The notes beneath the pieces are model-generated. The model had not been told where the DNA came from, made no database searches, and saw only the letters and a list, made by a program, of their open reading frames with translations. Shown in pieces: positions 1 through 59,662 of a stretch of DNA of 59,662 nucleotides (within the stretch, counting starts at the first letter, position 1; each line of letters starts with the position of its first letter). Source of the stretch: Leptolyngbyaceae cyanobacterium HOT.MB2.61 (GTDB lineage Bacteria > Cyanobacteriota > Cyanobacteriia > Leptolyngbyales > Leptolyngbyaceae); assembly GCA_023511615.1 (NCBI GenBank), contig JAIMBL010000007.1, forward strand, positions 1-59,662, in the 5' to 3' direction. Both the position numbers and the translations under genes were made by a program.

Positions 1-51
1 CAACTTCCTGGGTATTCGCTAACCGTCAAATTCAATTTGACAGAGTACTAG
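1..51 (+). repeat. MITE-like repeat family R1, copy cut by window edge
   Basis: These bases match the right half of the 108-bp element at 43654-43761, including its end AGTACTAG. The left half lies outside the window. A reverse-orientation copy is at 49026-49134 and a diverged partial copy at 25160-25230. Confidence 0.85.
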
Positions 52-92
52 GGGCTGAAGTGTGGTTTATGCATTTGAAACTCGATGTAAAT
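52..92 (+). repeat. Short interspersed repeat R7
   Basis: The stretch beginning GGGCTGAAGTG and containing GGTTTATGC and TTGAAACTC recurs with a few changes at about 28555-28594. It abuts repeat R1 on the left and repeat R4 on the right, so this gap is a mosaic of repeats. No gene is seen in it. Confidence 0.6.
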
Positions 93-180
93 TGCAAATG
101 GGGCAAATCGATTGACGAAACCAGCGATTGCAACAATTTCAATCCAAAATCTAAAATCCAAAATCCAAAATGGTACTAAG
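93..180 (+). repeat. Interspersed repeat R4, copy 1
   Basis: A stretch with the core GACGAAACCAGCGATTGCAAC followed by an A/C-rich tail (AATCCAAAATCTAAAATCC). Copies are at about 1824-1916 in the same orientation, and at 19631-19690 and 49811-49903 inverted. It lies downstream of the glycerol kinase stop codon. Confidence 0.65.
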
Positions 181-192
181 CTCTACTATCTG

Positions 193-1719
193 TTAAGCAA
201 CCCAGTACTTGGCACGTTCAACGGCTTTTTGCCAGGTGGCAAAGTGATTGAGTGCCTGGGATACGCCTGCACCGGGTTCAAAGATGCGATCAATCTCACG
301 CTGACTGATTAATTTCCCATAGTCATTCCAGAAGCCTGCGGTTAGTCCGGCAGCAAAGGCAGTTCCTAAAACGGTCGAATCTCGCATGACTGGACGTTCT
401 ACGGGAATGCCCAACACATCGGCTTGAAACTGCATCAGGAAGTTGTTTTCGCAGGCTCCTCCATCGACCTTAAGACCCTGACCTTCAGCGCCACAATCTT
501 CCCTGATTGCAAGAACCACTTCTTTCACTTGAAAGGCGATCGCTTCCAACACCGCTCGTACCATATGTTCACGTTTGACACCGCCAGTAATGCCGAGAAA
601 GGCTCCCCGTGCGCCCATATCCCAGTGGGGTGCGCCCAGTCCACTCAGGGCAGGGACAAAATAAACGCCGCCATTGTCAGGCACCTGATTTGCCAGGGAT
701 TCGGTTTCGGATGCGGTTTGAATCAGTCCCATGCCATCTCGCAACCATTGAATACAGGCTCCGGTGGTGAACATGCTGCCCTCAAGGGCATAACTGAGGG
801 GAGAGATGGGGTGTGGGGTGTGGGCTGTAGGAGTAGTAGTCCAGGCGATGGTGGAAAGTAGTTGATGACGCGATCGCACAATTTCGTTGCCGGTGTGGGC
901 TACGAGAAAACAGCCAGTGCCATAGGTACATTTCATCAATCCGGGGTGATCGCACCCCTGCCCAAACAGGGCGGCCTGCTGATCGCCCAAAATTCCTGTG
1001 ATGGGAATCTCCGCCCCGAATAGGTTGGCATCAGTGACGCCAAATTCGCTCAAGCTGGGTTGCACTTTTGGCAGAATCGATGACGGGATGTTGAACAACT
1101 CCAGCAGGCGATCGTCCCACTGACGAGTAGCGATGTTAAACAGCATGGTACGGCTGGCGTTGGTGTCATCCGTTGCGTGAACTCGCCTTCCTGTTAAATT
1201 CCATAGCACCCAGGTGTCAATTGTGCCTGCCAGAACATTTTCCAGGTTAATGTCTGAAGTGACAGCATGTTCCAGTAACCAGGCCAGTTTGGTAGCAGAA
1301 AAGTAGGCGTCGATGACCAGGCCGGTGCGATCGAAAATTTCCTGGGTATATCCCTGTTCTCGTAACTGATTGCACAATGGAGCCGTCCGCCGATCCTGCC
1401 AGACAATGGCTCGATGCAGTGGTTGTCCGGTTGTCCGGTCCCACAACAGACAGGTTTCTCGCTGTACCGTCAACCCGATCGCCGCAATTAGTGCGGGCTC
1501 AATCCCTGCGTTCTGAATGGCCGTTTGTATCACGAATTGGGCATCTCGCCAGATCTCTAGTGGGTCATGCTCCAGCCATCCGGGTTGGGGATAATACTGG
1601 GTCAGTTCCTTGTAGGCTGAACCGACAATCTGACTCTCCCGGTCAAACAGAAATGCCCGATTGCCAGTGGTTCCCAGGTCGAGGGCGAGAATGTATTGGG
1701 GTGAGGCTGGAGGAGGCAT
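193..1719 (-). CDS. glpK: Glycerol kinase
   Basis: Phosphorylates glycerol to sn-glycerol 3-phosphate using ATP in the cytoplasm. The 508-residue protein is a normal length for the FGGY sugar-kinase family. The N-terminal ATP-binding motif ALDLGTTGNRAF (about residues 12-23), the GDQQAALFGQG segment with the catalytic Asp near 246, and the family signature around YGTGCFLVAHTG (266-277) are all visible. About 13 extra residues rich in Thr, Pro and His (near 294-307) interrupt a loop just after STIAW and are encoded by low-complexity DNA resembling the intergenic filler of this genome. No good ribosome-binding site precedes the ATG, but no better start exists before the ATP-binding motif. The partner dehydrogenase gene glpD lies at 47293-49029, so the two are not co-transcribed. 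Confidence 0.95.
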   Translation of the reverse strand: MPPPASPQYILALDLGTTGNRAFLFDRESQIVGSAYKELTQYYPQPGWLEHDPLEIWRDAQFVIQTAIQNAGIEPALIAAIGLTVQRETCLLWDRTTGQPLHRAIVWQDRRTAPLCNQLREQGYTQEIFDRTGLVIDAYFSATKLAWLLEHAVTSDINLENVLAGTIDTWVLWNLTGRRVHATDDTNASRTMLFNIATRQWDDRLLELFNIPSSILPKVQPSLSEFGVTDANLFGAEIPITGILGDQQAALFGQGCDHPGLMKCTYGTGCFLVAHTGNEIVRSRHQLLSTIAWTTTPTAHTPHPISPLSYALEGSMFTTGACIQWLRDGMGLIQTASETESLANQVPDNGGVYFVPALSGLGAPHWDMGARGAFLGITGGVKREHMVRAVLEAIAFQVKEVVLAIREDCGAEGQGLKVDGGACENNFLMQFQADVLGIPVERPVMRDSTVLGTAFAAGLTAGFWNDYGKLISQREIDRIFEPGAGVSQALNHFATWQKAVERAKYWVA

Positions 1720-1823
1720 AGGGGGAGAAAGGGGAATAGAAAGATGGGGAGATAAGTTTTGAGCTTTGATTTGAGCTTTGAGTTTATATTGGCTGTTAGC
1801 TGTTGGCTCTAACTGTTTTTAGA

Positions 1824-1916
1824 GCAAATTTAAATTGCGAATTTGGCAGATCATTGATGAAACCAGCGATTACAACGATTTCACAATCCAGAATCTAAAA
1901 TCCAAAATAGTATAAG
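1824..1916 (+). repeat. Interspersed repeat R4, copy 2
   Basis: Shares the GAAACCAGCGATT core and the ATCTAAAATCCAAAAT tail with copy 1 at 93-180. It lies in the gap between glpK and the DUF6671 gene, which also holds C/T-rich filler (about 1921-1965) and no recognisable gene. Confidence 0.65.
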
Positions 1917-1999
1917 TTTTCCTCCTCGCCTTCCCGCTCCTGCCCCACTGCCCCTACTCGCTGCCTGATGGAACCGTTAATTATCTCACACTGGACCCG

Positions 2000-2860
2000 T
2001 CAGGGATTGCAATAATTGCATTGAGCCGGGTCGGCAACTTCAAGGCCATCGGGAAAGAGGATTTCCTGGGTGAACTCGCATCTTTGACAGCGATACAGGG
2101 CAATATGAGTCAGGGGGGTTGGCAGCCCGCACAGACCACAGGGTAAGCCTGGCCGTCGCTCGACGAGTTCAAACCCTGGGGTGGCACAGGCGGGGCAGGC
2201 ACAGTTAATTTTTTTGACCAGGTCGTGAGTAGCTTTTTCAATCACGGCCATGCGGGTGGGGTTGTAAAGGGCTCGCATATCCGTTTCTAGATGGATGGTG
2301 CCGTTGGGCGATCGCTCCAGCGCGATCATCACAGCCTCTAAAAGCTGTCGCTCACTGGTAATTCCTTTGAAAATCTCATCCGGTTGCTTTGATGACTGAC
2401 TGACCATGACCACCAGGCCGTGTTCGGGAAAGCCGACTTTTTCGGCAAACGCCAGAGCCGACTGAAAGTCTTGAACTGTGGTGTGGCTGTAGTTGGTTTC
2501 GAGGGAAAACTCCTGTCCGACAATTTCCAGCTGATTCGTTTTGTCCAGCAGTAAAACCAGTTCCCGGTTACAGGGAATGGCAGGAAAGCTGGGGTGGGGC
2601 GCAAACACTCCCTCACTGGCGATCGCCAGCGTTTCCCCTGTCAATTCCAGCGCCTTTTCTGCCTTCAATCGGGCGGCTTCCACCTGGGTACCCGGACGTT
2701 CTCGATCTCTCGTAAAGGTGCCAAAGGCGTCGGTATCCAGCCCCTCTGGAACCATTACCCGCAGGCCCAACTCCCGCTCCAGGATGGGAGCGATCGCCTT
2801 TTCCTTGTGGTGCATCGTTGCCAGAACTGCGATCCGCTGGGTAAAAACAGGATGAGTCAT
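2000..2860 (-). CDS. DUF6671-type protein with C-terminal zinc-ribbon cysteines
   Basis: 286 residues, resembling the DUF6671 family common in cyanobacteria, whose function is not established. The N-terminal two thirds look like a compact alpha/beta domain (IAVLATMHHKEKAIAPILE at the start). The C-terminal 70 residues contain the pairs CACPAC, CGLCG, CQRC and CNYC, eight or more cysteines that could bind two zinc ions. No signal peptide or membrane segment is seen, so it is probably cytoplasmic. The ATG start is preceded by a purine-rich AAAAGGCGG stretch. It is transcribed in the same direction as glpK but 280 bp upstream with a repeat between, so co-transcription is uncertain. Confidence 0.75.
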   Translation of the reverse strand: MTHPVFTQRIAVLATMHHKEKAIAPILERELGLRVMVPEGLDTDAFGTFTRDRERPGTQVEAARLKAEKALELTGETLAIASEGVFAPHPSFPAIPCNRELVLLLDKTNQLEIVGQEFSLETNYSHTTVQDFQSALAFAEKVGFPEHGLVVMVSQSSKQPDEIFKGITSERQLLEAVMIALERSPNGTIHLETDMRALYNPTRMAVIEKATHDLVKKINCACPACATPGFELVERRPGLPCGLCGLPTPLTHIALYRCQRCEFTQEILFPDGLEVADPAQCNYCNP

Positions 2861-3002
2861 ACCGCCTTTTCACTCGTTGAAACCATACTCCATAGCAATC
2901 TTTGCTTGAGTAAAGCATCTCTCGATCAAGGGAATCAGGGAACCGAGGGAATCGAGGTGTGCTTGGATCTGAGTAAGAACCACTATAAAACTCTTAACCC
3001 TT

Positions 3003-4907
3003 TCACCGGGATCGTTCACTGTTGCGGCTAAACTTGCCGTCCTGAAATGCATTGCCAATGCCTTTAATAATACCGCGCCCAATCAGGCCAATACCGCGCC
3101 CAATCACATCTGTCAGGAGATAAACTACCCCACTACCTACAAAGGAAATGGCAGAACGAAGGCGGGGGGCGATCGCATCCCGCGCTTCCAGGGCCAGTGT
3201 GACGGCCAGCGGAATTCCCGAAAGCTCTGTCAATTCTTCATTGCGAGGGGAATAGATAGAGACTCTGGTGATGCCCCCTTCCTGGAGAGTGAATAGATCG
3301 TACCGACTCTCAAAAATGGCCGTTGGCTCGCCAAAGTACTGCTCCATCCGATAGCGCCAGGATAAATTGTTGCGAAATCGCTCAATTTCTCGCGTCGAAA
3401 GAAGTCGTTTGTCGTAAAAATTGCGCTTGATCGTTTCCACATTCCCAAAACGGTTTAGGAGCGGTTGCATCACCCCATTGGCCACTTGAACGATCAGATT
3501 TTGCAGCAGCATTTCCATCCGCCTCATTGCTTCCACAGTGCCAGTTTCATAGGAAGTATCGTCAATGGTGAGGGGCGTTTGAAACAGAAGGTGGGCCAAA
3601 AATTCGGGCATTAAAGGAATTTTGTCCAGAATTCCTGTCTGCACAACGTCCGCATCCCGCAACAGAACGTTCACGATTTCGATTGGCTGATTGTTAAGTT
3701 GCAGAGTGTAGTACTTGCCAAAGAAGTCCGTCGTAGCGGTCTGCCAGAGGTCCAGCAAAATCACCGTTTGTTTTTCTTCCAGTTGCTCAGAACTTACCTG
3801 GGAAAAACGTAGATCGTCTAAAACATCTTCCAACTTGCGCAGAATGGTATAGAGCAATTCCCGCTTCTTCTCTTCCCTCAGAATGTCAATTTCTAAAGGG
3901 GTTTCGGTCAGGTTGCGGAGGCTGGTTTGTAAGCGGGCAGCCGTCATATCAAACAGAGCTGCACGGATCGAGCGCAGGGAGGTAGGAGTCGGAGCAGTGA
4001 GGGAAGTGGAGCCAGGAGTAGGAGAAGTTGAAGGGGACGGTAGGGGTAGCGCCTCTGTGCCTGGCTTTGATGGAGTGGGTATGGCGAGTGGAGGAGAGGG
4101 GGAAGAGGGAAGTTGGGAAGGTTCCCTCCGGCGAGGAGGTGCTAAAAGTCGATTGACCAGCCAGCGGGCTGCCCGTAGTTCACGGTGGCGTCCGGCCAGG
4201 ATGAGTTCATCCAGAGGAGAGAGGTTGGGGTTTTGGAGCTGGGTACTGAGGAGGGCGATCGCCGCATCAATTTGCCGGGTGCCTGACTGACGCAAATTGC
4301 GACGCAAAACCGCTAGAGGGGTATCGGTTTCAGAGGGGGCCGTTGGGGGAATGGAGGGCAAACGCTCATCACCAGTGGTCTTCGCCGGAACTTGGGCGGC
4401 GGTCAGTGCCTGGCTAATAGTTTGCATCGCCAGACTCCAGTAGGTTTGCCCTGCAGCAACCTGCCGGATGGCAGAAACCAATGTTTGAATATCCACCCCT
4501 TTCGGACAGTAACCTTCAGCTCCAGTTTGCACGGCCGTTGCCAGTTGCAGGGGGTCTTGCCTGGCACTGAGCAAGAGGATTGGGATCTGGGGAAACAGGG
4601 CTTTAATTTGCTCACACACAGCCACTCCGGCATTCCGCCCGGTTCGGGATTGCCCTAAATCCAGGCTCATCAAGATCAGCTCAGGAGCGATCGCCCCATC
4701 CTCAACCCCTTCACCCACAGGATTTTTCATCCAATCTTGCAACACCCGAAGAGCGGTTGTCCCAGTATCCGCTTCAAACACAATTCGCAAATCGGGAACC
4801 TGCTCCAATGCAGCCACCAATCCCAACCGAAAAACCGGATCATCCTCAATCAGCATTAACCGGATTAAACGGCGATGTTGGCGATTCGTTTCCGGTGGGT
4901 TGCTCAT
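3003..4907 (-). CDS. Response regulator with DUF3685 (Ycf55-like) domain
   Basis: 634 residues. Residues 14-155 form a receiver-like domain: acidic residues E21-D22-D23, and K136 in YCPKG at the usual conserved-lysine site. The strand that normally ends in the phospho-acceptor Asp reads ELILMSLDLG, placing Ser81 where Asp is expected, so ordinary phosphorylation is doubtful. A Pro/Ser/Thr-rich linker follows (about 265-305). The long C-terminal half matches the DUF3685 family of cyanobacteria and plastids (Ycf55-like), whose role is unknown. The REC-DUF3685 fusion is a known cyanobacterial arrangement. No DNA-binding domain is apparent, so an output through protein contact is more likely than transcriptional control. 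Confidence 0.8.
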   Translation of the reverse strand: MSNPPETNRQHRRLIRLMLIEDDPVFRLGLVAALEQVPDLRIVFEADTGTTALRVLQDWMKNPVGEGVEDGAIAPELILMSLDLGQSRTGRNAGVAVCEQIKALFPQIPILLLSARQDPLQLATAVQTGAEGYCPKGVDIQTLVSAIRQVAAGQTYWSLAMQTISQALTAAQVPAKTTGDERLPSIPPTAPSETDTPLAVLRRNLRQSGTRQIDAAIALLSTQLQNPNLSPLDELILAGRHRELRAARWLVNRLLAPPRRREPSQLPSSPSPPLAIPTPSKPGTEALPLPSPSTSPTPGSTSLTAPTPTSLRSIRAALFDMTAARLQTSLRNLTETPLEIDILREEKKRELLYTILRKLEDVLDDLRFSQVSSEQLEEKQTVILLDLWQTATTDFFGKYYTLQLNNQPIEIVNVLLRDADVVQTGILDKIPLMPEFLAHLLFQTPLTIDDTSYETGTVEAMRRMEMLLQNLIVQVANGVMQPLLNRFGNVETIKRNFYDKRLLSTREIERFRNNLSWRYRMEQYFGEPTAIFESRYDLFTLQEGGITRVSIYSPRNEELTELSGIPLAVTLALEARDAIAPRLRSAISFVGSGVVYLLTDVIGRGIGLIGRGIIKGIGNAFQDGKFSRNSERSR

Positions 4908-5004
4908 ACGTGATTAGATTTCCCTGGATATAGGTTACAGGGTAAAGGGGGACGGGTGAAAGGTTAGTCAGGAGGGTAACACTTACGCCAGGGTTTTGCT
5001 CTAT

Positions 5005-5748
5005 TCAAATCCTATCGGGTTCTTCTCCTAATTCACGCAAACGCGCAGCCAATCGTTCAGCCCGTTGCCGTTCCTGTTCAGCCCGCTGTCGTTCCTGCTC
5101 CAGTTGTTGTTGAGCAGCTTCTTCGGGTAGCAGTACCAGGTTCTGATTCTGATCATAGAACCGCAGCCAAAAACAGCTTCCAGAAGGTGGCTCCCGGTCG
5201 ATCGCCCCTTCCCAGAGACCCAACCACAAGCCTAAGGTTTCACACCAAAGCCAACCCCTTTCGTTCGGTTGCAGGGGGTGGTAAGCTCGTCCAACCAGAT
5301 GCCAACCGGCCAGAGAGTCAGGATCAAAGGGATCGAAGATGAAATAATCCGCCGTTTTGAACACCCGTTCGTAAAGGTCTTTCTTCACACCCCGGTCAAC
5401 AGCAGCCGTACTGGGTGATAGCAGTTCCACAATCACATCTGGATAGTGTCCCTGCTCCTGCCACACCACCCAGCCCTGGCGCTCCCGATCGCCCTCCACC
5501 TCAAGCGCTACGAAAAAGTCTGGCCCCCTGAAATCGTGGTTTATCGCTTGCTCCAGACTGTAGTAGACAACCATGTTGCCCCCGGCAAAGAAATCGGAGC
5601 GATCGCTCAAAGCCTGCTGGACTGAGCGAATAAGTACATTCATCGCAATTCGATGGCGATTAGTCTCCAACGGCTCTCCATCGTCAAAGATTAGATCGGT
5701 GGGAGGTGGAGTGGGTTGCCAATCGAGCAACATCCCATCATTTGCCAT
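5005..5748 (-). CDS. Uma2 family (DUF820) PD-(D/E)XK nuclease-fold protein
   Basis: Resembles the Uma2 family, very abundant in cyanobacteria and predicted to have a restriction-endonuclease-like fold; its biological role is unproven. The expected pieces are visible in order: the GPDFFVALEV strand, DVIVELLSPST with the acidic residue before the core strand, and DLYERVFKTADYFIFDP. A C-terminal coiled coil made of EQERQRAE repeats follows. The open frame extends to a TTG at 5769, but the ATG at 5748 follows an AGGATGG purine tract and gives MANDGMLLDW, so I place the start there; ATG 5760 is also possible. It stands alone, with 97-bp and 120-bp gaps on either side. Confidence 0.8.
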   Translation of the reverse strand: MANDGMLLDWQPTPPPTDLIFDDGEPLETNRHRIAMNVLIRSVQQALSDRSDFFAGGNMVVYYSLEQAINHDFRGPDFFVALEVEGDRERQGWVVWQEQGHYPDVIVELLSPSTAAVDRGVKKDLYERVFKTADYFIFDPFDPDSLAGWHLVGRAYHPLQPNERGWLWCETLGLWLGLWEGAIDREPPSGSCFWLRFYDQNQNLVLLPEEAAQQQLEQERQRAEQERQRAERLAARLRELGEEPDRI

Positions 5749-5872
5749 ACCGCGCACCATCCTGAGCAATTGAGGAAGTGAGGGCTCTTGCTTTAGCGTA
5801 GCCTATACCAATTTCCTCAATGACTGCTACAGATTGAAACCTCACCGCCTAGGGAGTGTAGGGAGGCGGGCA

Positions 5873-7843
5873 TTAGTGGTTAGGGGGAGGCAGGACCTCA
5901 TAGGACTCCACCGGATAGGCGTCGGGTGAAGGCGATAGGGATGGTTGGGGTTGAGGGGTATGGATGATGACAGGCGCGGGGCTTGCCAGAGGAGAAGAGC
6001 TGGCTTGGGGTAAAGAAGAAGGAAGGGGGGTGGAAGGGGGCAGGGTGACGTCAGGAATAGGGTCAGGAGAGGGGCTGCTGAAAGAATTCAGGGGATTGGC
6101 TGACCGATCGTCTTCCTCAAGTGGGATAGGAGGTTGGTTGCGTTTCTGCTGGGCGGTCCAGGTGGCGATCGCACCCTGCGCCTCACCATACAGGGCACGA
6201 CCCGGACGGATCTGGGATGCCAGGTTAATCGCTGCTGCTGTTTTGCCCGCCGCTGCAAGAGTATAGGCCCGGTCAAGCAACGGTTGGTCTTCTGCAATTT
6301 GAATGTCGTAGAGCCAGCTAGAAATGGCAGTCTGGGCTTCATGGTACAGAGCTCGCCCAGGACGAATTCTGGAGGCTACCTGAATGGCTTCATCCCGGCG
6401 CTGCTGTTTTGCCAGGGTTTGCGCCTGCTTCAGAATAGGTTCGTCTTCAATCAGTTGAATTTGCCGGTTCCACTGGGCAATCGCCGCCTGAGCTTGAGGA
6501 TGCAGAGGACGTCCAGGGGCAATTTGCCTGGCATAGGCGATCGCCTGTTTTAAGGCTTCCGGTTTTCCAACTACTGCATACCGCTGGGCTTGAGCCAGAT
6601 AGGGGCTATCCTGCACACGCTCAATGTCTTTCTGCCACATGCTAATCAGCGTCTGTGCATAGATTCGCCGGGGTCGCTCTGGCGTAATACCCTGAGCAAC
6701 CTGAATGGCAAGCTGAAAAGTGGGGATCTGTCCCAGGCTCGCAAAGACACTGGCCAGGTTCAACTGGGTCACATCTTGAATTTGGGTTTGCAGTTTAGGT
6801 AAAAGCGCTTTTGTTTGAGAATAAAGCGGGCTGGTCGGCTGAATTTGGCCCAACTGGGAAAATGTCATCCAGAGTTGCCAGAGTTGCTGGTAGAGAGGAC
6901 CTCTGGGCAATGGATCTGCTGTTAGTGACTGAGCCCGACTAAACCAGAGAATGTCTCGCACATCTGGCACCGGAATTCCACGGGGCAATTTCTGAACCAC
7001 TGCGGTTGCCCCTTCCAGGTTAGTTCTGGTAAACAGACGCCCGGCTACAATTCCGTACAGGGTTGCCATCCAGCGTTCGATTTCGGCTTTTCCAGCTTTG
7101 TAGGCATAAGTATCGGGATTGATCTGCTCTGCAAGGGCGATCGCCCGCCCCAATGCCTGAAGATCCCTGGGGGACTGTTTTACGATCAGGCGAGCTTTCT
7201 GAAGGTGATCCGCCGCAATTTCTTCCGCACTGATCTGCTGCCTTAATCTTTCAATGTGTTGCAACCAGTAATCACTCCCCATTTGGGAGAGGGCGCGAAT
7301 CTGCTGTGTTGCTAGAGCCCAATTTCTGGCTTTCATAGCAGCCTGGATAGAATCGATGATGGCCTGTCCCTGGTTGATATCTTTCTGCCAGGTCGTGATT
7401 GCGGCTCTGGCATCTTTATAGATTGGGCTGCTGGGGGGAATTTTTTCAGCGAGGGCGATCGCACCCTTCAGGTCAGCCTCAACCACCTTCATCCGGGCCA
7501 GATCCAAAACTGACACCGACCATTTCTCCATCAAATTCTGGGCACGAGTGTAGAGGGGGTGATCAGCCGACCAATCCCTAACCAGGTCAAGCCCCGCTAT
7601 CAAAGAGTTGACGTCCCCCGATCGGGCCTCTTGCTCCACACAAAAAAGTTTATCCGCATCAAAACTAAGCGATTGGGGCTGTTTGCATTCGGGTAGAGGT
7701 GGCAGCGTCGTTAACCACAAAACGGCTGCCACTCCCGTTCCTGCACAGAACGCCAGCAACCACAACCATGCCAGTGGGCCTGCAAAAATGCTGACTTTCT
7801 TTCCCACCTGGGAGGTAACCCCCGTCAATGTTGACCGTTCCAT
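5873..7843 (-). CDS. Membrane-anchored solenoid-like repeat protein, paralogue A
   Basis: About 656 residues of unrecognised function. One transmembrane segment lies near the N-terminus (around residues 20-43: LAWLWLLAFCAGTG onward) and is followed by LPPLPECK and LFCVEQEARSG, giving two cysteines that could form a disulfide outside the cytoplasm. The remainder is built from helical units of roughly 35-45 residues with the pattern A-I-x-x-W-x-x-x-I-Q plus E-D-x-P-x-L, and I-x-P-G-R-A-L-Y at unit starts. The C-terminus is a Pro/Ser-rich tail. The gene directly upstream (8160-10070) is a full-length paralogue. The frame opens at a GTG (7849); the ATG at 7843 follows a GGGGTG tract and is preferred. 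Confidence 0.7.
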   Translation of the reverse strand: MERSTLTGVTSQVGKKVSIFAGPLAWLWLLAFCAGTGVAAVLWLTTLPPLPECKQPQSLSFDADKLFCVEQEARSGDVNSLIAGLDLVRDWSADHPLYTRAQNLMEKWSVSVLDLARMKVVEADLKGAIALAEKIPPSSPIYKDARAAITTWQKDINQGQAIIDSIQAAMKARNWALATQQIRALSQMGSDYWLQHIERLRQQISAEEIAADHLQKARLIVKQSPRDLQALGRAIALAEQINPDTYAYKAGKAEIERWMATLYGIVAGRLFTRTNLEGATAVVQKLPRGIPVPDVRDILWFSRAQSLTADPLPRGPLYQQLWQLWMTFSQLGQIQPTSPLYSQTKALLPKLQTQIQDVTQLNLASVFASLGQIPTFQLAIQVAQGITPERPRRIYAQTLISMWQKDIERVQDSPYLAQAQRYAVVGKPEALKQAIAYARQIAPGRPLHPQAQAAIAQWNRQIQLIEDEPILKQAQTLAKQQRRDEAIQVASRIRPGRALYHEAQTAISSWLYDIQIAEDQPLLDRAYTLAAAGKTAAAINLASQIRPGRALYGEAQGAIATWTAQQKRNQPPIPLEEDDRSANPLNSFSSPSPDPIPDVTLPPSTPLPSSLPQASSSPLASPAPVIIHTPQPQPSLSPSPDAYPVESYEVLPPPNH

Positions 7844-8159
7844 ACCCACACCCCAATGTTTTTGTCAGCCCTATTGACATCTTTCAAAAAAATAAATCTT
7901 CGTCAGCCATCCGTCATCTATTTTCTTGAGCAGTCCACAGGCCATTACGGTTATATCAATTCTCTGGATCAAGCCTTCACAGAAATGCAAGGCTTTACGT
8001 CAAGACATGAATTTACCGCAAGAAACCCGCTTGAAGAGGTCAATTATAGCTGTCGCCAGGTTGCTTAGGACACTGGGTTTAAAGGGGGTAGAGGGCTCTT
8101 ACCCGACACCCCGACACCCCCAGTTCCTGACTTCCAACTCCTGGTTCCTTTTCCTCTCC
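7844..8159. other. Gap between tandem paralogues, no gene seen
   Basis: A 316-bp spacer between two genes read leftward. It holds an AT-rich half near paralogue A and a C/T-rich filler (about 8095-8158) just after the stop codon of paralogue B. Short open frames here have no supporting start signals. A promoter for paralogue A could lie in it, but I see no clear -35/-10 pair. Confidence 0.5.
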
Positions 8160-10070
8160 TTATGGCGGCGGCAACTCTGGGAAAGGATGCATCATCGGTG
8201 GAGGCATGGGCCGACCTACGTAGGGACGAGGTGCGCTGGGGTAGGCGGGTGGTGGGTAGGCATTTGGGCGGTAGCGAGGGCTGTAGCGGCGCATGGGTCG
8301 GTTGATTGCTTCGATTCGGGCACTCCAGCTAGAAATTGATCGCTGGGCTTCGTCGTAAAGTGCCCGACCGTAGCTAATTTGAGAAGCGGTGCTAATGGCC
8401 TCTGACAGGTTTCCACTCGCTGCCTGAGATCTGGCACGGCTGAGAATCGGTTGATCTTCTGCGATTTGAATCAGATTGGTCCACTTTTGAGCAAACTTCT
8501 GAGCTTCACTATAAAGTGCCCGTTCAGGTCGGATCTTGTTGGCTTGCTGAATGGCCGCTTTCAATTTTTTCTGGCTTGCCAGTGTTTTTGCCTGGTCTAG
8601 GATGGGGCGGTCTTCAATGGTCTGGATCTGCCGATTCCACTGGGCAATCGCTGCCTGTGCCTCAGACCGCAGCGCCCGACCAGGGGCAATCACACTGGCC
8701 TGGGCAATGGCCGCTTTTAGTTTGGGGATTGTTTTGGTCGCTGCAAGGTTATGCGCTGCCAGCAGATGGGGGCGATCGGCCACCCGCTGGATATCCTGTT
8801 GCCATCGGGCAATCAAACTCCGGGCCTGTAACCGCTGGGGGCGATCGGGCTGAATTCCCTGGGCAATTTGAATCGCAAGCTGGAGGGAGGGAATCTGTCC
8901 TATTCTGGCGGCAGAACTAGCAACTTGAAGCTGGTTCAGATCTTCAAGCTGCTTTTCGAGTTGGGGAATGACTTCCTGTGCCTGGGAATAAACAGGGCTG
9001 TTTTTTCCAACTTGTTGCAGATGGAATCGCGTCATCCAGACCTGCTGGAGTTGAACTGAGACGGGCTTCCCCAGAGATTGGCGGCTAGCCAGTGCCTTGG
9101 CGCGGCTATACCAGACCAGATCTCGAATTTTTGCTGGGGGAGAGACTTCGAAGGGCAATGCCTGGGCAGCGGCGATCGCCCCAGCCAAATCGGATTCGCC
9201 TACCCGCGTTGCAATCAGGTTCAGTAAAGATTGAGTCCAGCCAGTAATAGAAGACCTGGCAACTTTATGGGTGTGGGTTTTAGGAGCAATCTGCTCAGCC
9301 TGGGCGATTGCCTGGGCCAGTGTGTCAGGGTTGCTAGGGTCATACTCTACCATTGCTTGAAGCTGCTGGAACTGCTCCCAGGCCGCACGTTCCCTACCCA
9401 ACTGCTGCCGCAGGCGTTTTACCTCTGCCTGTACTTTTTCACCACTGCCCAGTCTGGAAAAAGCAAGGATTTTATCTTCTGCGGTCAGCCAATCCTGTTT
9501 GGCTAGAGCAGTTTGAAAAGCCTTCTTCAGGGCAGCTTCCTGGCTACGCTCCTTTTGCCAGCCTGCGATCGCCGCCTGCACCTCTTTCCGAATTGGGCTT
9601 TCCGCTGGAATTTTGCGGGCCAGTTCAATTGCGGCTTGTAAATCGCCTTTTGCAGCTTTCTCCTGGGCCCTTTCCAGGAGTGACCTCGACCACTCTTTCA
9701 TCGCCCGGTTCACCCGATGATGCAGGGGATGATTGGCAGACCAGGTTTTTACCAGATTAAAACCCGCCAGAATGGCATCCACTTTCCCAGAACGGGCTGC
9801 CCGTTCAGCACAATACAGCCGCTCCGCATCAGGGGCCAGGGGAGCTACTTTTTTACAGTCCGGCAGTGGCGGAATTGAAGACAGCCAGATATAGGCTGTG
9901 ACCGCCATTCCTCCACAAAGTGCAAGCAGCCCTAGCCACAGAGCAGGGGTTGCAGCGGTACTGATTCCTCGCAAGAACTGGGACAGGATAGAGGGGCGAT
10001 GTTGGTGAGGTTTGTTTTCGGAGCGATCGCCAACCTTAAACGGCACGTCCGGCAAAGGAGCCTCCTGCAC
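8160..10070 (-). CDS. Membrane-anchored solenoid-like repeat protein, paralogue B
   Basis: 636 residues, same architecture as paralogue A: a cytoplasmic N-terminus, one transmembrane segment (about residues 42-63), the conserved LPPLPDCK and ERLYCAERAARSG cysteine pair, then repeated helical units with A-I-A-x-W-N-R-Q-I-Q and E-D-x-P-I-L signatures. Unit starts again read I-x-P-G-R-A-L or R-A-L-Y. The tail differs, being rich in Pro, Tyr and Arg. The start is a GTG; the next candidate would remove much of the cytoplasmic segment. Function unknown; the repeats suggest an extracytoplasmic binding scaffold (inference). The two genes could be one leftward operon or separately expressed. Confidence 0.7.
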   Translation of the reverse strand: MQEAPLPDVPFKVGDRSENKPHQHRPSILSQFLRGISTAATPALWLGLLALCGGMAVTAYIWLSSIPPLPDCKKVAPLAPDAERLYCAERAARSGKVDAILAGFNLVKTWSANHPLHHRVNRAMKEWSRSLLERAQEKAAKGDLQAAIELARKIPAESPIRKEVQAAIAGWQKERSQEAALKKAFQTALAKQDWLTAEDKILAFSRLGSGEKVQAEVKRLRQQLGRERAAWEQFQQLQAMVEYDPSNPDTLAQAIAQAEQIAPKTHTHKVARSSITGWTQSLLNLIATRVGESDLAGAIAAAQALPFEVSPPAKIRDLVWYSRAKALASRQSLGKPVSVQLQQVWMTRFHLQQVGKNSPVYSQAQEVIPQLEKQLEDLNQLQVASSAARIGQIPSLQLAIQIAQGIQPDRPQRLQARSLIARWQQDIQRVADRPHLLAAHNLAATKTIPKLKAAIAQASVIAPGRALRSEAQAAIAQWNRQIQTIEDRPILDQAKTLASQKKLKAAIQQANKIRPERALYSEAQKFAQKWTNLIQIAEDQPILSRARSQAASGNLSEAISTASQISYGRALYDEAQRSISSWSARIEAINRPMRRYSPRYRPNAYPPPAYPSAPRPYVGRPMPPPMMHPFPELPPP

Positions 10071-10507
10071 AGGATGTGTTTGTCGATATTGTATTCGCAG
10101 TAACTAGATTTGCAGCAGGGGATCACCTGGTTGGTAATGTCGAGAAATGTTGTTTGTCGCTATAGGGACATTCCCTCCAACACTTCTTACCGACCATCCA
10201 CAGCCCCGAATTGCTTTATCATCCGTTAAGAAACCAAACCAAAGTTGTAGCGAGTTTGTCTTAGCTCGTGGTATAACTGTATCAGGTAGTAAAGTTTACA
10301 GGAAAGCTGTTGGTAGTCATGCCTTCTTTAATAGAGGCAGTGTGGTACATCTCAAATTCATAGATCAGGATCTTTGAGAACCTTATGGCTTGAGACTCTA
10401 GAGCTTTAGTAGCCAGCTATAATCACACACAATATTATGTATGGACTGTGGGCATAGACTGTAGGTTTATAGCAGCGAAATGACATCCTGCGTTAAGAGC
10501 GTTGAGT
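10071..10507 (+). promoter_or_regulatory. Upstream region of the Fur-family gene
   Basis: A 437-bp gap. A perfect TATAAT at 10418-10423 is a possible -10 box for the Fur-family gene, though no good -35 box is 16-18 bp before it. The -10 merges into ATAAT-N10-ATTAT (10419-10438), an AT-rich inverted repeat of the general kind bound by Fur/PerR proteins, so autoregulation is possible. The rest holds no gene I can support. Confidence 0.35.
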
Positions 10508-10951
10508 ATGCAGAACGATGCAGCAACTCTGAAACCGATTCGATCCCTGGAAGATGCCCTGGATCGGTGTCAGATGTTGGGAATGCGTCTGAGTCGTCAG
10601 CGTCGCTTCATTTTGGAACTGCTTTGGCAAGAGAAAGAGCATCTGTCTGCCCGTGAAATTTATGATCGCCTGAACCGACAGGGTAAAGAAATTGGCCATA
10701 CATCGGTTTATCAGAATCTAGAAGCCCTTTCCAATCAGGGAATTATTGAATGCATTGAACGCTCTGATGGTCGGCTCTATGGAAATGTGAGTGACTCTCA
10801 CAGCCACGTCAATTGCCTGGATACCAATCAAATCCTGGATGTTCACGTTGAGTTACCCGAAGATCTGATCAAGCAGATTGAGGAACAGACGGGTGTTTCC
10901 ATTACCGATTACCGTATCGACTTCTATGGTTATCGCAATCCTCCCCAATAA
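10508..10951 (+). CDS. Fur-family transcriptional repressor, FurC/PerR-like
   Basis: 147 residues counted from the ATG at 10508; the frame also contains a TTG at 10502. The N-terminal winged helix is clear (RLSRQRRFILELLWQ and GHTSVYQNLEALSNQGII). The dimerisation half contains SHSHVNCLDTNQ and ILDVHVELPEDL, and ends GVSITDYRIDFYGY. From memory it is closest to the cyanobacterial FurC/PerR group of peroxide-responsive regulators rather than FurA or Zur. The CxxC pairs that hold the structural zinc in most Fur proteins are absent; only three isolated cysteines remain. A strong hairpin with a T-run follows the stop codon. Paralogue assignment is tentative, family assignment firm. Confidence 0.85.
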   Translation: MQNDAATLKPIRSLEDALDRCQMLGMRLSRQRRFILELLWQEKEHLSAREIYDRLNRQGKEIGHTSVYQNLEALSNQGIIECIERSDGRLYGNVSDSHSHVNCLDTNQILDVHVELPEDLIKQIEEQTGVSITDYRIDFYGYRNPPQ

Positions 10952-10961
10952 TTCTGCATCT

Positions 10962-11036
10962 ATAGCTATCCTGTCTGGTTTGTGAAAAGGGATTCCGCTG
11001 GAATCCCTTTTTATAAAGCCCTTTCCTTTCACCAAC
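10962..11036 (+). repeat. Interspersed repeat R6 copy 1, doubling as terminator
   Basis: About 75 bp nearly identical to 29463-29540. Its centre is a 12-bp perfect hairpin (arms AAAAGGGATTCC, 10985-10996, and GGAATCCCTTTT, 11000-11011) followed by T residues. It lies 33 bp after the Fur-family stop codon and would serve as its rho-independent terminator. Confidence 0.75.
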
Positions 11037-11192
11037 AATTTATAACAGCTATATATATATGCCGATTTGGACTACATTAAAATAAAATGGGCTTGCACTG
11101 ATACTGACATAGAGTTTCTGCTATGAAGCACTATTGCTTCACTATGGTGATTCTGACAGGTCTCCTAAACCTGGAAAAAGCAATTCATAGAG

Positions 11193-11811
11193 TTTTGATC
11201 AGTTGCAAACCCATCAAAATCTGCGTGGCAGACTACTAGGTTCTCTGCAAGGTTTTTTGATCGGTCTCAAGCTGGGCCGCGGCTTGCTGGTCACTGTAAG
11301 GCCGCACCCCTTTGGGCGAAGCCTTTAGTCGGTAATAGACCCACTTATGCACCGTTTTGTAGGGGGCTTCAATCCCTAATTCCGTCGCTAACCATTGCCG
11401 AATCGCCTCATAGCTCTCAAACCCCTCAGGCTGCTCTAACCGCTGTTTTAACCTCGCTGCCGCCCAATTGGGCAAGGTTGATTGACCGCCTGGATGCGGT
11501 TTGTGACTCAGCAACTGCGTCAGACCGCCTTGCCGATAAGCCCGCGCCCACGTTTGTATGGTGACGCGATGACGACCTAAGATGGCAGCCGCTTGCTGGA
11601 GAGTTTTGGCTTGTTTACTTTTGAGTAGATATAGCAGTTGTACCCGTTCTTTGTCAGAGGCTGTTTTTGGGTTCCGTAACAGTTCTTTGAGTTCGTCTTG
11701 ACTTTCCTGAATCTCTAATTTGTAAACTCCTGTCATGGCCTAGCTACAGATATCGTTTCCCTCATGATATCCGTAGCCTTATCCCAAAGAATTGGTAAAG
11801 ACTGATCAAAA
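11193..11811. mobile_element. Possible deleted IS630-like element
   Basis: An orphan IS630-type orfA (11236-11736) is bracketed by a perfect 11-bp inverted repeat, TTTTGATCAGT at 11193-11203 and ACTGATCAAAA at 11801-11811. No DDE catalytic half is encoded inside. I read it as an internally deleted or minimal element. The flanks show no clear TA duplication, so the boundaries are tentative. Confidence 0.4.
11236..11736 (-). CDS. IS630-type transposase N-terminal half (helix-turn-helix protein)
   Basis: 166 residues. The helix-turn-helix region TLQQAAAILGRHRVTIQTWA (about 55-74), the GGLTQLLSHKPHPGGQ linker and the second winged-helix-like part (ESYEAIRQWLATELG, YKTVHKWVYYRLKASPK) match the DNA-binding half of IS630/Tc1-mariner transposases. 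In complete elements a second overlapping frame supplies the DDE catalytic domain; the DNA downstream of this stop codon contains none. The protein therefore cannot catalyse transposition alone. It may be a relic, or a DNA-binding protein that persists. The start is ATG at 11736. Confidence 0.75.
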   Translation of the reverse strand: MTGVYKLEIQESQDELKELLRNPKTASDKERVQLLYLLKSKQAKTLQQAAAILGRHRVTIQTWARAYRQGGLTQLLSHKPHPGGQSTLPNWAAARLKQRLEQPEGFESYEAIRQWLATELGIEAPYKTVHKWVYYRLKASPKGVRPYSDQQAAAQLETDQKTLQRT

Positions 11812-11998
11812 TTTTCATGCATCTTTCATGCATCTAAATATTGCCTGTATGAAGCCCCAGCACCGGTTCTTTAGGCAATGACTGACTCAGTAAAATGCTC
11901 CATCAGATGTCTCTACGGGCGAAACTACCATATCGGGACGGAAAATGACTAATTTGTTGTCCGATCGCTCAAATCGAACCGAAACCTGCAAAGCCAGG

Positions 11999-13054
11999 CT
12001 AAGTTCCAGGTTCAATCACACCACCGCCAAGCAGCACTTCTCCGTCATACCAGACAGCCGCTTGACCGGGCGTAACACTGGATTGAGGTTCATCAAACAC
12101 CATCCGGACACGGGAATTTTCCAGCGGGATAAGGGTGGCTGGGGTGGCGGGCGAACGATAGCGAATTTGAACTTCTGCCTTAATGGGGGCTTTGGGCGCG
12201 GTAATGGAAACCCAATTGACGCGCTGCACGGTGCATTCAGCGGACAGAGTAGCGGCGCGATCGCCGACGATCACCCGGTTATTGACCGCATCCAGGGCAA
12301 CAACATACAAGGGCTCACTGTGAGCAATGCCCAACCCTTTGCGTTGTCCAATCGTATAGTGGTGCACGCCATCATGCTGACCCAGCACCTTACCAGACTG
12401 GTCAACAATCTCGCCCTTCTGGGGAGTGATGTATTTGTCTAAAAATGCCCGCATGGAACCGTTTGCCTCAATCAGGCACAGGTCCTGGCTTTCCGGCTTG
12501 TGGGCCGTATGCAAACCCAATTCTGCGGCTACTCGACGGGTTTCCGTTTTGGACTGTTCTCCTAAAGGAAAAATTACCTGAGATAGAATCTCTTGGGGCA
12601 GGTCATAGAGAAAATAGGTCTGATCTTTGCTCCGATCTACGGCTCGCAGGAGCTGGTAGCGTCCGGTCGCTTCGTCATACCGGGTGCGGGCATAGTGCCC
12701 TGTAGCGACGTAGTCAATGCCCAGTTCTTCTCGCGCATACTTCAGCATCGGGCCAAATTTCACTGTCCGGTTGCACTGAGAGCAGGGCAAAGGTGTGATT
12801 CCAGCGCTATATCCGGCAACCAGGTAATCGACGATGTTTTCCTGGAAAACTTCTCGAATATCCACAATGTGATGGGGAATGCCTAACTGATCACACAGCT
12901 TAGCAGCGTCTATCATCCCCTCTGAGCAGCACTGTCCCTTGCCCTTCATTAACCAGAGGGTCATGCCTACAACATCGTAGCCGCGATCGCGCAGAATTGC
13001 TGCTGTTGTTGAACTATCGACTCCACCAGAGAGTCCCACCACCACTTTTTTCAT
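11999..13054 (-). CDS. mnmA: tRNA-specific 2-thiouridylase MnmA
   Basis: Adds sulfur to U34 of Lys, Glu and Gln tRNAs in an ATP-dependent reaction. The 351-residue length is normal. The PP-loop SGGVDSST (about 9-16), the first catalytic cysteine region [12 protein letters not shown] (about 93-104), ATGHYARTR, and the second catalytic cysteine in [11 protein letters not shown] (about 189-199) are all intact. The C-terminal beta-barrel part ends with [19 protein letters not shown], typical of the family. Monocistronic as far as can be seen, with a 313-bp upstream gap. Confidence 0.96.
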
Positions 13055-13218
13055 GGACGGAAAGGAAAGGATCAGAAAAAGCTCAGAAATAAGGGGTTCT
13101 CTTCTAGGCTAACACCTGCTGAGAGAAACCCTTTGCTGAGCCATTACGCTTGAAGTGAGAAGGCTATGCCTGTGCCAGTCTGGAACTGAATTCCCTATAT
13201 GGGTGGACCTGACAAGGT

Positions 13219-13247
13219 AATGATGAGCGGCGCTAGCCGCCATCATT
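13219..13247. other. Strong hairpin upstream of mnmA
   Basis: AATGATG and GCGGC pair with GCCGC and CATCATT around a GCTA loop, with a single bulged A. It lies between the 3' end of the LpxB-related gene and the mnmA start. No T-run follows on either strand, so it is not a typical terminator. The remaining 13055-13367 gap holds repeat R2 and no gene. Confidence 0.55.
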
Positions 13248-13315
13248 AACGACTCAAAAATCATTACGATTTGGACACTACTCCCTATATGAACTTAACC
13301 TTCGCAATCTTTTTC

Positions 13316-13391
13316 GGCATTGCTGAATCTGGAGATGAAAAGGGTGCTGGATGCTTGAAACTTCGTTTCAATTCATCCTGCTTTTCAGCAA
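13316..13391 (-). repeat. Palindromic repeat R2, copy 1, overlapping a stop codon
   Basis: Contains the core palindrome TTGAAACTTCGTTTCAA and ends CTTTTCAGCAAC. The last seven codons and the stop of the adjacent LpxB-related gene lie inside it. Other copies are at 15247-15321, 34724-34795 and 41969-42043. Confidence 0.8.
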
Positions 13392-14699
13392 CTCATCTTT
13401 TTCGATCTCCTGGCAGACTAGCTGCACCAGTTTCTCAGCGGCTCCTGTTTGACCACGCACCTGGCGAAGGCTTGCCTTCATCTGGTTTAGTTTTTCTGGG
13501 TGTTTCAGAAAATCAAGCACCTTCGCTGCCACGTCCTCTGGCTGTAGTTTGCCAACCAATTCGGGTACAATTTCTGCCTTCGCCCAAATATTGGGCCATG
13601 CCAGCAGTCCCAGACGACGCAGTGCCCACCAGTTGATGACTGTAGCAAAGGTGGAACCCACTCCTGGCAGGTTTGCCAGCAGTCCCGGTAACCCATCCCA
13701 CGCCCGCATGACATCCATTTGCTGAGTGGGCAGTAGAACAATCATGGGTACTGCCAGGGCTCCCAGTTCAGCGGTGTTTGCTCCCACAGTTGTGATGCAG
13801 AGCGTACATTGGGACAGCAGTTCGTAGGCAGGAAAGGATGTCCATAGCTCAACTTGTAAACCAGAACTTGTTTTCAAAATGGGGACCCCCGCTCCAGTCG
13901 GAGCAGATTCAATCAATCTGGCCTCTGTCCAACTAAATCGCTGAATAATTGGGTTTTGAAGGGAATCTCCATACTTTGCCAGAGTTTGTAGATCAAGGGT
14001 TGGAGCAACGGGCATCACGAAACGAACATTGGGTTGAACCTGGGCCACTCTTTCTGCGATCGCCAACGTTAGCGGTACTCCCAGCATCAGCTTCATGGGT
14101 TTTGAACCCGGCAGCAGCCCAATTAGAGGAGAATCGGTTGCGGATTGCGATCGCTCAGTTTCTCTAGTTATCCGGGCTTCTTCCGCACCAACCTCTGCCA
14201 TCAAATCTCCCACAACCGTAAATTTGTGTGCATGCCTGGGGGCAACGTGGGTTGCCACTTCTGGATGCATGATGCCAAAGCGATCAATCCAGGAATGCCA
14301 GCGGGCTTCCCACTCGGCATAGACAACTGTGCGATAGCCCAATCGCCTACCTATCACAACCGGGAAAAACTGGTCGCCCCCCAGAAACAGGACAACCCCT
14401 CGCTGTCGCCAATCCCAGTTTTCAGCTGTCTTTCCCCAGAGTAAAAATTGCAAGAAATGTTCTGCCCCCTGCACCCGATCAACCTCTGGAAAGCGACGGG
14501 CGATCGCAACCTCCTGCCCGCTTGCATTGGCGCAGGGTGAGAGAACAATCGAGATCCGCACTTGGTCACGATCGTCCCCCAATTTCTGCCGCAGAACCCT
14601 GACAACGGGTTTCACCCAGGTCGCCAGTTCCCCAGGCGCATTCGACAGAATTAAAATATCTATTGCCCTGTTTTTTGAAAAACTCTCCTCACCTCTCAC
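13368..14699 (-). CDS. Lipid-A-disaccharide synthase-related glycosyltransferase
   Basis: 443 residues of the cyanobacterial LpxB-related family, a GT-B type glycosyltransferase distinct from true LpxB; the acceptor is not known. Visible are ILILSNAPGELATWVKPV near the N-terminus, the LFLGGDQFFPVVIGRRLGY core, LIGLLPGSKPMKLMLGVP at the start of the second Rossmann half, and TTVGANTAELGALAVPMIVLLP, the nucleotide-sugar binding region. Start is a GTG at 14699, whose first residues come from a low-complexity stretch, so the true start may be slightly downstream. The last residues (LLKSRMN) are supplied by repeat R2, implying that insertion replaced the original 3' end. Confidence 0.85.
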   Translation of the reverse strand: MRGEESFSKNRAIDILILSNAPGELATWVKPVVRVLRQKLGDDRDQVRISIVLSPCANASGQEVAIARRFPEVDRVQGAEHFLQFLLWGKTAENWDWRQRGVVLFLGGDQFFPVVIGRRLGYRTVVYAEWEARWHSWIDRFGIMHPEVATHVAPRHAHKFTVVGDLMAEVGAEEARITRETERSQSATDSPLIGLLPGSKPMKLMLGVPLTLAIAERVAQVQPNVRFVMPVAPTLDLQTLAKYGDSLQNPIIQRFSWTEARLIESAPTGAGVPILKTSSGLQVELWTSFPAYELLSQCTLCITTVGANTAELGALAVPMIVLLPTQQMDVMRAWDGLPGLLANLPGVGSTFATVINWWALRRLGLLAWPNIWAKAEIVPELVGKLQPEDVAAKVLDFLKHPEKLNQMKASLRQVRGQTGAAEKLVQLVCQEIEKDELLKSRMN

Positions 14700-14759
14700 C
14701 CCTCACCCCTCTCCAGTAATCAGCAACTCCTACCAACTACACCCTACACCTTCTTCAAA

Positions 14760-15254
14760 ATGATGGACTTGATTTGGGCAGCCAGGAATGGTGATCGATC
14801 AACTGTTGAGGCCTGCATTAGCCAGGGTGTGGCTATCAACGCTCTGAACGCAGAAGGATTCACGGCCTTGATGGCAGCAGCCGAGACAGGATGTGATGAA
14901 ATTGTGCAGCGATTGCTAGAAAACGGGGCTGACCCAAATCTGACTGATGAAGATGGTTGGACCCCATTAATGAGTGCTGCTGCTTCCGGAAATGGGGCGA
15001 TCGCCTCAATGTTGTTGGATCATGGTGCCGATGTGAATGCCCAAACTCGATTTGGTCTCACAGCCTTAATGACAGCAGCGGCCAGCGGGTCAATGGAGAT
15101 TGTACAAGAACTGTTGAATCGGGGAGCCGATCTGGATGCCAGGGACGATAATTCCTGGACTGCCCTTGTTTGGGCGGCAGAAGAGGGCCAGACAGAAATC
15201 GTACAATTTTTGAAACAAGTGAGAGCAGAAGGGAGAGCAAATGGGGGTTGCTGA
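14760..15254 (+). CDS. Ankyrin repeat protein
   Basis: 164 residues made almost wholly of ankyrin repeats of about 33 residues: EGFTALMAAAETGCDEIVQR, DGWTPLMSAAASGNGAIASM, FGLTALMTAAASGSMEIVQE and NSWTALVWAAEEGQTEIVQF are the repeat helices, with G-A-D loops between. No signal peptide or extra domain is present, so it is a small protein-binding module, partner unknown. Start is the first of two adjacent ATG codons. The stop codon TGA lies in the terminal inverted repeat of the R2 element at 15247-15321, so the C-terminus was probably set by that insertion. It is divergent from the LpxB-related gene, 60 bp away. Confidence 0.9.
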   Translation: MMDLIWAARNGDRSTVEACISQGVAINALNAEGFTALMAAAETGCDEIVQRLLENGADPNLTDEDGWTPLMSAAASGNGAIASMLLDHGADVNAQTRFGLTALMTAAASGSMEIVQELLNRGADLDARDDNSWTALVWAAEEGQTEIVQFLKQVRAEGRANGGC

Positions 15255-15321
15255 CAAGCAGGATGAATTGAAACGAAGTTTCAATTCATCCTGCACTTTT
15301 CTCATCCATAGAGTCAGCAAC
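15247..15321 (+). repeat. Palindromic repeat R2, copy 2
   Basis: A 75-bp unit bounded by perfect 9-bp inverted repeats GTTGCTGAC and GTCAGCAAC, with the central palindrome TTGAAACGAAGTTTCAA. It overlaps the last codons and stop of the ankyrin gene. This copy best defines the ends of the family. Confidence 0.85.
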
Positions 15322-15413
15322 ACCAGCGAATGAAGAAAGTTAACATTTCACAGACTGGTATAAATGTACTAAATTTCCGGTAAAATCTCGGTGCAGAGCG
15401 TTGAGGAAACTGC

Positions 15414-15608
15414 ATGTATACCAGCCTTGAATTTTCGCTTGAAGTTGTGGATGGCGATTGCCTCAGCAGGTTGTTTATCCCGTTCTCCCAAATAGCTCGC
15501 TGGCTAAATTTTCTCACCTCCCCCCACTACGGCGTGCAAATTGTTTATACGGAGCAAGCATCAGAAGGGGTCATGATTTATTTTGATGCCTATGAGGGAG
15601 ATATATGA
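15414..15608 (+). CDS. Small protein of unknown function (64 aa)
   Basis: I do not recognise this protein. It starts with ATG seven bases after a GAGG ribosome-binding site, and has alternating hydrophobic and polar residues suggesting a compact beta-rich fold (SLEFSLEVVDGDC, GVQIVYTEQASEGVMIYFD). There is no membrane segment. It ends YEGDI. The gene is isolated between repeat R2 and a long hairpin. It could be genuine or chance; the good start signal favours genuine. Confidence 0.45.
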   Translation: MYTSLEFSLEVVDGDCLSRLFIPFSQIARWLNFLTSPHYGVQIVYTEQASEGVMIYFDAYEGDI

Positions 15609-15690
15609 CTATCTCAGCGATCGCATCCCTGCTGAAACTAAAGGATTTGCTGAGCAGTCTCCCCTCCCACTGGCTAGCTAGTGCTCTATC

Positions 15691-15731
15691 AAGAGCTATT
15701 TTGGGAGTTGAAAACTCCCAAAATAGCTCTT
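15691..15731. other. Long perfect hairpin (19-bp stem, 3-nt loop)
   Basis: Arms AAGAGCTATTTTGGGAGTT (15691-15709) and AACTCCCAAAATAGCTCTT (15713-15731) are exact reverse complements around the loop GAA. It lies 83 bp after the 64-aa gene and 130 bp before the GNAT gene. No T-run follows on the plus strand. It could be a terminator, an RNA processing site or a tiny mobile palindrome. Confidence 0.7.
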
Positions 15732-15783
15732 GACTCCATCCCAAGCGACAAAATTAGAATTGACGACTACTAGCAGTCAATAT

Positions 15784-15832
15784 AGTCAATATACAGCAGT
15801 TGCTACTACTCGCACCTGTCTGTATATTGACT
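15784..15832. promoter_or_regulatory. 13-bp inverted repeat upstream of the GNAT gene
   Basis: AGTCAATATACAG (15784-15796) and CTGTATATTGACT (15820-15832) are exact inverted copies with a 23-bp spacer, ending 29 bp before the ATG of the acetyltransferase gene. An additional half copy (CAGTCAATAT, 15775-15784) adjoins it. The position suits an operator or a 5' leader hairpin. Confidence 0.5.
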
Positions 15833-15861
15833 GAGGTAACAAGTCTTCTCTCAACTCTGGT

Positions 15862-16356
15862 ATGACTGACACCACCGTTCGAATCCGCCTGCGTGCCGCT
15901 ACTCGGAACGACGTTTCTATCCTGTTCGATCTGGTGAAGTCATTGGCAGAGTATGAAAACCTTTCCCATGCAGTAACGGGTAACGAGGAACTGCTGAGAG
16001 AGCATCTTTTTGGCAATCGTCCCTATGCAGAAGCCGTTTTGGCGGAGTATACAGGAAAGCCCGCCGGGTTTGCACTGTTTTTCTACAACTACTCCACCTT
16101 TCTGACGAAACCGGGGATGTATCTTGAAGACCTGTTTGTCCTGCCTGAATATCGGCGGCATGGAATTGGAACAGCGTTATTCAATTACCTGGCGCAGCGG
16201 GCAATCGCGGAGGGCTGTGGACGGATGGAGTGGAGCGTACTGGACTGGAATGAACCGGCGATCGCCTTTTACAAACGGATGGGGGCTGATATTCTACCTG
16301 ACTGGCGAATTTGCCGGGTGACAGGAGTGGCATTGGAAGAACTGGCAAATTTGTAA
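15862..16356 (+). CDS. GNAT-family N-acetyltransferase
   Basis: 164 residues with the complete GNAT fold. The acetyl-CoA binding motif is LPEYRRHGIGTALFNYLAQ (about 93-111), with R-x-x-G-x-G intact. The following EWSVLDWNEPAIAFYKRMGA carries the conserved Asn-x-x-A-x-x-F-Y element. The substrate is unknown; the overall sequence resembles the diamine/spermidine or thialysine acetyltransferase branch, but this is only an impression. A 13-bp inverted repeat lies just upstream. The 51-residue gene that follows on the same strand after 57 bp may be co-transcribed. Confidence 0.9.
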   Translation: MTDTTVRIRLRAATRNDVSILFDLVKSLAEYENLSHAVTGNEELLREHLFGNRPYAEAVLAEYTGKPAGFALFFYNYSTFLTKPGMYLEDLFVLPEYRRHGIGTALFNYLAQRAIAEGCGRMEWSVLDWNEPAIAFYKRMGADILPDWRICRVTGVALEELANL

Positions 16357-16413
16357 ATTCTTGTAAATTCCACTTCCAGGCTCGAATGGAACCACAATCA
16401 AGAGAAAAGCATC

Positions 16414-16569
16414 ATGCCGATTTGGGTGAACGAGCAAATTGATCCATCGGGGATTCTCTATTCCTGTATTGCCTGTTGTGATGAAGAAATGGCACGGGAG
16501 TGTCACCAATCCTTCCAAGAGCGGCTGACCGAGCAGCAGAGGGCGGACGGCTGGGTTGCCCGTCTGTGA
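16414..16569 (+). CDS. Small cysteine-containing protein (51 aa)
   Basis: An open frame of 51 residues starting MPIWVNEQIDPSGILYSC and ending with RADGWVARL. It has a CIACCDEEMAREC segment with four cysteines that could bind a metal or participate in redox chemistry. AGAG precedes the ATG by nine bases. It follows the GNAT gene by 57 bp in the same direction. I believe similar short proteins occur in other cyanobacteria, but cannot confirm. Function unknown. Confidence 0.55.
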   Translation: MPIWVNEQIDPSGILYSCIACCDEEMARECHQSFQERLTEQQRADGWVARL

Positions 16570-16623
16570 ACAGTTGAGTCCTGGGATGAGGTTCCAGCAA
16601 ATGCGCTTAAGTTAGACTAACCT

Positions 16624-16760
16624 GATGTGCAACTAGAGTCAGCCTTCATCCCCCAGCCCCTTCTCCCAAAACGGGAGAAGGGGAGTAAGATTTCCTCAAA
16701 GTCCCTCTCCCAGGGTGGGAGAGGGATTTAGGGTGAGGGCAGTTGGGCAAGTTGCACATC
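16624..16760. repeat. Palindromic intergenic element R8
   Basis: Bounded by GATGTGCAACT (16624-16634) and AGTTGCACATC (16750-16760), an exact 11-bp inverted repeat. Inside are two G/C-rich hairpins, CCCCTTCTCCC/GGGAGAAGGGG and CCCTCTCCC/GGGAGAGGG. This style of element is common between genes in filamentous cyanobacteria. It lies between convergent genes. Confidence 0.7.
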
Positions 16761-16812
16761 GCGTTAGATAGGGAGCTTAAAACTCTGAAAATTATTACTT
16801 TCAAGGTTTGGC

Positions 16813-17916
16813 TCATCCTTCCTCAGACTGTCTGGGCAAATGTATTGGCTTTGGGTGAAGGGGGCTTAGGATCTGGTTTAACCGACGCAATTGTTCTTCA
16901 GTGCCCATACAAATAAGTTGATCACTATTCATCAACACTGTGTCAGCATTTGGACCACTAATCAATACCCCATCTGCTCGGCGAATAGCCAGTACCAGAG
17001 CACCGGACTGCGATCGCAACTTTGCATCCCGCAGGGTTTGTCCCACATGGGGGCAGGTAGTGGCATCGAGGCGAAACTCTTCCATATAAAAGGTGCGATC
17101 TGCGCCACTCAGGATGCCCTCCACAAAGTCCATTACCTGGGGGCGGAGGGCAGCGGCTGCCATCCGTTTACCACCAGTAATGTAGGGAGAAACAACCGCA
17201 TCCGCCCCGGCTCGCTGAAGTTTTTGTTGGGCTTCGTCATTGCTGGCGCGGGCGATCGCTCGAATGTTAGGGTTCAGCGTTTTTGCAGAGAGAACCGTGT
17301 AAAGATTTTCCGCATCAGACGGTAAGGCAGCAATCATGCAGGTTGCCCGTTCAATACCCAGTTTGAGTAACGTTTCATCTAATGTGGCATCTCCCTGAAA
17401 GACTTTATAGCCCAGTGCAGTAGCCATTTGAATCGGCTCAGGTTGAGAGTCAGCAATAACAAAGCTAACTCCTTCGGCTTGAAACTCAAGAGCAGTTTGC
17501 CGCCCCATGCGACCGAACCCACAAATAATGTAATGACCAGAGAGAGATTTCATCAATCGTCGAAACTGTCGCTGCCGTAGTCCTTCTTGAAAGTAGCCCT
17601 GGATCAAAGCTTCTGTAAATCGATTCACGATGTAGCCGATGCTGATTAAGCCCATCAAAATCAAACTCATCGTAAATAACCGTCCCCGATCGCCCAGGGG
17701 ATTCACCTCCAGAAAACCAACAGTTGCCAGGGTGATCATGCTCATGTAAGCAGCATCAATCCAGCGCCAACCTTCGACCAGGTGATACCAGACCGTCCCC
17801 AACCAGAACACCCCAATGAGCGACGCAATTCCTCCGGTCAACTCCTGCCGGATTCGCCGCCTCTGTTCAAGTTGTAGTGAAATATGGAAAAATCTACTGC
17901 CGCTTCCATCACCCAT
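16813..17916 (-). CDS. Potassium channel with cytoplasmic RCK (TrkA-N/TrkA-C) domains
   Basis: 367 residues. The N-terminal pore module has two transmembrane helices (about 27-47 and 77-100) around the filter TLATVGFLEVNP (about 62-73); the filter reads TVGF rather than the classic TVGYG. The RCK/TrkA-N domain begins YIICGFGRMGRQTALEF (about 134-150), with a G-x-G-x-x-G nucleotide-binding loop, and the TrkA-C domain closes the protein. It belongs to the MthK/Kch-type ligand-gated channels of the inner membrane and probably helps control potassium or membrane potential. It is divergent from psbA, 524 bp away. Confidence 0.88.
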   Translation of the reverse strand: MGDGSGSRFFHISLQLEQRRRIRQELTGGIASLIGVFWLGTVWYHLVEGWRWIDAAYMSMITLATVGFLEVNPLGDRGRLFTMSLILMGLISIGYIVNRFTEALIQGYFQEGLRQRQFRRLMKSLSGHYIICGFGRMGRQTALEFQAEGVSFVIADSQPEPIQMATALGYKVFQGDATLDETLLKLGIERATCMIAALPSDAENLYTVLSAKTLNPNIRAIARASNDEAQQKLQRAGADAVVSPYITGGKRMAAAALRPQVMDFVEGILSGADRTFYMEEFRLDATTCPHVGQTLRDAKLRSQSGALVLAIRRADGVLISGPNADTVLMNSDQLICMGTEEQLRRLNQILSPLHPKPIHLPRQSEEG

Positions 17917-18440
17917 GTCGCTACAGCCACGGATTGATCCTGGCAGGTGTCCGTTCAGGCTGAACCTAATTCAGCCATCATTTCACAGCCTAGAAAGGAT
18001 GTAACAGAAAAGCAATACAATTGGGGTTTAATTGGTAAAGAAATGTTTATTAATATGTAGTTTGACGTGATTAACTGCGCTTAAAGTATTGTACTTGCTC
18101 AATCAATCTTAAAGCCTTAAAATCCTCGCAGGATAAGATCTTTAAAGAGTTTTTTGAGTTTATTCACCCTTCACTTCATTTACAAAACTAAATTTTTTGA
18201 TAATTTCATCTTTTCTAAAGATTCTTTATTTCCCATGCTTGATAGTCTTTGCGGAGTATTTTTCTTCTCTCCCTCCAAGTAGGAAGAGTAAATATTTGCA
18301 AAGAATTGCTTGACAATTATTTACAAAAATTGCTGGAAAAACAAAAACGAATGTAAATAATATGAGGTCTAGGTAGACACCTACCGGATTCATTTTTTGG
18401 CTACGGATTTTACTGTAGTTTCACGCACTCATCAAAAACT
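17917..18440 (+). promoter_or_regulatory. psbA upstream region
   Basis: A 524-bp AT-rich gap. TTGACA occurs at 18310-18315, but no -10 box is 17 bp downstream. A weaker pair, TTGCTG (18330-18335) and TAAATA (18354-18359), would give a leader of about 75 bases. That leader begins with a bulged hairpin (AGGTCT...AGACACCT, about 18364-18381). The actual start site cannot be fixed from sequence. No gene is seen in the gap. Confidence 0.4.
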
Positions 18441-19523
18441 ATGACTACAACCATTCAAAGACGCGAAAGCGGCAGCGCATGGGATCGGTTTTGCGAGTGG
18501 GTCACCAGCACCGACAACCGCGTTTATGTGGGCTGGTTCGGTGTCATCATGGTTCCTACCCTGCTGACCGCTACCATCTGCTTCATTATTGGTTTCATCG
18601 CTGCTCCTCCTGTGGACATCGATGGTATCCGTGAGCCGGTTTCTGGCTCTCTGCTGTATGGCAACAACATTATCTCTGGCGCGATCGTTCCTTCCTCCAA
18701 TGCGATCGGTCTGCACCTGTATCCCATCTGGGAAGCTGCCTCTCTGGATGAGTGGCTGTACAACGGTGGTCCCTACCAGTTGATTGTGCTGCACTTCCTG
18801 ATCGGTATTTTCTGCTGGATGGGTCGTCAGTGGGAACTCAGCTACCGCCTTGGTATGCGCCCCTGGATCTGCGTTGCTTACAGCGCACCCGTATCTGCTG
18901 CAACCGCTGTATTCCTGATCTACCCCCTCGGACAAGGTTCCTTCTCCGATGGGATGCCTCTGGGAATTTCCGGTACCTTTAACTTCATGTTCGTGTTCCA
19001 GGCAGAGCACAACATTCTGATGCACCCCTTCCATATGCTGGGGGTTGCCGGTGTGTTTGGTGGTTCTCTGTTCTGCGCAATGCACGGTTCTCTGGTAACC
19101 TCTTCACTGATTCGTGAGACTACCGAAACCGAATCCCAGAACTACGGATATAGGTTCGGTCAGGAAGAAGAGACCTACAACATCGTGGCTGCTCACGGTT
19201 ACTTTGGTCGTCTCATTTTCCAATATGCTTCGTTCAATAACAGCCGCGCACTGCACTTCTTCCTGGGTGCCTGGCCGGTTATCTGCATCTGGTTTACAGC
19301 TTTGGGCGTCAGCACTATGGCGTTTAACCTGAATGGGTTTAACTTTAACCAGTCTGTGCTTGACTCTCAAGGTCGGGTTGTCAATACCTGGGCCGATGTT
19401 CTTAACCGCGCCAACCTGGGTATGGAAGTGATGCACGAGCGGAATGCTCACAACTTCCCGCTTGACCTGGCTAGTGGCGAAGCAACTCCGGTTGCCATGC
19501 AAGCTCCTGCAATCAACGGCTAA
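18441..19523 (+). CDS. psbA: Photosystem II reaction centre protein D1
   Basis: 360 residues, five transmembrane helices, thylakoid membrane. D1 binds P680, pheophytin, QB and most of the Mn4CaO5 cluster. Counting from Met1, the redox tyrosine Y161, its partner H190, the Mn ligand D170, the chlorophyll ligand H198, and the C-terminal ligands in [17 protein letters not shown] are all present. A344 ends the mature protein, with a 16-residue extension ([10 protein letters not shown] onward) removed by CtpA. Position 130 is Gln (MGRQWEL), as in the low-light D1:1/PsbA1 form, not Glu as in the high-light form. It is not a divergent or rogue D1, since all cofactor ligands are retained. A strong terminator follows. 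Confidence 0.98.
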
Positions 19524-19544
19524 TCTATAGTTAGCTGAATTTTG

Positions 19545-19580
19545 AGAGGCGCTCTCCTTCAGAGAGGGCGTCTTTCTTTT
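19545..19580 (+). terminator. psbA rho-independent terminator
   Basis: GGCGCTCTC (19548-19556) pairs with GAGGGCGTC (19564-19572) across a seven-base loop, with two G-T wobbles, and is followed by TTTCTTTT. It starts 24 bp after the psbA stop codon. Confidence 0.85.
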
Positions 19581-19630
19581 AAGCAGAAGTTAGGCTATCG
19601 ATGTCGTAGCAGTACTTCAACAGGTTAGAA

Positions 19631-19690
19631 CATTTTGGATTTTAGATTTTGGATTGTGAAGTAGTTGCAAGTGCTGGTTTCGTAAGTCGA
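19631..19690 (-). repeat. Interspersed repeat R4, copy 3
   Basis: Inverted relative to 93-180: ATTTTGGATTTTAGATTTTGG followed by GTTGCAAGTGCTGGTTTCGT. It is the first of three different repeats stacked between psbA and the next gene. Confidence 0.6.
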
Positions 19691-19717
19691 TATCAAGTGG
19701 CTGAAAGTGTCGTGATG

Positions 19718-19818
19718 GCTAATGCCAACTTGAAGAGCGAAGGGGACACATGGGAGTGCAGAGGGCGCAGCCTCACACCTCCTTCATCCGTCGCGAGTTC
19801 CGCTTAAATTAGTATAAG
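19718..19818 (+). repeat. MITE-like repeat R5, copy 1
   Basis: About 100 bp that match 49479-49580 in reverse complement, sharing CACACCTCCTTCATCC and GCGAGTT near the right and GAGCGAAGG near the left. The ends resemble ACCAATTTAAA in inverted orientation in the better-preserved copy. Confidence 0.7.
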
Positions 19819-19850
19819 TTTCATGTTCAGCCTCAGGCCTCAGCAGTTTG

Positions 19851-19971
19851 GGCTCTTCTGAGAATTTGGTGATAAGCGTCGCTTATCATCAAACAAAATC
19901 AATATTCTAGGGATTCCGTTTAGATGAAAACGTAGCTTACACTCCTCTTTCACTGGCAAGCCGGAAGAGCC
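19851..19971 (+). repeat. MITE-like repeat R3, copy 1
   Basis: 121 bp bounded by GGCTCTTC and GAAGAGCC, an exact 8-bp inverted repeat. It contains the internal hairpin GATAAGCGTCGCTTATC. Related copies of the same length are at 22026-22146 and 29205-29326. Confidence 0.85.
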
Positions 19972-20086
19972 ACAGTTTGCTAGTAAGTGTCAGGCGTCTC
20001 CGGAGAGTTATTGTGAGAAGTTGTAGCTAAACGGTAAGGTTTGGCTGGAAGCCTGTTGCTCTACAACTTTGCTGAAGGGTGTCCCT

Positions 20087-20782
20087 ATGAATGGCGATCG
20101 CCTTTACCTTGCCGTCCAACGCTACGAAGCGGCGGTCAGGGCTGTCGAACAGGCAGGCCAACATCTGGCTGCTGAAGAGATTTTAGAAATATTAGCAGCC
20201 CGTGCCCAGGTTCAAAAAGCATTAAAAGCTGAGCCAGGTAGGACTTTGAAGGAGTGGATGCATTCTTTTACCCCAAAAGGCTCAACAAAGCCTAAAGTGG
20301 GTCGAAGGCAACTCAAAAAGCAGATTAAGCAATTAGATTTCAGACTGTTAGATCACGCCCATCACATTAATCAGGCTGTGCGATTAGAGGATTGGCAAAT
20401 TCTGCTGCCTCCATCTGAACGGGAGTGGTTGCGACTATTTACCGCTCCCCCCCGCTGGAGTGAGCGGTTTGACTGGCTCTGGCAGGGAATGTCGATCGCC
20501 TTTCTCACCGCCTCCTTTAGTATCCTGACCCTGTTAGTTGATCGCTTTTTTAGGGATGGTCCCGATGCTGGCATCTTAGCTGTGATCGTCCCCAGTGTTG
20601 TTGCCCTTTTAGCGAGTGGCGGAGCACTGACTAAAACTGGACGACAGGCGATGGAATATATTCTGACCAGTATGAACCTCTCCAAGGAATGGTGGGACGA
20701 GGCGATTTGTACCATTTCGGTTTTGCTAATGGTCAGCCTCATTTGCTTCTGGAGCCTGCTGCCTGTCTTGTCATCAGTCTAA
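20087..20782 (+). CDS. Membrane protein, probably the N-terminal part of a split TPR protein
   Basis: 231 residues from the ATG at 20087, which follows an AAGGG ribosome-binding site; the frame also offers a TTG at 20069. The N-terminal 130 residues are charged and helical. Three transmembrane segments follow (about 139-160, 167-187 and 208-228), the last near the C-terminus. I do not recognise a named family. The next gene is in the same frame: after the TAA at 20780-20782 the frame stays open without another stop into the TPR gene at 20819. A single ancestral membrane-anchored TPR protein interrupted by one nonsense codon is therefore likely. Confidence 0.65.
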   Translation: MNGDRLYLAVQRYEAAVRAVEQAGQHLAAEEILEILAARAQVQKALKAEPGRTLKEWMHSFTPKGSTKPKVGRRQLKKQIKQLDFRLLDHAHHINQAVRLEDWQILLPPSEREWLRLFTAPPRWSERFDWLWQGMSIAFLTASFSILTLLVDRFFRDGPDAGILAVIVPSVVALLASGGALTKTGRQAMEYILTSMNLSKEWWDEAICTISVLLMVSLICFWSLLPVLSSV

Positions 20783-20818
20783 GTCTGGTTTGGGGACAAT
20801 AAACAATGTGTTCAGTCC

Positions 20819-21610
20819 TTGGCAACTGTGCAGCAATCTCAGGTGACTGCAAATACCCAGACTCAAACAGTTGACCGATGTAAGTCCCAACTAATTAGCG
20901 CCAGCAAAGATTACAATCGCGCGATTAGCCTTAACCCAGACAATGCTGAGGCCTATTACAAACTGGGACGGGTCTATGAAGACCTGGGACGACGCAAAGT
21001 TGCAGTTGGAAAGTACGAAATCGCGGTTGGTTACACAACACTTCAAGACGATTACGCACTTGATGCCTTCAACCTGTTGATTGATAATGCGGCTCGTAGT
21101 CGAGCCTCTGCCCAGGCTCAGAGCTGGTTGGATGAATGCCAGGATCGGTTTGCACAGAAGTCATCATTAAAAAATGAGTGCAGGCTTGAGTGGGTTGCAG
21201 AAGCCTATTTGCAGGAGAAGAAATACACGGAAACTTCCGCTTTGCTACTTGCCAATCGCAGCCAGGACAATAGCTTTTCGCAGTTTGGAAAAGAAAGGCA
21301 CTACCGGCTGTTAATCTATCTAGGGCGAGCCTTTTTAGAGCAAAAAAGTCCCGCCGCTGCTCAAGCACCTTTTGAGCGAGCAATTAAGCTTCAGAATGAC
21401 AGGGGAATCGCTCATTGTTTTCTGGCTCAAACGCTGGAACAAAGGGGAGAAATGGAACCAACCAGTAGCTTGAATGGAGGCCGTGCCGCGGAGCGGGTAA
21501 TTCGTGAATGGGAACAATGTATCGCTTACAGTAGTCTCTGGAATCCAGATGAAGCGTATTGGTTAGGTGTAGCGCAGCAGCGTCTAGCCGCCCAAGGAGA
21601 ACAGAAGTGA
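20819..21610 (+). CDS. TPR protein, probably the C-terminal part of a split gene
   Basis: 263 residues from a TTG. TPR-like helical pairs are visible: NPDNAEAYYKLGRVYEDLGR (about 40-59), then ECRLEWVAEAYLQEKKYTET, LLIYLGRAFLEQKSPAAAQ and GIAHCFLAQTLEQRGEME. There is no signal peptide and the TTG has no evident ribosome-binding site. Its frame continues upstream without a stop as far as the TAA ending the membrane protein gene, so this is best read as the soluble, probably periplasmic, half of that protein. The stop overlaps the GTG start of the FecR-like gene (GTGA), so the three segments form one transcript. Confidence 0.65.
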   Translation: MATVQQSQVTANTQTQTVDRCKSQLISASKDYNRAISLNPDNAEAYYKLGRVYEDLGRRKVAVGKYEIAVGYTTLQDDYALDAFNLLIDNAARSRASAQAQSWLDECQDRFAQKSSLKNECRLEWVAEAYLQEKKYTETSALLLANRSQDNSFSQFGKERHYRLLIYLGRAFLEQKSPAAAQAPFERAIKLQNDRGIAHCFLAQTLEQRGEMEPTSSLNGGRAAERVIREWEQCIAYSSLWNPDEAYWLGVAQQRLAAQGEQK

Positions 21611-21954
21611 GACCGAAAGACGTGGTTTGGATTGTTACGGTGGCAATTGTTTTGAATGCCGGACTCGCAATGGCGCAACCGAAACCCAAAATTGCCGAAG
21701 TAGTTCGTGGCTCTGTGGAGCTGAAGCGTGGCGGAAGCGATTATCGGCCAGTATCTGTGGGTGAGCCGCTCTATAGTGGTGACTTGCTTAGAGTTCGACG
21801 GGGCTCAAAGGCTGAAATTCAATGTAGTGCGAATAAGACGACCTGGACAGTGCCTGACAATGGGTTGCCGTGGGGAGTGGCAAATGTTTGCCCGTCTCAT
21901 GCAAGCTCAACAAATAGATGGATAAGTTCTTTATTTGGATGGTATGTCAGGTGA
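21607..21954 (+). CDS. Secreted FecR-like domain protein, short
   Basis: 115 residues from the GTG at 21607, which overlaps the preceding stop codon. An N-terminal signal peptide is clear (about residues 4-23, WIVTVAIVLNAGLAMA). The mature part reads EVVRGSVELKRGG, SVGEPLYSGDLLRVRRGSKA, a FecR-type beta domain found in periplasmic ligand-sensing proteins of cyanobacteria. The protein stops soon after the domain (ending SSLFGWYVR), shorter than most FecR-domain proteins, so its 3' end may be truncated; repeat R3 lies 72 bp further on. Together with the membrane/TPR halves it suggests an envelope-associated sensor. Confidence 0.65.
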   Translation: MRPKDVVWIVTVAIVLNAGLAMAQPKPKIAEVVRGSVELKRGGSDYRPVSVGEPLYSGDLLRVRRGSKAEIQCSANKTTWTVPDNGLPWGVANVCPSHASSTNRWISSLFGWYVR

Positions 21955-22025
21955 GTGAGGTATGAAATGAGGGAAAGTTTTAAGTTCTGAGTTCTGATAC
22001 ACGCTACAGGCTACGGGCAACAGGT

Positions 22026-22146
22026 GGCTCTCCCGAGAGTTTGGTGATAAGTCTTGCCTATCACCAAAACGAAATCAATATTTCAGGGATTTGTTTGAGA
22101 TGAAAGGGTAGCTTACGCTACTCTTTCACCGGCAAGCCGGGAGAAC
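22026..22146 (+). repeat. MITE-like repeat R3, copy 2
   Basis: 121 bp, GGCTCTCCC at the left end and CCGGGAGAAC at the right. Internal hairpins are TTGGTGATAAG...CTATCACCAA and AGGGTAGCTTACGCTACTCT. It occupies most of the gap before aroC. Confidence 0.85.
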
Positions 22147-22238
22147 TCAACAGGTAAAAGGGTGGATGGGTATCGGAGTTCTGTTTGTCCATCGGTAGGA
22201 TGTAGGATGGAAGTCTGCGATCGCACTCATCAACCATT

Positions 22239-23327
22239 ATGGGCAACACCTTCGGTCATCTGTTCCGCGTTACCACCTATGGCGAATCTCACGGAGGTGG
22301 CGTGGGGGTTATTATTGATGGTTGCCCGCCACGATTAGAAATCAGTCCAGAAGACATTCAGTTTGAGCTGGATCGGCGGCGTCCGGGGCAGAGCAAAATA
22401 ACCACTCCTCGTAAAGAGGAAGACCGCTGCGAAATTCTTTCTGGTGTATTTGAAGGTAAGACGCTGGGTACTCCCATTTCCATTCTGGTGCGCAATAAAG
22501 ATCAGCGATCGCAGGACTATGACGAGATGGCCGTCAAGTATCGCCCCTCCCATGCGGATGCCACCTACGATGCCAAATACGGTATTCGAAACTGGCAGGG
22601 GGGTGGCCGCTCTTCTGCACGGGAAACTATTGGGCGAGTTGCGGCGGGAGCGATCGCCAAGAAAATTCTGCGCCAGGTAGCGGGTGTTGAAATTATTGGC
22701 TATGTCAAACGCATCAAGGACATCGAAGGCTTGGTCAACGCCGAAACAGTCACCCTGGAGCAAGTTGAAAGCAACATCGTTCGTTGCCCTGATGCTGAGT
22801 GTGCCACCCGTATGATTGATCTGATCGAGCGGGCGCGGGATGAGGGGGATTCCCTGGGGGGTGTTGTTGAATGTGTCGCCCGTAATGTTCCTAAAGGGTT
22901 AGGGATGCCCGTATTCGACAAACTGGAGGCAGACCTGGCGAAAGGAGTGATGTCTCTCCCTGCCAGCAAAGGCTTTGAGATCGGTTCTGGCTTTGCTGGC
23001 ACCTTAATGACGGGCAGCGAACACAACGATGAATTTTACACCGATGACCAGGGGAACATTCGCACAGTTACCAATCGTTCCGGTGGTGTTCAGGGAGGCA
23101 TCTCGAACGGTGAAAATATTATTATTCGCGTTGCTTTCAAGCCAACAGCCACCATTCGTAAAGAACAGCGAACCGTCACCCGCGAAGGCGAAGAAGTGAC
23201 TCTGGCGGCGAAGGGACGACACGATCCCTGTGTCCTCCCCAGAGCTGTGCCGATGGTAGAAGCTATGGTAGCACTGGTGTTGTGTGACCATCTGCTACGC
23301 CAACAGGGGCAATGCAGCCTTCTGTAG
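22239..23327 (+). CDS. aroC: Chorismate synthase
   Basis: Converts 5-enolpyruvylshikimate 3-phosphate to chorismate, the last step of the shikimate pathway, using reduced FMN as a non-consumed cofactor. The 362-residue length is typical. Visible signatures are [19 protein letters not shown] (about 9-27), [20 protein letters not shown] (about 120-139), [17 protein letters not shown], and the C-terminal [19 protein letters not shown]. All conserved His and Arg regions appear intact. ATG start 12 bases after a GCGATCGC site. Single gene, no operon partners evident. Confidence 0.97.
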
Positions 23328-23380
23328 TTGGGCATCTATTGAAATGGCACTACCAGCCGTAAAACTGCAGTCGTAGCTAG

Positions 23381-23608
23381 TTATCAGCGATTCAGGTTCA
23401 ACGGCTCGATCTTGCTGAACTGCTTGAGAAAAACCCCAGTCTGAAGCCCTACTTAAACAAAGCTTTGCAAAAAGCGTATTTGAAGGCCGTTTCCCTGGCT
23501 GTTGGAGAAGCGGATCTACCAGACACCAGCTTTCCGCCAGAGTGTCCTTACAGTTTGGCGGAAATTTTGAGCGATCGCTTCTTTCCTGGAGAACCCAACA
23601 AACAATAG
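23381..23608 (+). pseudogene. DUF29 family protein remnant (C-terminal part)
   Basis: Between aroC and the MBOAT gene an open frame without a start codon encodes about 75 residues including LAELLEKNPSLKPYLNKALQ, AYLKAVSLAVGEADLP and FPPECPYSLAEILSDRFFPG, which match the C-terminal end of DUF29 proteins common in cyanobacteria. An in-frame TAG lies immediately upstream and no N-terminal half is present. It is a decayed fragment. Confidence 0.7.
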
Positions 23609-23654
23609 CTTCCTACTCATATCAATTAAAATGGCATCACCTTCCAACCAAGCA

Positions 23655-25145
23655 TCAGAAATCAAAGTAAATATAGGGCAATGAGCCCTCTGGAGCGAGT
23701 AGCCAGACAGCAAACAAACAGACGGGAACTAATAGCAATTTGATATGCCAGTTGAGTTGGAGCTTGAGTAACCGATTAAACGTGTAGGCGACTGCCATCA
23801 AGGCCGCCAGAATCCCCAACATCAGCCCAATTTGAAGGGGTTCCAAACCAAAGGTATCCAGATAAACTTTTTGGGCAAACTGAGCATCGGCTGGATGTCC
23901 CCACAATCGTTGCATCACGAACCAGGCATCTTTAAGATCGGGCAGGCGGAAGAAAATCCAGGCAAAAAACACCATGATTTGGGTCAGCAACCACGCGGCG
24001 ACCATACCAACAGCCCCCTGCCAGAAGTACTTTAAGCCTTCATAGCGCTCTGATAGCGCATCTGTGAGGCGATGGATGACCAGGGCAAGCCCATGCAAAA
24101 TGCCCCAAACAATAAATCCCCATGCCGCCCCATGCCAGATGCCTGCAATCACCATTACAATCATGAGATTTAGACAGGTGCGAGTCAGACCCTGACGAGA
24201 GCCGCCCAGGGGAAAATAAAGATAGTTGCGTAACCAATCTCCTAAAGTAATGTGCCAGCGTCGCCAGAAGTCGGCAATGCTGGTGGCAAAGTAGGGAAAA
24301 TCAAAGTTTTGGGGTAGATTGAAACCCAACAGCAATGCGCTTCCCCGCGCCATATCTATGTAGCCGCTGAAGTCCAAATAAAGCTGAAAGCCATAGGCAA
24401 CCGTCGCCAGCCATAGATCGCCGCTACCCGCCCGCTGCAAGTTTTGAAAGCTCAGATCAACCAGAACCCCCAAGTTATCGGCAATCAAACCTTTTTTGAC
24501 GGATCCGCAGGCAATTAACCATAACCCCTCTGAGATGCGATCGAGACTGGGAAAGCTCTGGTTTTGTGCCTGGGTCGCAAAAAGTTGGTAGCGGGTAATT
24601 GGCCCACTGATGAGTTTTGGAAAAAAGAGCTTATAGGCCGAGAATTTGAGGAACTGTTGAGCTGCGGGTGCTCCCCGATAGACATCAACCAGATAGGCAA
24701 TGCACTCAAAGCAGAAAAAACTCAGCCCGAGCGGTGCGATTAAATTTTCCCTGGTCCACTCAGCCTGGGTTTGAAGGGGTGTTGACCCAACCACTGCCCC
24801 AATCGTCAATAGCACAAAGGGAATGTATTTGAACCCAAACAGCAACAGCACATTTACCACAATGCCAAACCAGAGGAGCTTCAGCCGCTGCCGGTTCCAG
24901 TCTTGCTGGGCAAATTGCCAGTCTTCGATGCGCCAGTCAGGGGGAGAACTAATGACCTGTCCAATGCGGAAAGTAATCCACGCTGCTGCTAGTAGGAGTG
25001 GAATATATTGCGGTTGCAGGGACGCGTAGAAAACAATGCTGGCGGCCAGAAGCGCCCACATACGGAGCCACTGCTGCTGAACGGACCAGAAGATCCCAAG
25101 AATGCTGATCAAGAACAGGGCGTAGGTGAGGGAGATGAAGGTCAT
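23655..25145 (-). CDS. MBOAT family O-acyltransferase (AlgI-like)
   Basis: 496-residue polytopic inner-membrane protein of the membrane-bound O-acyltransferase family, AlgI/DltB branch, which transfers acyl groups across the membrane to polysaccharides. The family signatures are present: SKLAWLL-like region replaced here by FFCFECIAYLVDVYRGA, then FPKLISGPITRY, FLDFSGYIDMARGSALLLGF, WRRWHITLGDWLRNYLYFPL and the catalytic His region IAGIWHGAAWGFIVWG. About ten transmembrane helices are expected. In many cyanobacteria an AlgJ/AlgX-like partner is adjacent, but none is seen here. The acceptor glycan is unknown. Confidence 0.92.
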   Translation of the reverse strand: MTFISLTYALFLISILGIFWSVQQQWLRMWALLAASIVFYASLQPQYIPLLLAAAWITFRIGQVISSPPDWRIEDWQFAQQDWNRQRLKLLWFGIVVNVLLLFGFKYIPFVLLTIGAVVGSTPLQTQAEWTRENLIAPLGLSFFCFECIAYLVDVYRGAPAAQQFLKFSAYKLFFPKLISGPITRYQLFATQAQNQSFPSLDRISEGLWLIACGSVKKGLIADNLGVLVDLSFQNLQRAGSGDLWLATVAYGFQLYLDFSGYIDMARGSALLLGFNLPQNFDFPYFATSIADFWRRWHITLGDWLRNYLYFPLGGSRQGLTRTCLNLMIVMVIAGIWHGAAWGFIVWGILHGLALVIHRLTDALSERYEGLKYFWQGAVGMVAAWLLTQIMVFFAWIFFRLPDLKDAWFVMQRLWGHPADAQFAQKVYLDTFGLEPLQIGLMLGILAALMAVAYTFNRLLKLQLNWHIKLLLVPVCLFAVWLLAPEGSLPYIYFDF

Positions 25146-25159
25146 AGCTTTAGACCAAT

Positions 25160-25230
25160 AGTGTTCTGTCAGAGAAATCTTGATGGGTCAAAGACCCTCG
25201 GAATTTAACCCAAATCAACCCATTAAGCTC
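25160..25230 (+). repeat. Diverged partial copy of repeat R1
   Basis: AGTGTTCTGTCAGAGAAATC, CTTGATGGGTCAAAGACCCT and GAATTTAACCCAAATCAACC align in order with the left two thirds of the R1 element at 43654-43761. The right third is missing. Confidence 0.6.
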
Positions 25231-25382
25231 CAGCTACCTGCCAAATCTACCTTGGCAGATCGATACCACAGATTGCTCCGGTGATTATAGTTAAGCTTTC
25301 GCGAAAACATTCATGGGTTCAGCAACAATTTGCATCTGATCGGCACATCTTCTTGTGTTAATATCAATATCCGTGGACAAAT

Positions 25383-25464
25383 GGGTCGGTGCCCGAGTGG
25401 TTAATGGGGGCGGACTGTAAATCCGCTGGCTATGCCTACGCTAGTTCGAATCTAGCCCGGCCCA
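25383..25464 (+). tRNA. tRNA-Tyr (anticodon GTA)
   Basis: Acceptor arms GGGTCGG and CCGGCCC pair (one T-G), the T-arm is GCTAG TTCGAAT CTAGC, and the anticodon arm GCGGA CTGTAAA TCCGC presents GTA. The long variable arm is right for a class II tRNA-Tyr. CCA is not encoded. Confidence 0.96.
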
Positions 25465-25568
25465 TCCACACCATCAGTGGTAAGTTCAGAGTTTTAAGTT
25501 TTGAGCTAGCTAACTTCAACTCAAAATTCATCACTCAAAGCTCATCACTCAAAACGCTTAACTTGATT

Positions 25569-25640
25569 GCCCTTGTAGCTCAGTGGTAGAGCACACCCTT
25601 GGTAAGGGTGAGGTCACGAGTTCAATCCTCGTCAAGGGCT
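25569..25640 (+). tRNA. tRNA-Thr (anticodon GGT)
   Basis: Acceptor arms GCCCTTG and CAAGGGC are complementary; the anticodon arm CACCC TTGGTAA GGGTG presents GGT; the T-arm contains TTCAATC. It lies 104 bp downstream of tRNA-Tyr on the same strand, and the two may be co-transcribed. Confidence 0.96.
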
Positions 25641-25858
25641 CTGAGTCATTTCAGCTTAGATTGGGTCATCTTCCCATCTGATTGGACGCGCTGCGACGCA
25701 CCTTCTGGTTCCAGCTTAAAGCCTACTCAACAACTTCCTGCGAGGACTGGACTGAGCGGTTAACACCTTTAGATACATTCCTGTTCCACAGCATGAAGGA
25801 TTGGTCTTAGATTCAGAGGTTTGATATTAGTTGTTAGGTAGGCAGTGGAAAAATCTCA

Positions 25859-27079
25859 GTGAGTGATCAGGTGCAAGAGCAACAAACCATTAATCAGAGG
25901 GACTTTTTATGGAATTTTTGGCCCGTTCTGCCCCTCTATCCCTTTGGCAGGCGGCGAACCCTTCGTCGGGAAGTGGTCAAGGGAACTATCTGGACGTTTG
26001 AGCAGGTTCAGGGAATTATGTATGTGGTTGTCCCCATTCGCATGACAGTGGTGAAACTGGATGCAGGAGGGTTGCTAGTCTATTCACCAGTTGCGTCAAC
26101 TCCTGAATGTATCCGACTGATGAATCAGCTGGTCGAGGTTCATGGCGATGTGAAATACATCATCCTGCCAACCATTTCGGGCCTGGAGCACAAGGTTTTT
26201 GTAGGCCCCTTCGCCAGAAAATTCCCCAAGGCGCAGGTCTTCGTCGCGCCGAATCAGTGGAGTTTTCCGCTCCAGTTGCCGCTGAGCTGGTTGGGGTTCC
26301 CTCTGGGGCGCACCCACGAGCTGCCAGAAGACAGTACCCAGGCTCCTTTTGGGGATGAGTTTGACTATGCAATGCTGGGGCCCATCCATTTAGGACCGGG
26401 GACGTTTGAGGAAATTGCTTTTCTCCATCGGCGATCGCGCACCCTACTGATAACCGATTCCGTGGTTTCAGTGCCTGAGGATCCACCTGAAATTGTGCAA
26501 CTGGATCCCTATCCCTTACTCTTTCACGCAAAGGATGAGGTATTCGATCAGGTTGAAGATAGCAAAGCAAGCCGCAGAAAGGGATGGCAGCGTATTTCCC
26601 TGTTTGCGTTTTACTTCCGTCCCAGTGCTGTCGAAACTATTCCATTAGGGCAGGCGTTTCGCGATGCTCACAATGCTCCCGATCGCTCCAGAAAGGCCTA
26701 TTTCGGGTTGTTTCCATTTAAGTGGAAAAAGAACTGGCACTTCTCATTTGAAGCGCTGCGGGGAGGTGGTCGCCTTTTTGTTGCCCCTATCCTGCAAACG
26801 TTGATCCTGAACCGGGCTCCCCAGGAAACGTTGGACTGGGCTTATCACGTTGCAACCTGGAATTTTCATCGCATTATCCCCTGCCATTTTGATGGCCCGA
26901 TTGAAGCAACTCCGCAACAGTTTCATCAGGCCTTTTCCTTTCTCAGGAAGGACGCCTCTAGAGACGGGCTGGATAAAATTAATTTTTCTCTTCCAGAGGA
27001 AGATTTTGAACTATTGAAGGAAATTGATGAGAAACTCAGCCAGCGGGGCATCGTGCCGCCACCTAGGGAAAAGGTGTAA
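25859..27079 (+). CDS. DUF4336 domain-containing protein
   Basis: 406 residues, resembling the DUF4336 family found across cyanobacteria and plants, which is distantly related to metallo-beta-lactamase fold proteins but without the full metal-binding HxHxDH motif. Visible family segments include RMTVVKLDAGGLLVYSPVAS, KYIILPTISGLEHKVFVGPF, RSRTLLITDSVVSVPEDPP and the C-terminal FHRIIPCHFDGPIEATP. No enzymatic function is established. The start is GTG with only a weak purine tract; the preceding gap holds the two tRNA genes. The small gene at 27193 follows in the same direction, 113 bp on. Confidence 0.88.
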   Translation: MSDQVQEQQTINQRDFLWNFWPVLPLYPFGRRRTLRREVVKGTIWTFEQVQGIMYVVVPIRMTVVKLDAGGLLVYSPVASTPECIRLMNQLVEVHGDVKYIILPTISGLEHKVFVGPFARKFPKAQVFVAPNQWSFPLQLPLSWLGFPLGRTHELPEDSTQAPFGDEFDYAMLGPIHLGPGTFEEIAFLHRRSRTLLITDSVVSVPEDPPEIVQLDPYPLLFHAKDEVFDQVEDSKASRRKGWQRISLFAFYFRPSAVETIPLGQAFRDAHNAPDRSRKAYFGLFPFKWKKNWHFSFEALRGGGRLFVAPILQTLILNRAPQETLDWAYHVATWNFHRIIPCHFDGPIEATPQQFHQAFSFLRKDASRDGLDKINFSLPEEDFELLKEIDEKLSQRGIVPPPREKV

Positions 27080-27192
27080 TTCTTTGTCAAGCAAATCTAA
27101 CAAAACATGTTTTCTGTAGCTTTAACTACAGGAAAGAATTTATAGTGAGAAAAGTAAGCAGTTGGTCAATGTTGAGTATTTTGTAGTGAACT

Positions 27193-27570
27193 ATGGCTAG
27201 TGCATTTCACTTTAATGATTTTGAGGCGAGGCATCAGGCAAATATGCTTGCTTCCCTGAGGCATCGTCTGGAAGTTGCCAGGAATACCAATAATTTTCAA
27301 TTGGTTGCCCTACTAGAACGAGAGCAAAAGCAAATTGAAGCTGATGCGGTAGATCGGGCCGCAGTTTCTCCAGGCTCCCGGTTGAAGAACTGGTGGAATC
27401 AACTGGTTGCAGCGATCGCCCACTTCAGTGATCTGCAAATCTGGCAAACTACTGATCGCTCCGGAGTGACCTGGTGGCACGCGCTTGATCCACGCACGGG
27501 TAAGGAAGTTTGCACTGATTCAGAAACTGAAATGCGGATCTGGATCGAAGAGAATTATTGGGAAGAATGA
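27193..27570 (+). CDS. Conserved hypothetical protein (125 aa)
   Basis: I do not recognise a named domain. The N-terminal half is a predicted coiled helix (LASLRHRLEVARNTNNFQLV, LLEREQKQIEADAV). The C-terminal half is rich in Trp (NWWNQLVAAI, LQIWQTTDRSGVTWWHALDP) and ends WIEENYWEE. The pattern of a helix followed by a compact Trp-rich domain resembles small cyanobacterial proteins of unknown role. No membrane segment. A hairpin with a T-run is about 95 bp after the stop codon. Confidence 0.75.
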   Translation: MASAFHFNDFEARHQANMLASLRHRLEVARNTNNFQLVALLEREQKQIEADAVDRAAVSPGSRLKNWWNQLVAAIAHFSDLQIWQTTDRSGVTWWHALDPRTGKEVCTDSETEMRIWIEENYWEE

Positions 27571-27663
27571 AGAGCTATAGGAGCAGTAGTCGATAGGTTG
27601 GTTAAAAAGGGTGTGATTGGCGTTTTCCTTTAACCTCGATCTTCAAAGCTTAAAGTTCAGATC

Positions 27664-27717
27664 CCCAACTTCTTTTAGAAGCACTATGCCAGCCTCGAAG
27701 AAGTTGGGAAATTTTTC
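27664..27717. terminator. Probable bidirectional terminator
   Basis: CCCAACTTCTT (27664-27674) and AAGAAGTTGGG (27698-27708) pair across a 23-base loop, followed by AAATTTTTC. It lies between the convergent 125-aa gene and the 88-aa gene. Confidence 0.55.
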
Positions 27718-27982
27718 AGGAACTGGGAGCACTGAAGCGTTTACTGACCCAACTGATGACCCCACTGAGAATGGCCCCTGCCATAAAGATGCCGATCGCA
27801 GGTGTAAATACAGGTTCCCAAAGTTTGTACCAGAGGTCAAGACCGAGGGGGACTCCGGCACTACGACCGATCAGGGCGATCGCCAGCCAAAAAAAGCTAA
27901 GCAACACCAGAAAGAGATCCACCATCAAAGCCAGGTTGAACCACTGAAGAAGCTTATCTTTCATGCCATACTTCTCAAACAT
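27716..27982 (-). CDS. Small membrane protein (88 aa)
   Basis: Two transmembrane helices are clear: NLALMVDLFLVLLSFFWLAI (about 16-35) and VFTPAIGIFMAGAILSGVIS (about 58-77), joined by a short loop (SAGVPLGLDLWYKLWEP). I believe similar two-helix proteins are widely conserved in cyanobacteria, but no function is known to me. An alternative start is the second ATG (residue 7), which follows GAG. It is convergent with the 125-aa gene and not clearly in an operon. Confidence 0.75.
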   Translation of the reverse strand: MFEKYGMKDKLLQWFNLALMVDLFLVLLSFFWLAIALIGRSAGVPLGLDLWYKLWEPVFTPAIGIFMAGAILSGVISWVSKRFSAPSS

Positions 27983-28020
27983 CCTCTAAGAATTTTCTCA
28001 CCAAAACTGGTAAAAATCGC

Positions 28021-28057
28021 AAAAAAGATGGCTGAATCTGAAGTCAGACCAGCCATC
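28021..28057 (-). terminator. Terminator for the 65-aa gene (minus strand)
   Basis: On the minus strand GATGGCTG pairs with CAGCCATC and is followed by six T residues. It lies 30 bp after the stop codon of the gene at 28087-28284. Confidence 0.8.
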
Positions 28058-28086
28058 AGCAGTGCCTGTTCATCGGTATTCAGCCT

Positions 28087-28284
28087 TTACCAGATTTTTC
28101 CTAATCCTGCTTCGGTGGGCAATTGTAGATTGTCAGGATCAACGTAGTGACAGACAGTACTGTTCATACAAATCAGTGCCCAACCAGCTCGGTCAATGTC
28201 CACCAGCTTATAGGATGTTTCTGGAATGAAAAATCCTTTGTGATTGCGGGTTTCTGGTTTTATCTCAATGTTCTCTACAATCAT
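28087..28284 (-). CDS. Small conserved hypothetical protein (65 aa)
   Basis: Starts at an ATG preceded by a strong GGAGGGAGG ribosome-binding tract and is followed by a good terminator, so it is very probably a real, separately transcribed gene. The sequence (IEIKPETRNHKGFFIPETSY, DIDRAGWALICMNSTVCHYV) has no membrane segment and two cysteines. I do not recognise a domain. Function unknown. Confidence 0.65.
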   Translation of the reverse strand: MIVENIEIKPETRNHKGFFIPETSYKLVDIDRAGWALICMNSTVCHYVDPDNLQLPTEAGLGKIW

Positions 28285-28694
28285 CGCTGCCTCCCTCCCT
28301 TATTAAGGAAGCAAAACGCTAGAAAGCCAAAACAAAGACTTATCCAGCCAATTAACTAAATCCTATCACTCGAATCTTATGGTGCCGATTAATTTATTTG
28401 ATTAAGTGTATCTTTGTATAAATTCCAAGGGTTATCTGGCGGTAGAAAATCAAGTATTTTTACATATAAATTTTCCAGAAAAGAAAACACTTACAGGGGT
28501 TTTCAGTTGAGTTTCAGCCACACTTTAAGAGGCTAGAAGCTGGCTTTAAGGGGCTAGGGGCTGAAGTGAGGTTTATGCGCTTGAAACTCACTGTATTTTT
28601 AGATTTCTTTCTCTTTAAATTAAATTTCTTTCTCTTTAAATTTCTTTCTCTAAGAGTTTGCTTTGAAGTTTGGAATAGCTGTAGGTTGAGCGAT
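28285..28694. other. AT-rich gap with tandem repeats, no gene seen
   Basis: Three tandem copies of roughly ATTTCTTTCTCTTTAAA lie at about 28602-28652. Two imperfect copies of CTTTAAGRGGCTAG lie at about 28523-28557. Repeat R7 (compare 52-92) spans about 28555-28594. The rest is AT-rich and would include the promoter of the 65-aa gene on the minus strand. Confidence 0.6.
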
Positions 28695-29162
28695 TCATTC
28701 GTTGCTGACAAAACCAGCGGGCTGAGGATTAGATGCTTCAATAGCCGCTTTAAGCGTATGCCAGGTCAATGTTGCGCACTTAATCCGCACGGGAAATTGA
28801 GAAACTCCTTGCATCACATTTAGTTTCCGCTGTTCAAATGGAAATTCCCCTTTACCCTGCATCATGTTTTGAAAGCGTTGCACCATGTCCAGCGCTTCTT
28901 CCAGGCTTTTGCCTTGTAGGGCTTCCGACATCAGGTCTGCGGATGCCATAGCGATCGCGCATCCTTCCCCTTCAAACTTCACGTCTTCGATGCGATCGCC
29001 CGTTTCATTGAGTTTTACGGTGAGTTCAATCGTGTCGCCACAGGAAGGGTTATGCCCCCTCTGGTAGCGATGGACTGGGTTCGTTTTTCCGCGGTGGCGG
29101 GGTTTTTTGTAGCGTTCCAGAATAACTTGTTGGTAGAGGTCTCGCAGATTATCCAGAGCCAT
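28695..29162 (-). CDS. sufU: SUF-type iron-sulfur scaffold (NifU/IscU family)
   Basis: 155 residues. The three cysteines that hold the nascent cluster are in NPSCGDTIEL (about residue 41), GEGCAIAMASADLMSEAL (about 66) and RIKCATLTWHTLKAAIEA (about 129). The intervening acidic residue after SCG and the longer insertion before the third cysteine favour the SufU branch over IscU. It would work with a SufS cysteine desulfurase or as a zinc-dependent sulfur shuttle; no other suf gene is in the window. An R3 repeat lies 43 bp upstream of the start. Confidence 0.9.
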   Translation of the reverse strand: MALDNLRDLYQQVILERYKKPRHRGKTNPVHRYQRGHNPSCGDTIELTVKLNETGDRIEDVKFEGEGCAIAMASADLMSEALQGKSLEEALDMVQRFQNMMQGKGEFPFEQRKLNVMQGVSQFPVRIKCATLTWHTLKAAIEASNPQPAGFVSNE

Positions 29163-29204
29163 GAATCGAATCGTTCAATATTGTTCATCCTTCTTCATCC
29201 TACC

Positions 29205-29326
29205 GGCTCTCCTGAGAGTTTGGGGATGAGCGACGCTTATCACCAAAACAAAATCAATATTTCAGGGATTTTGTTTGAGATGAAAGAGTAGCATAAGCTA
29301 CTCTTTCACCGGCAAGCTGGGAGAAC
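29205..29326 (+). repeat. MITE-like repeat R3, copy 3
   Basis: Left end GGCTCTCCTG, right end CTGGGAGAAC, with internal hairpins GCGACGC region and AGAGTAGCATAAGCTACTCT. It matches 22026-22146 closely. A further degenerate fragment of the left half appears at about 29346-29386. Confidence 0.85.
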
Positions 29327-29462
29327 CATCCTACCGAAGAACGTAAGCTCTCTTGAGGATTTGGAAATAAACGTCGCCGATTGCTCCAACAAAGCTCGCC
29401 TTCCAGAGAGTTTCTTGGGACTCAAGGTAGCACAGGATACTTTTTCCTATTACCAGGGGGGA

Positions 29463-29540
29463 TATAGCGATCCTATCTGGATTGTGAAAAGGGATTCCGC
29501 TGAAATCCCTTTTTACAAAGCCCTTTCCTTTAATAAATCA
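29463..29540 (+). repeat. Interspersed repeat R6, copy 2
   Basis: Nearly identical to 10962-11036: AGGGATTCCGCTGAAATCCC hairpin (one mismatch) followed by TTTTTACAAAGCCCTTTCC. No gene on the plus strand precedes it closely, so here it is a repeat rather than a needed terminator. The 29163-29711 gap holds only repeats and hairpins. Confidence 0.8.
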
Positions 29541-29581
29541 TTTAGTACTGCCATAGTTAGAGATCAAATAACCAGGCAATA

Positions 29582-29618
29582 AAACAAAAACCGCCCAAAA
29601 AGATAGAACTCTGGGCGG
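29582..29618 (-). terminator. Terminator for the zinc-ribbon gene (minus strand)
   Basis: CCGCCCA (29591-29597) pairs with TGGGCGG (29612-29618); on the minus strand the stem is followed by TTTTTGTTTT. It is about 100 bp downstream of the stop codon of 29712-29903. Confidence 0.7.
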
Positions 29619-29711
29619 CCAACTATTGTCTAGTTGTAACTACTTTGATACAGGTCACTGAAAGGCATTTGGGAGTAGGCTTTTTCCGCCCAAAATCACA
29701 TTTCTGACTTG

Positions 29712-29903
29712 TTATCGAACTGCTAGAGTTTTCACTGAATTAGATAATGGAGGCATTGTTAATCGAGACATTATTCGTTGGGAATCTCTGGTATCCAATG
29801 AGGGATCAGGCATTTCTTGCCAGCAATGGGGGCAGAACCAGTAGATTTGATTATGACGGGCATGACGTAGAAGCACTTCAGAACAGCAAGGACACGTATT
29901 CAT
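29712..29903 (-). CDS. Small zinc-ribbon protein (63 aa)
   Basis: The N-terminal half is a zinc ribbon: MNTCPCCSEVLLRH and IYWFCPHCWQEMP give two CxxC pairs about 20 residues apart. A basic tail follows. The ATG is preceded by an AGAGG ribosome-binding site, and a terminator lies downstream. I recall similar short proteins (NQIYWFC region) across cyanobacteria, but no function. Binding of nucleic acid or protein is the usual role of such ribbons. Confidence 0.75.
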   Translation of the reverse strand: MNTCPCCSEVLLRHARHNQIYWFCPHCWQEMPDPSLDTRDSQRIMSRLTMPPLSNSVKTLAVR

Positions 29904-30255
29904 ACAACGCCTCTTAAAGCAAGTTGGTTAAAACTCGTGTCAGCAAAATACAGACAACGAGGAAATTTAAATGAGTTGTTTTCTAATATAAATTAAGTAA
30001 AAAGTGGACACAATCAGGCCATTTTTAACCTCCTCTGAAAACTTCCCGATGAAAGGATAGGTATTGAGTGCCAGCGGCTACTCAGTTCACTGAGTCTATC
30101 TCAAGAGTGATGACACTATTATCAAGAGACTTTGCGGGATCAATATTTTCACCTGGGGCTGCAATCGATCAAGAACCAGAGGTTAAGACGGATGCTTCTA
30201 TGTTCCCTTAAAGATTTGTTGCGGGGATCAATTGTGTTAGAAGTGCATTACATCT
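29904..30255. other. Gap with no recognised content
   Basis: A 352-bp AT-rich gap between two leftward genes. I see no open frame with start signals, no repeat shared with the rest of the window and no strong hairpin. It presumably holds the promoter of the zinc-ribbon gene. Confidence 0.5.
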
Positions 30256-31470
30256 TTATAAGATGGGGTTTTCTTTGCTGAGTAATTCTGCTAGAGCATC
30301 CGCCAGGATTTTATACTGCTGTGGAGCGTTATAAAGTTGGGTCGAAACCCTGACTTTCCGGCTGGTTGAGGTGGGGTAGGGGATGATCGGAACTTCAATC
30401 TGGTAGCGATTGAGCAATTCGGCCTGTAGCTTTTGCGGGTTTCCCTCAGGCAAAGGCAACACGGCTAATGCACCGACCATTTCCTCCGGGCTTGGAGGTG
30501 CAATGTCGAGGGCTGTGCAAAGAGTCTGGCGGGCGGTGAGTGCTAACTGACGGTTGCTTGCCATTAGTTCGGGCCAGCCTCCGGGCAGCAAGGACCCCAT
30601 AAACCTGATGGCTTCAGGGACGCATAGATAAGCGGTTGGGTCGTCGGTGCCAGTCCAGTCAAATTCCAACTGAAAACGGGAGCGATCGCCCCTGGGAGAA
30701 TTTGCGCCATGACTGATAGTGAGAGGGCGAATGACTGTTTGGCGATCACGTTGCACATACAAAAATGCGGCTCCTTTGGGCGCGCATAACCATTTGTGGC
30801 AGTTTCCTGTGTAGTAAGTTGCTCCCAAATCCTTCAAATTCAACGGCACCATTCCGGGGGCGTGAGCCCCATCCACTAGGGTTTCAATGCCCCTCTGAGC
30901 CATCTCTTGAACCAGTTGGGCGATGGGAAACACCAATCCAGTCTGGCTCACCACATGGTCGAACAAGGCGAGCCGGGTTCTGGCTGAAACGCCCTGCAAA
31001 ACTGCCTCAACTACCTCGGTTGGAGAGTGGATCGGAAAGGGAACATTGGCTACAACCACTCGCAACCCATACCGGTCTGCAACATAGTTCAGCGCATTGC
31101 GACAGGCATTGTACTCCTGATTGGTGGTTAATAACTCGTCTCCCGGCTCAAATTGAAGCGACTTCAGCACGGTGTTCACTGCCGTTGTTGCATTCGGCAC
31201 AAAGACCAGATCTGCCGGATCAGCCCCAACAAAGGCAGCCAGTTCACTACGAGCACTATCTAAGAGGGCTTCATAATCTCGGTCAAAAAATTGAAGGGGT
31301 TGCCGTTCTAAGCGATCGCGTAGCCGCCGCTGGGCCTCCAGGACAGGCACCGGACAGGCTCCAAAAGAACCATGATTGAGAAAAATAATATCCGGATCTA
31401 GCAGCCAGTGGACATGGTAGGAAGAGCCAGATTTCGGGCTGTTAGCGTTCAACAATGGATAATCAATCAC
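30256..31470 (-). CDS. Class V (isopenicillin N epimerase-like) PLP aminotransferase
   Basis: About 404 residues of the class V aminotransferase family, closest in appearance to isopenicillin N epimerase/cysteine desulfurase-like enzymes. The start NHGSFGACPVPVLEAQRRLR is a family hallmark; the PLP lysine is in YTGNCHKWLCAPKGAAFLYV; GIETLVDGAHAPG carries the cofactor-binding Asp. The substrate is unknown. The frame runs back through tRNA-Asn, whose translation is meaningless. I place the start at the GTG at 31470, which has GGAG (the tRNA 3' end) eight bases before it. Confidence 0.85.
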   Translation of the reverse strand: MIDYPLLNANSPKSGSSYHVHWLLDPDIIFLNHGSFGACPVPVLEAQRRLRDRLERQPLQFFDRDYEALLDSARSELAAFVGADPADLVFVPNATTAVNTVLKSLQFEPGDELLTTNQEYNACRNALNYVADRYGLRVVVANVPFPIHSPTEVVEAVLQGVSARTRLALFDHVVSQTGLVFPIAQLVQEMAQRGIETLVDGAHAPGMVPLNLKDLGATYYTGNCHKWLCAPKGAAFLYVQRDRQTVIRPLTISHGANSPRGDRSRFQLEFDWTGTDDPTAYLCVPEAIRFMGSLLPGGWPELMASNRQLALTARQTLCTALDIAPPSPEEMVGALAVLPLPEGNPQKLQAELLNRYQIEVPIIPYPTSTSRKVRVSTQLYNAPQQYKILADALAELLSKENPIL

Positions 31471-31478
31471 TTTTTCAA

Positions 31479-31550
31479 CTCCCCAGGCAGGATTCGAACC
31501 TGCGACCAATCGGTTAACAGCCGACCGCTCTACCACTGAGCTACTGAGGA
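31479..31550 (-). tRNA. tRNA-Asn (anticodon GTT)
   Basis: On the minus strand, acceptor arms TCCTCAG and CTGGGGA pair (one G-T), the anticodon loop CTGTTAA presents GTT, and the T-arm contains GGTTCGAATCC. Its 3' end is 8 bp from the proposed start of the aminotransferase gene, which is read in the same direction. Confidence 0.95.
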
Positions 31551-31788
31551 ACGCTTAACATTGCGAATCCCATGGTATCGATAATTTGGATCGTTTGACA
31601 AGACTTTTTTGAAGAGTCGTTCAAAAAAACTGACACAAGTCATCATGAACGGTGTACAGCGTCACAAGTAAAAATAAGGGAGTCGGGGGAATCGAGGGGT
31701 TTATTTTCAAGTCAGGTAAGAATTAAGTAGCCATTATGAATGGCGTACAGCCGACCCCTCCTTTCAAGTACACCTACCTGCTTATCCC

Positions 31789-32337
31789 TTAATGCTTACC
31801 AAAACGGAGCTGGGTTAGACGTTTCTGTGCCACTGGGTCAAGGGAGTGGGCCAGAAAGCGACTGGAGGACTTGCGGACGGGCTTTTGTCTGCGCTGCACC
31901 CGGCGATGAACGTTTTCCACATCCGAGGCTAACTGCTCTGCGGACATCCATTCCGCTCCATACCCCACCACGGTTAGCTGCTGAGCCCGATCAGAAGTTG
32001 CCACAATTAAGCGCTGGTGGAACTTACGAACATCGTGCCGGAAAGCAGCACAGGTTTTTTCAATATAGGTATCTGCGGTTTGCCCAAAATCGGTGTAACA
32101 AACACAGAGGTTGGGAGTAATTACTTCCCGGTTGCTGGAGGCTTCTCGATACTGGGAATCAAACACCAGTTGAGTATCATATCCCTGAAATGCACTGTAG
32201 TTAGCCAGAATCTCAATCAGACGGCGGCGGGCCTCCTCCAGACCGTTGCGATCGCGCACTCGCCTCAGGTCAGGCCATGCTCCGACGACGTTGTAGCCGT
32301 CTACTAAAAACAGTGACTGTGGAGAGGGGCGTGGCAT
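31789..32337 (-). CDS. NYN domain protein (YacP/Rae1-like ribonuclease)
   Basis: 182 residues of the YacP-like NYN (PIN-fold) family, related to Bacillus Rae1, a ribosome-associated endoribonuclease. The first conserved aspartate is in LFLVDGYNVVGAW (about 9-21); ARRRLIEILANYSAF, QLVFDSQYRE, VCYTDFGQTADTYIEK and LIVATSDRAQQ supply the other acidic positions. The C-terminus is basic. The cyanobacterial role is not established, but RNA cleavage is likely. It is 89 bp downstream of the ABC ATPase gene in the same direction. Confidence 0.88.
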   Translation of the reverse strand: MPRPSPQSLFLVDGYNVVGAWPDLRRVRDRNGLEEARRRLIEILANYSAFQGYDTQLVFDSQYREASSNREVITPNLCVCYTDFGQTADTYIEKTCAAFRHDVRKFHQRLIVATSDRAQQLTVVGYGAEWMSAEQLASDVENVHRRVQRRQKPVRKSSSRFLAHSLDPVAQKRLTQLRFGKH

Positions 32338-32426
32338 AGCCTGAATGCAATAACCCTGAAACTTTAAGATGGCATAAGTACAAATTCCTCACTACTTCAA
32401 TCATCACACATCTTGGTGAAGAAACG

Positions 32427-33119
32427 TTACAAAATCCCTGCTTGCATCAGTCTTTGTCGCAGGTGTTGAGGATTCCCCTGATCGACGACCTTACCCTGCT
32501 CCAACAGAAAGGCTCCATCACAGTAATCCAGTTCACCCAGGCGATGGGTTACCCAGAGGGCAGTTAGCCCCCGACTCTTTACCAGGTGCTGAACCTGTTC
32601 AACCAGGTCCAGTTGGCTGTCAGGATCTAGCAGAGCGGTGGGTTCATCCAGCAACAGCACTTTAGAGTGGCGGGCAATCGCTCCCGCGATCGCCACCCGT
32701 TGTTTCTGGCCGCCACTGAGGGCATAGATCGGGCGTCTTTGCAAGTTCAGCAAATTCACCGCATCCAAAGCTTCTTCAACCCGCTGGCGAATCTGGTGAG
32801 GCGGCAAACGCTCATCTACCAGCCCAAACGCGACATCCGCTCCCACCGTAGGCATTACCAGTTGGTGATCGGGATTTTGAAACACAAACCCAATGGGAGA
32901 CAGGCTGTGAATCTTGCCAGCCTGGGGTTGGAGCAAACCTGCCAACAGTTTCAAAAGGGTCGATTTGCCACTGCCGTTGCTACCCAGCAACATCCAAAAT
33001 TCACCCTCTGGCACCTCTAATGAGCAGGCATCGAGAACGGTGTCTCCCTTGTACCAGCTAAAGCAGAGGTTCTCGACCTGGATGGCTGAGCGATCAGTGC
33101 GAACAGAGGATGAGGTCAT
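32427..33119 (-). CDS. ABC transporter ATP-binding protein (CbiO/EcfA type)
   Basis: 230 residues. Walker A is GSNGSGKSTLLKLLAG (about 43-58), the Q-loop is FVFQNPDHQLVMPTV, the signature is LSGGQKQRVAIAGAIA (about 140-155) and Walker B is KVLLLDEPTALLDPDSQ. The Q-loop form NPDHQ is typical of energy-coupling-factor ATPases for metal or vitamin uptake. No ECF transmembrane or substrate-binding partner is adjacent, so the substrate is unknown. Its ATG overlaps the stop of the upstream 89-aa gene by four bases, showing translational coupling. Confidence 0.9.
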   Translation of the reverse strand: MTSSSVRTDRSAIQVENLCFSWYKGDTVLDACSLEVPEGEFWMLLGSNGSGKSTLLKLLAGLLQPQAGKIHSLSPIGFVFQNPDHQLVMPTVGADVAFGLVDERLPPHQIRQRVEEALDAVNLLNLQRRPIYALSGGQKQRVAIAGAIARHSKVLLLDEPTALLDPDSQLDLVEQVQHLVKSRGLTALWVTHRLGELDYCDGAFLLEQGKVVDQGNPQHLRQRLMQAGIL

Positions 33120-33385
33120 TCTACAAGGGCAGCAAAACCGGGAGGTCTGCCGGAAGAAGTGGCGGTACTGGATTTTTCAGCCACCTGGACCGCAGATATT
33201 TCACTGCTTAACACACTAACCTTTTTTCCCACCTGTTGCTCACAGGTCAACTCCAGCACTTTAGTACTGCCAGACGAAATTGCTTCGACAACTTGTTTAT
33301 AGACAGCTTCCGCATCTTCGGCAGCTTTACGCTGGACAGATAGGGTCACAGGGGTACTCTTCAACGTGATATCGATAATGAACAT
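33116..33385 (-). CDS. Conserved hypothetical protein (89 aa), coupled to the ABC ATPase
   Basis: Starts MFIIDITLKSTPVTLSVQRK and contains DAEAVYKQVVEAISSGSTKVLELTCE, which looks like a beta-beta-alpha-beta core with an amphipathic helix. The C-terminal part is a low-complexity Ser/Thr stretch. It is probably cytoplasmic. I do not recognise a named family, although similar short proteins occur next to ABC ATPases in cyanobacteria as I recall. The four-base overlap with the following gene (ATGA) makes a two-gene operon certain in arrangement. Confidence 0.75.
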   Translation of the reverse strand: MFIIDITLKSTPVTLSVQRKAAEDAEAVYKQVVEAISSGSTKVLELTCEQQVGKKVSVLSSEISAVQVAEKSSTATSSGRPPGFAALVE

Positions 33386-33417
33386 GCGCAGAGTAAGTCA
33401 CAAAACCAACTCCTAGT

Positions 33418-33515
33418 ATCGCAAATCTCACTACTCGACGTGTGGATCTCTTGATTACCTGGATGATTTATCTCAATACGGAAAATCGCAAATCTCACTA
33501 CTCGACGTGTGGATC
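33418..33515. repeat. Perfect 31-bp direct repeat pair
   Basis: The same 31 bases, containing AATCTCACTACTCGACG and ending GTGGATC, occur at 33418-33448 and at 33485-33515, 67 bp apart. The pair lies upstream of the 89-aa/ABC operon on the minus strand and could be duplicated promoter or operator DNA. Confidence 0.85.
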
Positions 33516-33529
33516 AGGGACAAAGACTG

Positions 33530-33787
33530 TTAACGTTCTTGAGAGGGAGGGAGTTCAGGCAGGGTAAAATCGACTCGATCTGGGAAGAATTGTCCAGTCG
33601 TGGCGTAGTTGTAGCCAAAGTATCCAATCCCTGCTATTAGGGCGATCGCCAGCAACGCTCCCAAAATTCCATCCCCTGATAACGCACGAGATCTGGCGAG
33701 GCGATCGCGCTGACCATCCCGGTAGCCCCTCAAATACTCAGGGCTTTGTACTACTTCCTGTTCTTCCTGCTTGACCGTTCTTCGCAT
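33530..33787 (-). CDS. Small single-pass membrane protein (85 aa)
   Basis: The N-terminal 35 residues are charged and contain PEYLRGYRDGQRDRLARSRA, a Y-x-x-G-Y-x-x-G-x-x-D-x pattern seen in small cyanobacterial membrane proteins. One transmembrane segment follows (about 42-64, GILGALLAIALIAGIGYFGY), then a Pro-rich tail. A negative-inside to outside topology cannot be fixed. Function unknown. It is 144 bp upstream of the 89-aa gene, with the direct repeat pair in between, so it is probably a separate transcript. Confidence 0.7.
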   Translation of the reverse strand: MRRTVKQEEQEVVQSPEYLRGYRDGQRDRLARSRALSGDGILGALLAIALIAGIGYFGYNYATTGQFFPDRVDFTLPELPPSQER

Positions 33788-33887
33788 AGAAACCTCGAGA
33801 ACTCGTCAAAGTTACAAATATACTGACGTCCCAATTTCGAGCATAACCAGGCTGCAAGCCCAATTTCCTCTATCCATAAGCTGAGAT

Positions 33888-34664
33888 TCAAAACATCCAC
33901 TCCAGTACTACCCCAACCCGGCTATCCTTCCGTTGCCGTGCATTTTGCTTCTGCATATCGGTAGAAAGCCGCAAACGGTGGGTCAGCGCGTAGCCAAAAG
34001 AAAGCGTAGTTAACCCAACTTCTTCCTCTGCTCCAGGGGCGACCCAACTCTGGGTTAAAGAAATATCCGCAGCCCCAGTTCGAGAAGGAACCAGCAACAG
34101 ACGCAAACCTACATGCAAACCGTCGGACGTGTAGCGTGGAGTGTCCAAACGACGGTAACCCAGAACTGGAGCAAGGTTGATATAGCCACCTAATGGAAGC
34201 ATGTAGTAGCGCAGGTCAGCTCCCCAAGCCTCTCGTTTACCGTCGAACGATGACTGATAATCAGCATTGAGAGTCAGACCTGTTCGCCCCACAAACAGGT
34301 CCTCCAGTCCAATATTCCATCCCCCCGCTTGTCGAGTGGAGGGAAAGGTAGAAAATCCTAACCGTAAGCGGGTGCGAAAGCTGGGGTCTCGTTTGATGTC
34401 TTCTAAAACATCGGGAACCTTATCAAGCCAGCGCCGGAGGACGGGGCTGGAGTCGATGAGAGTGGGATCTAGATCGAGGGAGGAAGGGGGGGAGGAGTTT
34501 TGGGGTTTGAGATTTGAGTTTTGGGTTGGGTTCTGGATAGGTTGGAGGTTCCAGTGGGGGTGGGAAAGGTCACTGGCTGCATGGGAGGCCAGTGGCAGCC
34601 CCTGGGCTGGATGGGCAAGGACGGGCAAGCCAAGGGATAGCAGAAGAAGCTGAATGGATTTCAA
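33888..34664 (-). CDS. Outer-membrane beta-barrel protein
   Basis: 258 residues. An N-terminal signal peptide is present (LLLLSLGLPVLAHPAQG). Residues after about 95 alternate polar and hydrophobic positions in beta-strand style (RLRLGFSTFPS, TGLTLNADYQSS, WGADLRYYMLP, YINLAPVLGYRRLD, VGLTTLSFGYALTHRLRLS) and the protein ends EWMF, with the aromatic C-terminal residue typical of outer-membrane barrels. No specific family is recognised. A linker around residues 40-62 (NPTQNSNLKPQNSSPPSS) is encoded by DNA resembling the intergenic filler seen elsewhere. The start codon is TTG with a poor ribosome-binding site. Confidence 0.65.
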   Translation of the reverse strand: MKSIQLLLLSLGLPVLAHPAQGLPLASHAASDLSHPHWNLQPIQNPTQNSNLKPQNSSPPSSLDLDPTLIDSSPVLRRWLDKVPDVLEDIKRDPSFRTRLRLGFSTFPSTRQAGGWNIGLEDLFVGRTGLTLNADYQSSFDGKREAWGADLRYYMLPLGGYINLAPVLGYRRLDTPRYTSDGLHVGLRLLLVPSRTGAADISLTQSWVAPGAEEEVGLTTLSFGYALTHRLRLSTDMQKQNARQRKDSRVGVVLEWMF

Positions 34665-34723
34665 GTAGCTGCAATGAATTTTTTATACAGTTGTAGCAAT
34701 GAAATTGGGAAGTCGGGAGGGGA

Positions 34724-34795
34724 GCTGAATAGCAGGATGAGTTGGAACGAAGTTCCAATTCATCCAACCCTAAATTTATCCCCGGAATCAGCAAC
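34724..34795 (+). repeat. Palindromic repeat R2, copy 3
   Basis: Core palindrome TTGGAACGAAGTTCCAA with CAGGATGA to the left and CATCC to the right, ending AATCAGCAAC. It lies between the outer-membrane gene and acsF, whose stop codons it does not touch. Confidence 0.75.
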
Positions 34796-34804
34796 GCCGG
34801 AGGG

Positions 34805-34852
34805 GAAAAAGAAACGGCTCTACACTGCTGAAAACCAACAGGGCAGAGCCGT
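34805..34852 (-). terminator. acsF terminator (minus strand)
   Basis: ACGGCTCT (34814-34821) and AGAGCCGT (34845-34852) form a stem; on the minus strand it is followed by TTCTTTTTCCCC. It is 29 bp after the acsF stop codon. Confidence 0.8.
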
Positions 34853-34880
34853 CGACAACCAAGGGGCAACTGTATCCAAC

Positions 34881-35957
34881 CTAGCGGATGGTTCCTTCCA
34901 GAGAAGCGGTGTTAATCGGCTTGATGAGATAGAGCCGGAGGAATTGCCATCCATTGGAGATGTAGTAAGGCAGTTTTTGGAAGAACCGCACAAATTTGGG
35001 AGCGTTAGAGTTGGCGATCGCTGTCAGCTTTTCATTATTGCGAACACAAATCTCCAGGCGATCGTAGAACTCTGGCGTTTCCACATTCAGGATGACCGGG
35101 AAAACACGAGCAGACGTTTCATTCGTCTTCTCAATCACGTATTTGTCGTACTCCCGCGCATCCAGCCCAATGGAGCGATAGAAGCCAGCCCGCTGGACAT
35201 CGTTCAGGTACATGGTGGCAAACACGGAAAGCAGGAAGAAACGGCACCACAGCCGGGCCTTCCAGTCATTCAGGAACTGGGGTTGAGAGCGCATAATGGC
35301 GTCAAAAAAGTCGCCATGACGGTTTTCGTCCTGACACCAGTTTTCAAAGAAGCGGAAGATGGGATAAATCCGATTTTCTGGATGGGCTTCCAGATGACGG
35401 TAGATGGTGATATAGCGCCAGTATCCAATCTTTTCAGATAGGTAGGTGGCGTAGAAGATGAATTTGGGCTTAAAGAAGGTGTACTTGCGACTCTTGGTGA
35501 GGAATCCCAGGTCGAGGGTCAGGTTGAAATCTGACAATGCCTTGTTCAAAAAGCCAGAATGACGCGCCTCGTCACGAGACATCAGAGTGAAGATCTCAGA
35601 CAGGGTTGGGTTCTTATCCTTCAGCCGCCGTCCCAGTTCTTTGTAGAGCAGAAATCCAGAAAATTCAGCCGTGCAGGAGCGCTCCAGAAACTCGACAAAC
35701 AATCGACGAGTTTCACCATCGATGTGATCCCAGGACTGCTCAAACTCTTCGTTGCGAACAAAGTGGTGACGGTTGTAGTCTGCCCGGAACTCTTCCAGGA
35801 TGGCCTTTAGCTCGTCTTCGTTGGCGGAGATGTCCATCTTCGCCATCTCATCGAAGTCAGTGGTGTAGAAGCGGGGGGTCAGGATCGTTTCCTTCGCAGG
35901 AACTTTTACCCCAGGACGCATCTCTTCAAAAACAGGCTTCTTAATGGAATCTACCAT
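34881..35957 (-). CDS. acsF: Mg-protoporphyrin IX monomethyl ester oxidative cyclase
   Basis: Forms the fifth ring of chlorophyll using O2, a membrane-associated di-iron monooxygenase. 358 residues, as usual for the cyanobacterial enzyme. The di-iron ligands lie in the two E-x-x-H motifs DEARH (in [12 protein letters not shown]) and DENRH (in [12 protein letters not shown]), with further glutamates in [14 protein letters not shown]. The N-terminus [19 protein letters not shown] is diagnostic. A single oxygen-requiring cyclase gene is seen; there is no anaerobic BchE in the window. Separate terminator and a 365-bp upstream gap argue for a monocistronic transcript. Confidence 0.97.
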
Positions 35958-36322
35958 GGGTCGTTATTTCGTCTGCGGAACTTCTGAATTTCAGACAGGC
36001 ATGCGATAGCTTCGGCAAAGCGCCACCTTCTGCAATCGATTAGAGAAAAACTTCTGTTGCTGATTCACCAGATGGAGTTTCAGCAATGATCACGAAATCA
36101 AGTCTATCAGGCTCTGCGACACCAAATTGCAGTGATCGCGTTAAGAGTTGCAACACAGATTCAAGTTTTGTAACCAAACGGAATTCCTTCTATCTAATTC
36201 CTTCTATCTTCTGACGCTGCCAACTTTGAGCAAAGTCCTTATGATTTAGAAACTATAGCAATCACCCTGCTCTCTATTCCTAATCCCCCTTACCTGCTTT
36301 CAAGCATCAAAGAACCACGGGT
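35958..36322. promoter_or_regulatory. Divergent upstream region of acsF and the TM2 gene
   Basis: A 365-bp gap separating two divergent genes, so both promoters should be here. A tandem ATTCCTTCTATCT repeat lies at about 36182-36210. I see no confident -10 or -35 boxes, riboswitch fold or gene. Confidence 0.4.
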
Positions 36323-36820
36323 ATGAACAACATTGGCACCGCTTACGTTCTTTGGCTGGGTTGCCTGCTTCAACTGCACGGGCTACATCGCCTTTACAAC
36401 GGCAAAATTTTCACAGGTTTGTTGTGGATGTTCAGTTTTGGCCTGTTTGGGATCGGTCAACTCGTGGATCTCCTCCTGATTCCTAACATGGTGCAGGAGC
36501 ACAATGACAAACTGAGAAGCAGCCAGGGTCTCCTGCCTTCGGGAGTTCCCCAAGATCAAGCGGTGATTGAACGAGTCGTGATTCAAGAGGATTTGTTGCC
36601 TCCCGTTGTTCAATCTCAGACTAATCAGCTCACAGTCAAACTTCTAAGAGCCGCGGAAGCCAGAGGTGGCAAGCTTTCTGTAACGCAGGGAGTGATGGAA
36701 ACCGGAGCCAGCTTTGCAGAAGTGGAAAATGTTCTCTTAAGCATTGTGCGGGCGGGTTATGCCGACATTGGTAACCACCCCGAGACGGGCGTGGTGCTGT
36801 ATGAGTTTAAGGAACTGTGA
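36323..36820 (+). CDS. TM2 domain-containing protein
   Basis: 165 residues. The first 60 residues form a TM2 domain: two transmembrane helices (about 6-20 and 30-52) joined by LHGLHRLYNGKIFTGLLWMF, where the conserved G-x-H-R-L/F-Y-x-G pattern is plain. The remainder is cytoplasmic, containing LLRAAEARGGKLSVTQGVM and a winged-helix-like stretch (ASFAEVENVLLSIVRAGYAD). Such TM2 plus small soluble domain proteins are frequent in cyanobacteria; the function is unknown. Convergent with trmB, only eight bases apart. Confidence 0.85.
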   Translation: MNNIGTAYVLWLGCLLQLHGLHRLYNGKIFTGLLWMFSFGLFGIGQLVDLLLIPNMVQEHNDKLRSSQGLLPSGVPQDQAVIERVVIQEDLLPPVVQSQTNQLTVKLLRAAEARGGKLSVTQGVMETGASFAEVENVLLSIVRAGYADIGNHPETGVVLYEFKEL

Positions 36821-36828
36821 GCCACACT

Positions 36829-37461
36829 TCACGTTCTAACAAGCAGCATTCGGTAGACGGGTTCGCCTCGCTTTAAGGTAGACAGTTCGCGCTCAGTGGG
36901 AATGGGCATTGGATTTTCAGGCAACCAATGGTCGGGCTGGCGAGTAAAGGCAGGGTTTTCAGAGAAGCGATCGCCCATCTCTACGGCAACTTCTTCCACA
37001 TCCGATTGAAGAAACACCACACCGCCACTGGGCAGGGCACTCGCCAAATCATTTATCAGTTCTGGCTGCACCAGACGACGTTTCTGGTGTTTACGCTTAA
37101 ACCAGGGATCGGGGAACTGAATCGTAACCCTTCGTAGAATGCCCGCTGGCAAGGAATTCAGGATCGGACGAAGGGAATTATTAGCATTACAGAACAGATA
37201 GTACAGATTGACCAACCCCAGATCATTTCGCCACTGATTGGCCTGATCAACCAGCGGCTCCCGAATTTCCAGGCCCAAAAAGTTCCACTCTGGTTGGCGT
37301 TGCGCCATCTCCAGCAAAAATCGTCCCTTACCACAGCCAATATCCAGATGAAGGGGCTGGTTTGGTAAAGCATATATCTTCTGCCAGTCTGGCGGAGAGG
37401 CAGGCGTTTGATACTTTTTGCTGAGCGGGTTAACATGCTCCCGCACACGGACAACAGACAA
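36829..37461 (-). CDS. trmB: tRNA (guanosine-46-N7)-methyltransferase
   Basis: Methylates G46 in the tRNA variable loop using S-adenosylmethionine. The 210-residue protein shows LHLDIGCGKGRFLLEMA (SAM-binding motif), FLGLEIREPLVDQA, RVTIQFPDPWFKRKHQKRRLV (the family-defining PDPW-K-x-x-H-x-x-R-R) and the closing TERE region. The start is a TTG, chosen because a strong GAGGAGG ribosome-binding site stands five bases before it; the first in-frame alternatives have none. The site lies within the ten-base gap after fetB, so the two are co-transcribed. Confidence 0.93.
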   Translation of the reverse strand: MSVVRVREHVNPLSKKYQTPASPPDWQKIYALPNQPLHLDIGCGKGRFLLEMAQRQPEWNFLGLEIREPLVDQANQWRNDLGLVNLYYLFCNANNSLRPILNSLPAGILRRVTIQFPDPWFKRKHQKRRLVQPELINDLASALPSGGVVFLQSDVEEVAVEMGDRFSENPAFTRQPDHWLPENPMPIPTERELSTLKRGEPVYRMLLVRT

Positions 37462-37471
37462 GAATACCTCC

Positions 37472-38236
37472 TCACCACAAAATTAACTGCGCGGCCTGGT
37501 TGAAAAATTTTTGACAAATTCCCCAGGTGACGAGGGAGGTGGTGATTAAGGTCGCAAAGGCCAGCATAAACATGATCAGCATCTGGTAAGCCGCCGCCAG
37601 GAGGGGATTAACGCCACTTAGCAACTGTCCAGTCATGATCCCTGGTAAGGTTACGATCCCCACTACCATCATGGTGTTGATGGTTGGAATTAATCCAGCG
37701 TTGATGGCGTCTTTACGATACTGGGCTACAGCCTGCCGGGGAGTTGCTCCCAAACTGAGGTGGGTTTCAATTTCTAACTGGCTGCTATTGAGAGTACTAA
37801 CCAGACGTTCGCCCGCGAGAGCGGCTCCATTCATCGCATTTCCTAACACAACTCCCGCCAATGGAATAACGTACTGAGGTTCATACCAGACCTGAGGTCG
37901 AATCACGAGCAGATTGATGTAAACCAGAGTGAGGAGGATGCTAACTAAAATGGAACCACCCACCAGGGGCAACAGGTGAGGAATTTTTCGGCTGATCCGG
38001 TTACGGGCAGCCAGGGTTGAAATTGCCAGCATCACCCCCAGCACCATCAGCACCAGCCAGGGCTCTCGAATAGCAAACACCGCCGCCAGGACATAACCAA
38101 CGACCAGCAATTGGACAATCGTGCGCCCTGTTGCAATTGCCAGATTCCACTCCAAACCCAGCCGTTGCCATGCCGAAAGCGCGATCGCGATCGCCATCAT
38201 TCCCAGCGCCCAGACGAGTTGTAGAGGAGAATTCAT
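37472..38236 (-). CDS. FetB-like ABC transporter permease (UPF0014)
   Basis: 254-residue polytopic inner-membrane protein of the UPF0014 family, to which the E. coli iron exporter permease FetB belongs. Seven or so transmembrane helices; the central AGVVLGNAMNGAALAGERL, HLSLGATPRQAVAQYRKDAI and INTMMVVGIVTLPGIMTGQLLSG are family signatures. In E. coli the partner ATPase FetA is adjacent, but here none is; trmB follows in the same operon after ten bases. Transport of iron or another metal is an inference from family. Confidence 0.85.
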   Translation of the reverse strand: MNSPLQLVWALGMMAIAIALSAWQRLGLEWNLAIATGRTIVQLLVVGYVLAAVFAIREPWLVLMVLGVMLAISTLAARNRISRKIPHLLPLVGGSILVSILLTLVYINLLVIRPQVWYEPQYVIPLAGVVLGNAMNGAALAGERLVSTLNSSQLEIETHLSLGATPRQAVAQYRKDAINAGLIPTINTMMVVGIVTLPGIMTGQLLSGVNPLLAAAYQMLIMFMLAFATLITTSLVTWGICQKFFNQAAQLILW

Positions 38237-38555
38237 TCAGATTCAGAGTTGTTCGTTGTTCGTTGTTAGACAGATGAGGGGGGATGAGTGGGGGCCAGGG
38301 ATAAGAAGCCAGGGACTATGGGAGTTCTGAAGTTTGAGATTTGAGTTCTGAGTTGTCCCCCAACACCTGATCCCTAGCTCCCAGTCCCTAGTCCCTACCT
38401 TCCGCTTCCCATCCCCTGTCCCCCCTTCCTGAACCCCTGATCTCCTCGAAACAAACCAACAAAATCTCCAGTCCGTGATCACAATGACGTTGTGCGGTTT
38501 CAATCCTGTGCAAAATTTGATTCTATTAGTTGAGTATGACTCGTGGTGTAAATGA
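38237..38555. other. Gap of low-complexity filler, no gene seen
   Basis: Contains the filler GAAGTTTGAGATTTGAGTTC (about 38323-38342), CAGATGAGGGGGGATGAG and a long C/T-rich run (about 38355-38438). Similar filler is at 42060-42205. The open frame of 86 codons on the minus strand here is repeat-derived. Both neighbouring genes start away from the gap. Confidence 0.55.
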
Positions 38556-39689
38556 GTGAAGAAAATCCCACCGTTTGATCTGACCGAACAATACCAGATT
38601 ATCGGAGAAGAAATTAATGCCTCTGTGACAGAGGTGCTTGCATCGGGTCACTACATTGGAGGGGCCTGGGTTGAGACATTTGAGCAACAGTTTGCCAGTT
38701 ATGTTGGTACGGCCCAGTGTATTGCCTGTAATTCCGGGACGGATGCCCTTTACCTGGCACTGAGGGCACTCAATATTGGGCCGGGTGATGAGGTCATCAC
38801 GACTCCCTTTACCTTCGTAGCAACGGCGGAGACAGTTAGTGCGGTTGGGGCGACGCCTGTTTTTGTGGATATTGACGGGCAAACCTTTAACCTGGACCTG
38901 GAACAGGTGAAGGCTGCAATTACTGAGCGAACACGAGCAATCCTTCCTGTACACCTGTTTGGGTTGCCGGTTGATATGTCTTGCCTGATGGCGATCGCCC
39001 AGACCCACCACCTGGCAGTTGTAGAAGACTGTGCTCAGGCAACGGGAGCGGAGTGGGCAGGGCAAAAAGTGGGCAGCATTGGACATATTGGCTGCTTCAG
39101 TTTCTATCCCACCAAAAATCTGGGTGCCTGTGGTGACGGGGGAGCGGTGACGACCAATGATCCGGCGATCGCTGAGCGCATCCGCCGATTGCGCGACCAC
39201 GGGCGTAAAGGCAGCTACTACTACGAAGAACTGGGTGTCAACAGCCGTTTAGATGCGATTCAGGCTGCCATTCTGCAAGTTAAGCTGCGGTATCTGGACA
39301 CCTGGAACAATCAACGGCGTGCTATTGCTGAACGCTACCAGCAACTACTAAGTCCCATTTCTGATATCACCACCCCTCAGGAAATTTCAGGTGGTAGAAG
39401 CGTCTGGAATCAATACACAATTCGGGTTGTAGATCGCACTCCCGAAACCGACCTGTCTTCCAGAGACAGACTACGTAGCCAGTTACAGGAAAAGGGCGTC
39501 ATTTCGATGGTTTACTATCCGTTGCCGCTGCACCTGCAACCCGCTTACAGAGACCTGAAGTATCAGCCCGGCGACTTACCAGAGGCGGAGCAGGCATCCC
39601 GTGAAGTGCTTTCCCTGCCTATGTTTCCAGAGCTTTCACCGGAACAGCAGAGCCAGGTGGTGTATAGGTTAAAGGACTGCTTGCTCTAG
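38556..39689 (+). CDS. DegT/DnrJ/EryC1/StrS family aminotransferase
   Basis: 377 residues of the PLP-dependent sugar aminotransferase family that makes amino sugars for envelope glycans or secondary metabolites. Visible are ASGHYIGGAWVETFEQQFA, CNSGTDALYLALRAL, GPGDEVITTPFTFVATAE, the Asp-containing VVEDCAQATGAEW, the PLP lysine in FSFYPTKNLGACGDGGAV, and NSRLDAIQAAILQVKLRYL near 230-250. The start is GTG; an ATG six bases upstream is out of frame. The nucleotide-sugar substrate cannot be read from the sequence. Neighbours are unrelated, so it is not in an obvious sugar-biosynthesis cluster. Confidence 0.9.
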   Translation: MKKIPPFDLTEQYQIIGEEINASVTEVLASGHYIGGAWVETFEQQFASYVGTAQCIACNSGTDALYLALRALNIGPGDEVITTPFTFVATAETVSAVGATPVFVDIDGQTFNLDLEQVKAAITERTRAILPVHLFGLPVDMSCLMAIAQTHHLAVVEDCAQATGAEWAGQKVGSIGHIGCFSFYPTKNLGACGDGGAVTTNDPAIAERIRRLRDHGRKGSYYYEELGVNSRLDAIQAAILQVKLRYLDTWNNQRRAIAERYQQLLSPISDITTPQEISGGRSVWNQYTIRVVDRTPETDLSSRDRLRSQLQEKGVISMVYYPLPLHLQPAYRDLKYQPGDLPEAEQASREVLSLPMFPELSPEQQSQVVYRLKDCLL

Positions 39690-40202
39690 ATCTGCATTCT
39701 GCATTAACTGTTCAAGGACTCTCTGGTAACCCGTTGCAATTTCCAGCGATCAGGGAATGCTGACTGGGGAGGGGTGAGGGGGCAAGGGGTAAGGCCAAAT
39801 CATCCGATTACCCTGTCACTTAACCCCTGCGGTTAATGCTATAAACCCAGGTTTTGAAGTAATGTAAAAGCAAGGTTAAAAATCACAACATTGCAAAAAT
39901 TGCTCCAGTAGTTTTAGCAAGAGTGATGCAGGACACCCCTATACATAAGGGGGAGAATCTTTTCATACAAAACAAAAATTAATATTTGTCCCCGTTTGGG
40001 ATGGTTTATTTGTATTTTTCTATACTATAGTTAAGCTGGTGCAAAGAAGGTTATTTTTTGATAAGGAAGTAAGTTCTCCTGCATTCTTGCAACCACCTGA
40101 GGGCTATGCTGGACCGAAGCTGCCTCTGGCGCCCCTTGTTCTCGGAATCACAGCGCTGCCCTCACTCACTAAGACGTGAACGTTAGCGAGGTCTAGGTCA
40201 GC
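39690..40202. other. 513-bp gap upstream of the ABC1 kinase gene
   Basis: A small hairpin (CCCCTATACATAAGGGG, about 39937-39953) may end the aminotransferase transcript. TATACT near 40021 with TTGGGA 19 bp upstream is a weak promoter candidate for the kinase gene. AGCGAGGTCTAGG supplies the ribosome-binding site. No gene is seen. Confidence 0.4.
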
Positions 40203-41951
40203 GTGGGTCAACATCCCCTCAGTCAATTAAGGCGCTATGATGCAGGCGCCATCTCCCGGTACTACCACTACCGTCCCTGGAAAGCTCTTTGGCGATCGCT
40301 TCAGATTGTTCTTTCCTTTGCAGGCTTTTTTATTGGGCTTAAGCTGGATGTTTGGTGGCATCGGGAAGAGCGGAATCGTCTAAAGCGAGCGGCGCAACTG
40401 CGTGAAACCCTGACTCGTTTAGGTCCGACCTTTATCAAAGTTGGTCAGGCGCTCTCGACACGGCCAGATCTGGTGCGAAAGGATTTTTTGGATGAGTTAG
40501 TGAAGCTGCAAGATCAGCTTCCCCCATTTCCAACGGAGACTGCGTTCAGCATTATTGAGCAGGAACTTGATCGCTCCTTAGATGAGGTTTACAGCCTGAT
40601 TTCGCCTGAGCCAGTAGCGGCTGCGAGTCTGGGACAGGTTTATCGCGCCCGTCTTTACAGTGGGGAGGAAGTGGCTGTCAAGGTTCAGCGTCCTGACCTT
40701 TTGCCCATATTGACGCTGGATCTCTACCTGCTGCGCTGGGCAGCAAGCTGGATGGCTCCCTGGTTACCGCTGAATCTGGGACACGATCTGACGCTGGTGG
40801 TGGATGAGTTTGGCACTAAACTGTTTGAGGAAATTGACTACCTCAACGAAGCCAGGAACGCGGAGAAATTTGCCACCAACTTCCACAATGACCCAACGGT
40901 TAAGGTTCCGGCCATTTACTGGCGGTACAGCAGTCGGCGGGTTCTGACTCTGGAATGGATTCACGGCTTTAAGCTGACGGACGTGGAGCGGATTCGGGAA
41001 GCGGGTCTGGATAGTGATGCTCTGATTGAAATTGGGGTCACTTCTGGGCTGAGGCAACTTTTAGAGTTTGGCTTCTTCCATGCCGACCCCCATCCCGGTA
41101 ACTTGTTTGCCATGGCCCCGCACTGTAATGTCGATGGCAGTCAGGGTTCTGCCAATCAGGTGTCTGCCCAGATGGCTTACATCGACTTTGGCATGATGGA
41201 TCAGTTGGAGGAATCGGCGAAGGAAACGCTAGTAGATGCTGTTGTCCATCTGGTTAACAAGGACTATAAGGAACTGGCGCAGGACTTCGTTAAGTTGGGT
41301 TTTCTCACCCCAGATACTGATATTTGTCCGATTATCCCTGCTCTGGAAGAAGTGCTTGGCGACGTGATGGGCAAAAATGTTCGGGATTTCAACTTCAAGA
41401 CGATTACGGATCGATTCTCGGAGTTGATGTATGAGTATCCATTCCGTCTCCCCGCCAAGTTTGCCCTGATCATTCGTTCGTTGGTGACTCAGGAAGGTTT
41501 GGCTCTTACACTGAATCCGGAGTTCAAAATTGTAGATGTTGCCTATCCCTATATCGCCAAACGCCTCTTGAAGGGAGAGTCACCAGAGCTAAGACGTCGG
41601 TTAATTGAAGTCCTGTTTAAGGATGGCAAGTTCCAGTGGCAACGATTGGAGAACTTGATTGCGATCGCCCGCACGGATGAACAGTTTGACTTGTTACCCA
41701 CTGCCCAACTGGGTCTTCAGTACCTCCTTTCCGATGAAGGAAAATATCTGAGACGGCAACTGCTGATTGCGCTAACAGAGGACGATCGCCTCCACACTGC
41801 CGAAGTACAGCGGCTATGGGAACTGATTAAAGACGATTTGCAACCCGCACGGTTATTTAACGCTGCGATTGGCGCATTAGCCGGAACCTCTAATGCCAAA
41901 TCTTCCCCTTTGCTCCCTTTCGCCTTAACATTTATTAACAGGGGCGCTTGA
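40203..41951 (+). CDS. ABC1/UbiB (AarF) family atypical kinase
   Basis: 582 residues. The family-specific KxGQ element is FIKVGQALSTRPDL (about 77-90); the Ala-rich nucleotide loop AAASLGQVYRARLYSGE (about 139-155) and the lysine in VAVKVQRP follow, then the catalytic FHADPHPGN and metal-binding YIDFGMMDQ. These proteins are ATPases or kinases that support isoprenoid quinone biosynthesis; in cyanobacteria and plastids they relate to plastoquinone/tocopherol metabolism and stress. Whether this paralogue acts there is not shown. Start is GTG, supported by a purine-rich GCGAGG site. Its stop precedes repeat R2 by 18 bp. Confidence 0.92.
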   Translation: MGQHPLSQLRRYDAGAISRYYHYRPWKALWRSLQIVLSFAGFFIGLKLDVWWHREERNRLKRAAQLRETLTRLGPTFIKVGQALSTRPDLVRKDFLDELVKLQDQLPPFPTETAFSIIEQELDRSLDEVYSLISPEPVAAASLGQVYRARLYSGEEVAVKVQRPDLLPILTLDLYLLRWAASWMAPWLPLNLGHDLTLVVDEFGTKLFEEIDYLNEARNAEKFATNFHNDPTVKVPAIYWRYSSRRVLTLEWIHGFKLTDVERIREAGLDSDALIEIGVTSGLRQLLEFGFFHADPHPGNLFAMAPHCNVDGSQGSANQVSAQMAYIDFGMMDQLEESAKETLVDAVVHLVNKDYKELAQDFVKLGFLTPDTDICPIIPALEEVLGDVMGKNVRDFNFKTITDRFSELMYEYPFRLPAKFALIIRSLVTQEGLALTLNPEFKIVDVAYPYIAKRLLKGESPELRRRLIEVLFKDGKFQWQRLENLIAIARTDEQFDLLPTAQLGLQYLLSDEGKYLRRQLLIALTEDDRLHTAEVQRLWELIKDDLQPARLFNAAIGALAGTSNAKSSPLLPFALTFINRGA

Positions 41952-41968
41952 GAAGTTGCTGGTTGGGC

Positions 41969-42043
41969 GTTGCTGAAAAGCAGGATGAATTGAAACGAAG
42001 TTTCAAGCATCCAACATCTTTCTCATCCCCAGATCCAGTGACG
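41969..42043 (+). repeat. Palindromic repeat R2, copy 4
   Basis: Begins GTTGCTGAAAAGCAGGATG and contains TTGAAACGAAGTTTCAA, ending CCAGTGACGCC. It follows the ABC1 kinase stop codon by 18 bp. The 41952-42220 gap then holds the same intergenic filler as 38237-38555. Confidence 0.8.
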
Positions 42044-42220
42044 CCGTTGTGGGTTGTTAGTTGTTAGACAGATGAGGGGTAGATGGTTAAATAGGGGCTA
42101 TGGAAGTTCTGAGGTTTGAGATTTAAGTTTTAAGGTCTTTCTTGCTCCCCAGTTCCCAACTCTTATCCCCTCTGAGCCCAGCCCCCTTACCTCCCACCCC
42201 CTTTTATTGAGGACCTTCTG

Positions 42221-42586
42221 GTGTATAACGATCCCCCTTATTTTCTGTTGATTGCAGGTTTGCTGGTTAGCCTGACTTCTGGGGCTGCTTTTGATGCGGT
42301 GTTGAAACAGTCTGTGCAGGCTTGGCAAAAAAATCGTTCAACGCGATCGTTGGCAAACTTACAGGGAATGCAGCTTCTGGTGCCGTTTCTGGGAATTGCT
42401 GCTGGAGTCTGCCTGTTCCTGTCATCCGGTGTAGAGATCTTTGGGTTCCCGACTAAGCTGGCCTATGCCATTTCAATTCCTCTCACCATCTTTATTGGAT
42501 GGTTGGTCTGGTCGCAATTGGGTAAGATTCTGGTTCAGCTAGAGCGGGGCGGCTCCAAGGCTCTGGATCTGGACTCCTGGGGTTAG
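42221..42586 (+). CDS. Small membrane protein of unknown function (121 aa)
   Basis: Three hydrophobic segments: YFLLIAGLLVSLTSGAAFDA (about 7-26), LLVPFLGIAAGVCLFLSSGV (about 52-71) and AYAISIPLTIFIGWLVWSQL (about 82-101). The loop after the first carries QSVQAWQKNRSTRSLANLQG. No named family is recognised, though such three-helix proteins are conserved in cyanobacteria as far as I know. Start is GTG with a GAGG site nine bases before. It is convergent with the TPR gene, five bases apart. Confidence 0.7.
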   Translation: MYNDPPYFLLIAGLLVSLTSGAAFDAVLKQSVQAWQKNRSTRSLANLQGMQLLVPFLGIAAGVCLFLSSGVEIFGFPTKLAYAISIPLTIFIGWLVWSQLGKILVQLERGGSKALDLDSWG

Positions 42587-42591
42587 TGGTT

Positions 42592-43536
42592 TTACTGGCT
42601 TTGGCCTGCCTGGGCCTTCTTCAATTGTTGATCGGCTTTCTGCGCCCACTGGGAATTGCCTTGCTTGGTATACAAATCTCTGGCATATTTCAAAACTTGC
42701 TGGGCATCCTTGAACTTTCCCTGACGCATAAACACTAGTCCAGCGGCGTAGTAGGAATTGGCATAGTTTGAGTTCGCTTCGGCTGAACGCCGGAAGGACT
42801 TTAATGCCCCTTCTAAATCTCCCTCACGAAACTGGATTGAGCCAATGTTGTAGTGGGCTTCCGGGTAATTGGGGGTGATTTTAATAGCTTGCTCAAAGGC
42901 TGCCTTGGCTTCTTTGGTTTTACCCTGTTGCAGATACACCATCCCGATGTGATAGGCAGGTTCAGGAGCGGTGGGAGTCAACTGCATCGCTTTTTTGAAG
43001 GAAGCGATCGCCTGGTCGTAAGCTCGCTGGTTTTCATAGACCAGACCCAGGTTGTAGTGGGCCAGGCCCATTTTGGGGTCAAGTTGAATGGCCCGTTGCA
43101 AATAATCTTTTGCCTGGTTCAGATTATTGCCTTCTAGCAAAGCCGCGCCCAGGTTAGCATAGGCCAAGGCAAATTTAGGATCTGCTTGAGTCGCCTGATA
43201 GAAGGCATTCGCGGATTCCTGAAGCCTCCCCTTCTGACGCAAAGCCAATCCCAAATTGTAGTGCGCCGCTGCCATTTTGGGAGCGATCTGAGTTGCCTGT
43301 TGAAAGGATGCGATCGCAAGATCCAGGTTACCCTGTTGAATGTACTGCAACCCCTGATTAATGGCGGCTTCGGCAGATTTATTCGCCTGTGCAATCTGAA
43401 CCGGATTCGCCAGACCTGCGAAACTGGTCACGGGGACTGCTAACAAGCTACCGCTCAGCAGCAAGATACCAATTCCCTGCTTTAGCAAAGGGAGCGATGA
43501 AACTTTGGGGTGCGATCGACCGTGTGGCGTGTCCAT
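42592..43536 (-). CDS. Exported TPR repeat protein
   Basis: 314 residues. An N-terminal hydrophobic segment (GIGILLLSGSLLAVPVTSFAG, about 20-40) looks like a signal peptide or anchor, placing the rest in the periplasm. At least six TPR units follow, each of 34 residues with the usual N-Y-x-x-G and A-x-x-x-F-x-x-A-I pattern: AAHYNLGLALRQKGRLQESA, ALAYANLGAALLEGNNLNQA, GLAHYNLGLVYENQRAYDQA, EPAYHIGMVYLQQGKTKEAK, PEAHYNIGSIQFREGDLEGA. A protein-binding scaffold; the partner is unknown. ATG start. Confidence 0.88.
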   Translation of the reverse strand: MDTPHGRSHPKVSSLPLLKQGIGILLLSGSLLAVPVTSFAGLANPVQIAQANKSAEAAINQGLQYIQQGNLDLAIASFQQATQIAPKMAAAHYNLGLALRQKGRLQESANAFYQATQADPKFALAYANLGAALLEGNNLNQAKDYLQRAIQLDPKMGLAHYNLGLVYENQRAYDQAIASFKKAMQLTPTAPEPAYHIGMVYLQQGKTKEAKAAFEQAIKITPNYPEAHYNIGSIQFREGDLEGALKSFRRSAEANSNYANSYYAAGLVFMRQGKFKDAQQVLKYARDLYTKQGNSQWAQKADQQLKKAQAGQSQ

Positions 43537-43653
43537 TTGAGATTGAGTACTGAACCCAGGTTAGAAAAATTCCCCGCTATTCTAGCGGAATCATTCTCAA
43601 ACCAGACATAGTAGATCCGTTAATTATAATTTATCTGATAAGGGAGTGGGAGC

Positions 43654-43761
43654 TAGTGTTCCGCCAGGAAAATTTTGACGGGTCGCAAACCCTCAAAATT
43701 TAACCCCCATCAACTTCCTGGGTATTCGCTAACCGTCAAATTCAATTTGACAGAGTACTAG
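43654..43761 (+). repeat. MITE-like repeat R1, complete copy
   Basis: 108 bp beginning CTAGTGTTCCGCC and ending CAGAGTACTAG, so the ends are imperfect inverted repeats over about 27 bp. It contains no gene. An inverted copy of 109 bp, one indel different, is at 49026-49134. It sits in the 43537-43854 gap together with C/T-rich filler (about 43770-43860). Confidence 0.85.
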
Positions 43762-43854
43762 GGGGAGCATGGGAGTGGTGGAGTAAGAGAATAAAGGAAT
43801 ACCCGATCATGCCATTACACCATCACTCCCTTACTCATTCACCCCTCCACTCAT

Positions 43855-44532
43855 CTACTCCCTACTCTCCACTCCCTCACTCTTACGCTTACGCCAGATG
43901 CCAATACCCAAACCAATGATTCCCGGTAGCAAAGCAGGGGTAGGGACTGTGACTGGTTGGAAGGTGGAAAAATCGCTGGAGAGACCAAAAGAGCCAGTTC
44001 CGCTGGCGTTGTAGGTGGTGGCATTGGTTTTAATAAAGAAAAAGCGGGTGCTTTCTCCCGCCGCCAGGGTGAAGGGGCTGAACAGAAACTCGACGGTGCT
44101 GCCATCAGCGGAACGATTCGCTGTTAAAGGGGGGACGATTCCCAGACCATCGATTCTGAAATCTACATCCGTTGAAAATCCGGCAAAGGAGGCTCGACGG
44201 GCAGAAACATTACCCGATGGATCTCCAATCGTGATAGGGGAACTGCTGTCATTCCTCAACCGCCAGTAAAAATCGAGGGTGCCATCGATATTGGATCTGA
44301 CGATGCGATCCTGGAGTGTGAGCCCTGCCCCAATGCTTCTCAGCACATCTTCGATTACGATTCCCCCTAGTTCAGGTCTGGCGGCAAAGGTCGTCCCACC
44401 CAGGGGAACGCTGCTGCCAGAGGTTAAGTTCACGGCTTGAGCGATCGGAGTGAATAGGGCAAAACTACCAACAGCCGTGAAAGCGACTAATGCAGTGCGA
44501 ATGCCCAGGTCGTACCCAGCTTTCTGGTTCAT
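43855..44532 (-). CDS. PTPA-CTERM sorting domain protein (secreted)
   Basis: 225 residues from the ATG at 44532, which follows an AAGGAG ribosome-binding site; the longer open frame is not supported. A signal peptide is visible (LVAFTAVGSFALFTPIAQA). The mature part is beta-rich (GIVIEDVLRSIGAG, STVEFLFSPFTLAAGESTRF), with a C-terminal tail VTVPTPALLPGIIGLGIGI followed by WRKRKSE: motif, hydrophobic helix, basic cluster. This is the PEP-CTERM-like PTPA variant of cyanobacteria, processed by an exosortase and tied to surface glycans. No exosortase is in the window. The function of the mature domain is unknown. Confidence 0.85.
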   Translation of the reverse strand: MNQKAGYDLGIRTALVAFTAVGSFALFTPIAQAVNLTSGSSVPLGGTTFAARPELGGIVIEDVLRSIGAGLTLQDRIVRSNIDGTLDFYWRLRNDSSSPITIGDPSGNVSARRASFAGFSTDVDFRIDGLGIVPPLTANRSADGSTVEFLFSPFTLAAGESTRFFFIKTNATTYNASGTGSFGLSSDFSTFQPVTVPTPALLPGIIGLGIGIWRKRKSEGVESRE

Positions 44533-45057
44533 GACAATCTCCTTTTGTCGAAATGATTTGGACTGGTACGATGCCCCTTTTGAACGCTGTAGATGCTCTA
44601 AAACGGAGAACAAAATGGAATGGCTCATCTGGCTCCCCTGGCTGGTTTAAGCGGTGCCTCTCAGGTTCCACCTCTGCACCCCGTTCTAACCACAATGACT
44701 ACCGCTACAGGACTGATATATGTAACTGTCAGAAGGGTGTCCAGAATTTATGCGCCTCCGGCAAAACTTAAAGAAAGCCATGGAAAAACTTGCAGAATCT
44801 TGATGGAGATCATTGTTCTGTGTCTCTTCTGTCCTGGGCTGAAATAAACGGTGATGCAGCTTAATGAATGTTTAACTATTTCTTAAGACAAACGGGAGTT
44901 TTTGAGGGCAGCGAATTAGACAGTTCGACAATCAAATCTACTGATCCCAGTTATCTGGGATACCAAACGACTGGCTGGAAAATGGGTCGGCAGATGACTG
45001 CGAAAACAGGTTCTAGCCAGGCAATTGTCGTTTAGCTAATTTGCTGGCGAGGAACAT
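44533..45057. other. Divergent gap upstream of the EF-G paralogue
   Basis: 525 bp between divergent genes. It contains a short hairpin, ATCCCAGTTATCTGGGAT (44944-44961), about 100 bp before the EF-G-like ATG, and a GAGGAA ribosome-binding site just before that ATG. I see no gene or shared repeat. Confidence 0.45.
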
Positions 45058-47124
45058 ATGAGTGAAAAAGTATTATTGAGTGAAAAAGTATTATCGGGCT
45101 CCCGAAACGTGGCGATCGTGGGTCCCTACTTGAGCGGAAAAACCACGCTTCTGGAAAGCATCCTGTCGGTTACTGGAGCCATCACCCGCAAAGGCAGAGT
45201 GCAGGACAGAAATACGGTTGGTGATAGTGCACAGGAAGCCCGCGATCGCCAAATGACTGTGGAAATCAACGCCGCCAGCACCGAGTATGGCGGCGTTCGT
45301 TTTACATTTTTAGACTGTCCCGGTTCGATTGAATTTATCCAGGAAACCTACAACGCCCTGATTGGGGTGGATGCGGTTGTGATTGTCTGTGAACCTGTGG
45401 CCGATCGCGTCCTCACCCTGTCGCCTGTCTTCAAGTTTCTGGATGACTGGCAAATTCCCCACCTGGTCTTCATCAATAAAATGGACCGGGCAGACGTGGA
45501 TTTCATGGATGTCCTGAAAGCACTGAAATCTGTCTCCGGCCGTCCCCTGGTGGCGCACCAGTATCCCATCGGGCAGGGTGAAAAGCTGGTTGGCTTTATT
45601 GACCTGGTTACTGAGCAGGCCTATCACTACCATCCCGGTGCTCCCGCTGACCCGGTACCTCTACCAGAATCGCTGCGAGAGCGAGAGAAGGTTGCCCGCA
45701 ACGAAATGCTAGAAACCCTGGCAGAATTTGATGACCACCTTCTGGAGGAGCTTTTAGAAGATATTGAGCCGACCCAGGAAGAAATTTTCCAGGATTTGAA
45801 AATGGAACTGGGGGCAGACCAGATTGTACCCGTCTTCATTGGCGTGACAGATCAGGATTATGGGGTGCGACCATTGCTACAAGCTCTGCTGCGGGAAGCT
45901 CCTGAACCTGAAGTGACAGCTAAAAATCGGGGCGTCACCCTGAGTGGCAGTGCTCCTCTGGCTCAAGTTTTGAAGACTTACTACACCCCTCAGGGCGGAA
46001 AACTCTCCCTGGTACGGGTCTGGCAGGGTAGGCTGACGGATGGCATGACGCTGAATGGAGTCCGTGTGGGTGGGATTTACCGCCTTATGGGTTCTCAACA
46101 ACAGAGCCTGAACAGTGCTGAAGCTGGAGAGATTGTGGCGTTGGGTCGGATGGAAGGGATTAAGACAGGCGATACCCTGACGACTGATTCTGCATCCATC
46201 AGCGAGTTGCCAAAGGCAGAACAGCTAGCGCCGGTATTTGCGCTGGCGATCGCCGCCGAAGCCCGCAGCGACGAAGTAAAACTCAGCAGTGCGATGGCGA
46301 AGTTGTTAGAAGAAGACCCCTCCCTGGCCTGGGAACAGCATGGAGACACCCACGAAGTGATTCTCTGGGGACAGGGAGATATCCATCTTCAGGTTGCCCT
46401 CGATCGCCTGCGGCGTAAGTACAACCTGCCGATGACCACCCATCTGCCTCAAATTCCCTACAAGGAAACCATTCGCAAACCCGCCTCTTCAATTCACGGG
46501 CGCTATAAGCGGCAGACTGGAGGACACGGACAGTTTGGTGATGTTTACCTGGATATCAAACCGCTCCCCCGTGGCGAAGGCTTCAGCTTCCACGAAACCA
46601 TCGTGGGTGGCGTGGTGCCCCGTCAGTACATTCCCGCTGTGGAGAATGGAGTGCGAGAATACCTGGTTCATGGTCCCCTGGGATTTCCGGTTGTGGATGT
46701 AGATGTCACCCTGACGAATGGGTCCTATCATTCCGTTGATAGTTCGGAGCAGGCGTTCAAGCAGGCTGCCCGGATTGCCATGCAAGAAGGATTGGTGAAA
46801 TGTCAGCCGATTCTGCTAGAGCCAATCCTGAATGTCACAGTTTCGGTGCCGTCGGATTTCACCTCAAAGGTGCTGCGATTAGTCAGTGGGCGGCGTGGGC
46901 AGATTCTCGGTTATGATGCCAAACCCGACTGGTCTGGTTGGGATCAGGTGGCGGCCCAAATTCCCCAGGCAGAAATGCATGACCTGATCGTAGAGTTACG
47001 TTCTCAGACGATGGGGGTCGGTTTCTTCCATTGGGAGTATGACCATCTCCAGGAAGTCCCAGAAAAACTGGCTGAACGGGTTCTTGCCACCACTGGTGGA
47101 AACGGGAATGGTAATCATAAGTAG
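45058..47124 (+). CDS. Translation GTPase, elongation factor G paralogue
   Basis: 688 residues, full EF-G domain set. The P-loop is GPYLSGKT (22-29), G3 is DCPGS (86-90) and G4 is NKMD (140-143). Domains II-V follow, with GRYKRQTGGHGQFGDVYLDI near 480 and GSYHSVDSSEQAFKQAAR, SVPSDFTSKVLRLVSGRRGQ typical of EF-G. It is an EF-G paralogue rather than the main factor: switch II reads DCPGS where canonical EF-G has DTPGH, so the catalytic histidine is replaced by serine (S90), and switch I lacks ERGITI. The first residues are a tandem SEKVL duplication. Canonical EF-G normally lies in the str operon, which is not here. Role unknown. Confidence 0.9.
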   Translation: MSEKVLLSEKVLSGSRNVAIVGPYLSGKTTLLESILSVTGAITRKGRVQDRNTVGDSAQEARDRQMTVEINAASTEYGGVRFTFLDCPGSIEFIQETYNALIGVDAVVIVCEPVADRVLTLSPVFKFLDDWQIPHLVFINKMDRADVDFMDVLKALKSVSGRPLVAHQYPIGQGEKLVGFIDLVTEQAYHYHPGAPADPVPLPESLREREKVARNEMLETLAEFDDHLLEELLEDIEPTQEEIFQDLKMELGADQIVPVFIGVTDQDYGVRPLLQALLREAPEPEVTAKNRGVTLSGSAPLAQVLKTYYTPQGGKLSLVRVWQGRLTDGMTLNGVRVGGIYRLMGSQQQSLNSAEAGEIVALGRMEGIKTGDTLTTDSASISELPKAEQLAPVFALAIAAEARSDEVKLSSAMAKLLEEDPSLAWEQHGDTHEVILWGQGDIHLQVALDRLRRKYNLPMTTHLPQIPYKETIRKPASSIHGRYKRQTGGHGQFGDVYLDIKPLPRGEGFSFHETIVGGVVPRQYIPAVENGVREYLVHGPLGFPVVDVDVTLTNGSYHSVDSSEQAFKQAARIAMQEGLVKCQPILLEPILNVTVSVPSDFTSKVLRLVSGRRGQILGYDAKPDWSGWDQVAAQIPQAEMHDLIVELRSQTMGVGFFHWEYDHLQEVPEKLAERVLATTGGNGNGNHK

Positions 47125-47292
47125 CCATCCCAGGCACGTACCGCAATATCTATGAATTGTAGAGTCACGGCGAAGTGAGGGGTGAGGAGTAAGGAGTGAG
47201 ATGACCTTCCCCTTCTCTCCCTCACTTCTTCAATCCTCAGACGTCATTCTCCACGCTGGGGATATCGGGAAGCCGGAGGTGCTAGAGGGTTT

Positions 47293-49029
47293 GTGAGCGA
47301 TCGCCCAAATACTGACAGTCTACTCCCCTCAGGTTTCAATGAAATCTATGACCTGATCGTGATTGGGGGTGGCATTAATGGGGCTGGAGTGGTGCGAGAT
47401 GCCGCACTCCGGGGATTAAAAGCGATTTTGATTGAAAAAGGTGATTTTTGCAGTGGCACGACTGGCTGGTCCACACGCCTGATTCATGGGGGATTGCGAT
47501 ATCTGGAATATTTTGAACTGTCACTGGTGCGAGAGTCGCTGCAAGAGCGTGAAATTCTGTTGCAGATCGCGCCCCACCTGGTCAAACCCCTGCTGCTGAC
47601 CATCCCGATTTACCGCGATCGCTCCCGCCCCTATTGGAAAATTAAGGTAGGGATGATTCTTTACGATATTTTGAGCAGTGGCAAAACATTGCCATCCCAT
47701 CGAATGCTGACTGCCCAACAATTTCAACAGATTTTTCGCTCTATTAATTCAGAGAATCTGCTGGGCGGGGCTCAATACTACGACGCTCAGGTTGCCTATG
47801 CGGAACGACTGGTTTTGGAAAATATTTTGTCTGCTAGGATAGCGGGAGCCACAGTACTTAATTACACAGAAGTATTGCATTTGAATTGCAAAAGTGATTT
47901 TTCTAATCATACAGACACGTCTACTTTACGGATTGCATCACTCACCTGTCGAAACACTCTAACAGGTGAAGAATTCATCGTCTCTGGCAGCAGGGAAGCT
48001 GTCATTGTCAACACCTCCGGCCCCTGGGTGGATGAGGTACTGAGCCGGGGGCGACAGAATGGCATGAAAGTTTCCCCTGGAAGTTACCGCAAAATTGGGG
48101 GAACAAAAGGAAGCCATATTCTGGTAGATCCCTTTCCTGGCGCTCCGCAGGAATCGGCATTTTATGGGGAAGCCAAATCCGACGGTCGCCCATTTTTCAT
48201 CGTGCCCTGGTTGGGGATGGTTCTGATTGGCACAACCGATATTCGCTACACCGGCAACCTGGATCAGGTTAAAGCCAGCGATGAAGAGATTGACTATCTA
48301 CTCAGTGAAACGAACTCCATGATTCCAGCGGCTCAACTCAGGCGTCAGGATGTCAAATTCACCTATTCTGGAGTGCGTCCGTTGCCCTATTTGGAAGGTA
48401 AAAAGCCCGGCAGCATCACGCGCAGACACATTCTCTATGACCACACAGCCGAGGGAATTACCAATTTGATTTCTCTGATAGGTGGCAAGATCACAACCTA
48501 TCGGCAGGTTGGACAGGAAATTGTGGATGCTGTTTACCAGAAACAAGGTCGCAAAGCGCCGCTTTGCTTGACGGCCCAACAACTCTTACCAGGTGCAATT
48601 AGAGAAGATGATGAGCGAATTCGAGAAGCGATTCACCATTACCGCGATCGCCTGTCTCCCTTCACAATCACGCACCTCTTTTCAATCTATGGGGCTAAAG
48701 CGCCTGAAGTGCTTGCATTGACGGATTCTGAACCAGAACTGGCAGAACCAGTTGCGCCTTCATTACCCGATATTAAGGCTCAGATCATTTACGCTATTCA
48801 ATCAGAAGCTGCCCGCACTCTGGTAGATATTACCCACCGTCGCACAGCTCTGGCCATGCATAGTAACTATGGCTTTAAAGCACTACCTGCCATCACAGAG
48901 ACGCTGAAGAAATACGCAGACTGGAATCAAGAGGAGTGTGATCGCCAGATAGAGGACTACTACAACTACATGCGGACCCATTGCATTCCTGACTATCAGT
49001 TATCGCGAAACAGAGCAGATAGGCACTAG
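47293..49029 (+). CDS. glpD: Glycerol-3-phosphate dehydrogenase (FAD-dependent)
   Basis: 578 residues. Oxidises sn-glycerol 3-phosphate to dihydroxyacetone phosphate and passes electrons to the quinone pool; membrane-peripheral. The FAD-binding fold opens with YDLIVIGGGINGAGVVRDAA (about 16-35) and LIEKGDFCSGTTGWSTRLIHGG. Further family segments are GGAQYYDAQVAYAERL, YTYSGVRPLP-like FTYSGVRPLPYLEG and GGKITTYRQVGQEIVDAV. The C-terminal cap ends near ALAMHSNYGF. Start is GTG after a GAGGG site. It has no operon partner; glpK is near the other end of the window. Its stop codon is overlapped by repeat R1. Confidence 0.95.
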   Translation: MSDRPNTDSLLPSGFNEIYDLIVIGGGINGAGVVRDAALRGLKAILIEKGDFCSGTTGWSTRLIHGGLRYLEYFELSLVRESLQEREILLQIAPHLVKPLLLTIPIYRDRSRPYWKIKVGMILYDILSSGKTLPSHRMLTAQQFQQIFRSINSENLLGGAQYYDAQVAYAERLVLENILSARIAGATVLNYTEVLHLNCKSDFSNHTDTSTLRIASLTCRNTLTGEEFIVSGSREAVIVNTSGPWVDEVLSRGRQNGMKVSPGSYRKIGGTKGSHILVDPFPGAPQESAFYGEAKSDGRPFFIVPWLGMVLIGTTDIRYTGNLDQVKASDEEIDYLLSETNSMIPAAQLRRQDVKFTYSGVRPLPYLEGKKPGSITRRHILYDHTAEGITNLISLIGGKITTYRQVGQEIVDAVYQKQGRKAPLCLTAQQLLPGAIREDDERIREAIHHYRDRLSPFTITHLFSIYGAKAPEVLALTDSEPELAEPVAPSLPDIKAQIIYAIQSEAARTLVDITHRRTALAMHSNYGFKALPAITETLKKYADWNQEECDRQIEDYYNYMRTHCIPDYQLSRNRADRH

Positions 49030-49134
49030 TACTCTGCCAAATTGAATTTGACAGTTAGCGAATACCCAGGAAGTTGATGGGGGTTAAATTTTGAGGGTCT
49101 GCAACCCGTCAAAATTTTCCTGGCGGAACACTAG
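49026..49134 (-). repeat. MITE-like repeat R1, inverted copy
   Basis: Reverse complement of the 43654-43761 element, differing at a few sites and by one inserted base. It starts CTAGTACTCTG, overlaps the glpD stop codon (TAG 49027-49029) and ends ACACTAG. Confidence 0.85.
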
Positions 49135-49478
49135 AACAGTCTGCCCGCCCTAATTTCGCTTTTGAAGAGTGCAGCACACCCCCAATCAACACTTTATAAA
49201 TTCTTAATCTGGGTTATTATTCAGGAATGATAAAATCTCCTAAGTTCGTAAGCAGATCGACACATTGGAAGTCATACCTATCACAACTTCCATTTAATAG
49301 ATTGAGCAGTTCTAGCAAAACTGGCTCTTGCAGCTTTTTGGGATGATTTCTGTTAGGCCCCTAGAAAGAGGTGGATAGTCATAGGCAAAAGAGGAGTTGA
49401 GTAAAGAGTCTTTCATTCCTCAGAATTCAACTTTCATAGCGTTTTTGGTGGTTTCACTAAAAACTCCACGATCGGTTT

Positions 49479-49580
49479 TGATACCAATTTAAATGAAACT
49501 CGCGATGGATGAAGGAGGTGTGGGGGTTCCACTCCCTGCATTCTATTTGTCACCTTTGCTCTTTAAATTGGTATGAGATA
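49479..49580 (-). repeat. MITE-like repeat R5, copy 2
   Basis: Reverse complement of 19718-19818. Ends are GATACCAATTTAAA and TTTAAATTGGTATG, a clear terminal inverted repeat. It lies in the 49135-50035 gap, 900 bp without a gene, which otherwise holds AT-rich DNA and repeat R4. Confidence 0.75.
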
Positions 49581-49810
49581 GGTTTCGGCAGTGTTCTCTG
49601 TTATTCCTTGTATTTCGCAACAAACTTAAGGGGTTGTTTGCGGAATGATTAAAATCGCGACTACAAAGATAGGATCTGCCTGTGCGGATCTGAGGGAATT
49701 GCATGTTTTGCAATCTGCGATAGTGGTTTTCATCTGTGTAGCAGCGGCTTTATTTTCAGTTCTCTAAACTTTAGCTCTAGTAAATCTACTCTGGTGTCAT
49801 TGTTAGACTA

Positions 49811-49903
49811 TTCATTTTGAATTGTGGATTGTGGGTTTTAGATTGTGAAATAGCTGCAATCGCTGGTTTTGTCAATCGATCTGCCAAATTCGTAATTTAA
49901 ATT
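49811..49903 (-). repeat. Interspersed repeat R4, copy 4
   Basis: Contains TGGATTGTGGGTTTTAGATT and GCAATCGCTGGTTTTGTCAA, inverted relative to 93-180. Between it and the subtilase gene I see no confident promoter, although transcription of the 50-59.6 kb cluster must begin here or inside the repeats. Confidence 0.65.
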
Positions 49904-50035
49904 GATGTCATTTGCCAGAGCAGATACCAGAGGGTCCATGGCCTCCTTTGGCCTTGGGCTAGAGTGTTTGATGAGTGCAATTAAGGTTGTTACTTTTCTA
50001 TCTCTTCAGTCATCTACCAACTCGTCTACTTTGCA

Positions 50036-51331
50036 ATGAAGCCTCACATTCGGTTGAAGTTTAGAAAGAATACTTGGTCTCTCAAGGCACCTTATTGGCA
50101 GAATTTAATCACAGATAAGGGGGGTGCTGTTACCCAAATTCACCCAGAGATCGATAAAGTTCTTGAAAGACACCAGTTATCTGTCTGGGTCACAGCCGAA
50201 TTCAAGCCTGAAGGCCAGAACTGGAGCAATGCTGAACTTGAGAGTGGATTGGATCGGATCTATCGGTTGATTTTGCAACATGACCGGGACATTCCCTCCA
50301 GTGTTATTGAGGGAATGTCCTATATTCCAGTTGTAGAAGAGGTTCAAATTTGTGCCATTGGTCAGACTGATTTACCATCTATGCATGCCGTGCAAATGAG
50401 TGCTAATACTGATTTGCGATCGCGACAGGTGATTGGTCTTCCAGAAGCTCATCAGTTTACCGAAGGAGATCCCAGAATCACCGTTGCCGTATTGGATACG
50501 GGCGTTAATCTGGATCATCCAGAGTACAAAGATAACCTGGTGCCGGGATATGACTTTGTCGATATTATTGATGGAGCCGGTAAATTTGTCGGAGATTATC
50601 TGGGATATGACGAAGAACCGGAAGATGAAGTAGGGCACGGAACCCATGTGGCTGGCATCATTGCGGCTAAAGGAGAGGCTGCTCCGAGAGGAGTTGTACC
50701 TAACTGTAAAATTATGCCCATCCGAGTTTTGGGGGCGATGCAGCGGGGCGGCAAACGAGTTGGGGCTGGACTGGTTGACAACATTAATTCAGGGATTAAA
50801 TGGGCGATTGATCACGGGGCGGATGTGATCAATATGAGCCTGGGGATCCAGCATACCGGTGGCGGTTTGCCTCACAAGGAAGTCGTTGATTATGCCAGAC
50901 GTAAAGGTGTCAGCATCATTGCGGCTTCCGGTAACGATGGGCAAGAAAAACTCTACTATCCAGGCGCACTGCCCTATGTGATTGCGGTGGGCGCGATTGA
51001 TGAAGTTGGCAATATGGCCTTCTTTTCTACCTACGGTAAGCAAGTCGATTTTGTGGCACCGGGAACCAATATCTACAGCACCCACTTGAACAATGGCTAT
51101 GCCTTCTCCACGGGTACATCCCATGCCTCACCCTTTGTCGCTGGAGCAGTGGCGCTACTAAAGTCATACGCCCTTAAAAAGAAGGGCATTCGTCTAGCGG
51201 ATAACCAGGTAAAACATGTCTTGCAGCACACAGCCGATAAATTGGATACCCGATTTAAGCATCGAAAAGCCGGGTTCGGGAAGTTAAACCTAATCGATGC
51301 ATTGAAACTATTGGACTACAAGCTCAGCTAA
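50036..51331 (+). CDS. S8 family serine peptidase (subtilase)
   Basis: 431 residues. The catalytic triad is complete: D154 in VAVLDTGVNLDHPEY, H201 in EVGHGTHVAGIIAA and S362 in FSTGTSHASPFVAGAV; the oxyanion Asn is N300 in AASGND. The first 125 residues look like an inhibitory prodomain (QLSVWVTAEFKPEG, ESGLDRIYRLIL), ending just before the catalytic domain. No signal peptide is present, so export, if any, uses another route or the enzyme acts inside the cell. First gene of the six-gene cluster, 34 bp before the next start; a protease that activates or matures a partner protein is a reasonable guess. No good ribosome-binding site precedes the ATG. Confidence 0.92.
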   Translation: MKPHIRLKFRKNTWSLKAPYWQNLITDKGGAVTQIHPEIDKVLERHQLSVWVTAEFKPEGQNWSNAELESGLDRIYRLILQHDRDIPSSVIEGMSYIPVVEEVQICAIGQTDLPSMHAVQMSANTDLRSRQVIGLPEAHQFTEGDPRITVAVLDTGVNLDHPEYKDNLVPGYDFVDIIDGAGKFVGDYLGYDEEPEDEVGHGTHVAGIIAAKGEAAPRGVVPNCKIMPIRVLGAMQRGGKRVGAGLVDNINSGIKWAIDHGADVINMSLGIQHTGGGLPHKEVVDYARRKGVSIIAASGNDGQEKLYYPGALPYVIAVGAIDEVGNMAFFSTYGKQVDFVAPGTNIYSTHLNNGYAFSTGTSHASPFVAGAVALLKSYALKKKGIRLADNQVKHVLQHTADKLDTRFKHRKAGFGKLNLIDALKLLDYKLS

Positions 51332-51365
51332 GTGAACCGTTCTTGTTTGCAATAAGGATAGCGCT

Positions 51366-52867
51366 ATGTCTTCACAGGGGACAGGAATCAATCTGACTAC
51401 TACTATCGGCTTACAAATACGTTTTTGGGGGATGGCCGCTCCCTGGACACGTACAGTGATGGAGCCAACGCTCCGTTTATGGGAAACACGGGAAATTACA
51501 GCGGACAACTGTGGAAATTGACTCCCACTGGAAATGGGCATTATCGATTAACCAATACTTTTCTGGGGGATGGCCGATCTCTAGACACCTACAGCGATGG
51601 AGCCAATGCCCCCTTCATGGGAAACACGGGGAATTACAGCGGACAATTCTGGAAAATTACGCCTACTGGAAACGGTTTCTATCGTCTTACCAATACTTTT
51701 CTAGGCGAGGGCCGGTCTCTAGATACCTACAGTAATGGAGCCAATGCCCCCTTCATGGGAAATACGGGAAATTACAGCGGACAATTCTGGAAGTTAACCC
51801 CCGTCAGATTGATTGAAACAGCCGTTACCCAGGTGCAGACTCGTGTTCAAGAGTTAGAAACTGCCCGGCTAAATCAGCAAAATGCCTTTCAACAAACTCT
51901 AGCGGAGAAAGAAAGACAGTTTCAGCAAGCTCTAGTAGAGAAAGAAAGGCAATTTCAGCAAGCTCTAGCGGAACGAGAAAGAAACTATTATCAGTCTCTA
52001 GAAGCTCAGAAAAAAGCTCATGAAGAAGCTCTGATGGCAATCCAGAATATTGGTGAAAACCAAACCAAGGAAAAAATACTAGAGGCGATTAGAGATGCTC
52101 AAGCGAAGGCAAATAGTGCTCAAGCAGCAGCAGCAACCGCAGAATTGCGATTAAAGCTGGCGAATTTAGCCAGTAGTGTGGCTAGGATTATCGTAACCCT
52201 TGCCGACGAAGTAGCCTCTGCTGAGGCTGCTGCCCATGATGCTATAGAAATGGCATTGCAGACCCAAAAACTTGCTTCCGATGCAGATCGGCTTGATTCA
52301 GGTTCGGCAGCGGCGATCGCTGCCCAACAATTAGCTCAAGATGCACAAACCGCCGCCTCTGGAGCAGATAAGCAGTCCAAAATTGCTGCGGAAAAGGCAA
52401 ACATAGGACGGAGCAAGCTAACCCCCTTACAACAGGTCCTGGATGATATCAAGCCGGATGCCACTCCAGAAGAGATTCAAAAGGCTATTGAAACTGTACA
52501 AACGGGTTTGGAAAAGCTGAAGGGAGAAGCAGGCTATATCACAGAAGTTCACAAGGCAACCAGGGCAGCATTGGAAATGAAATTGAAGGCTCAATCAGCA
52601 AAAGATATGGCTATCGAAAAGGCTGCTAAAGCCGCTCAAGAGTACGATAACTGGGGTGCAATCAGTAGTTTGTTTAATTTCGGAGAGGAGCAAACCTCTC
52701 CAACATCTGAAAGGGATGCAAGTTCAGGCACACCAGAAGAAGCCAATCTAGCACCCAGGGAAATAGACAACTGGCAGATGATTGAGAGCCTATTTCTGGA
52801 CAAGCAGGAGGTAGAGAGCCCGGTACCTCCCTCGTCAATGCCATCCGCAGCAAGTGCACAGGTGTAA
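51366..52867 (+). CDS. Ricin-type beta-trefoil lectin with coiled coil, apparent frameshift near start
   Basis: The uninterrupted frame opens after a TAG at 51355-51357 but has no start codon except a TTG at 51425 inside the first repeat. An ATG at 51366 with AAGGA before it begins in another frame; one extra G in the GGGG run at 51377-51380 would join it to YYYRLTNTFLGDGRS. Three near-identical 47-residue units follow, each with YRLTNTFLG, DTYSDGANAPFMGNTGNYSG and a Q-x-W motif (SGQLWKL, SGQFWKI, SGQFWKL), as in ricin-type beta-trefoils. Then come three 11-residue repeats of the kind LAEKERQFQQA, a long Ala-rich helix, and two copies of a DNWxxIxSLF motif near the C-terminus. No signal peptide. 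A sugar-binding, rod-like protein of unknown role. Confidence 0.75.
51425..51800 (+). repeat. Coding tandem repeat, 141-bp unit, three copies
   Basis: Direct repeats begin at about 51425, 51566 and 51707, differing at few bases, each encoding 47 residues with the block GCCAATGCCCCCTTCATGGG (first copy slightly diverged). Their DNA-level similarity implies recent duplication or gene conversion. Confidence 0.85.
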
Positions 52868-52991
52868 TCCAGGGGCGAGTCCCAGCTTAGACAAGGGTTT
52901 TCAGACAGGCACCAGAAGCCAGCAGGTTGAACTGGTAAGACCGTTACAACGTTGAAATTAAAACATCACACGTCTATCAGAGGTAATCAGG

Positions 52992-54743
52992 ATGAGTACA
53001 ACAAGCCTGACCAGCAATTCCAAATCATCTACCATTCATGCCGTTGATCAGGCATTACAGAGAATTGGTGGGTTGAAAGTAAGGATTGATGATTATGCGA
53101 TTAAAGCCTTAGACGCAACCCAGGCTTACTTTGAGGCAAAGTATCCCAATTCAAAACAATACATTTTGAGCCAGGGTTTAACGGGACGGGTTGAAGAATT
53201 ATCTCAACGGTTGAATGGGATTGGACTTGATGATACAACCCGGCTTTTGTTGTCTACACCTGCAATCTATGCGGCCTTAATTGAAAAAGCGCAAACCGAA
53301 GATAAAGTCAAAAGCGATGACCTGGAAGGTCTTTACAGTTCAGTTTTGAGGGGTGTGGGAGATTTACCCAGACGCTACTTCCTGGCCCGGCTGCTGACCG
53401 CAGTTTTAAATGAATGGCGCATCCAGATTAAAACCAGTAATCGGCAGTGGCAGCAACTGGATGATCAGACCTTAAAGCGCGGAATCCCTATCCGGGCAGG
53501 GCAGGTGGAACCCGCTGTGCAGGAATTATTAGGTCTGGTGTATCGGGTTGGTGATCTTCCCTACTATCTCGACCAGTACATTAATCAGCGGAGCGCGATC
53601 GCCAAAACTGCGTTTACTTCTGCTATTCGGCAGGCCATGCTGGACTACCTGGTGAAGCTGGGTGTTCAGATTAAATCAGAGACCATCTTCAAAGCAGGTG
53701 AATACGACGAGTACTTTGCGCTGGCCTATAACGAAGCGCTGAAACAAAGCACCACCGCAGATGATCCGATCGATACTGCTCGGACCAAAGGGGGGCAGGT
53801 TTCCTGGAATTTTACAATTGACAGTTTCGACAGTGTTGATGCTCAAGGAGTGATCCCTGAAAACATCAAAGCTGCTGGGGTGCTGGACTATCTCTATTAC
53901 ATTGGCGAGTGCATGCAGGTCTTCAACGTCACCAATGCCCTGGTGCTACGTTGGGCCAGTGGCATGCTGGATATTCCAGAAGGGAAAACGGCAGCCGCCC
54001 TCTACCGTTTTCATAAACTGCGAAACGAGCGCAACACCTCAGAAGAAAGAGCCATGCTCTATAAGCGAGTACTCAACAAAGGCAATGGTCGAGTTCTTTC
54101 AAATATGGTGGTCAATCAGTCCTTTCCTGGACTCTGGTATCAGCTCATGCAGGAGGTGACCGACTACATTGACAAAACCGAGGGCAGCCGCTGGGGTGCA
54201 GGCTGGGTATCACGAGCCCCACTGTACCAGGCCACTAAAAACCTCCAGTACAACCTCTCAGAACACATGACGGGTATGGCTCACGTTCAGGTAACAGAGG
54301 ATTACGCCCATCTGCAAGAGGCTCTCGACATTCTGAAATCGCCCGAAATTTTGGGAGACTTTGGGGGGCGTCGCAAGAATGTCTGGAGTGTGATTGAGCA
54401 GATCGCCAAACAAGATCTGGGTAAAACGGTGCCAACGGCAAACCTGCGCAGTCTCGCCGTCGAAGGCAACAAAATTTTCCAGTGGATTGCCACTTTTGAA
54501 GAAGGAGGAGTCCAGGAAGATGCTTTTACTTCCTTTCTGGGGGCAGCCGAAGCCTGGATTATTTCGCAGGCTTCAGTCGGCGATCGCACCCCTTCCAGCC
54601 GCCCTGCTCGCCCCCGGCCTCCATCCAACAACGGTCACACCAGCGAACGGGAAAGATTTGAGAGAGATCTGAAGGATGTCAAAGCGGAGTTCAAAGCCAT
54701 GAGAAAAGAAATCAACGATGGCTTTGACGATTGGGAAGTCTAA
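52992..54743 (+). CDS. Unrecognised helical protein (583 aa) in the 50-59.6 kb cluster
   Basis: I recognise no family. It appears soluble and mostly alpha-helical, without a signal peptide or membrane segment. Segments that may be conserved include VEELSQRLNGIGLDDTTRLL, LLGLVYRVGDLPYYLDQYIN, VLDYLYYIGECMQVFNVTNA and NEGNRVLSNMVVNQ-like VLSNMVVNQSFPGLWYQLMQ. A Pro/Arg/Ser linker near 540-556 (PSSRPARPRPPSNN) precedes a charged helix (RFERDLKDVKAEFKAMRKEI) and the C-terminus NDGFDDWEV, which recalls the DNW motif of the lectin protein. ATG follows a GAGGT site. Same strand, 124 bp after the lectin gene and 77 bp before the next. Confidence 0.75.
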   Translation: MSTTSLTSNSKSSTIHAVDQALQRIGGLKVRIDDYAIKALDATQAYFEAKYPNSKQYILSQGLTGRVEELSQRLNGIGLDDTTRLLLSTPAIYAALIEKAQTEDKVKSDDLEGLYSSVLRGVGDLPRRYFLARLLTAVLNEWRIQIKTSNRQWQQLDDQTLKRGIPIRAGQVEPAVQELLGLVYRVGDLPYYLDQYINQRSAIAKTAFTSAIRQAMLDYLVKLGVQIKSETIFKAGEYDEYFALAYNEALKQSTTADDPIDTARTKGGQVSWNFTIDSFDSVDAQGVIPENIKAAGVLDYLYYIGECMQVFNVTNALVLRWASGMLDIPEGKTAAALYRFHKLRNERNTSEERAMLYKRVLNKGNGRVLSNMVVNQSFPGLWYQLMQEVTDYIDKTEGSRWGAGWVSRAPLYQATKNLQYNLSEHMTGMAHVQVTEDYAHLQEALDILKSPEILGDFGGRRKNVWSVIEQIAKQDLGKTVPTANLRSLAVEGNKIFQWIATFEEGGVQEDAFTSFLGAAEAWIISQASVGDRTPSSRPARPRPPSNNGHTSERERFERDLKDVKAEFKAMRKEINDGFDDWEV

Positions 54744-54820
54744 TCTGCCGCTGTTGATTTCGCCTTACACCGTTTAAAGGGATTGCTCTCAAACATTCAG
54801 TATCAGGGAGATGTGGTTTT

Positions 54821-55963
54821 ATGTCTGAAAATCAGGGACTCAAAGAACAAGCCAGAGCCAATGCCCGCTCTATCCTGGCTCAATCCCTTTCTTTTAGAAA
54901 CATGGATCGAGCCGAACAATTAGCCCTATACAAAGACATTGTGGATTCCCAATACCGGGATTTAGCTGAAAGAAGCGGTCAGGCAGAACAGAGCGAGCTG
55001 GCATCGGAAATGAGTGCAGATGACGAGATCAATCGCGACGCTCACCGTACCCGTTTTGGAGACCGCAAAAAGGATGTGGGTGATATTGCCAGTAGTTTCA
55101 TGGACAAAGTTGATTTTCCAGGATTTGTACGGGACTTGGTGGTCGGTGTTTTTGATGCCAACCTGGCCGCCAATGAACGGCAGATGCAGGCTTACCAGAA
55201 TCTCCTGAGAAAGGCAACCCAATCCCTCTCCCAGATTATGGACAAGCATGTTGACGATACAGAAGCCATGTATCGCTTAATTCAATCAGATGATCAATTC
55301 AAAGGGTTTAGAATTGGTATTCCCAGTGGTCGTTCTAACCGTCGGAACCGAGGTGGCGGAGGTAACGACGCAAAACAAGAAGAAACAAAGCCAACACTCC
55401 TTGATCCAAACAATAAACTAGTCAATCTTGATGACAATGCCATCAAAGCCAAAATCTTAGATATGAAACTGGCAATGGCGAAGGAATATCGCACTATGCT
55501 GCGGGAGACTTTGCTGATGGGAGTTTCCCGCCTGGTGGTTGAAAAGGGCACAATTAAAGCAGGTGTGATTTTTGATATTAGGAGCACCGAGACGACCTAT
55601 GACGAAAGCGAAGGTTACGAGCGATTTGATCGACGTGATATGTCGATGCGAGAGGAGTCCTCTCACTTTAGAACAGGCTTTTGGGGCCTTGGCGGCGGCT
55701 ACAGCAACAGGAGAGGCGAGAGTCGCATTAGCATTAAATCTGGCGACTCTAGTGCATATGCAACCACAGACAGTACAACCAATGTATCCGGCAACATAAC
55801 GGGTTCTGTAGAGATTCAATTCAAGTCGGATTATTTCAAGCTCGATAACTTTGCTCAGTTGTTTGATTTAGGTCAGGGGCAACTTGCCCAGGGCCCACCA
55901 CAAACTCCACCGCAACAACTACCGGCTGCCGATCAGGCGAATGCTCCACAAGCGACTCCATAA
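54821..55963 (+). CDS. Unrecognised protein (380 aa) in the 50-59.6 kb cluster
   Basis: No family recognised. Residues 1-160 are helical (ARANARSILAQSLSFRNMDR at 11-30, FVRDLVVGVFDANLAANERQ at 102-121). A basic Arg/Gly linker follows (about 164-182), then a second helix (KAKILDMKLAMAKEYRTMLR, 209-228). Residues 232-345 look beta-rich with repeated Ser/Thr/Gly (SAYATTDSTTNVSGNITGSV at 311-330) and EIQFKSDYFKLDNFAQLF. The C-terminus is Gln/Pro-rich. No signal peptide. The gene ends 15 bp before the next start, so the two are almost certainly co-translated and may interact. Confidence 0.75.
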   Translation: MSENQGLKEQARANARSILAQSLSFRNMDRAEQLALYKDIVDSQYRDLAERSGQAEQSELASEMSADDEINRDAHRTRFGDRKKDVGDIASSFMDKVDFPGFVRDLVVGVFDANLAANERQMQAYQNLLRKATQSLSQIMDKHVDDTEAMYRLIQSDDQFKGFRIGIPSGRSNRRNRGGGGNDAKQEETKPTLLDPNNKLVNLDDNAIKAKILDMKLAMAKEYRTMLRETLLMGVSRLVVEKGTIKAGVIFDIRSTETTYDESEGYERFDRRDMSMREESSHFRTGFWGLGGGYSNRRGESRISIKSGDSSAYATTDSTTNVSGNITGSVEIQFKSDYFKLDNFAQLFDLGQGQLAQGPPQTPPQQLPAADQANAPQATP

Positions 55964-55978
55964 GGAAATCAATCAGCG

Positions 55979-58288
55979 ATGGCTCTGGCAATTTTGCGAT
56001 TTCAAACCAGCGATGGGGTGAAGAGCACCTTTCAGGTTGATCTGGGCAGCAATCGGTTCTATAGCTATGCGATCGGGGGTGAAGATTGCGATCGCATCAA
56101 CGGTCTCAAACGCCTGAAAAATCCTGTTTTCACCTCTCCTTTAATCGGTCCGATACCAGCATCCAGTCTGGGGCGAACGACGTTGGAGGTGCCCAGCGAT
56201 CGCTTCGGTCCTCAGCATCGCGCCATTCAAATTACCAGCTTCCGCACTGCCCAACGCACCGGTCCCGCTTTGTCTGAGATCGTTACAGTGACTGAAACAG
56301 AAGCTGGTCTTCCCAATCAAACCACCGCTTTGGCTCTAGAGGTGAACATGGACAGACAAACGGTTGAAACAGTTCCTTTTCAATACCGGGAAGTGCCGCA
56401 AGTCAGCTCGGCGATGGCGTTCAATCTGGCAGGTCTGCTCAATACGGTGAAGAACGTAGCGCAGAAAGCTGTTAGCGCAGTGGGAACCGTTGCCAGTACC
56501 GCATTACCAGCGATCGCGGGGGCGGTGACAGGGGCTCCCGTTGCTCCGGGTGCAGCACCCGCCAGTGGGGGAGGGATAGCCGCCACGATTGGGGCCATGT
56601 TACCCCAGGTGGCTGGCACGGTTGGAGCCGTATTACCCCAACTACTGGGCAGTAACGCCGTAGATCCAGCTACCGGACAACCTACGAGTAGTGCTCAAAT
56701 TACCAACCTGATTGCCAGCATCCTTCAGCAAATTGGGGCAGGTGCGGCTGTTGCCCCACCCGCAGCAGGAGCCGTCCCTGCTCCAGGAGTAGCCGCTGTG
56801 CAGCCCGCCGCTCAGTTTGCGCCTGCCGCTGTTGCCGTCGCTCCTGGAGTAGCTTCCGCACCGCCGCCACCACCGCCTCCCCTCCCCCCGTCCCTGAGAC
56901 CCTCTACAGCGGCTCGACCAGCCACTGCTGCTACCCGACGCCTGGCGATGGCAAAGGCATTTTCTGACTATGACTTCTATTCCGACTCCTACTCCGATTC
57001 CGACTCTGACTCCTACTCTGGCTCCTACTCCGCTTCTTATACGGCTACAGCCTACGCGTTATCAGACGATGCCTATTCAGAATCGATGTTTCTGCCTGCA
57101 ATCGGGGGCATTCTGTCAGCCATTGCCCCCGCCCTGACCTCGGTTCTTCCATCCCTGCTGCAAACTCTAGGGCCCGGATTGATGGGCATGTTTTCTTCCC
57201 TATTCCAACCTAAGCAGACAGCGGGACAGATGAGTCTTTCTCTGGGACTGGGTGGAGCAGAGCAGGAAGATGAGGCGGCATTGATTGCTCTCAGTTTAGC
57301 GCTGGCGGCTTCTTCCACTCCTGATCTGGTCTACCAGCGAATTGCTGAGGTCACTTTAAGTTTTACCGATGTGATGCCGTTGATGATCCATGGGCGATCG
57401 CAGTTCCTCTATCGACAAGACCAGGAGATCGGATTTCCGCTCACAATTGATACGCCACGACCAATTAAGAAGGCAAGGTTACAACTGTTAGTGAAAGATC
57501 CAAAAACGTTGAAAATCCTGGCGGAACAGAACTACCAGTTAGACAATTTAACCGATGGACCGCTGGCGATCGTGCCAAAGCTGAGTAAGGAAAAGCTGAA
57601 GTCACTCAAATGCAATCGAGATTATCTTGTCTGCGTTGCGCTGGTTTGGTCTGGCAAAGACAAACGCACGGGCGCGAGAAAGCAAATTGGCACCAACACC
57701 ATCCAGCTCATTACATTGGTCGGTGAATATCTGTTCGACCGGATTGAAGGTGCGGCTGAAACGGTGCCACTAAACAATGTGGATGCGTTCCGTGCCTACT
57801 GGCATAAGGTGTGGGAAGGAACCTTTGATAACTCCGTCCGGCGGTTCACCTTTGATTGCAAATACTATTACGCGTTGGAAAGCGATCGCACCAGCAACGC
57901 TCGCATGGAAACCGTGATTCAGAATGAGAATGAGGGTACCCAGCGATCAGGACGCATGAAGACAGGACTGATTATGAGTCCTTATGGGTTGAATGATCTG
58001 CTTGGTCAAATTTCTAGTTATTCCCGTCTGGGAGAAGCTGAGTTAACCGCTCTGCTAGCGTCTGAATTTAAGCAGCAGTTTAGCCATGTCGCCCGGACGC
58101 AGGTAGAGTTCAAAGGACGCAAGGGAGACGCCGTTGCCCTCTGGGTCTATCCAGAGTTCAAACTCCAGCGGGTAATCCTCAAACAGGCTCAAAACACGAA
58201 CGCGAATGGACATGTGCAGGAATTACGCGAGTATTCTGTTTACTTTCCTATGCCTGCCGTTGCTCACTTTATTGGGGTGAGTACATAG
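55979..58288 (+). CDS. Large protein with two hydrophobic segments and flexible linkers (769 aa)
   Basis: Unrecognised. In order: an N-terminal beta-like domain (1-140); a hydrophobic, Ala/Gly/Pro-rich segment (about 148-225); a Pro/Ala linker with a run of prolines (255-305); a Tyr/Ser/Asp-rich stretch of SYSDSDSDSYSGSYS type (329-362); a second hydrophobic segment (370-410, LPAIGGILSAIAPALTSVLP); and a C-terminal domain of about 320 residues that starts near PDLVYQRIAEVTLSFTDVMP. The hydrophobic segments share L-P-x-(V/L)-A/L-x-x-x motifs and are amphipathic rather than classic transmembrane helices. AAGGA precedes the ATG by 11 bases. Pore formation or assembly into a larger particle are possible roles, neither shown. 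Confidence 0.75.
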   Translation: MALAILRFQTSDGVKSTFQVDLGSNRFYSYAIGGEDCDRINGLKRLKNPVFTSPLIGPIPASSLGRTTLEVPSDRFGPQHRAIQITSFRTAQRTGPALSEIVTVTETEAGLPNQTTALALEVNMDRQTVETVPFQYREVPQVSSAMAFNLAGLLNTVKNVAQKAVSAVGTVASTALPAIAGAVTGAPVAPGAAPASGGGIAATIGAMLPQVAGTVGAVLPQLLGSNAVDPATGQPTSSAQITNLIASILQQIGAGAAVAPPAAGAVPAPGVAAVQPAAQFAPAAVAVAPGVASAPPPPPPPLPPSLRPSTAARPATAATRRLAMAKAFSDYDFYSDSYSDSDSDSYSGSYSASYTATAYALSDDAYSESMFLPAIGGILSAIAPALTSVLPSLLQTLGPGLMGMFSSLFQPKQTAGQMSLSLGLGGAEQEDEAALIALSLALAASSTPDLVYQRIAEVTLSFTDVMPLMIHGRSQFLYRQDQEIGFPLTIDTPRPIKKARLQLLVKDPKTLKILAEQNYQLDNLTDGPLAIVPKLSKEKLKSLKCNRDYLVCVALVWSGKDKRTGARKQIGTNTIQLITLVGEYLFDRIEGAAETVPLNNVDAFRAYWHKVWEGTFDNSVRRFTFDCKYYYALESDRTSNARMETVIQNENEGTQRSGRMKTGLIMSPYGLNDLLGQISSYSRLGEAELTALLASEFKQQFSHVARTQVEFKGRKGDAVALWVYPEFKLQRVILKQAQNTNANGHVQELREYSVYFPMPAVAHFIGVST

Positions 58289-58355
58289 TGAATAGCGACG
58301 GGCAATGCCCCTCACCCTATTTAACTAAGCAAATACACAAACACTGGAGTAAATC

Positions 58356-59609
58356 ATGACCTACAAAAAAGTTCAGTTTATTGCCTATTGCATTCACACT
58401 GGACCTAAAACAATAGGTCTTAAACAACAGTATTTGGGAATTGCTCCCACATCAGCCGACATTGCAGAACGCATTAAGTTAGTCAGAAAAGCAATCGAAG
58501 TAGCGAGAACAAATAGCAACACCAAACAAAGTGACGATGAAACACTGAAAATTTTCATGATGCCAGAGTTCTTCTTCCGAGGCAAAGAAGGGGCTTATGC
58601 GTTAGAACTTATCACTGGTATTCAACGTAAATCTAGAACATGGCTTGAATGGCTAAAAGGTGGTTTCCTCAGCGACCTATCGCGGTTGACAGGCTACAGC
58701 CAGCCTAGGGTTGAAGAGATCGGTTTGATTGGTCTACTTCAAAACCTAGTGAAAGATCAGCAATGGAAAAATTGGATATTTGTCTTTGGCAGTATTATTG
58801 GCAGTTCAGTGGAAACCGATATTACTGACAGGGAAGAAGTATATAACCTTGTGTTAGTGCAAAAAGGTGGATTTGGCGATACGCCTAGGGTTGGGTCAAC
58901 TTTCGCAAAAGTAGTGATGAAAGAACATGTATCTGGTATGGACTTCATCAAAACGTCTGAAAGTGGGGGAGGAGCGTTGCTAGAGCGAGTTTTTCATCCA
59001 CTGACTGTCAACCAGCAACAGCTCGTCAAACATTTAAAGGATTTACTGGCGTTAACAGAAGAACAACTCCGGGCAGCACCTATATCTTTTACAGAGTCAG
59101 AGATCGCCCTGTGGCGAACTAGTGAAAAAGCAAGATTAAACGATTGTCTCACTCCTAACTCATCCCCACAATTTCTTCCCCATTTTCTCTTCGGCCTGAG
59201 ATCTGGGGATGCATATTTCTCAGCTTTATTTCCGCTAATCGAAAAATTCCTCAAAGCCAAGTTGGGAAATGTGAAAGCTCAAGAATTACTATTATCAATT
59301 CGCCGCTCAGAGGAACAACAAAAAGAATACGATGGTTCCTCTGTTTTTGAAATAGATGGCATTCGTTTTGGATTGGAAGTTTGTCTTGACCATGGCGTGA
59401 GGCGCTTGAAGAATTCCAAAAATCTACCCACTATCGATATTCAACTAGTGCCTTCCTGTGGAGCGCAAATCAATGAAGATGCGATAGTTGCTAAAACAAA
59501 CGGTTATGGTTATATCTTTCATTGTGATGGATACGCTGACTATGACGCAAATTGGCTAGGCTACAATAGCGGAGCGAAGAGAGTAAGGATGCATACAAAA
59601 ATAACTTGA
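58356..59609 (+). CDS. Divergent carbon-nitrogen hydrolase (nitrilase superfamily-like)
   Basis: 417 residues. The Glu-Lys-Cys triad of nitrilases can be placed: E71 in FMMPEFFFRG, K185 in STFAKVVMKEHVSG and C343 in GIRFGLEVCLDHGVRR. About 150 residues separate the Lys and Cys, with an insertion (about 200-330) not found in ordinary nitrilases. The end region PTIDIQLVPSCG and KTNGYGYIFHCDG matches the strand and the post-cysteine part of the fold. Substrate unknown; amide hydrolysis or an acyl transfer is expected from the family. Last gene of the visible cluster, 67 bp after the large protein; the cluster may continue past the window end. Confidence 0.75.
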   Translation: MTYKKVQFIAYCIHTGPKTIGLKQQYLGIAPTSADIAERIKLVRKAIEVARTNSNTKQSDDETLKIFMMPEFFFRGKEGAYALELITGIQRKSRTWLEWLKGGFLSDLSRLTGYSQPRVEEIGLIGLLQNLVKDQQWKNWIFVFGSIIGSSVETDITDREEVYNLVLVQKGGFGDTPRVGSTFAKVVMKEHVSGMDFIKTSESGGGALLERVFHPLTVNQQQLVKHLKDLLALTEEQLRAAPISFTESEIALWRTSEKARLNDCLTPNSSPQFLPHFLFGLRSGDAYFSALFPLIEKFLKAKLGNVKAQELLLSIRRSEEQQKEYDGSSVFEIDGIRFGLEVCLDHGVRRLKNSKNLPTIDIQLVPSCGAQINEDAIVAKTNGYGYIFHCDGYADYDANWLGYNSGAKRVRMHTKIT

Positions 59610-59662
59610 TTAACTAAGCCGTCTTGCGGGGTACAATTCGATAATTCCATTCTCCATGAAAT

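What the first reader, a model, noticed from the sequence alone, without database searches (positions are those of the whole stretch)
55979..58288. Large protein with paired hydrophobic segments and a Tyr/Ser/Asp-rich linker
Two amphipathic hydrophobic stretches (about 148-225 and 370-410) flank a long flexible linker. The subtilase of the same cluster could cut such a linker. The N- and C-terminal domains look like defined beta-rich units. This organisation suits a protein activated or assembled after cleavage.
Basis: inference. Interest (0 to 1): 0.5.

Follow-up and report, generated by a model that had tools for sequence, protein, structure and literature searches.

The report
Orphan subunit of a toxin-gene cluster
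This cyanobacterial protein matches no known family but sits beside the same partner genes in related clusters that also carry exchangeable toxins and sugar- or wall-binding proteins, so it is probably a structural part of an undescribed toxin-delivery complex.

Summary
The ORF at 55979-58288 is real (769 aa, "p769"), with the layout described: beta-rich N domain (1-107), disordered linker with hydrophobic stretches and a Tyr/Ser/Asp tract, beta-rich C half. Homologues conserve the N domain, the C half and, more weakly, a short block at the start of each hydrophobic stretch. The Tyr/Ser/Asp tract is peculiar to this sequence. The paired hydropathy peaks are no stronger than the linker's own composition gives when shuffled.

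p769 matches nothing informative in Pfam, NCBIfam, PHROGs, PADLOC or PDB. In 17 of 19 loci p380 is the next core gene upstream (one exception is a contig start, one a truncated copy), in the order subtilase - variable binder - p583 - p380 - p769. The core recurs without p769 in Proteobacteria and Actinomycetota, beside amidase/peptidase proteins where scanned. Cyanobacterial clusters carry toxin-domain proteins (EndoU, Ntox11, Ntox30) with short recurrent tags; in three homologues p769's linker has the tag too. The same genome holds tag-bearing proteins on another contig.

Best reading: a scaffold/adaptor of an undescribed polymorphic-toxin delivery complex. Function is inferred. Cleavage is untested and weakened: the subtilase is kept in 21 of 22 non-cyanobacterial loci lacking p769.

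The parts
50036..51331 (+). S8 subtilase, 431 aa; Asp/His/Ser motifs VLDTG, GHGTHVAG, GTSHASP present; no signal peptide seen by eye
   Evidence: PF00082 3.7e-56; alignment to 1dbi_A; motif positions 152, 200, 360
51425..52867 (+). Variable slot 1: ricin-B-type lectin repeats, helical region, two DNWxxxxxLF motifs
   Evidence: PF14200 1.5e-8; motifs at residues 408 and 448
52992..54743 (+). p583, conserved core protein of unknown family
   Evidence: no Pfam match; found in 38 of 43 loci
54821..55963 (+). p380, conserved core protein; helices plus one long, low-confidence beta hairpin in the model
   Evidence: 39 of 43 loci; model mean pLDDT 64.7
55979..58288 (+). p769, the protein of the finding
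55979..56299 (+). p769 N domain (residues 1-107), beta-rich, conserved
   Evidence: 57% mean identity to homologues; strands in model
56375..56428 (+). p769 conserved block 133-150 (PFQYREV..SSAM), leading into hydrophobic stretch 1
   Evidence: 56% mean identity; F134, Y136, E138, S143, A145, M146 nearly invariant
56420..56653 (+). p769 hydrophobic stretch 1 (148-225), poorly conserved beyond residue 150
56969..57085 (+). p769 Tyr/Ser/Asp tract (331-369), not conserved
57086..57208 (+). p769 hydrophobic stretch 2 (370-410); M370 and P373 invariant in 17 sequences
57326..57724 (+). p769 C domain 1 (450-582), Ig-like beta sandwich
57725..58285 (+). p769 C domain 2 (583-769), best conserved part (59%), fold not resolved
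58356..59609 (+). p417, in the position of variable slot 2 after p769; no family match; the NGMKVIFD tag of that slot was not found in it

Best explanation
p769 is a conserved core subunit, most likely a scaffold or adaptor, of a multi-protein toxin-delivery complex encoded by this cluster. Shown: p769 follows p380 and is clustered with p583 and a subtilase; in the relatives the same clusters carry exchangeable ligand-binding proteins and proteins ending in toxin domains, with short recurrent sequence tags. Inferred: the tags dock the variable proteins onto the core; the slot-1 proteins (lectin, peptidoglycan-binding, LamG, crystallin or fascin-like) recognise the target; the beta-rich ends of p769 bind partners while its disordered hydrophobic middle packs against the assembly or a membrane; the subtilase matures or releases a component of the core.
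For: p380 is the next core gene upstream, same strand, in 17 of 19 p769 loci (gap 0-74 bp in 15, 360 and 525 bp in two). Toxin domains in the clusters: EndoU (L013, 3.6e-6), Ntox11 (L056 3.1e-27; L057), Ntox30 (L066, exactly at the cutoff), all on tagged proteins. Slot-1 proteins: 9 of 11 scanned have a ligand-binding-type domain. Tags: [NS]xL[LFIM]xLE 46 against 2.0 shuffled (max 6 of 100 rounds); DNW..LF 21 against 0.45, NGMKV[IV]F 12 against 0.0; in 326 ORFs of 22 non-cyanobacterial loci 0, 1 and 0. Three p769 homologues carry the first tag in the linker, scores 21.9-24.5 against at most 7.8 in the other fifteen. Own genome, contig C158: tag-bearing proteins, one with an HELAH motif. Mobile: on a Tolypothrix plasmid beside IS701.
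Against: No experiment, expression or interaction data. p769 is missing from 22 non-cyanobacterial loci, so it is not essential to the core. The window's own p769 lacks the tag (best score -2.7, 265 of 500 shuffles reach it), and the three tagged homologues are close relatives (62-79% identity), possibly one event. L071 has p769 but no tag was found. p150 and p260 are not found in the window's own assembly: gap or loss. Several cargo and slot-2 proteins scanned have no toxin match. No immunity gene was recognised. Linker hydropathy peaks are at shuffled level. Structure matches for p380 are not significant.
Confidence: 0.5

Rival explanations
1. One reading: the subtilase cuts the Tyr/Ser/Asp linker of p769, separating two hydrophobic-plus-beta halves that become active or assemble.
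For: Subtilase with intact catalytic motifs in the same cluster; linker predicted disordered and so accessible; subtilase found in 15 of 19 p769 loci; of the other four, L019, L058 and L063 begin too near to show it and L018 is a truncated copy.
Against: Subtilase also in 21 of 22 non-cyanobacterial loci without p769; Y/S/D tract not conserved; no cleavage data.
Confidence: 0.15
2. p769 is itself a membrane-active part: its hydrophobic linker helices insert into a target or own membrane, forming or plugging a path for toxin entry, with the beta domains outside.
For: Best linker hydropathy peaks 1.20-1.95 in 17 sequences; M370 and P373 invariant across 17 sequences; 149-180, 375-396 and 399-408 modelled as helices, at low pLDDT.
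Against: Peaks are borderline or below membrane spans and no stronger than shuffled linkers give in most sequences (the second peak of L071 and L019 is the exception, 1 and 7 of 300); moments 0.08-0.43; stretch 1 beyond residue 150 is poorly conserved (34%).
Confidence: 0.15
3. The cluster is an intracellular defence or abortive-infection system in which the subtilase and toxin-like proteins act inside the producer.
For: Subtilase resembles PADLOC 'subtilase' (6.9e-31) and weakly IetS; no classical signal peptide seen by eye in the window's cluster proteins.
Against: No PADLOC match for p769, p380, p583, p260, slot 1, p417 or two C158 proteins; lectin, peptidoglycan-binding and LamG partners and cell-wall amidases in three of four sister operons scanned point outside the cell; no ATPase partner among the window cluster genes scanned.
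Confidence: 0.15

Closest known systems
Streptomyces umbrella (Umb) toxin particles (PMC11062931, start of abstract and passages seen)
   Same: Secreted multi-protein toxin particle; exchangeable lectins (ricin B and concanavalin types) with polymorphic toxin domains on a conserved scaffold; a protease-fold component.
   Different: There, UmbC has ALF repeats, a coiled-coil stalk, a TAT signal and a C-terminal toxin, and UmbA an inactive trypsin fold. Here toxins are separate proteins with short tags, the protease is a subtilase with intact motifs, no ALF family was reported by Pfam for the proteins scanned, and the core proteins are orphans.
PVC / extracellular contractile injection systems (PMC3482391, passages seen)
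   Same: Ntox11 is listed there under PVC delivery and subtilisin among PVC-associated proteases; cyanobacteria and proteobacteria are among the hosts; many such toxins lack immunity genes.
   Different: No tail protein was recognised in the genes scanned with PHROGs. Phage-named Pfam matches were sub-threshold: Phage_TAC_6, Phage_scaffold, Gp5_trimer_C.
Polymorphic toxin systems (PMC3482391, passages seen)
   Same: Variable C-terminal toxin domains on a recurrent N-terminal part; EndoU, Ntox11 and Ntox30 domains.
   Different: The recurrent part is a tag of about ten residues rather than one of the trafficking domains in the passages seen.
Mycosin, type VII secretion subtilase (NCBIfam TIGR03921)
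   Same: Best NCBIfam match of the window subtilase, 209.1 bits.
   Different: Below that family's cutoff (278.75 bits); no T7SS partner was recognised by Pfam among the window genes scanned.

Membership tests
Polymorphic toxin system | Variable C-terminal toxin domains on a recurrent N-terminal part | tested here: met
   In relatives' clusters: EndoU, Ntox11, Ntox30 at cutoff, on tagged proteins. EndoU lies mid-protein and in L066 the tag is at residue 64. This concerns the cluster; p769 itself has no recognised toxin domain.
Polymorphic toxin system | Adjacent immunity gene | tested here: inconclusive
   No immunity family among the proteins scanned, but small ORFs and many downstream genes were not scanned.
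Polymorphic toxin system | Toxicity of the C-terminal domains | not testable with these tools
   Needs expression.
Umbrella toxin particle | ALF repeats in the toxin-bearing scaffold (UmbC) | tested here: inconclusive
   No ALF family reported by Pfam for the proteins scanned; Umb sequences were not compared directly.
Umbrella toxin particle | Variable lectin or ligand-binding component | tested here: met
   Slot 1: ricin B, PG_binding_1, LamG, crystallin, fascin; 9 of 11 scanned.
Contractile injection system (eCIS/PVC) | Phage-tail tube, sheath and baseplate genes in the cluster | tested here: not met
   The eight genes of the Tolypothrix plasmid cluster give no tail family in PHROGs, only protease and endolysin-type wall-binding matches; p769 and one p380 have no match in 50,697 phage records. 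Tail genes elsewhere in these genomes were not searched.
Mycosin (T7SS) | Score above the family's curated cutoff | tested here: not met
   209.1 bits against 278.75.
IetAS defence | IetS-type S8 protease with partner ATPase IetA | tested here: inconclusive
   IetS only 1.4e-7 over part of the profile; no ATPase among the window cluster genes scanned.

The most novel reading that the evidence does not exclude
The cluster encodes a previously undescribed machine, found in Cyanobacteriota, Proteobacteria, Actinomycetota and a Desulfobulbus lineage, that builds a toxin particle from p380, p583 and p260: p380 multimers form a ring or barrel from its long beta hairpins, p769 is the cyanobacterial cargo hub whose disordered hydrophobic linker sits in or plugs that barrel, and tags of about ten residues load interchangeable toxins, with interchangeable binders for aiming and a subtilase to trigger release.
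Probability: 0.22. Interest if true: 0.85.

Novelty: new variant of a known kind. Interest (0 to 1): 0.57.

Why it matters
If right, this adds a delivery route for polymorphic toxins built from orphan proteins and found in several phyla, on plasmids as well as chromosomes. It offers testable rules: three short tags that predict cargo, a slot that predicts targeting, and p769 as a subunit of the tag-bearing cyanobacterial branch. It also gives a likely role to a family annotated only as hypothetical on the plasmid records seen. Even if the delivery reading is wrong, the shared tags and fixed gene order suggest that these orphan proteins work together.

Tried and rejected
Paired hydropathy peaks as a conserved mark: I first took them as support.

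Profile comparison of p769N and p769C with the N domain of the amidase proteins: similar motif order by eye, but P = 0.14 and 0.21, not significant; p769C against p380, p583, p260, p150, and p769 domains against the 350-aa protein of the sister operons (four sequences): nothing.

Idea that every p769 linker carries a worn version of the tag: rejected; 3 of 18 score 21.9-24.5, the rest at most 7.8, a score also reached by an unrelated window ORF (7.7).

Idea that p380 is a beta-pore former: helical parts reach pLDDT about 90, but the two 22-residue strands (243-264, 313-334) only about 36-59. Foldseek lists FliF rings, phage collars, iota/CDTb and lysenin pores, but the best E is 0.032, VIA Z at most 5.2, viral library best E 0.017. 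Unproven; kept only for the novel case.

Phage origin: p769 and one p380 no match in phage records; p769 none in viral contigs. First genome-contig scan with the p769 protein found nothing. PDB profile searches with p380, p769 and p583: nothing convincing. Foldseek and VIA on p769 list Ig-like sandwiches at 445-591, too common to assign a function.

Paper searches aimed at this cluster; none of the titles listed describes it. One search listed 10 of 112 papers and 8 of 11. Only open-licence papers are held, so absence from print is not shown.

Rows left out before counts: six loci (L055, L059, L060, L064, L065, L067) that repeat L013, L019, L015, L016, L014, L018. Loci L055-L092 were fetched with p260, so its presence there is by construction. 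L019 and L020 are two contigs of one genome; L014 and L018 two loci of one genome.

Full report
OBSERVATION. The ORF 55979-58288 (+) is open, starts with ATG and encodes 769 aa. The hydrophobic stretches, the Tyr/Ser/Asp tract and the beta-rich ends are there. The Y/S/D tract (22 of 25 residues) is far beyond shuffling (0 of 2000) but particular to this sequence: the other 17 sequences reach 6-15. The paired hydropathy peaks are not: shuffled linkers reach the window's best peak in 141 and its second in 80 of 300. AlphaFold with 8 sequences gives mean pLDDT 43: 107-449 under 50, N domain blocks 54-79, 481-580 at 76-88, 584-769 mostly low. The 450-582 domain is an Ig-like sandwich: best VIA Z 10.3, rmsd 2.7, 104 aligned, with many unrelated chains at similar Z. 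This common fold names no function.

FAMILY. p769 has no Pfam match, no PHROGs match, no PADLOC match, no PDB match with a 17-sequence profile, and in NCBIfam only a match of its linker to an adhesin model at E 0.005, 14.8 bits. It occurs in 7 of 388 genomes of its class, own genome included, in none of 50,697 phage records, and on three plasmid records, two Tolypothrix and one Microchaete. Over 17 sequences mean identity to the window is 57% in the N domain, 56% in the block 133-150, 44% in 367-397, 53% and 59% in the two C parts, and 23-34% in the rest of the linker. M370 and P373 are invariant.

CLUSTER. BLAST first showed subtilase, p583, p380 and p769 together. Iterated profile searches over 43 loci (six duplicates dropped) found p380 in 39, p583 in 38, subtilase in 36, p769 in 19. 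p260 is in 41, but most loci were fetched with it. In 17 of the 19 p769 loci p380 is the next core gene upstream on the same strand; the other two are a contig that starts inside the gene (L019; the same genome's L020 shows p380 before the start of p769) and a truncated second copy in Adonisia (L018) with no p380 in the 18 kb held. The named p769 loci are cyanobacterial except Aurantiacibacter, L071. The 24 loci without p769 are two cyanobacterial contig fragments (L066, L069) and 22 of Sphingomonas, Burkholderia, Roseobacter, Dyella, Cellulomonas, Desulfobulbus and others. In 21 of these 22 the subtilase is present; L090 is a 4.6-kb fragment.

CARGO AND BINDERS. In four non-cyanobacterial operons scanned, a large protein precedes p380: Amidase_2 with C70 and C92 peptidases in Burkholderia (L054), Amidase_2 with C70 in L085 and L088, C70 without Amidase_2 in L073. 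A related N-terminal domain heads such a protein in 19 loci. In cyanobacterial clusters, slot 1 between subtilase and p583 holds ricin B (window), PG_binding_1 (L015, L020, L053, L056), crystallin (L062), LamG (L063, L068) or a fascin match (L017). Two more, L013 and L061, gave nothing above cutoff; those of L014, L016, L057, L058 and L070 were not scanned. Downstream proteins carry EndoU (L013), Exo_endo_phos2 (L019; no tag found), Ntox11 (L056, L057) and Ntox30 exactly at the cutoff (L066); several others had no convincing match.

TAGS. The motif [NS]xL[LFIM]xLE (consensus NRLLALEQ) occurs 46 times in 375 ORFs of 21 loci, against a shuffled mean of 2.0 and maximum of 6; 29 of the 46 lie within the first 20 residues, up to three in one protein. 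DNW..LF occurs 21 times (0.45 expected, maximum 3), mostly in slot-1 proteins, in three loci in a downstream protein, and not in the slot-1 proteins of L013, L053 and L062. NGMKV[IV]F occurs 12 times (0 expected). In 326 ORFs of 22 non-cyanobacterial loci the counts are 0, 1 and 0. The shuffles ignore homology: related proteins share tags by descent, so the counts show recurrence, not independent origins. Four of the 21 loci show no first tag: window and L020 (contig ends), L053 (IS701 follows p260) and L071. Three p769 homologues (L062, L063, L068) carry the tag in the linker; the window's does not.

OWN GENOME. The window ends 53 bases after the stop of p417 and is a whole contig. The same genome has a 7,125-base contig, C158, with tag-bearing proteins by eye: 977 aa with STLFDLEQ near its start and an HELAH motif at residue 861, and 465 aa starting MGNRLFELEQ; a 513-aa neighbour without the tag has a sub-threshold EndoU match. 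Whether C158 follows the window is unknown. p150 and p260 were not found in the assembly.

MECHANISM. Shown by sequence: recurrent gene order, variable binders and toxins, recurrent tags, conserved subtilase motifs. Inferred: p769 is a scaffold/adaptor in a toxin-delivery complex; tags dock cargo; slot-1 proteins aim. The absence of classical signal peptides, judged by eye, would fit assembly in the cytoplasm and release by lysis or an unknown route. As the subtilase occurs where p769 does not, p380, p583 or p260 are likelier common substrates than p769.

COMPARISON. It works most like umbrella toxins: exchangeable lectins and toxins on a conserved scaffold (PMC11062931, passages). Membership is not claimed: ALF repeats were not seen in the proteins scanned. 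It does not look like a contractile system: no tail gene among the eight genes of the Tolypothrix plasmid cluster. As a cluster it meets the main mark of polymorphic toxin systems (PMC3482391, passages), with an undescribed core; hence 'new variant of a known kind'.

Noticed in passing
L097 (G000:C158) 797-6903: Own-genome contig with tag-bearing, toxin-like proteins: HELAH motif in a 977-aa protein, a 465-aa NRLFELEQ protein with a weak BLF1 match (E 0.071, below cutoff), and a sub-threshold EndoU match.
   Followed up: partly
window 51362-51430: Slot-1 lectin ORF starts at a TTG inside its first repeat, while the repeat reading continues upstream towards a TAG (read by eye); possible frame error or unusual start.
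   Followed up: no
window 58356-59609: p417 has no family match; by eye PEFFF, KEH and EVCLDHG recall the Glu-Lys-Cys residues of nitrilases (recalled, untested).
   Followed up: partly
L018 6365-9024: Second locus in Adonisia turfae: p769 reduced to a 501-aa ORF without the N domain, followed by p150 and p260, with no p380, p583 or subtilase in the 18 kb held.
   Followed up: partly
L043-L049: Divergent loci of the same class: p260 relatives in 7 of 7, in six as a longer 500-666 aa protein, and p380 relatives in 6 of 7: possibly a third branch of the system.
   Followed up: partly
L030-L034: p583 relatives of 363-386 aa; the other core families were not detected in the 18-19 kb fetched.
   Followed up: no
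L071: Aurantiacibacter sediminis holds a cyanobacterial-type cluster with p769 (25% identity to the window): candidate for horizontal transfer.
   Followed up: no
L053 1-746 and 20692-22002: IS701 transposases with one protein accession lie on either side of the Tolypothrix plasmid cluster, the second directly after p260.
   Followed up: no
L054 20203-21255: 350-aa protein between p583 and p380 in sister operons; no Pfam match, motif SSYDRDGLYASKVYYE.
   Followed up: partly
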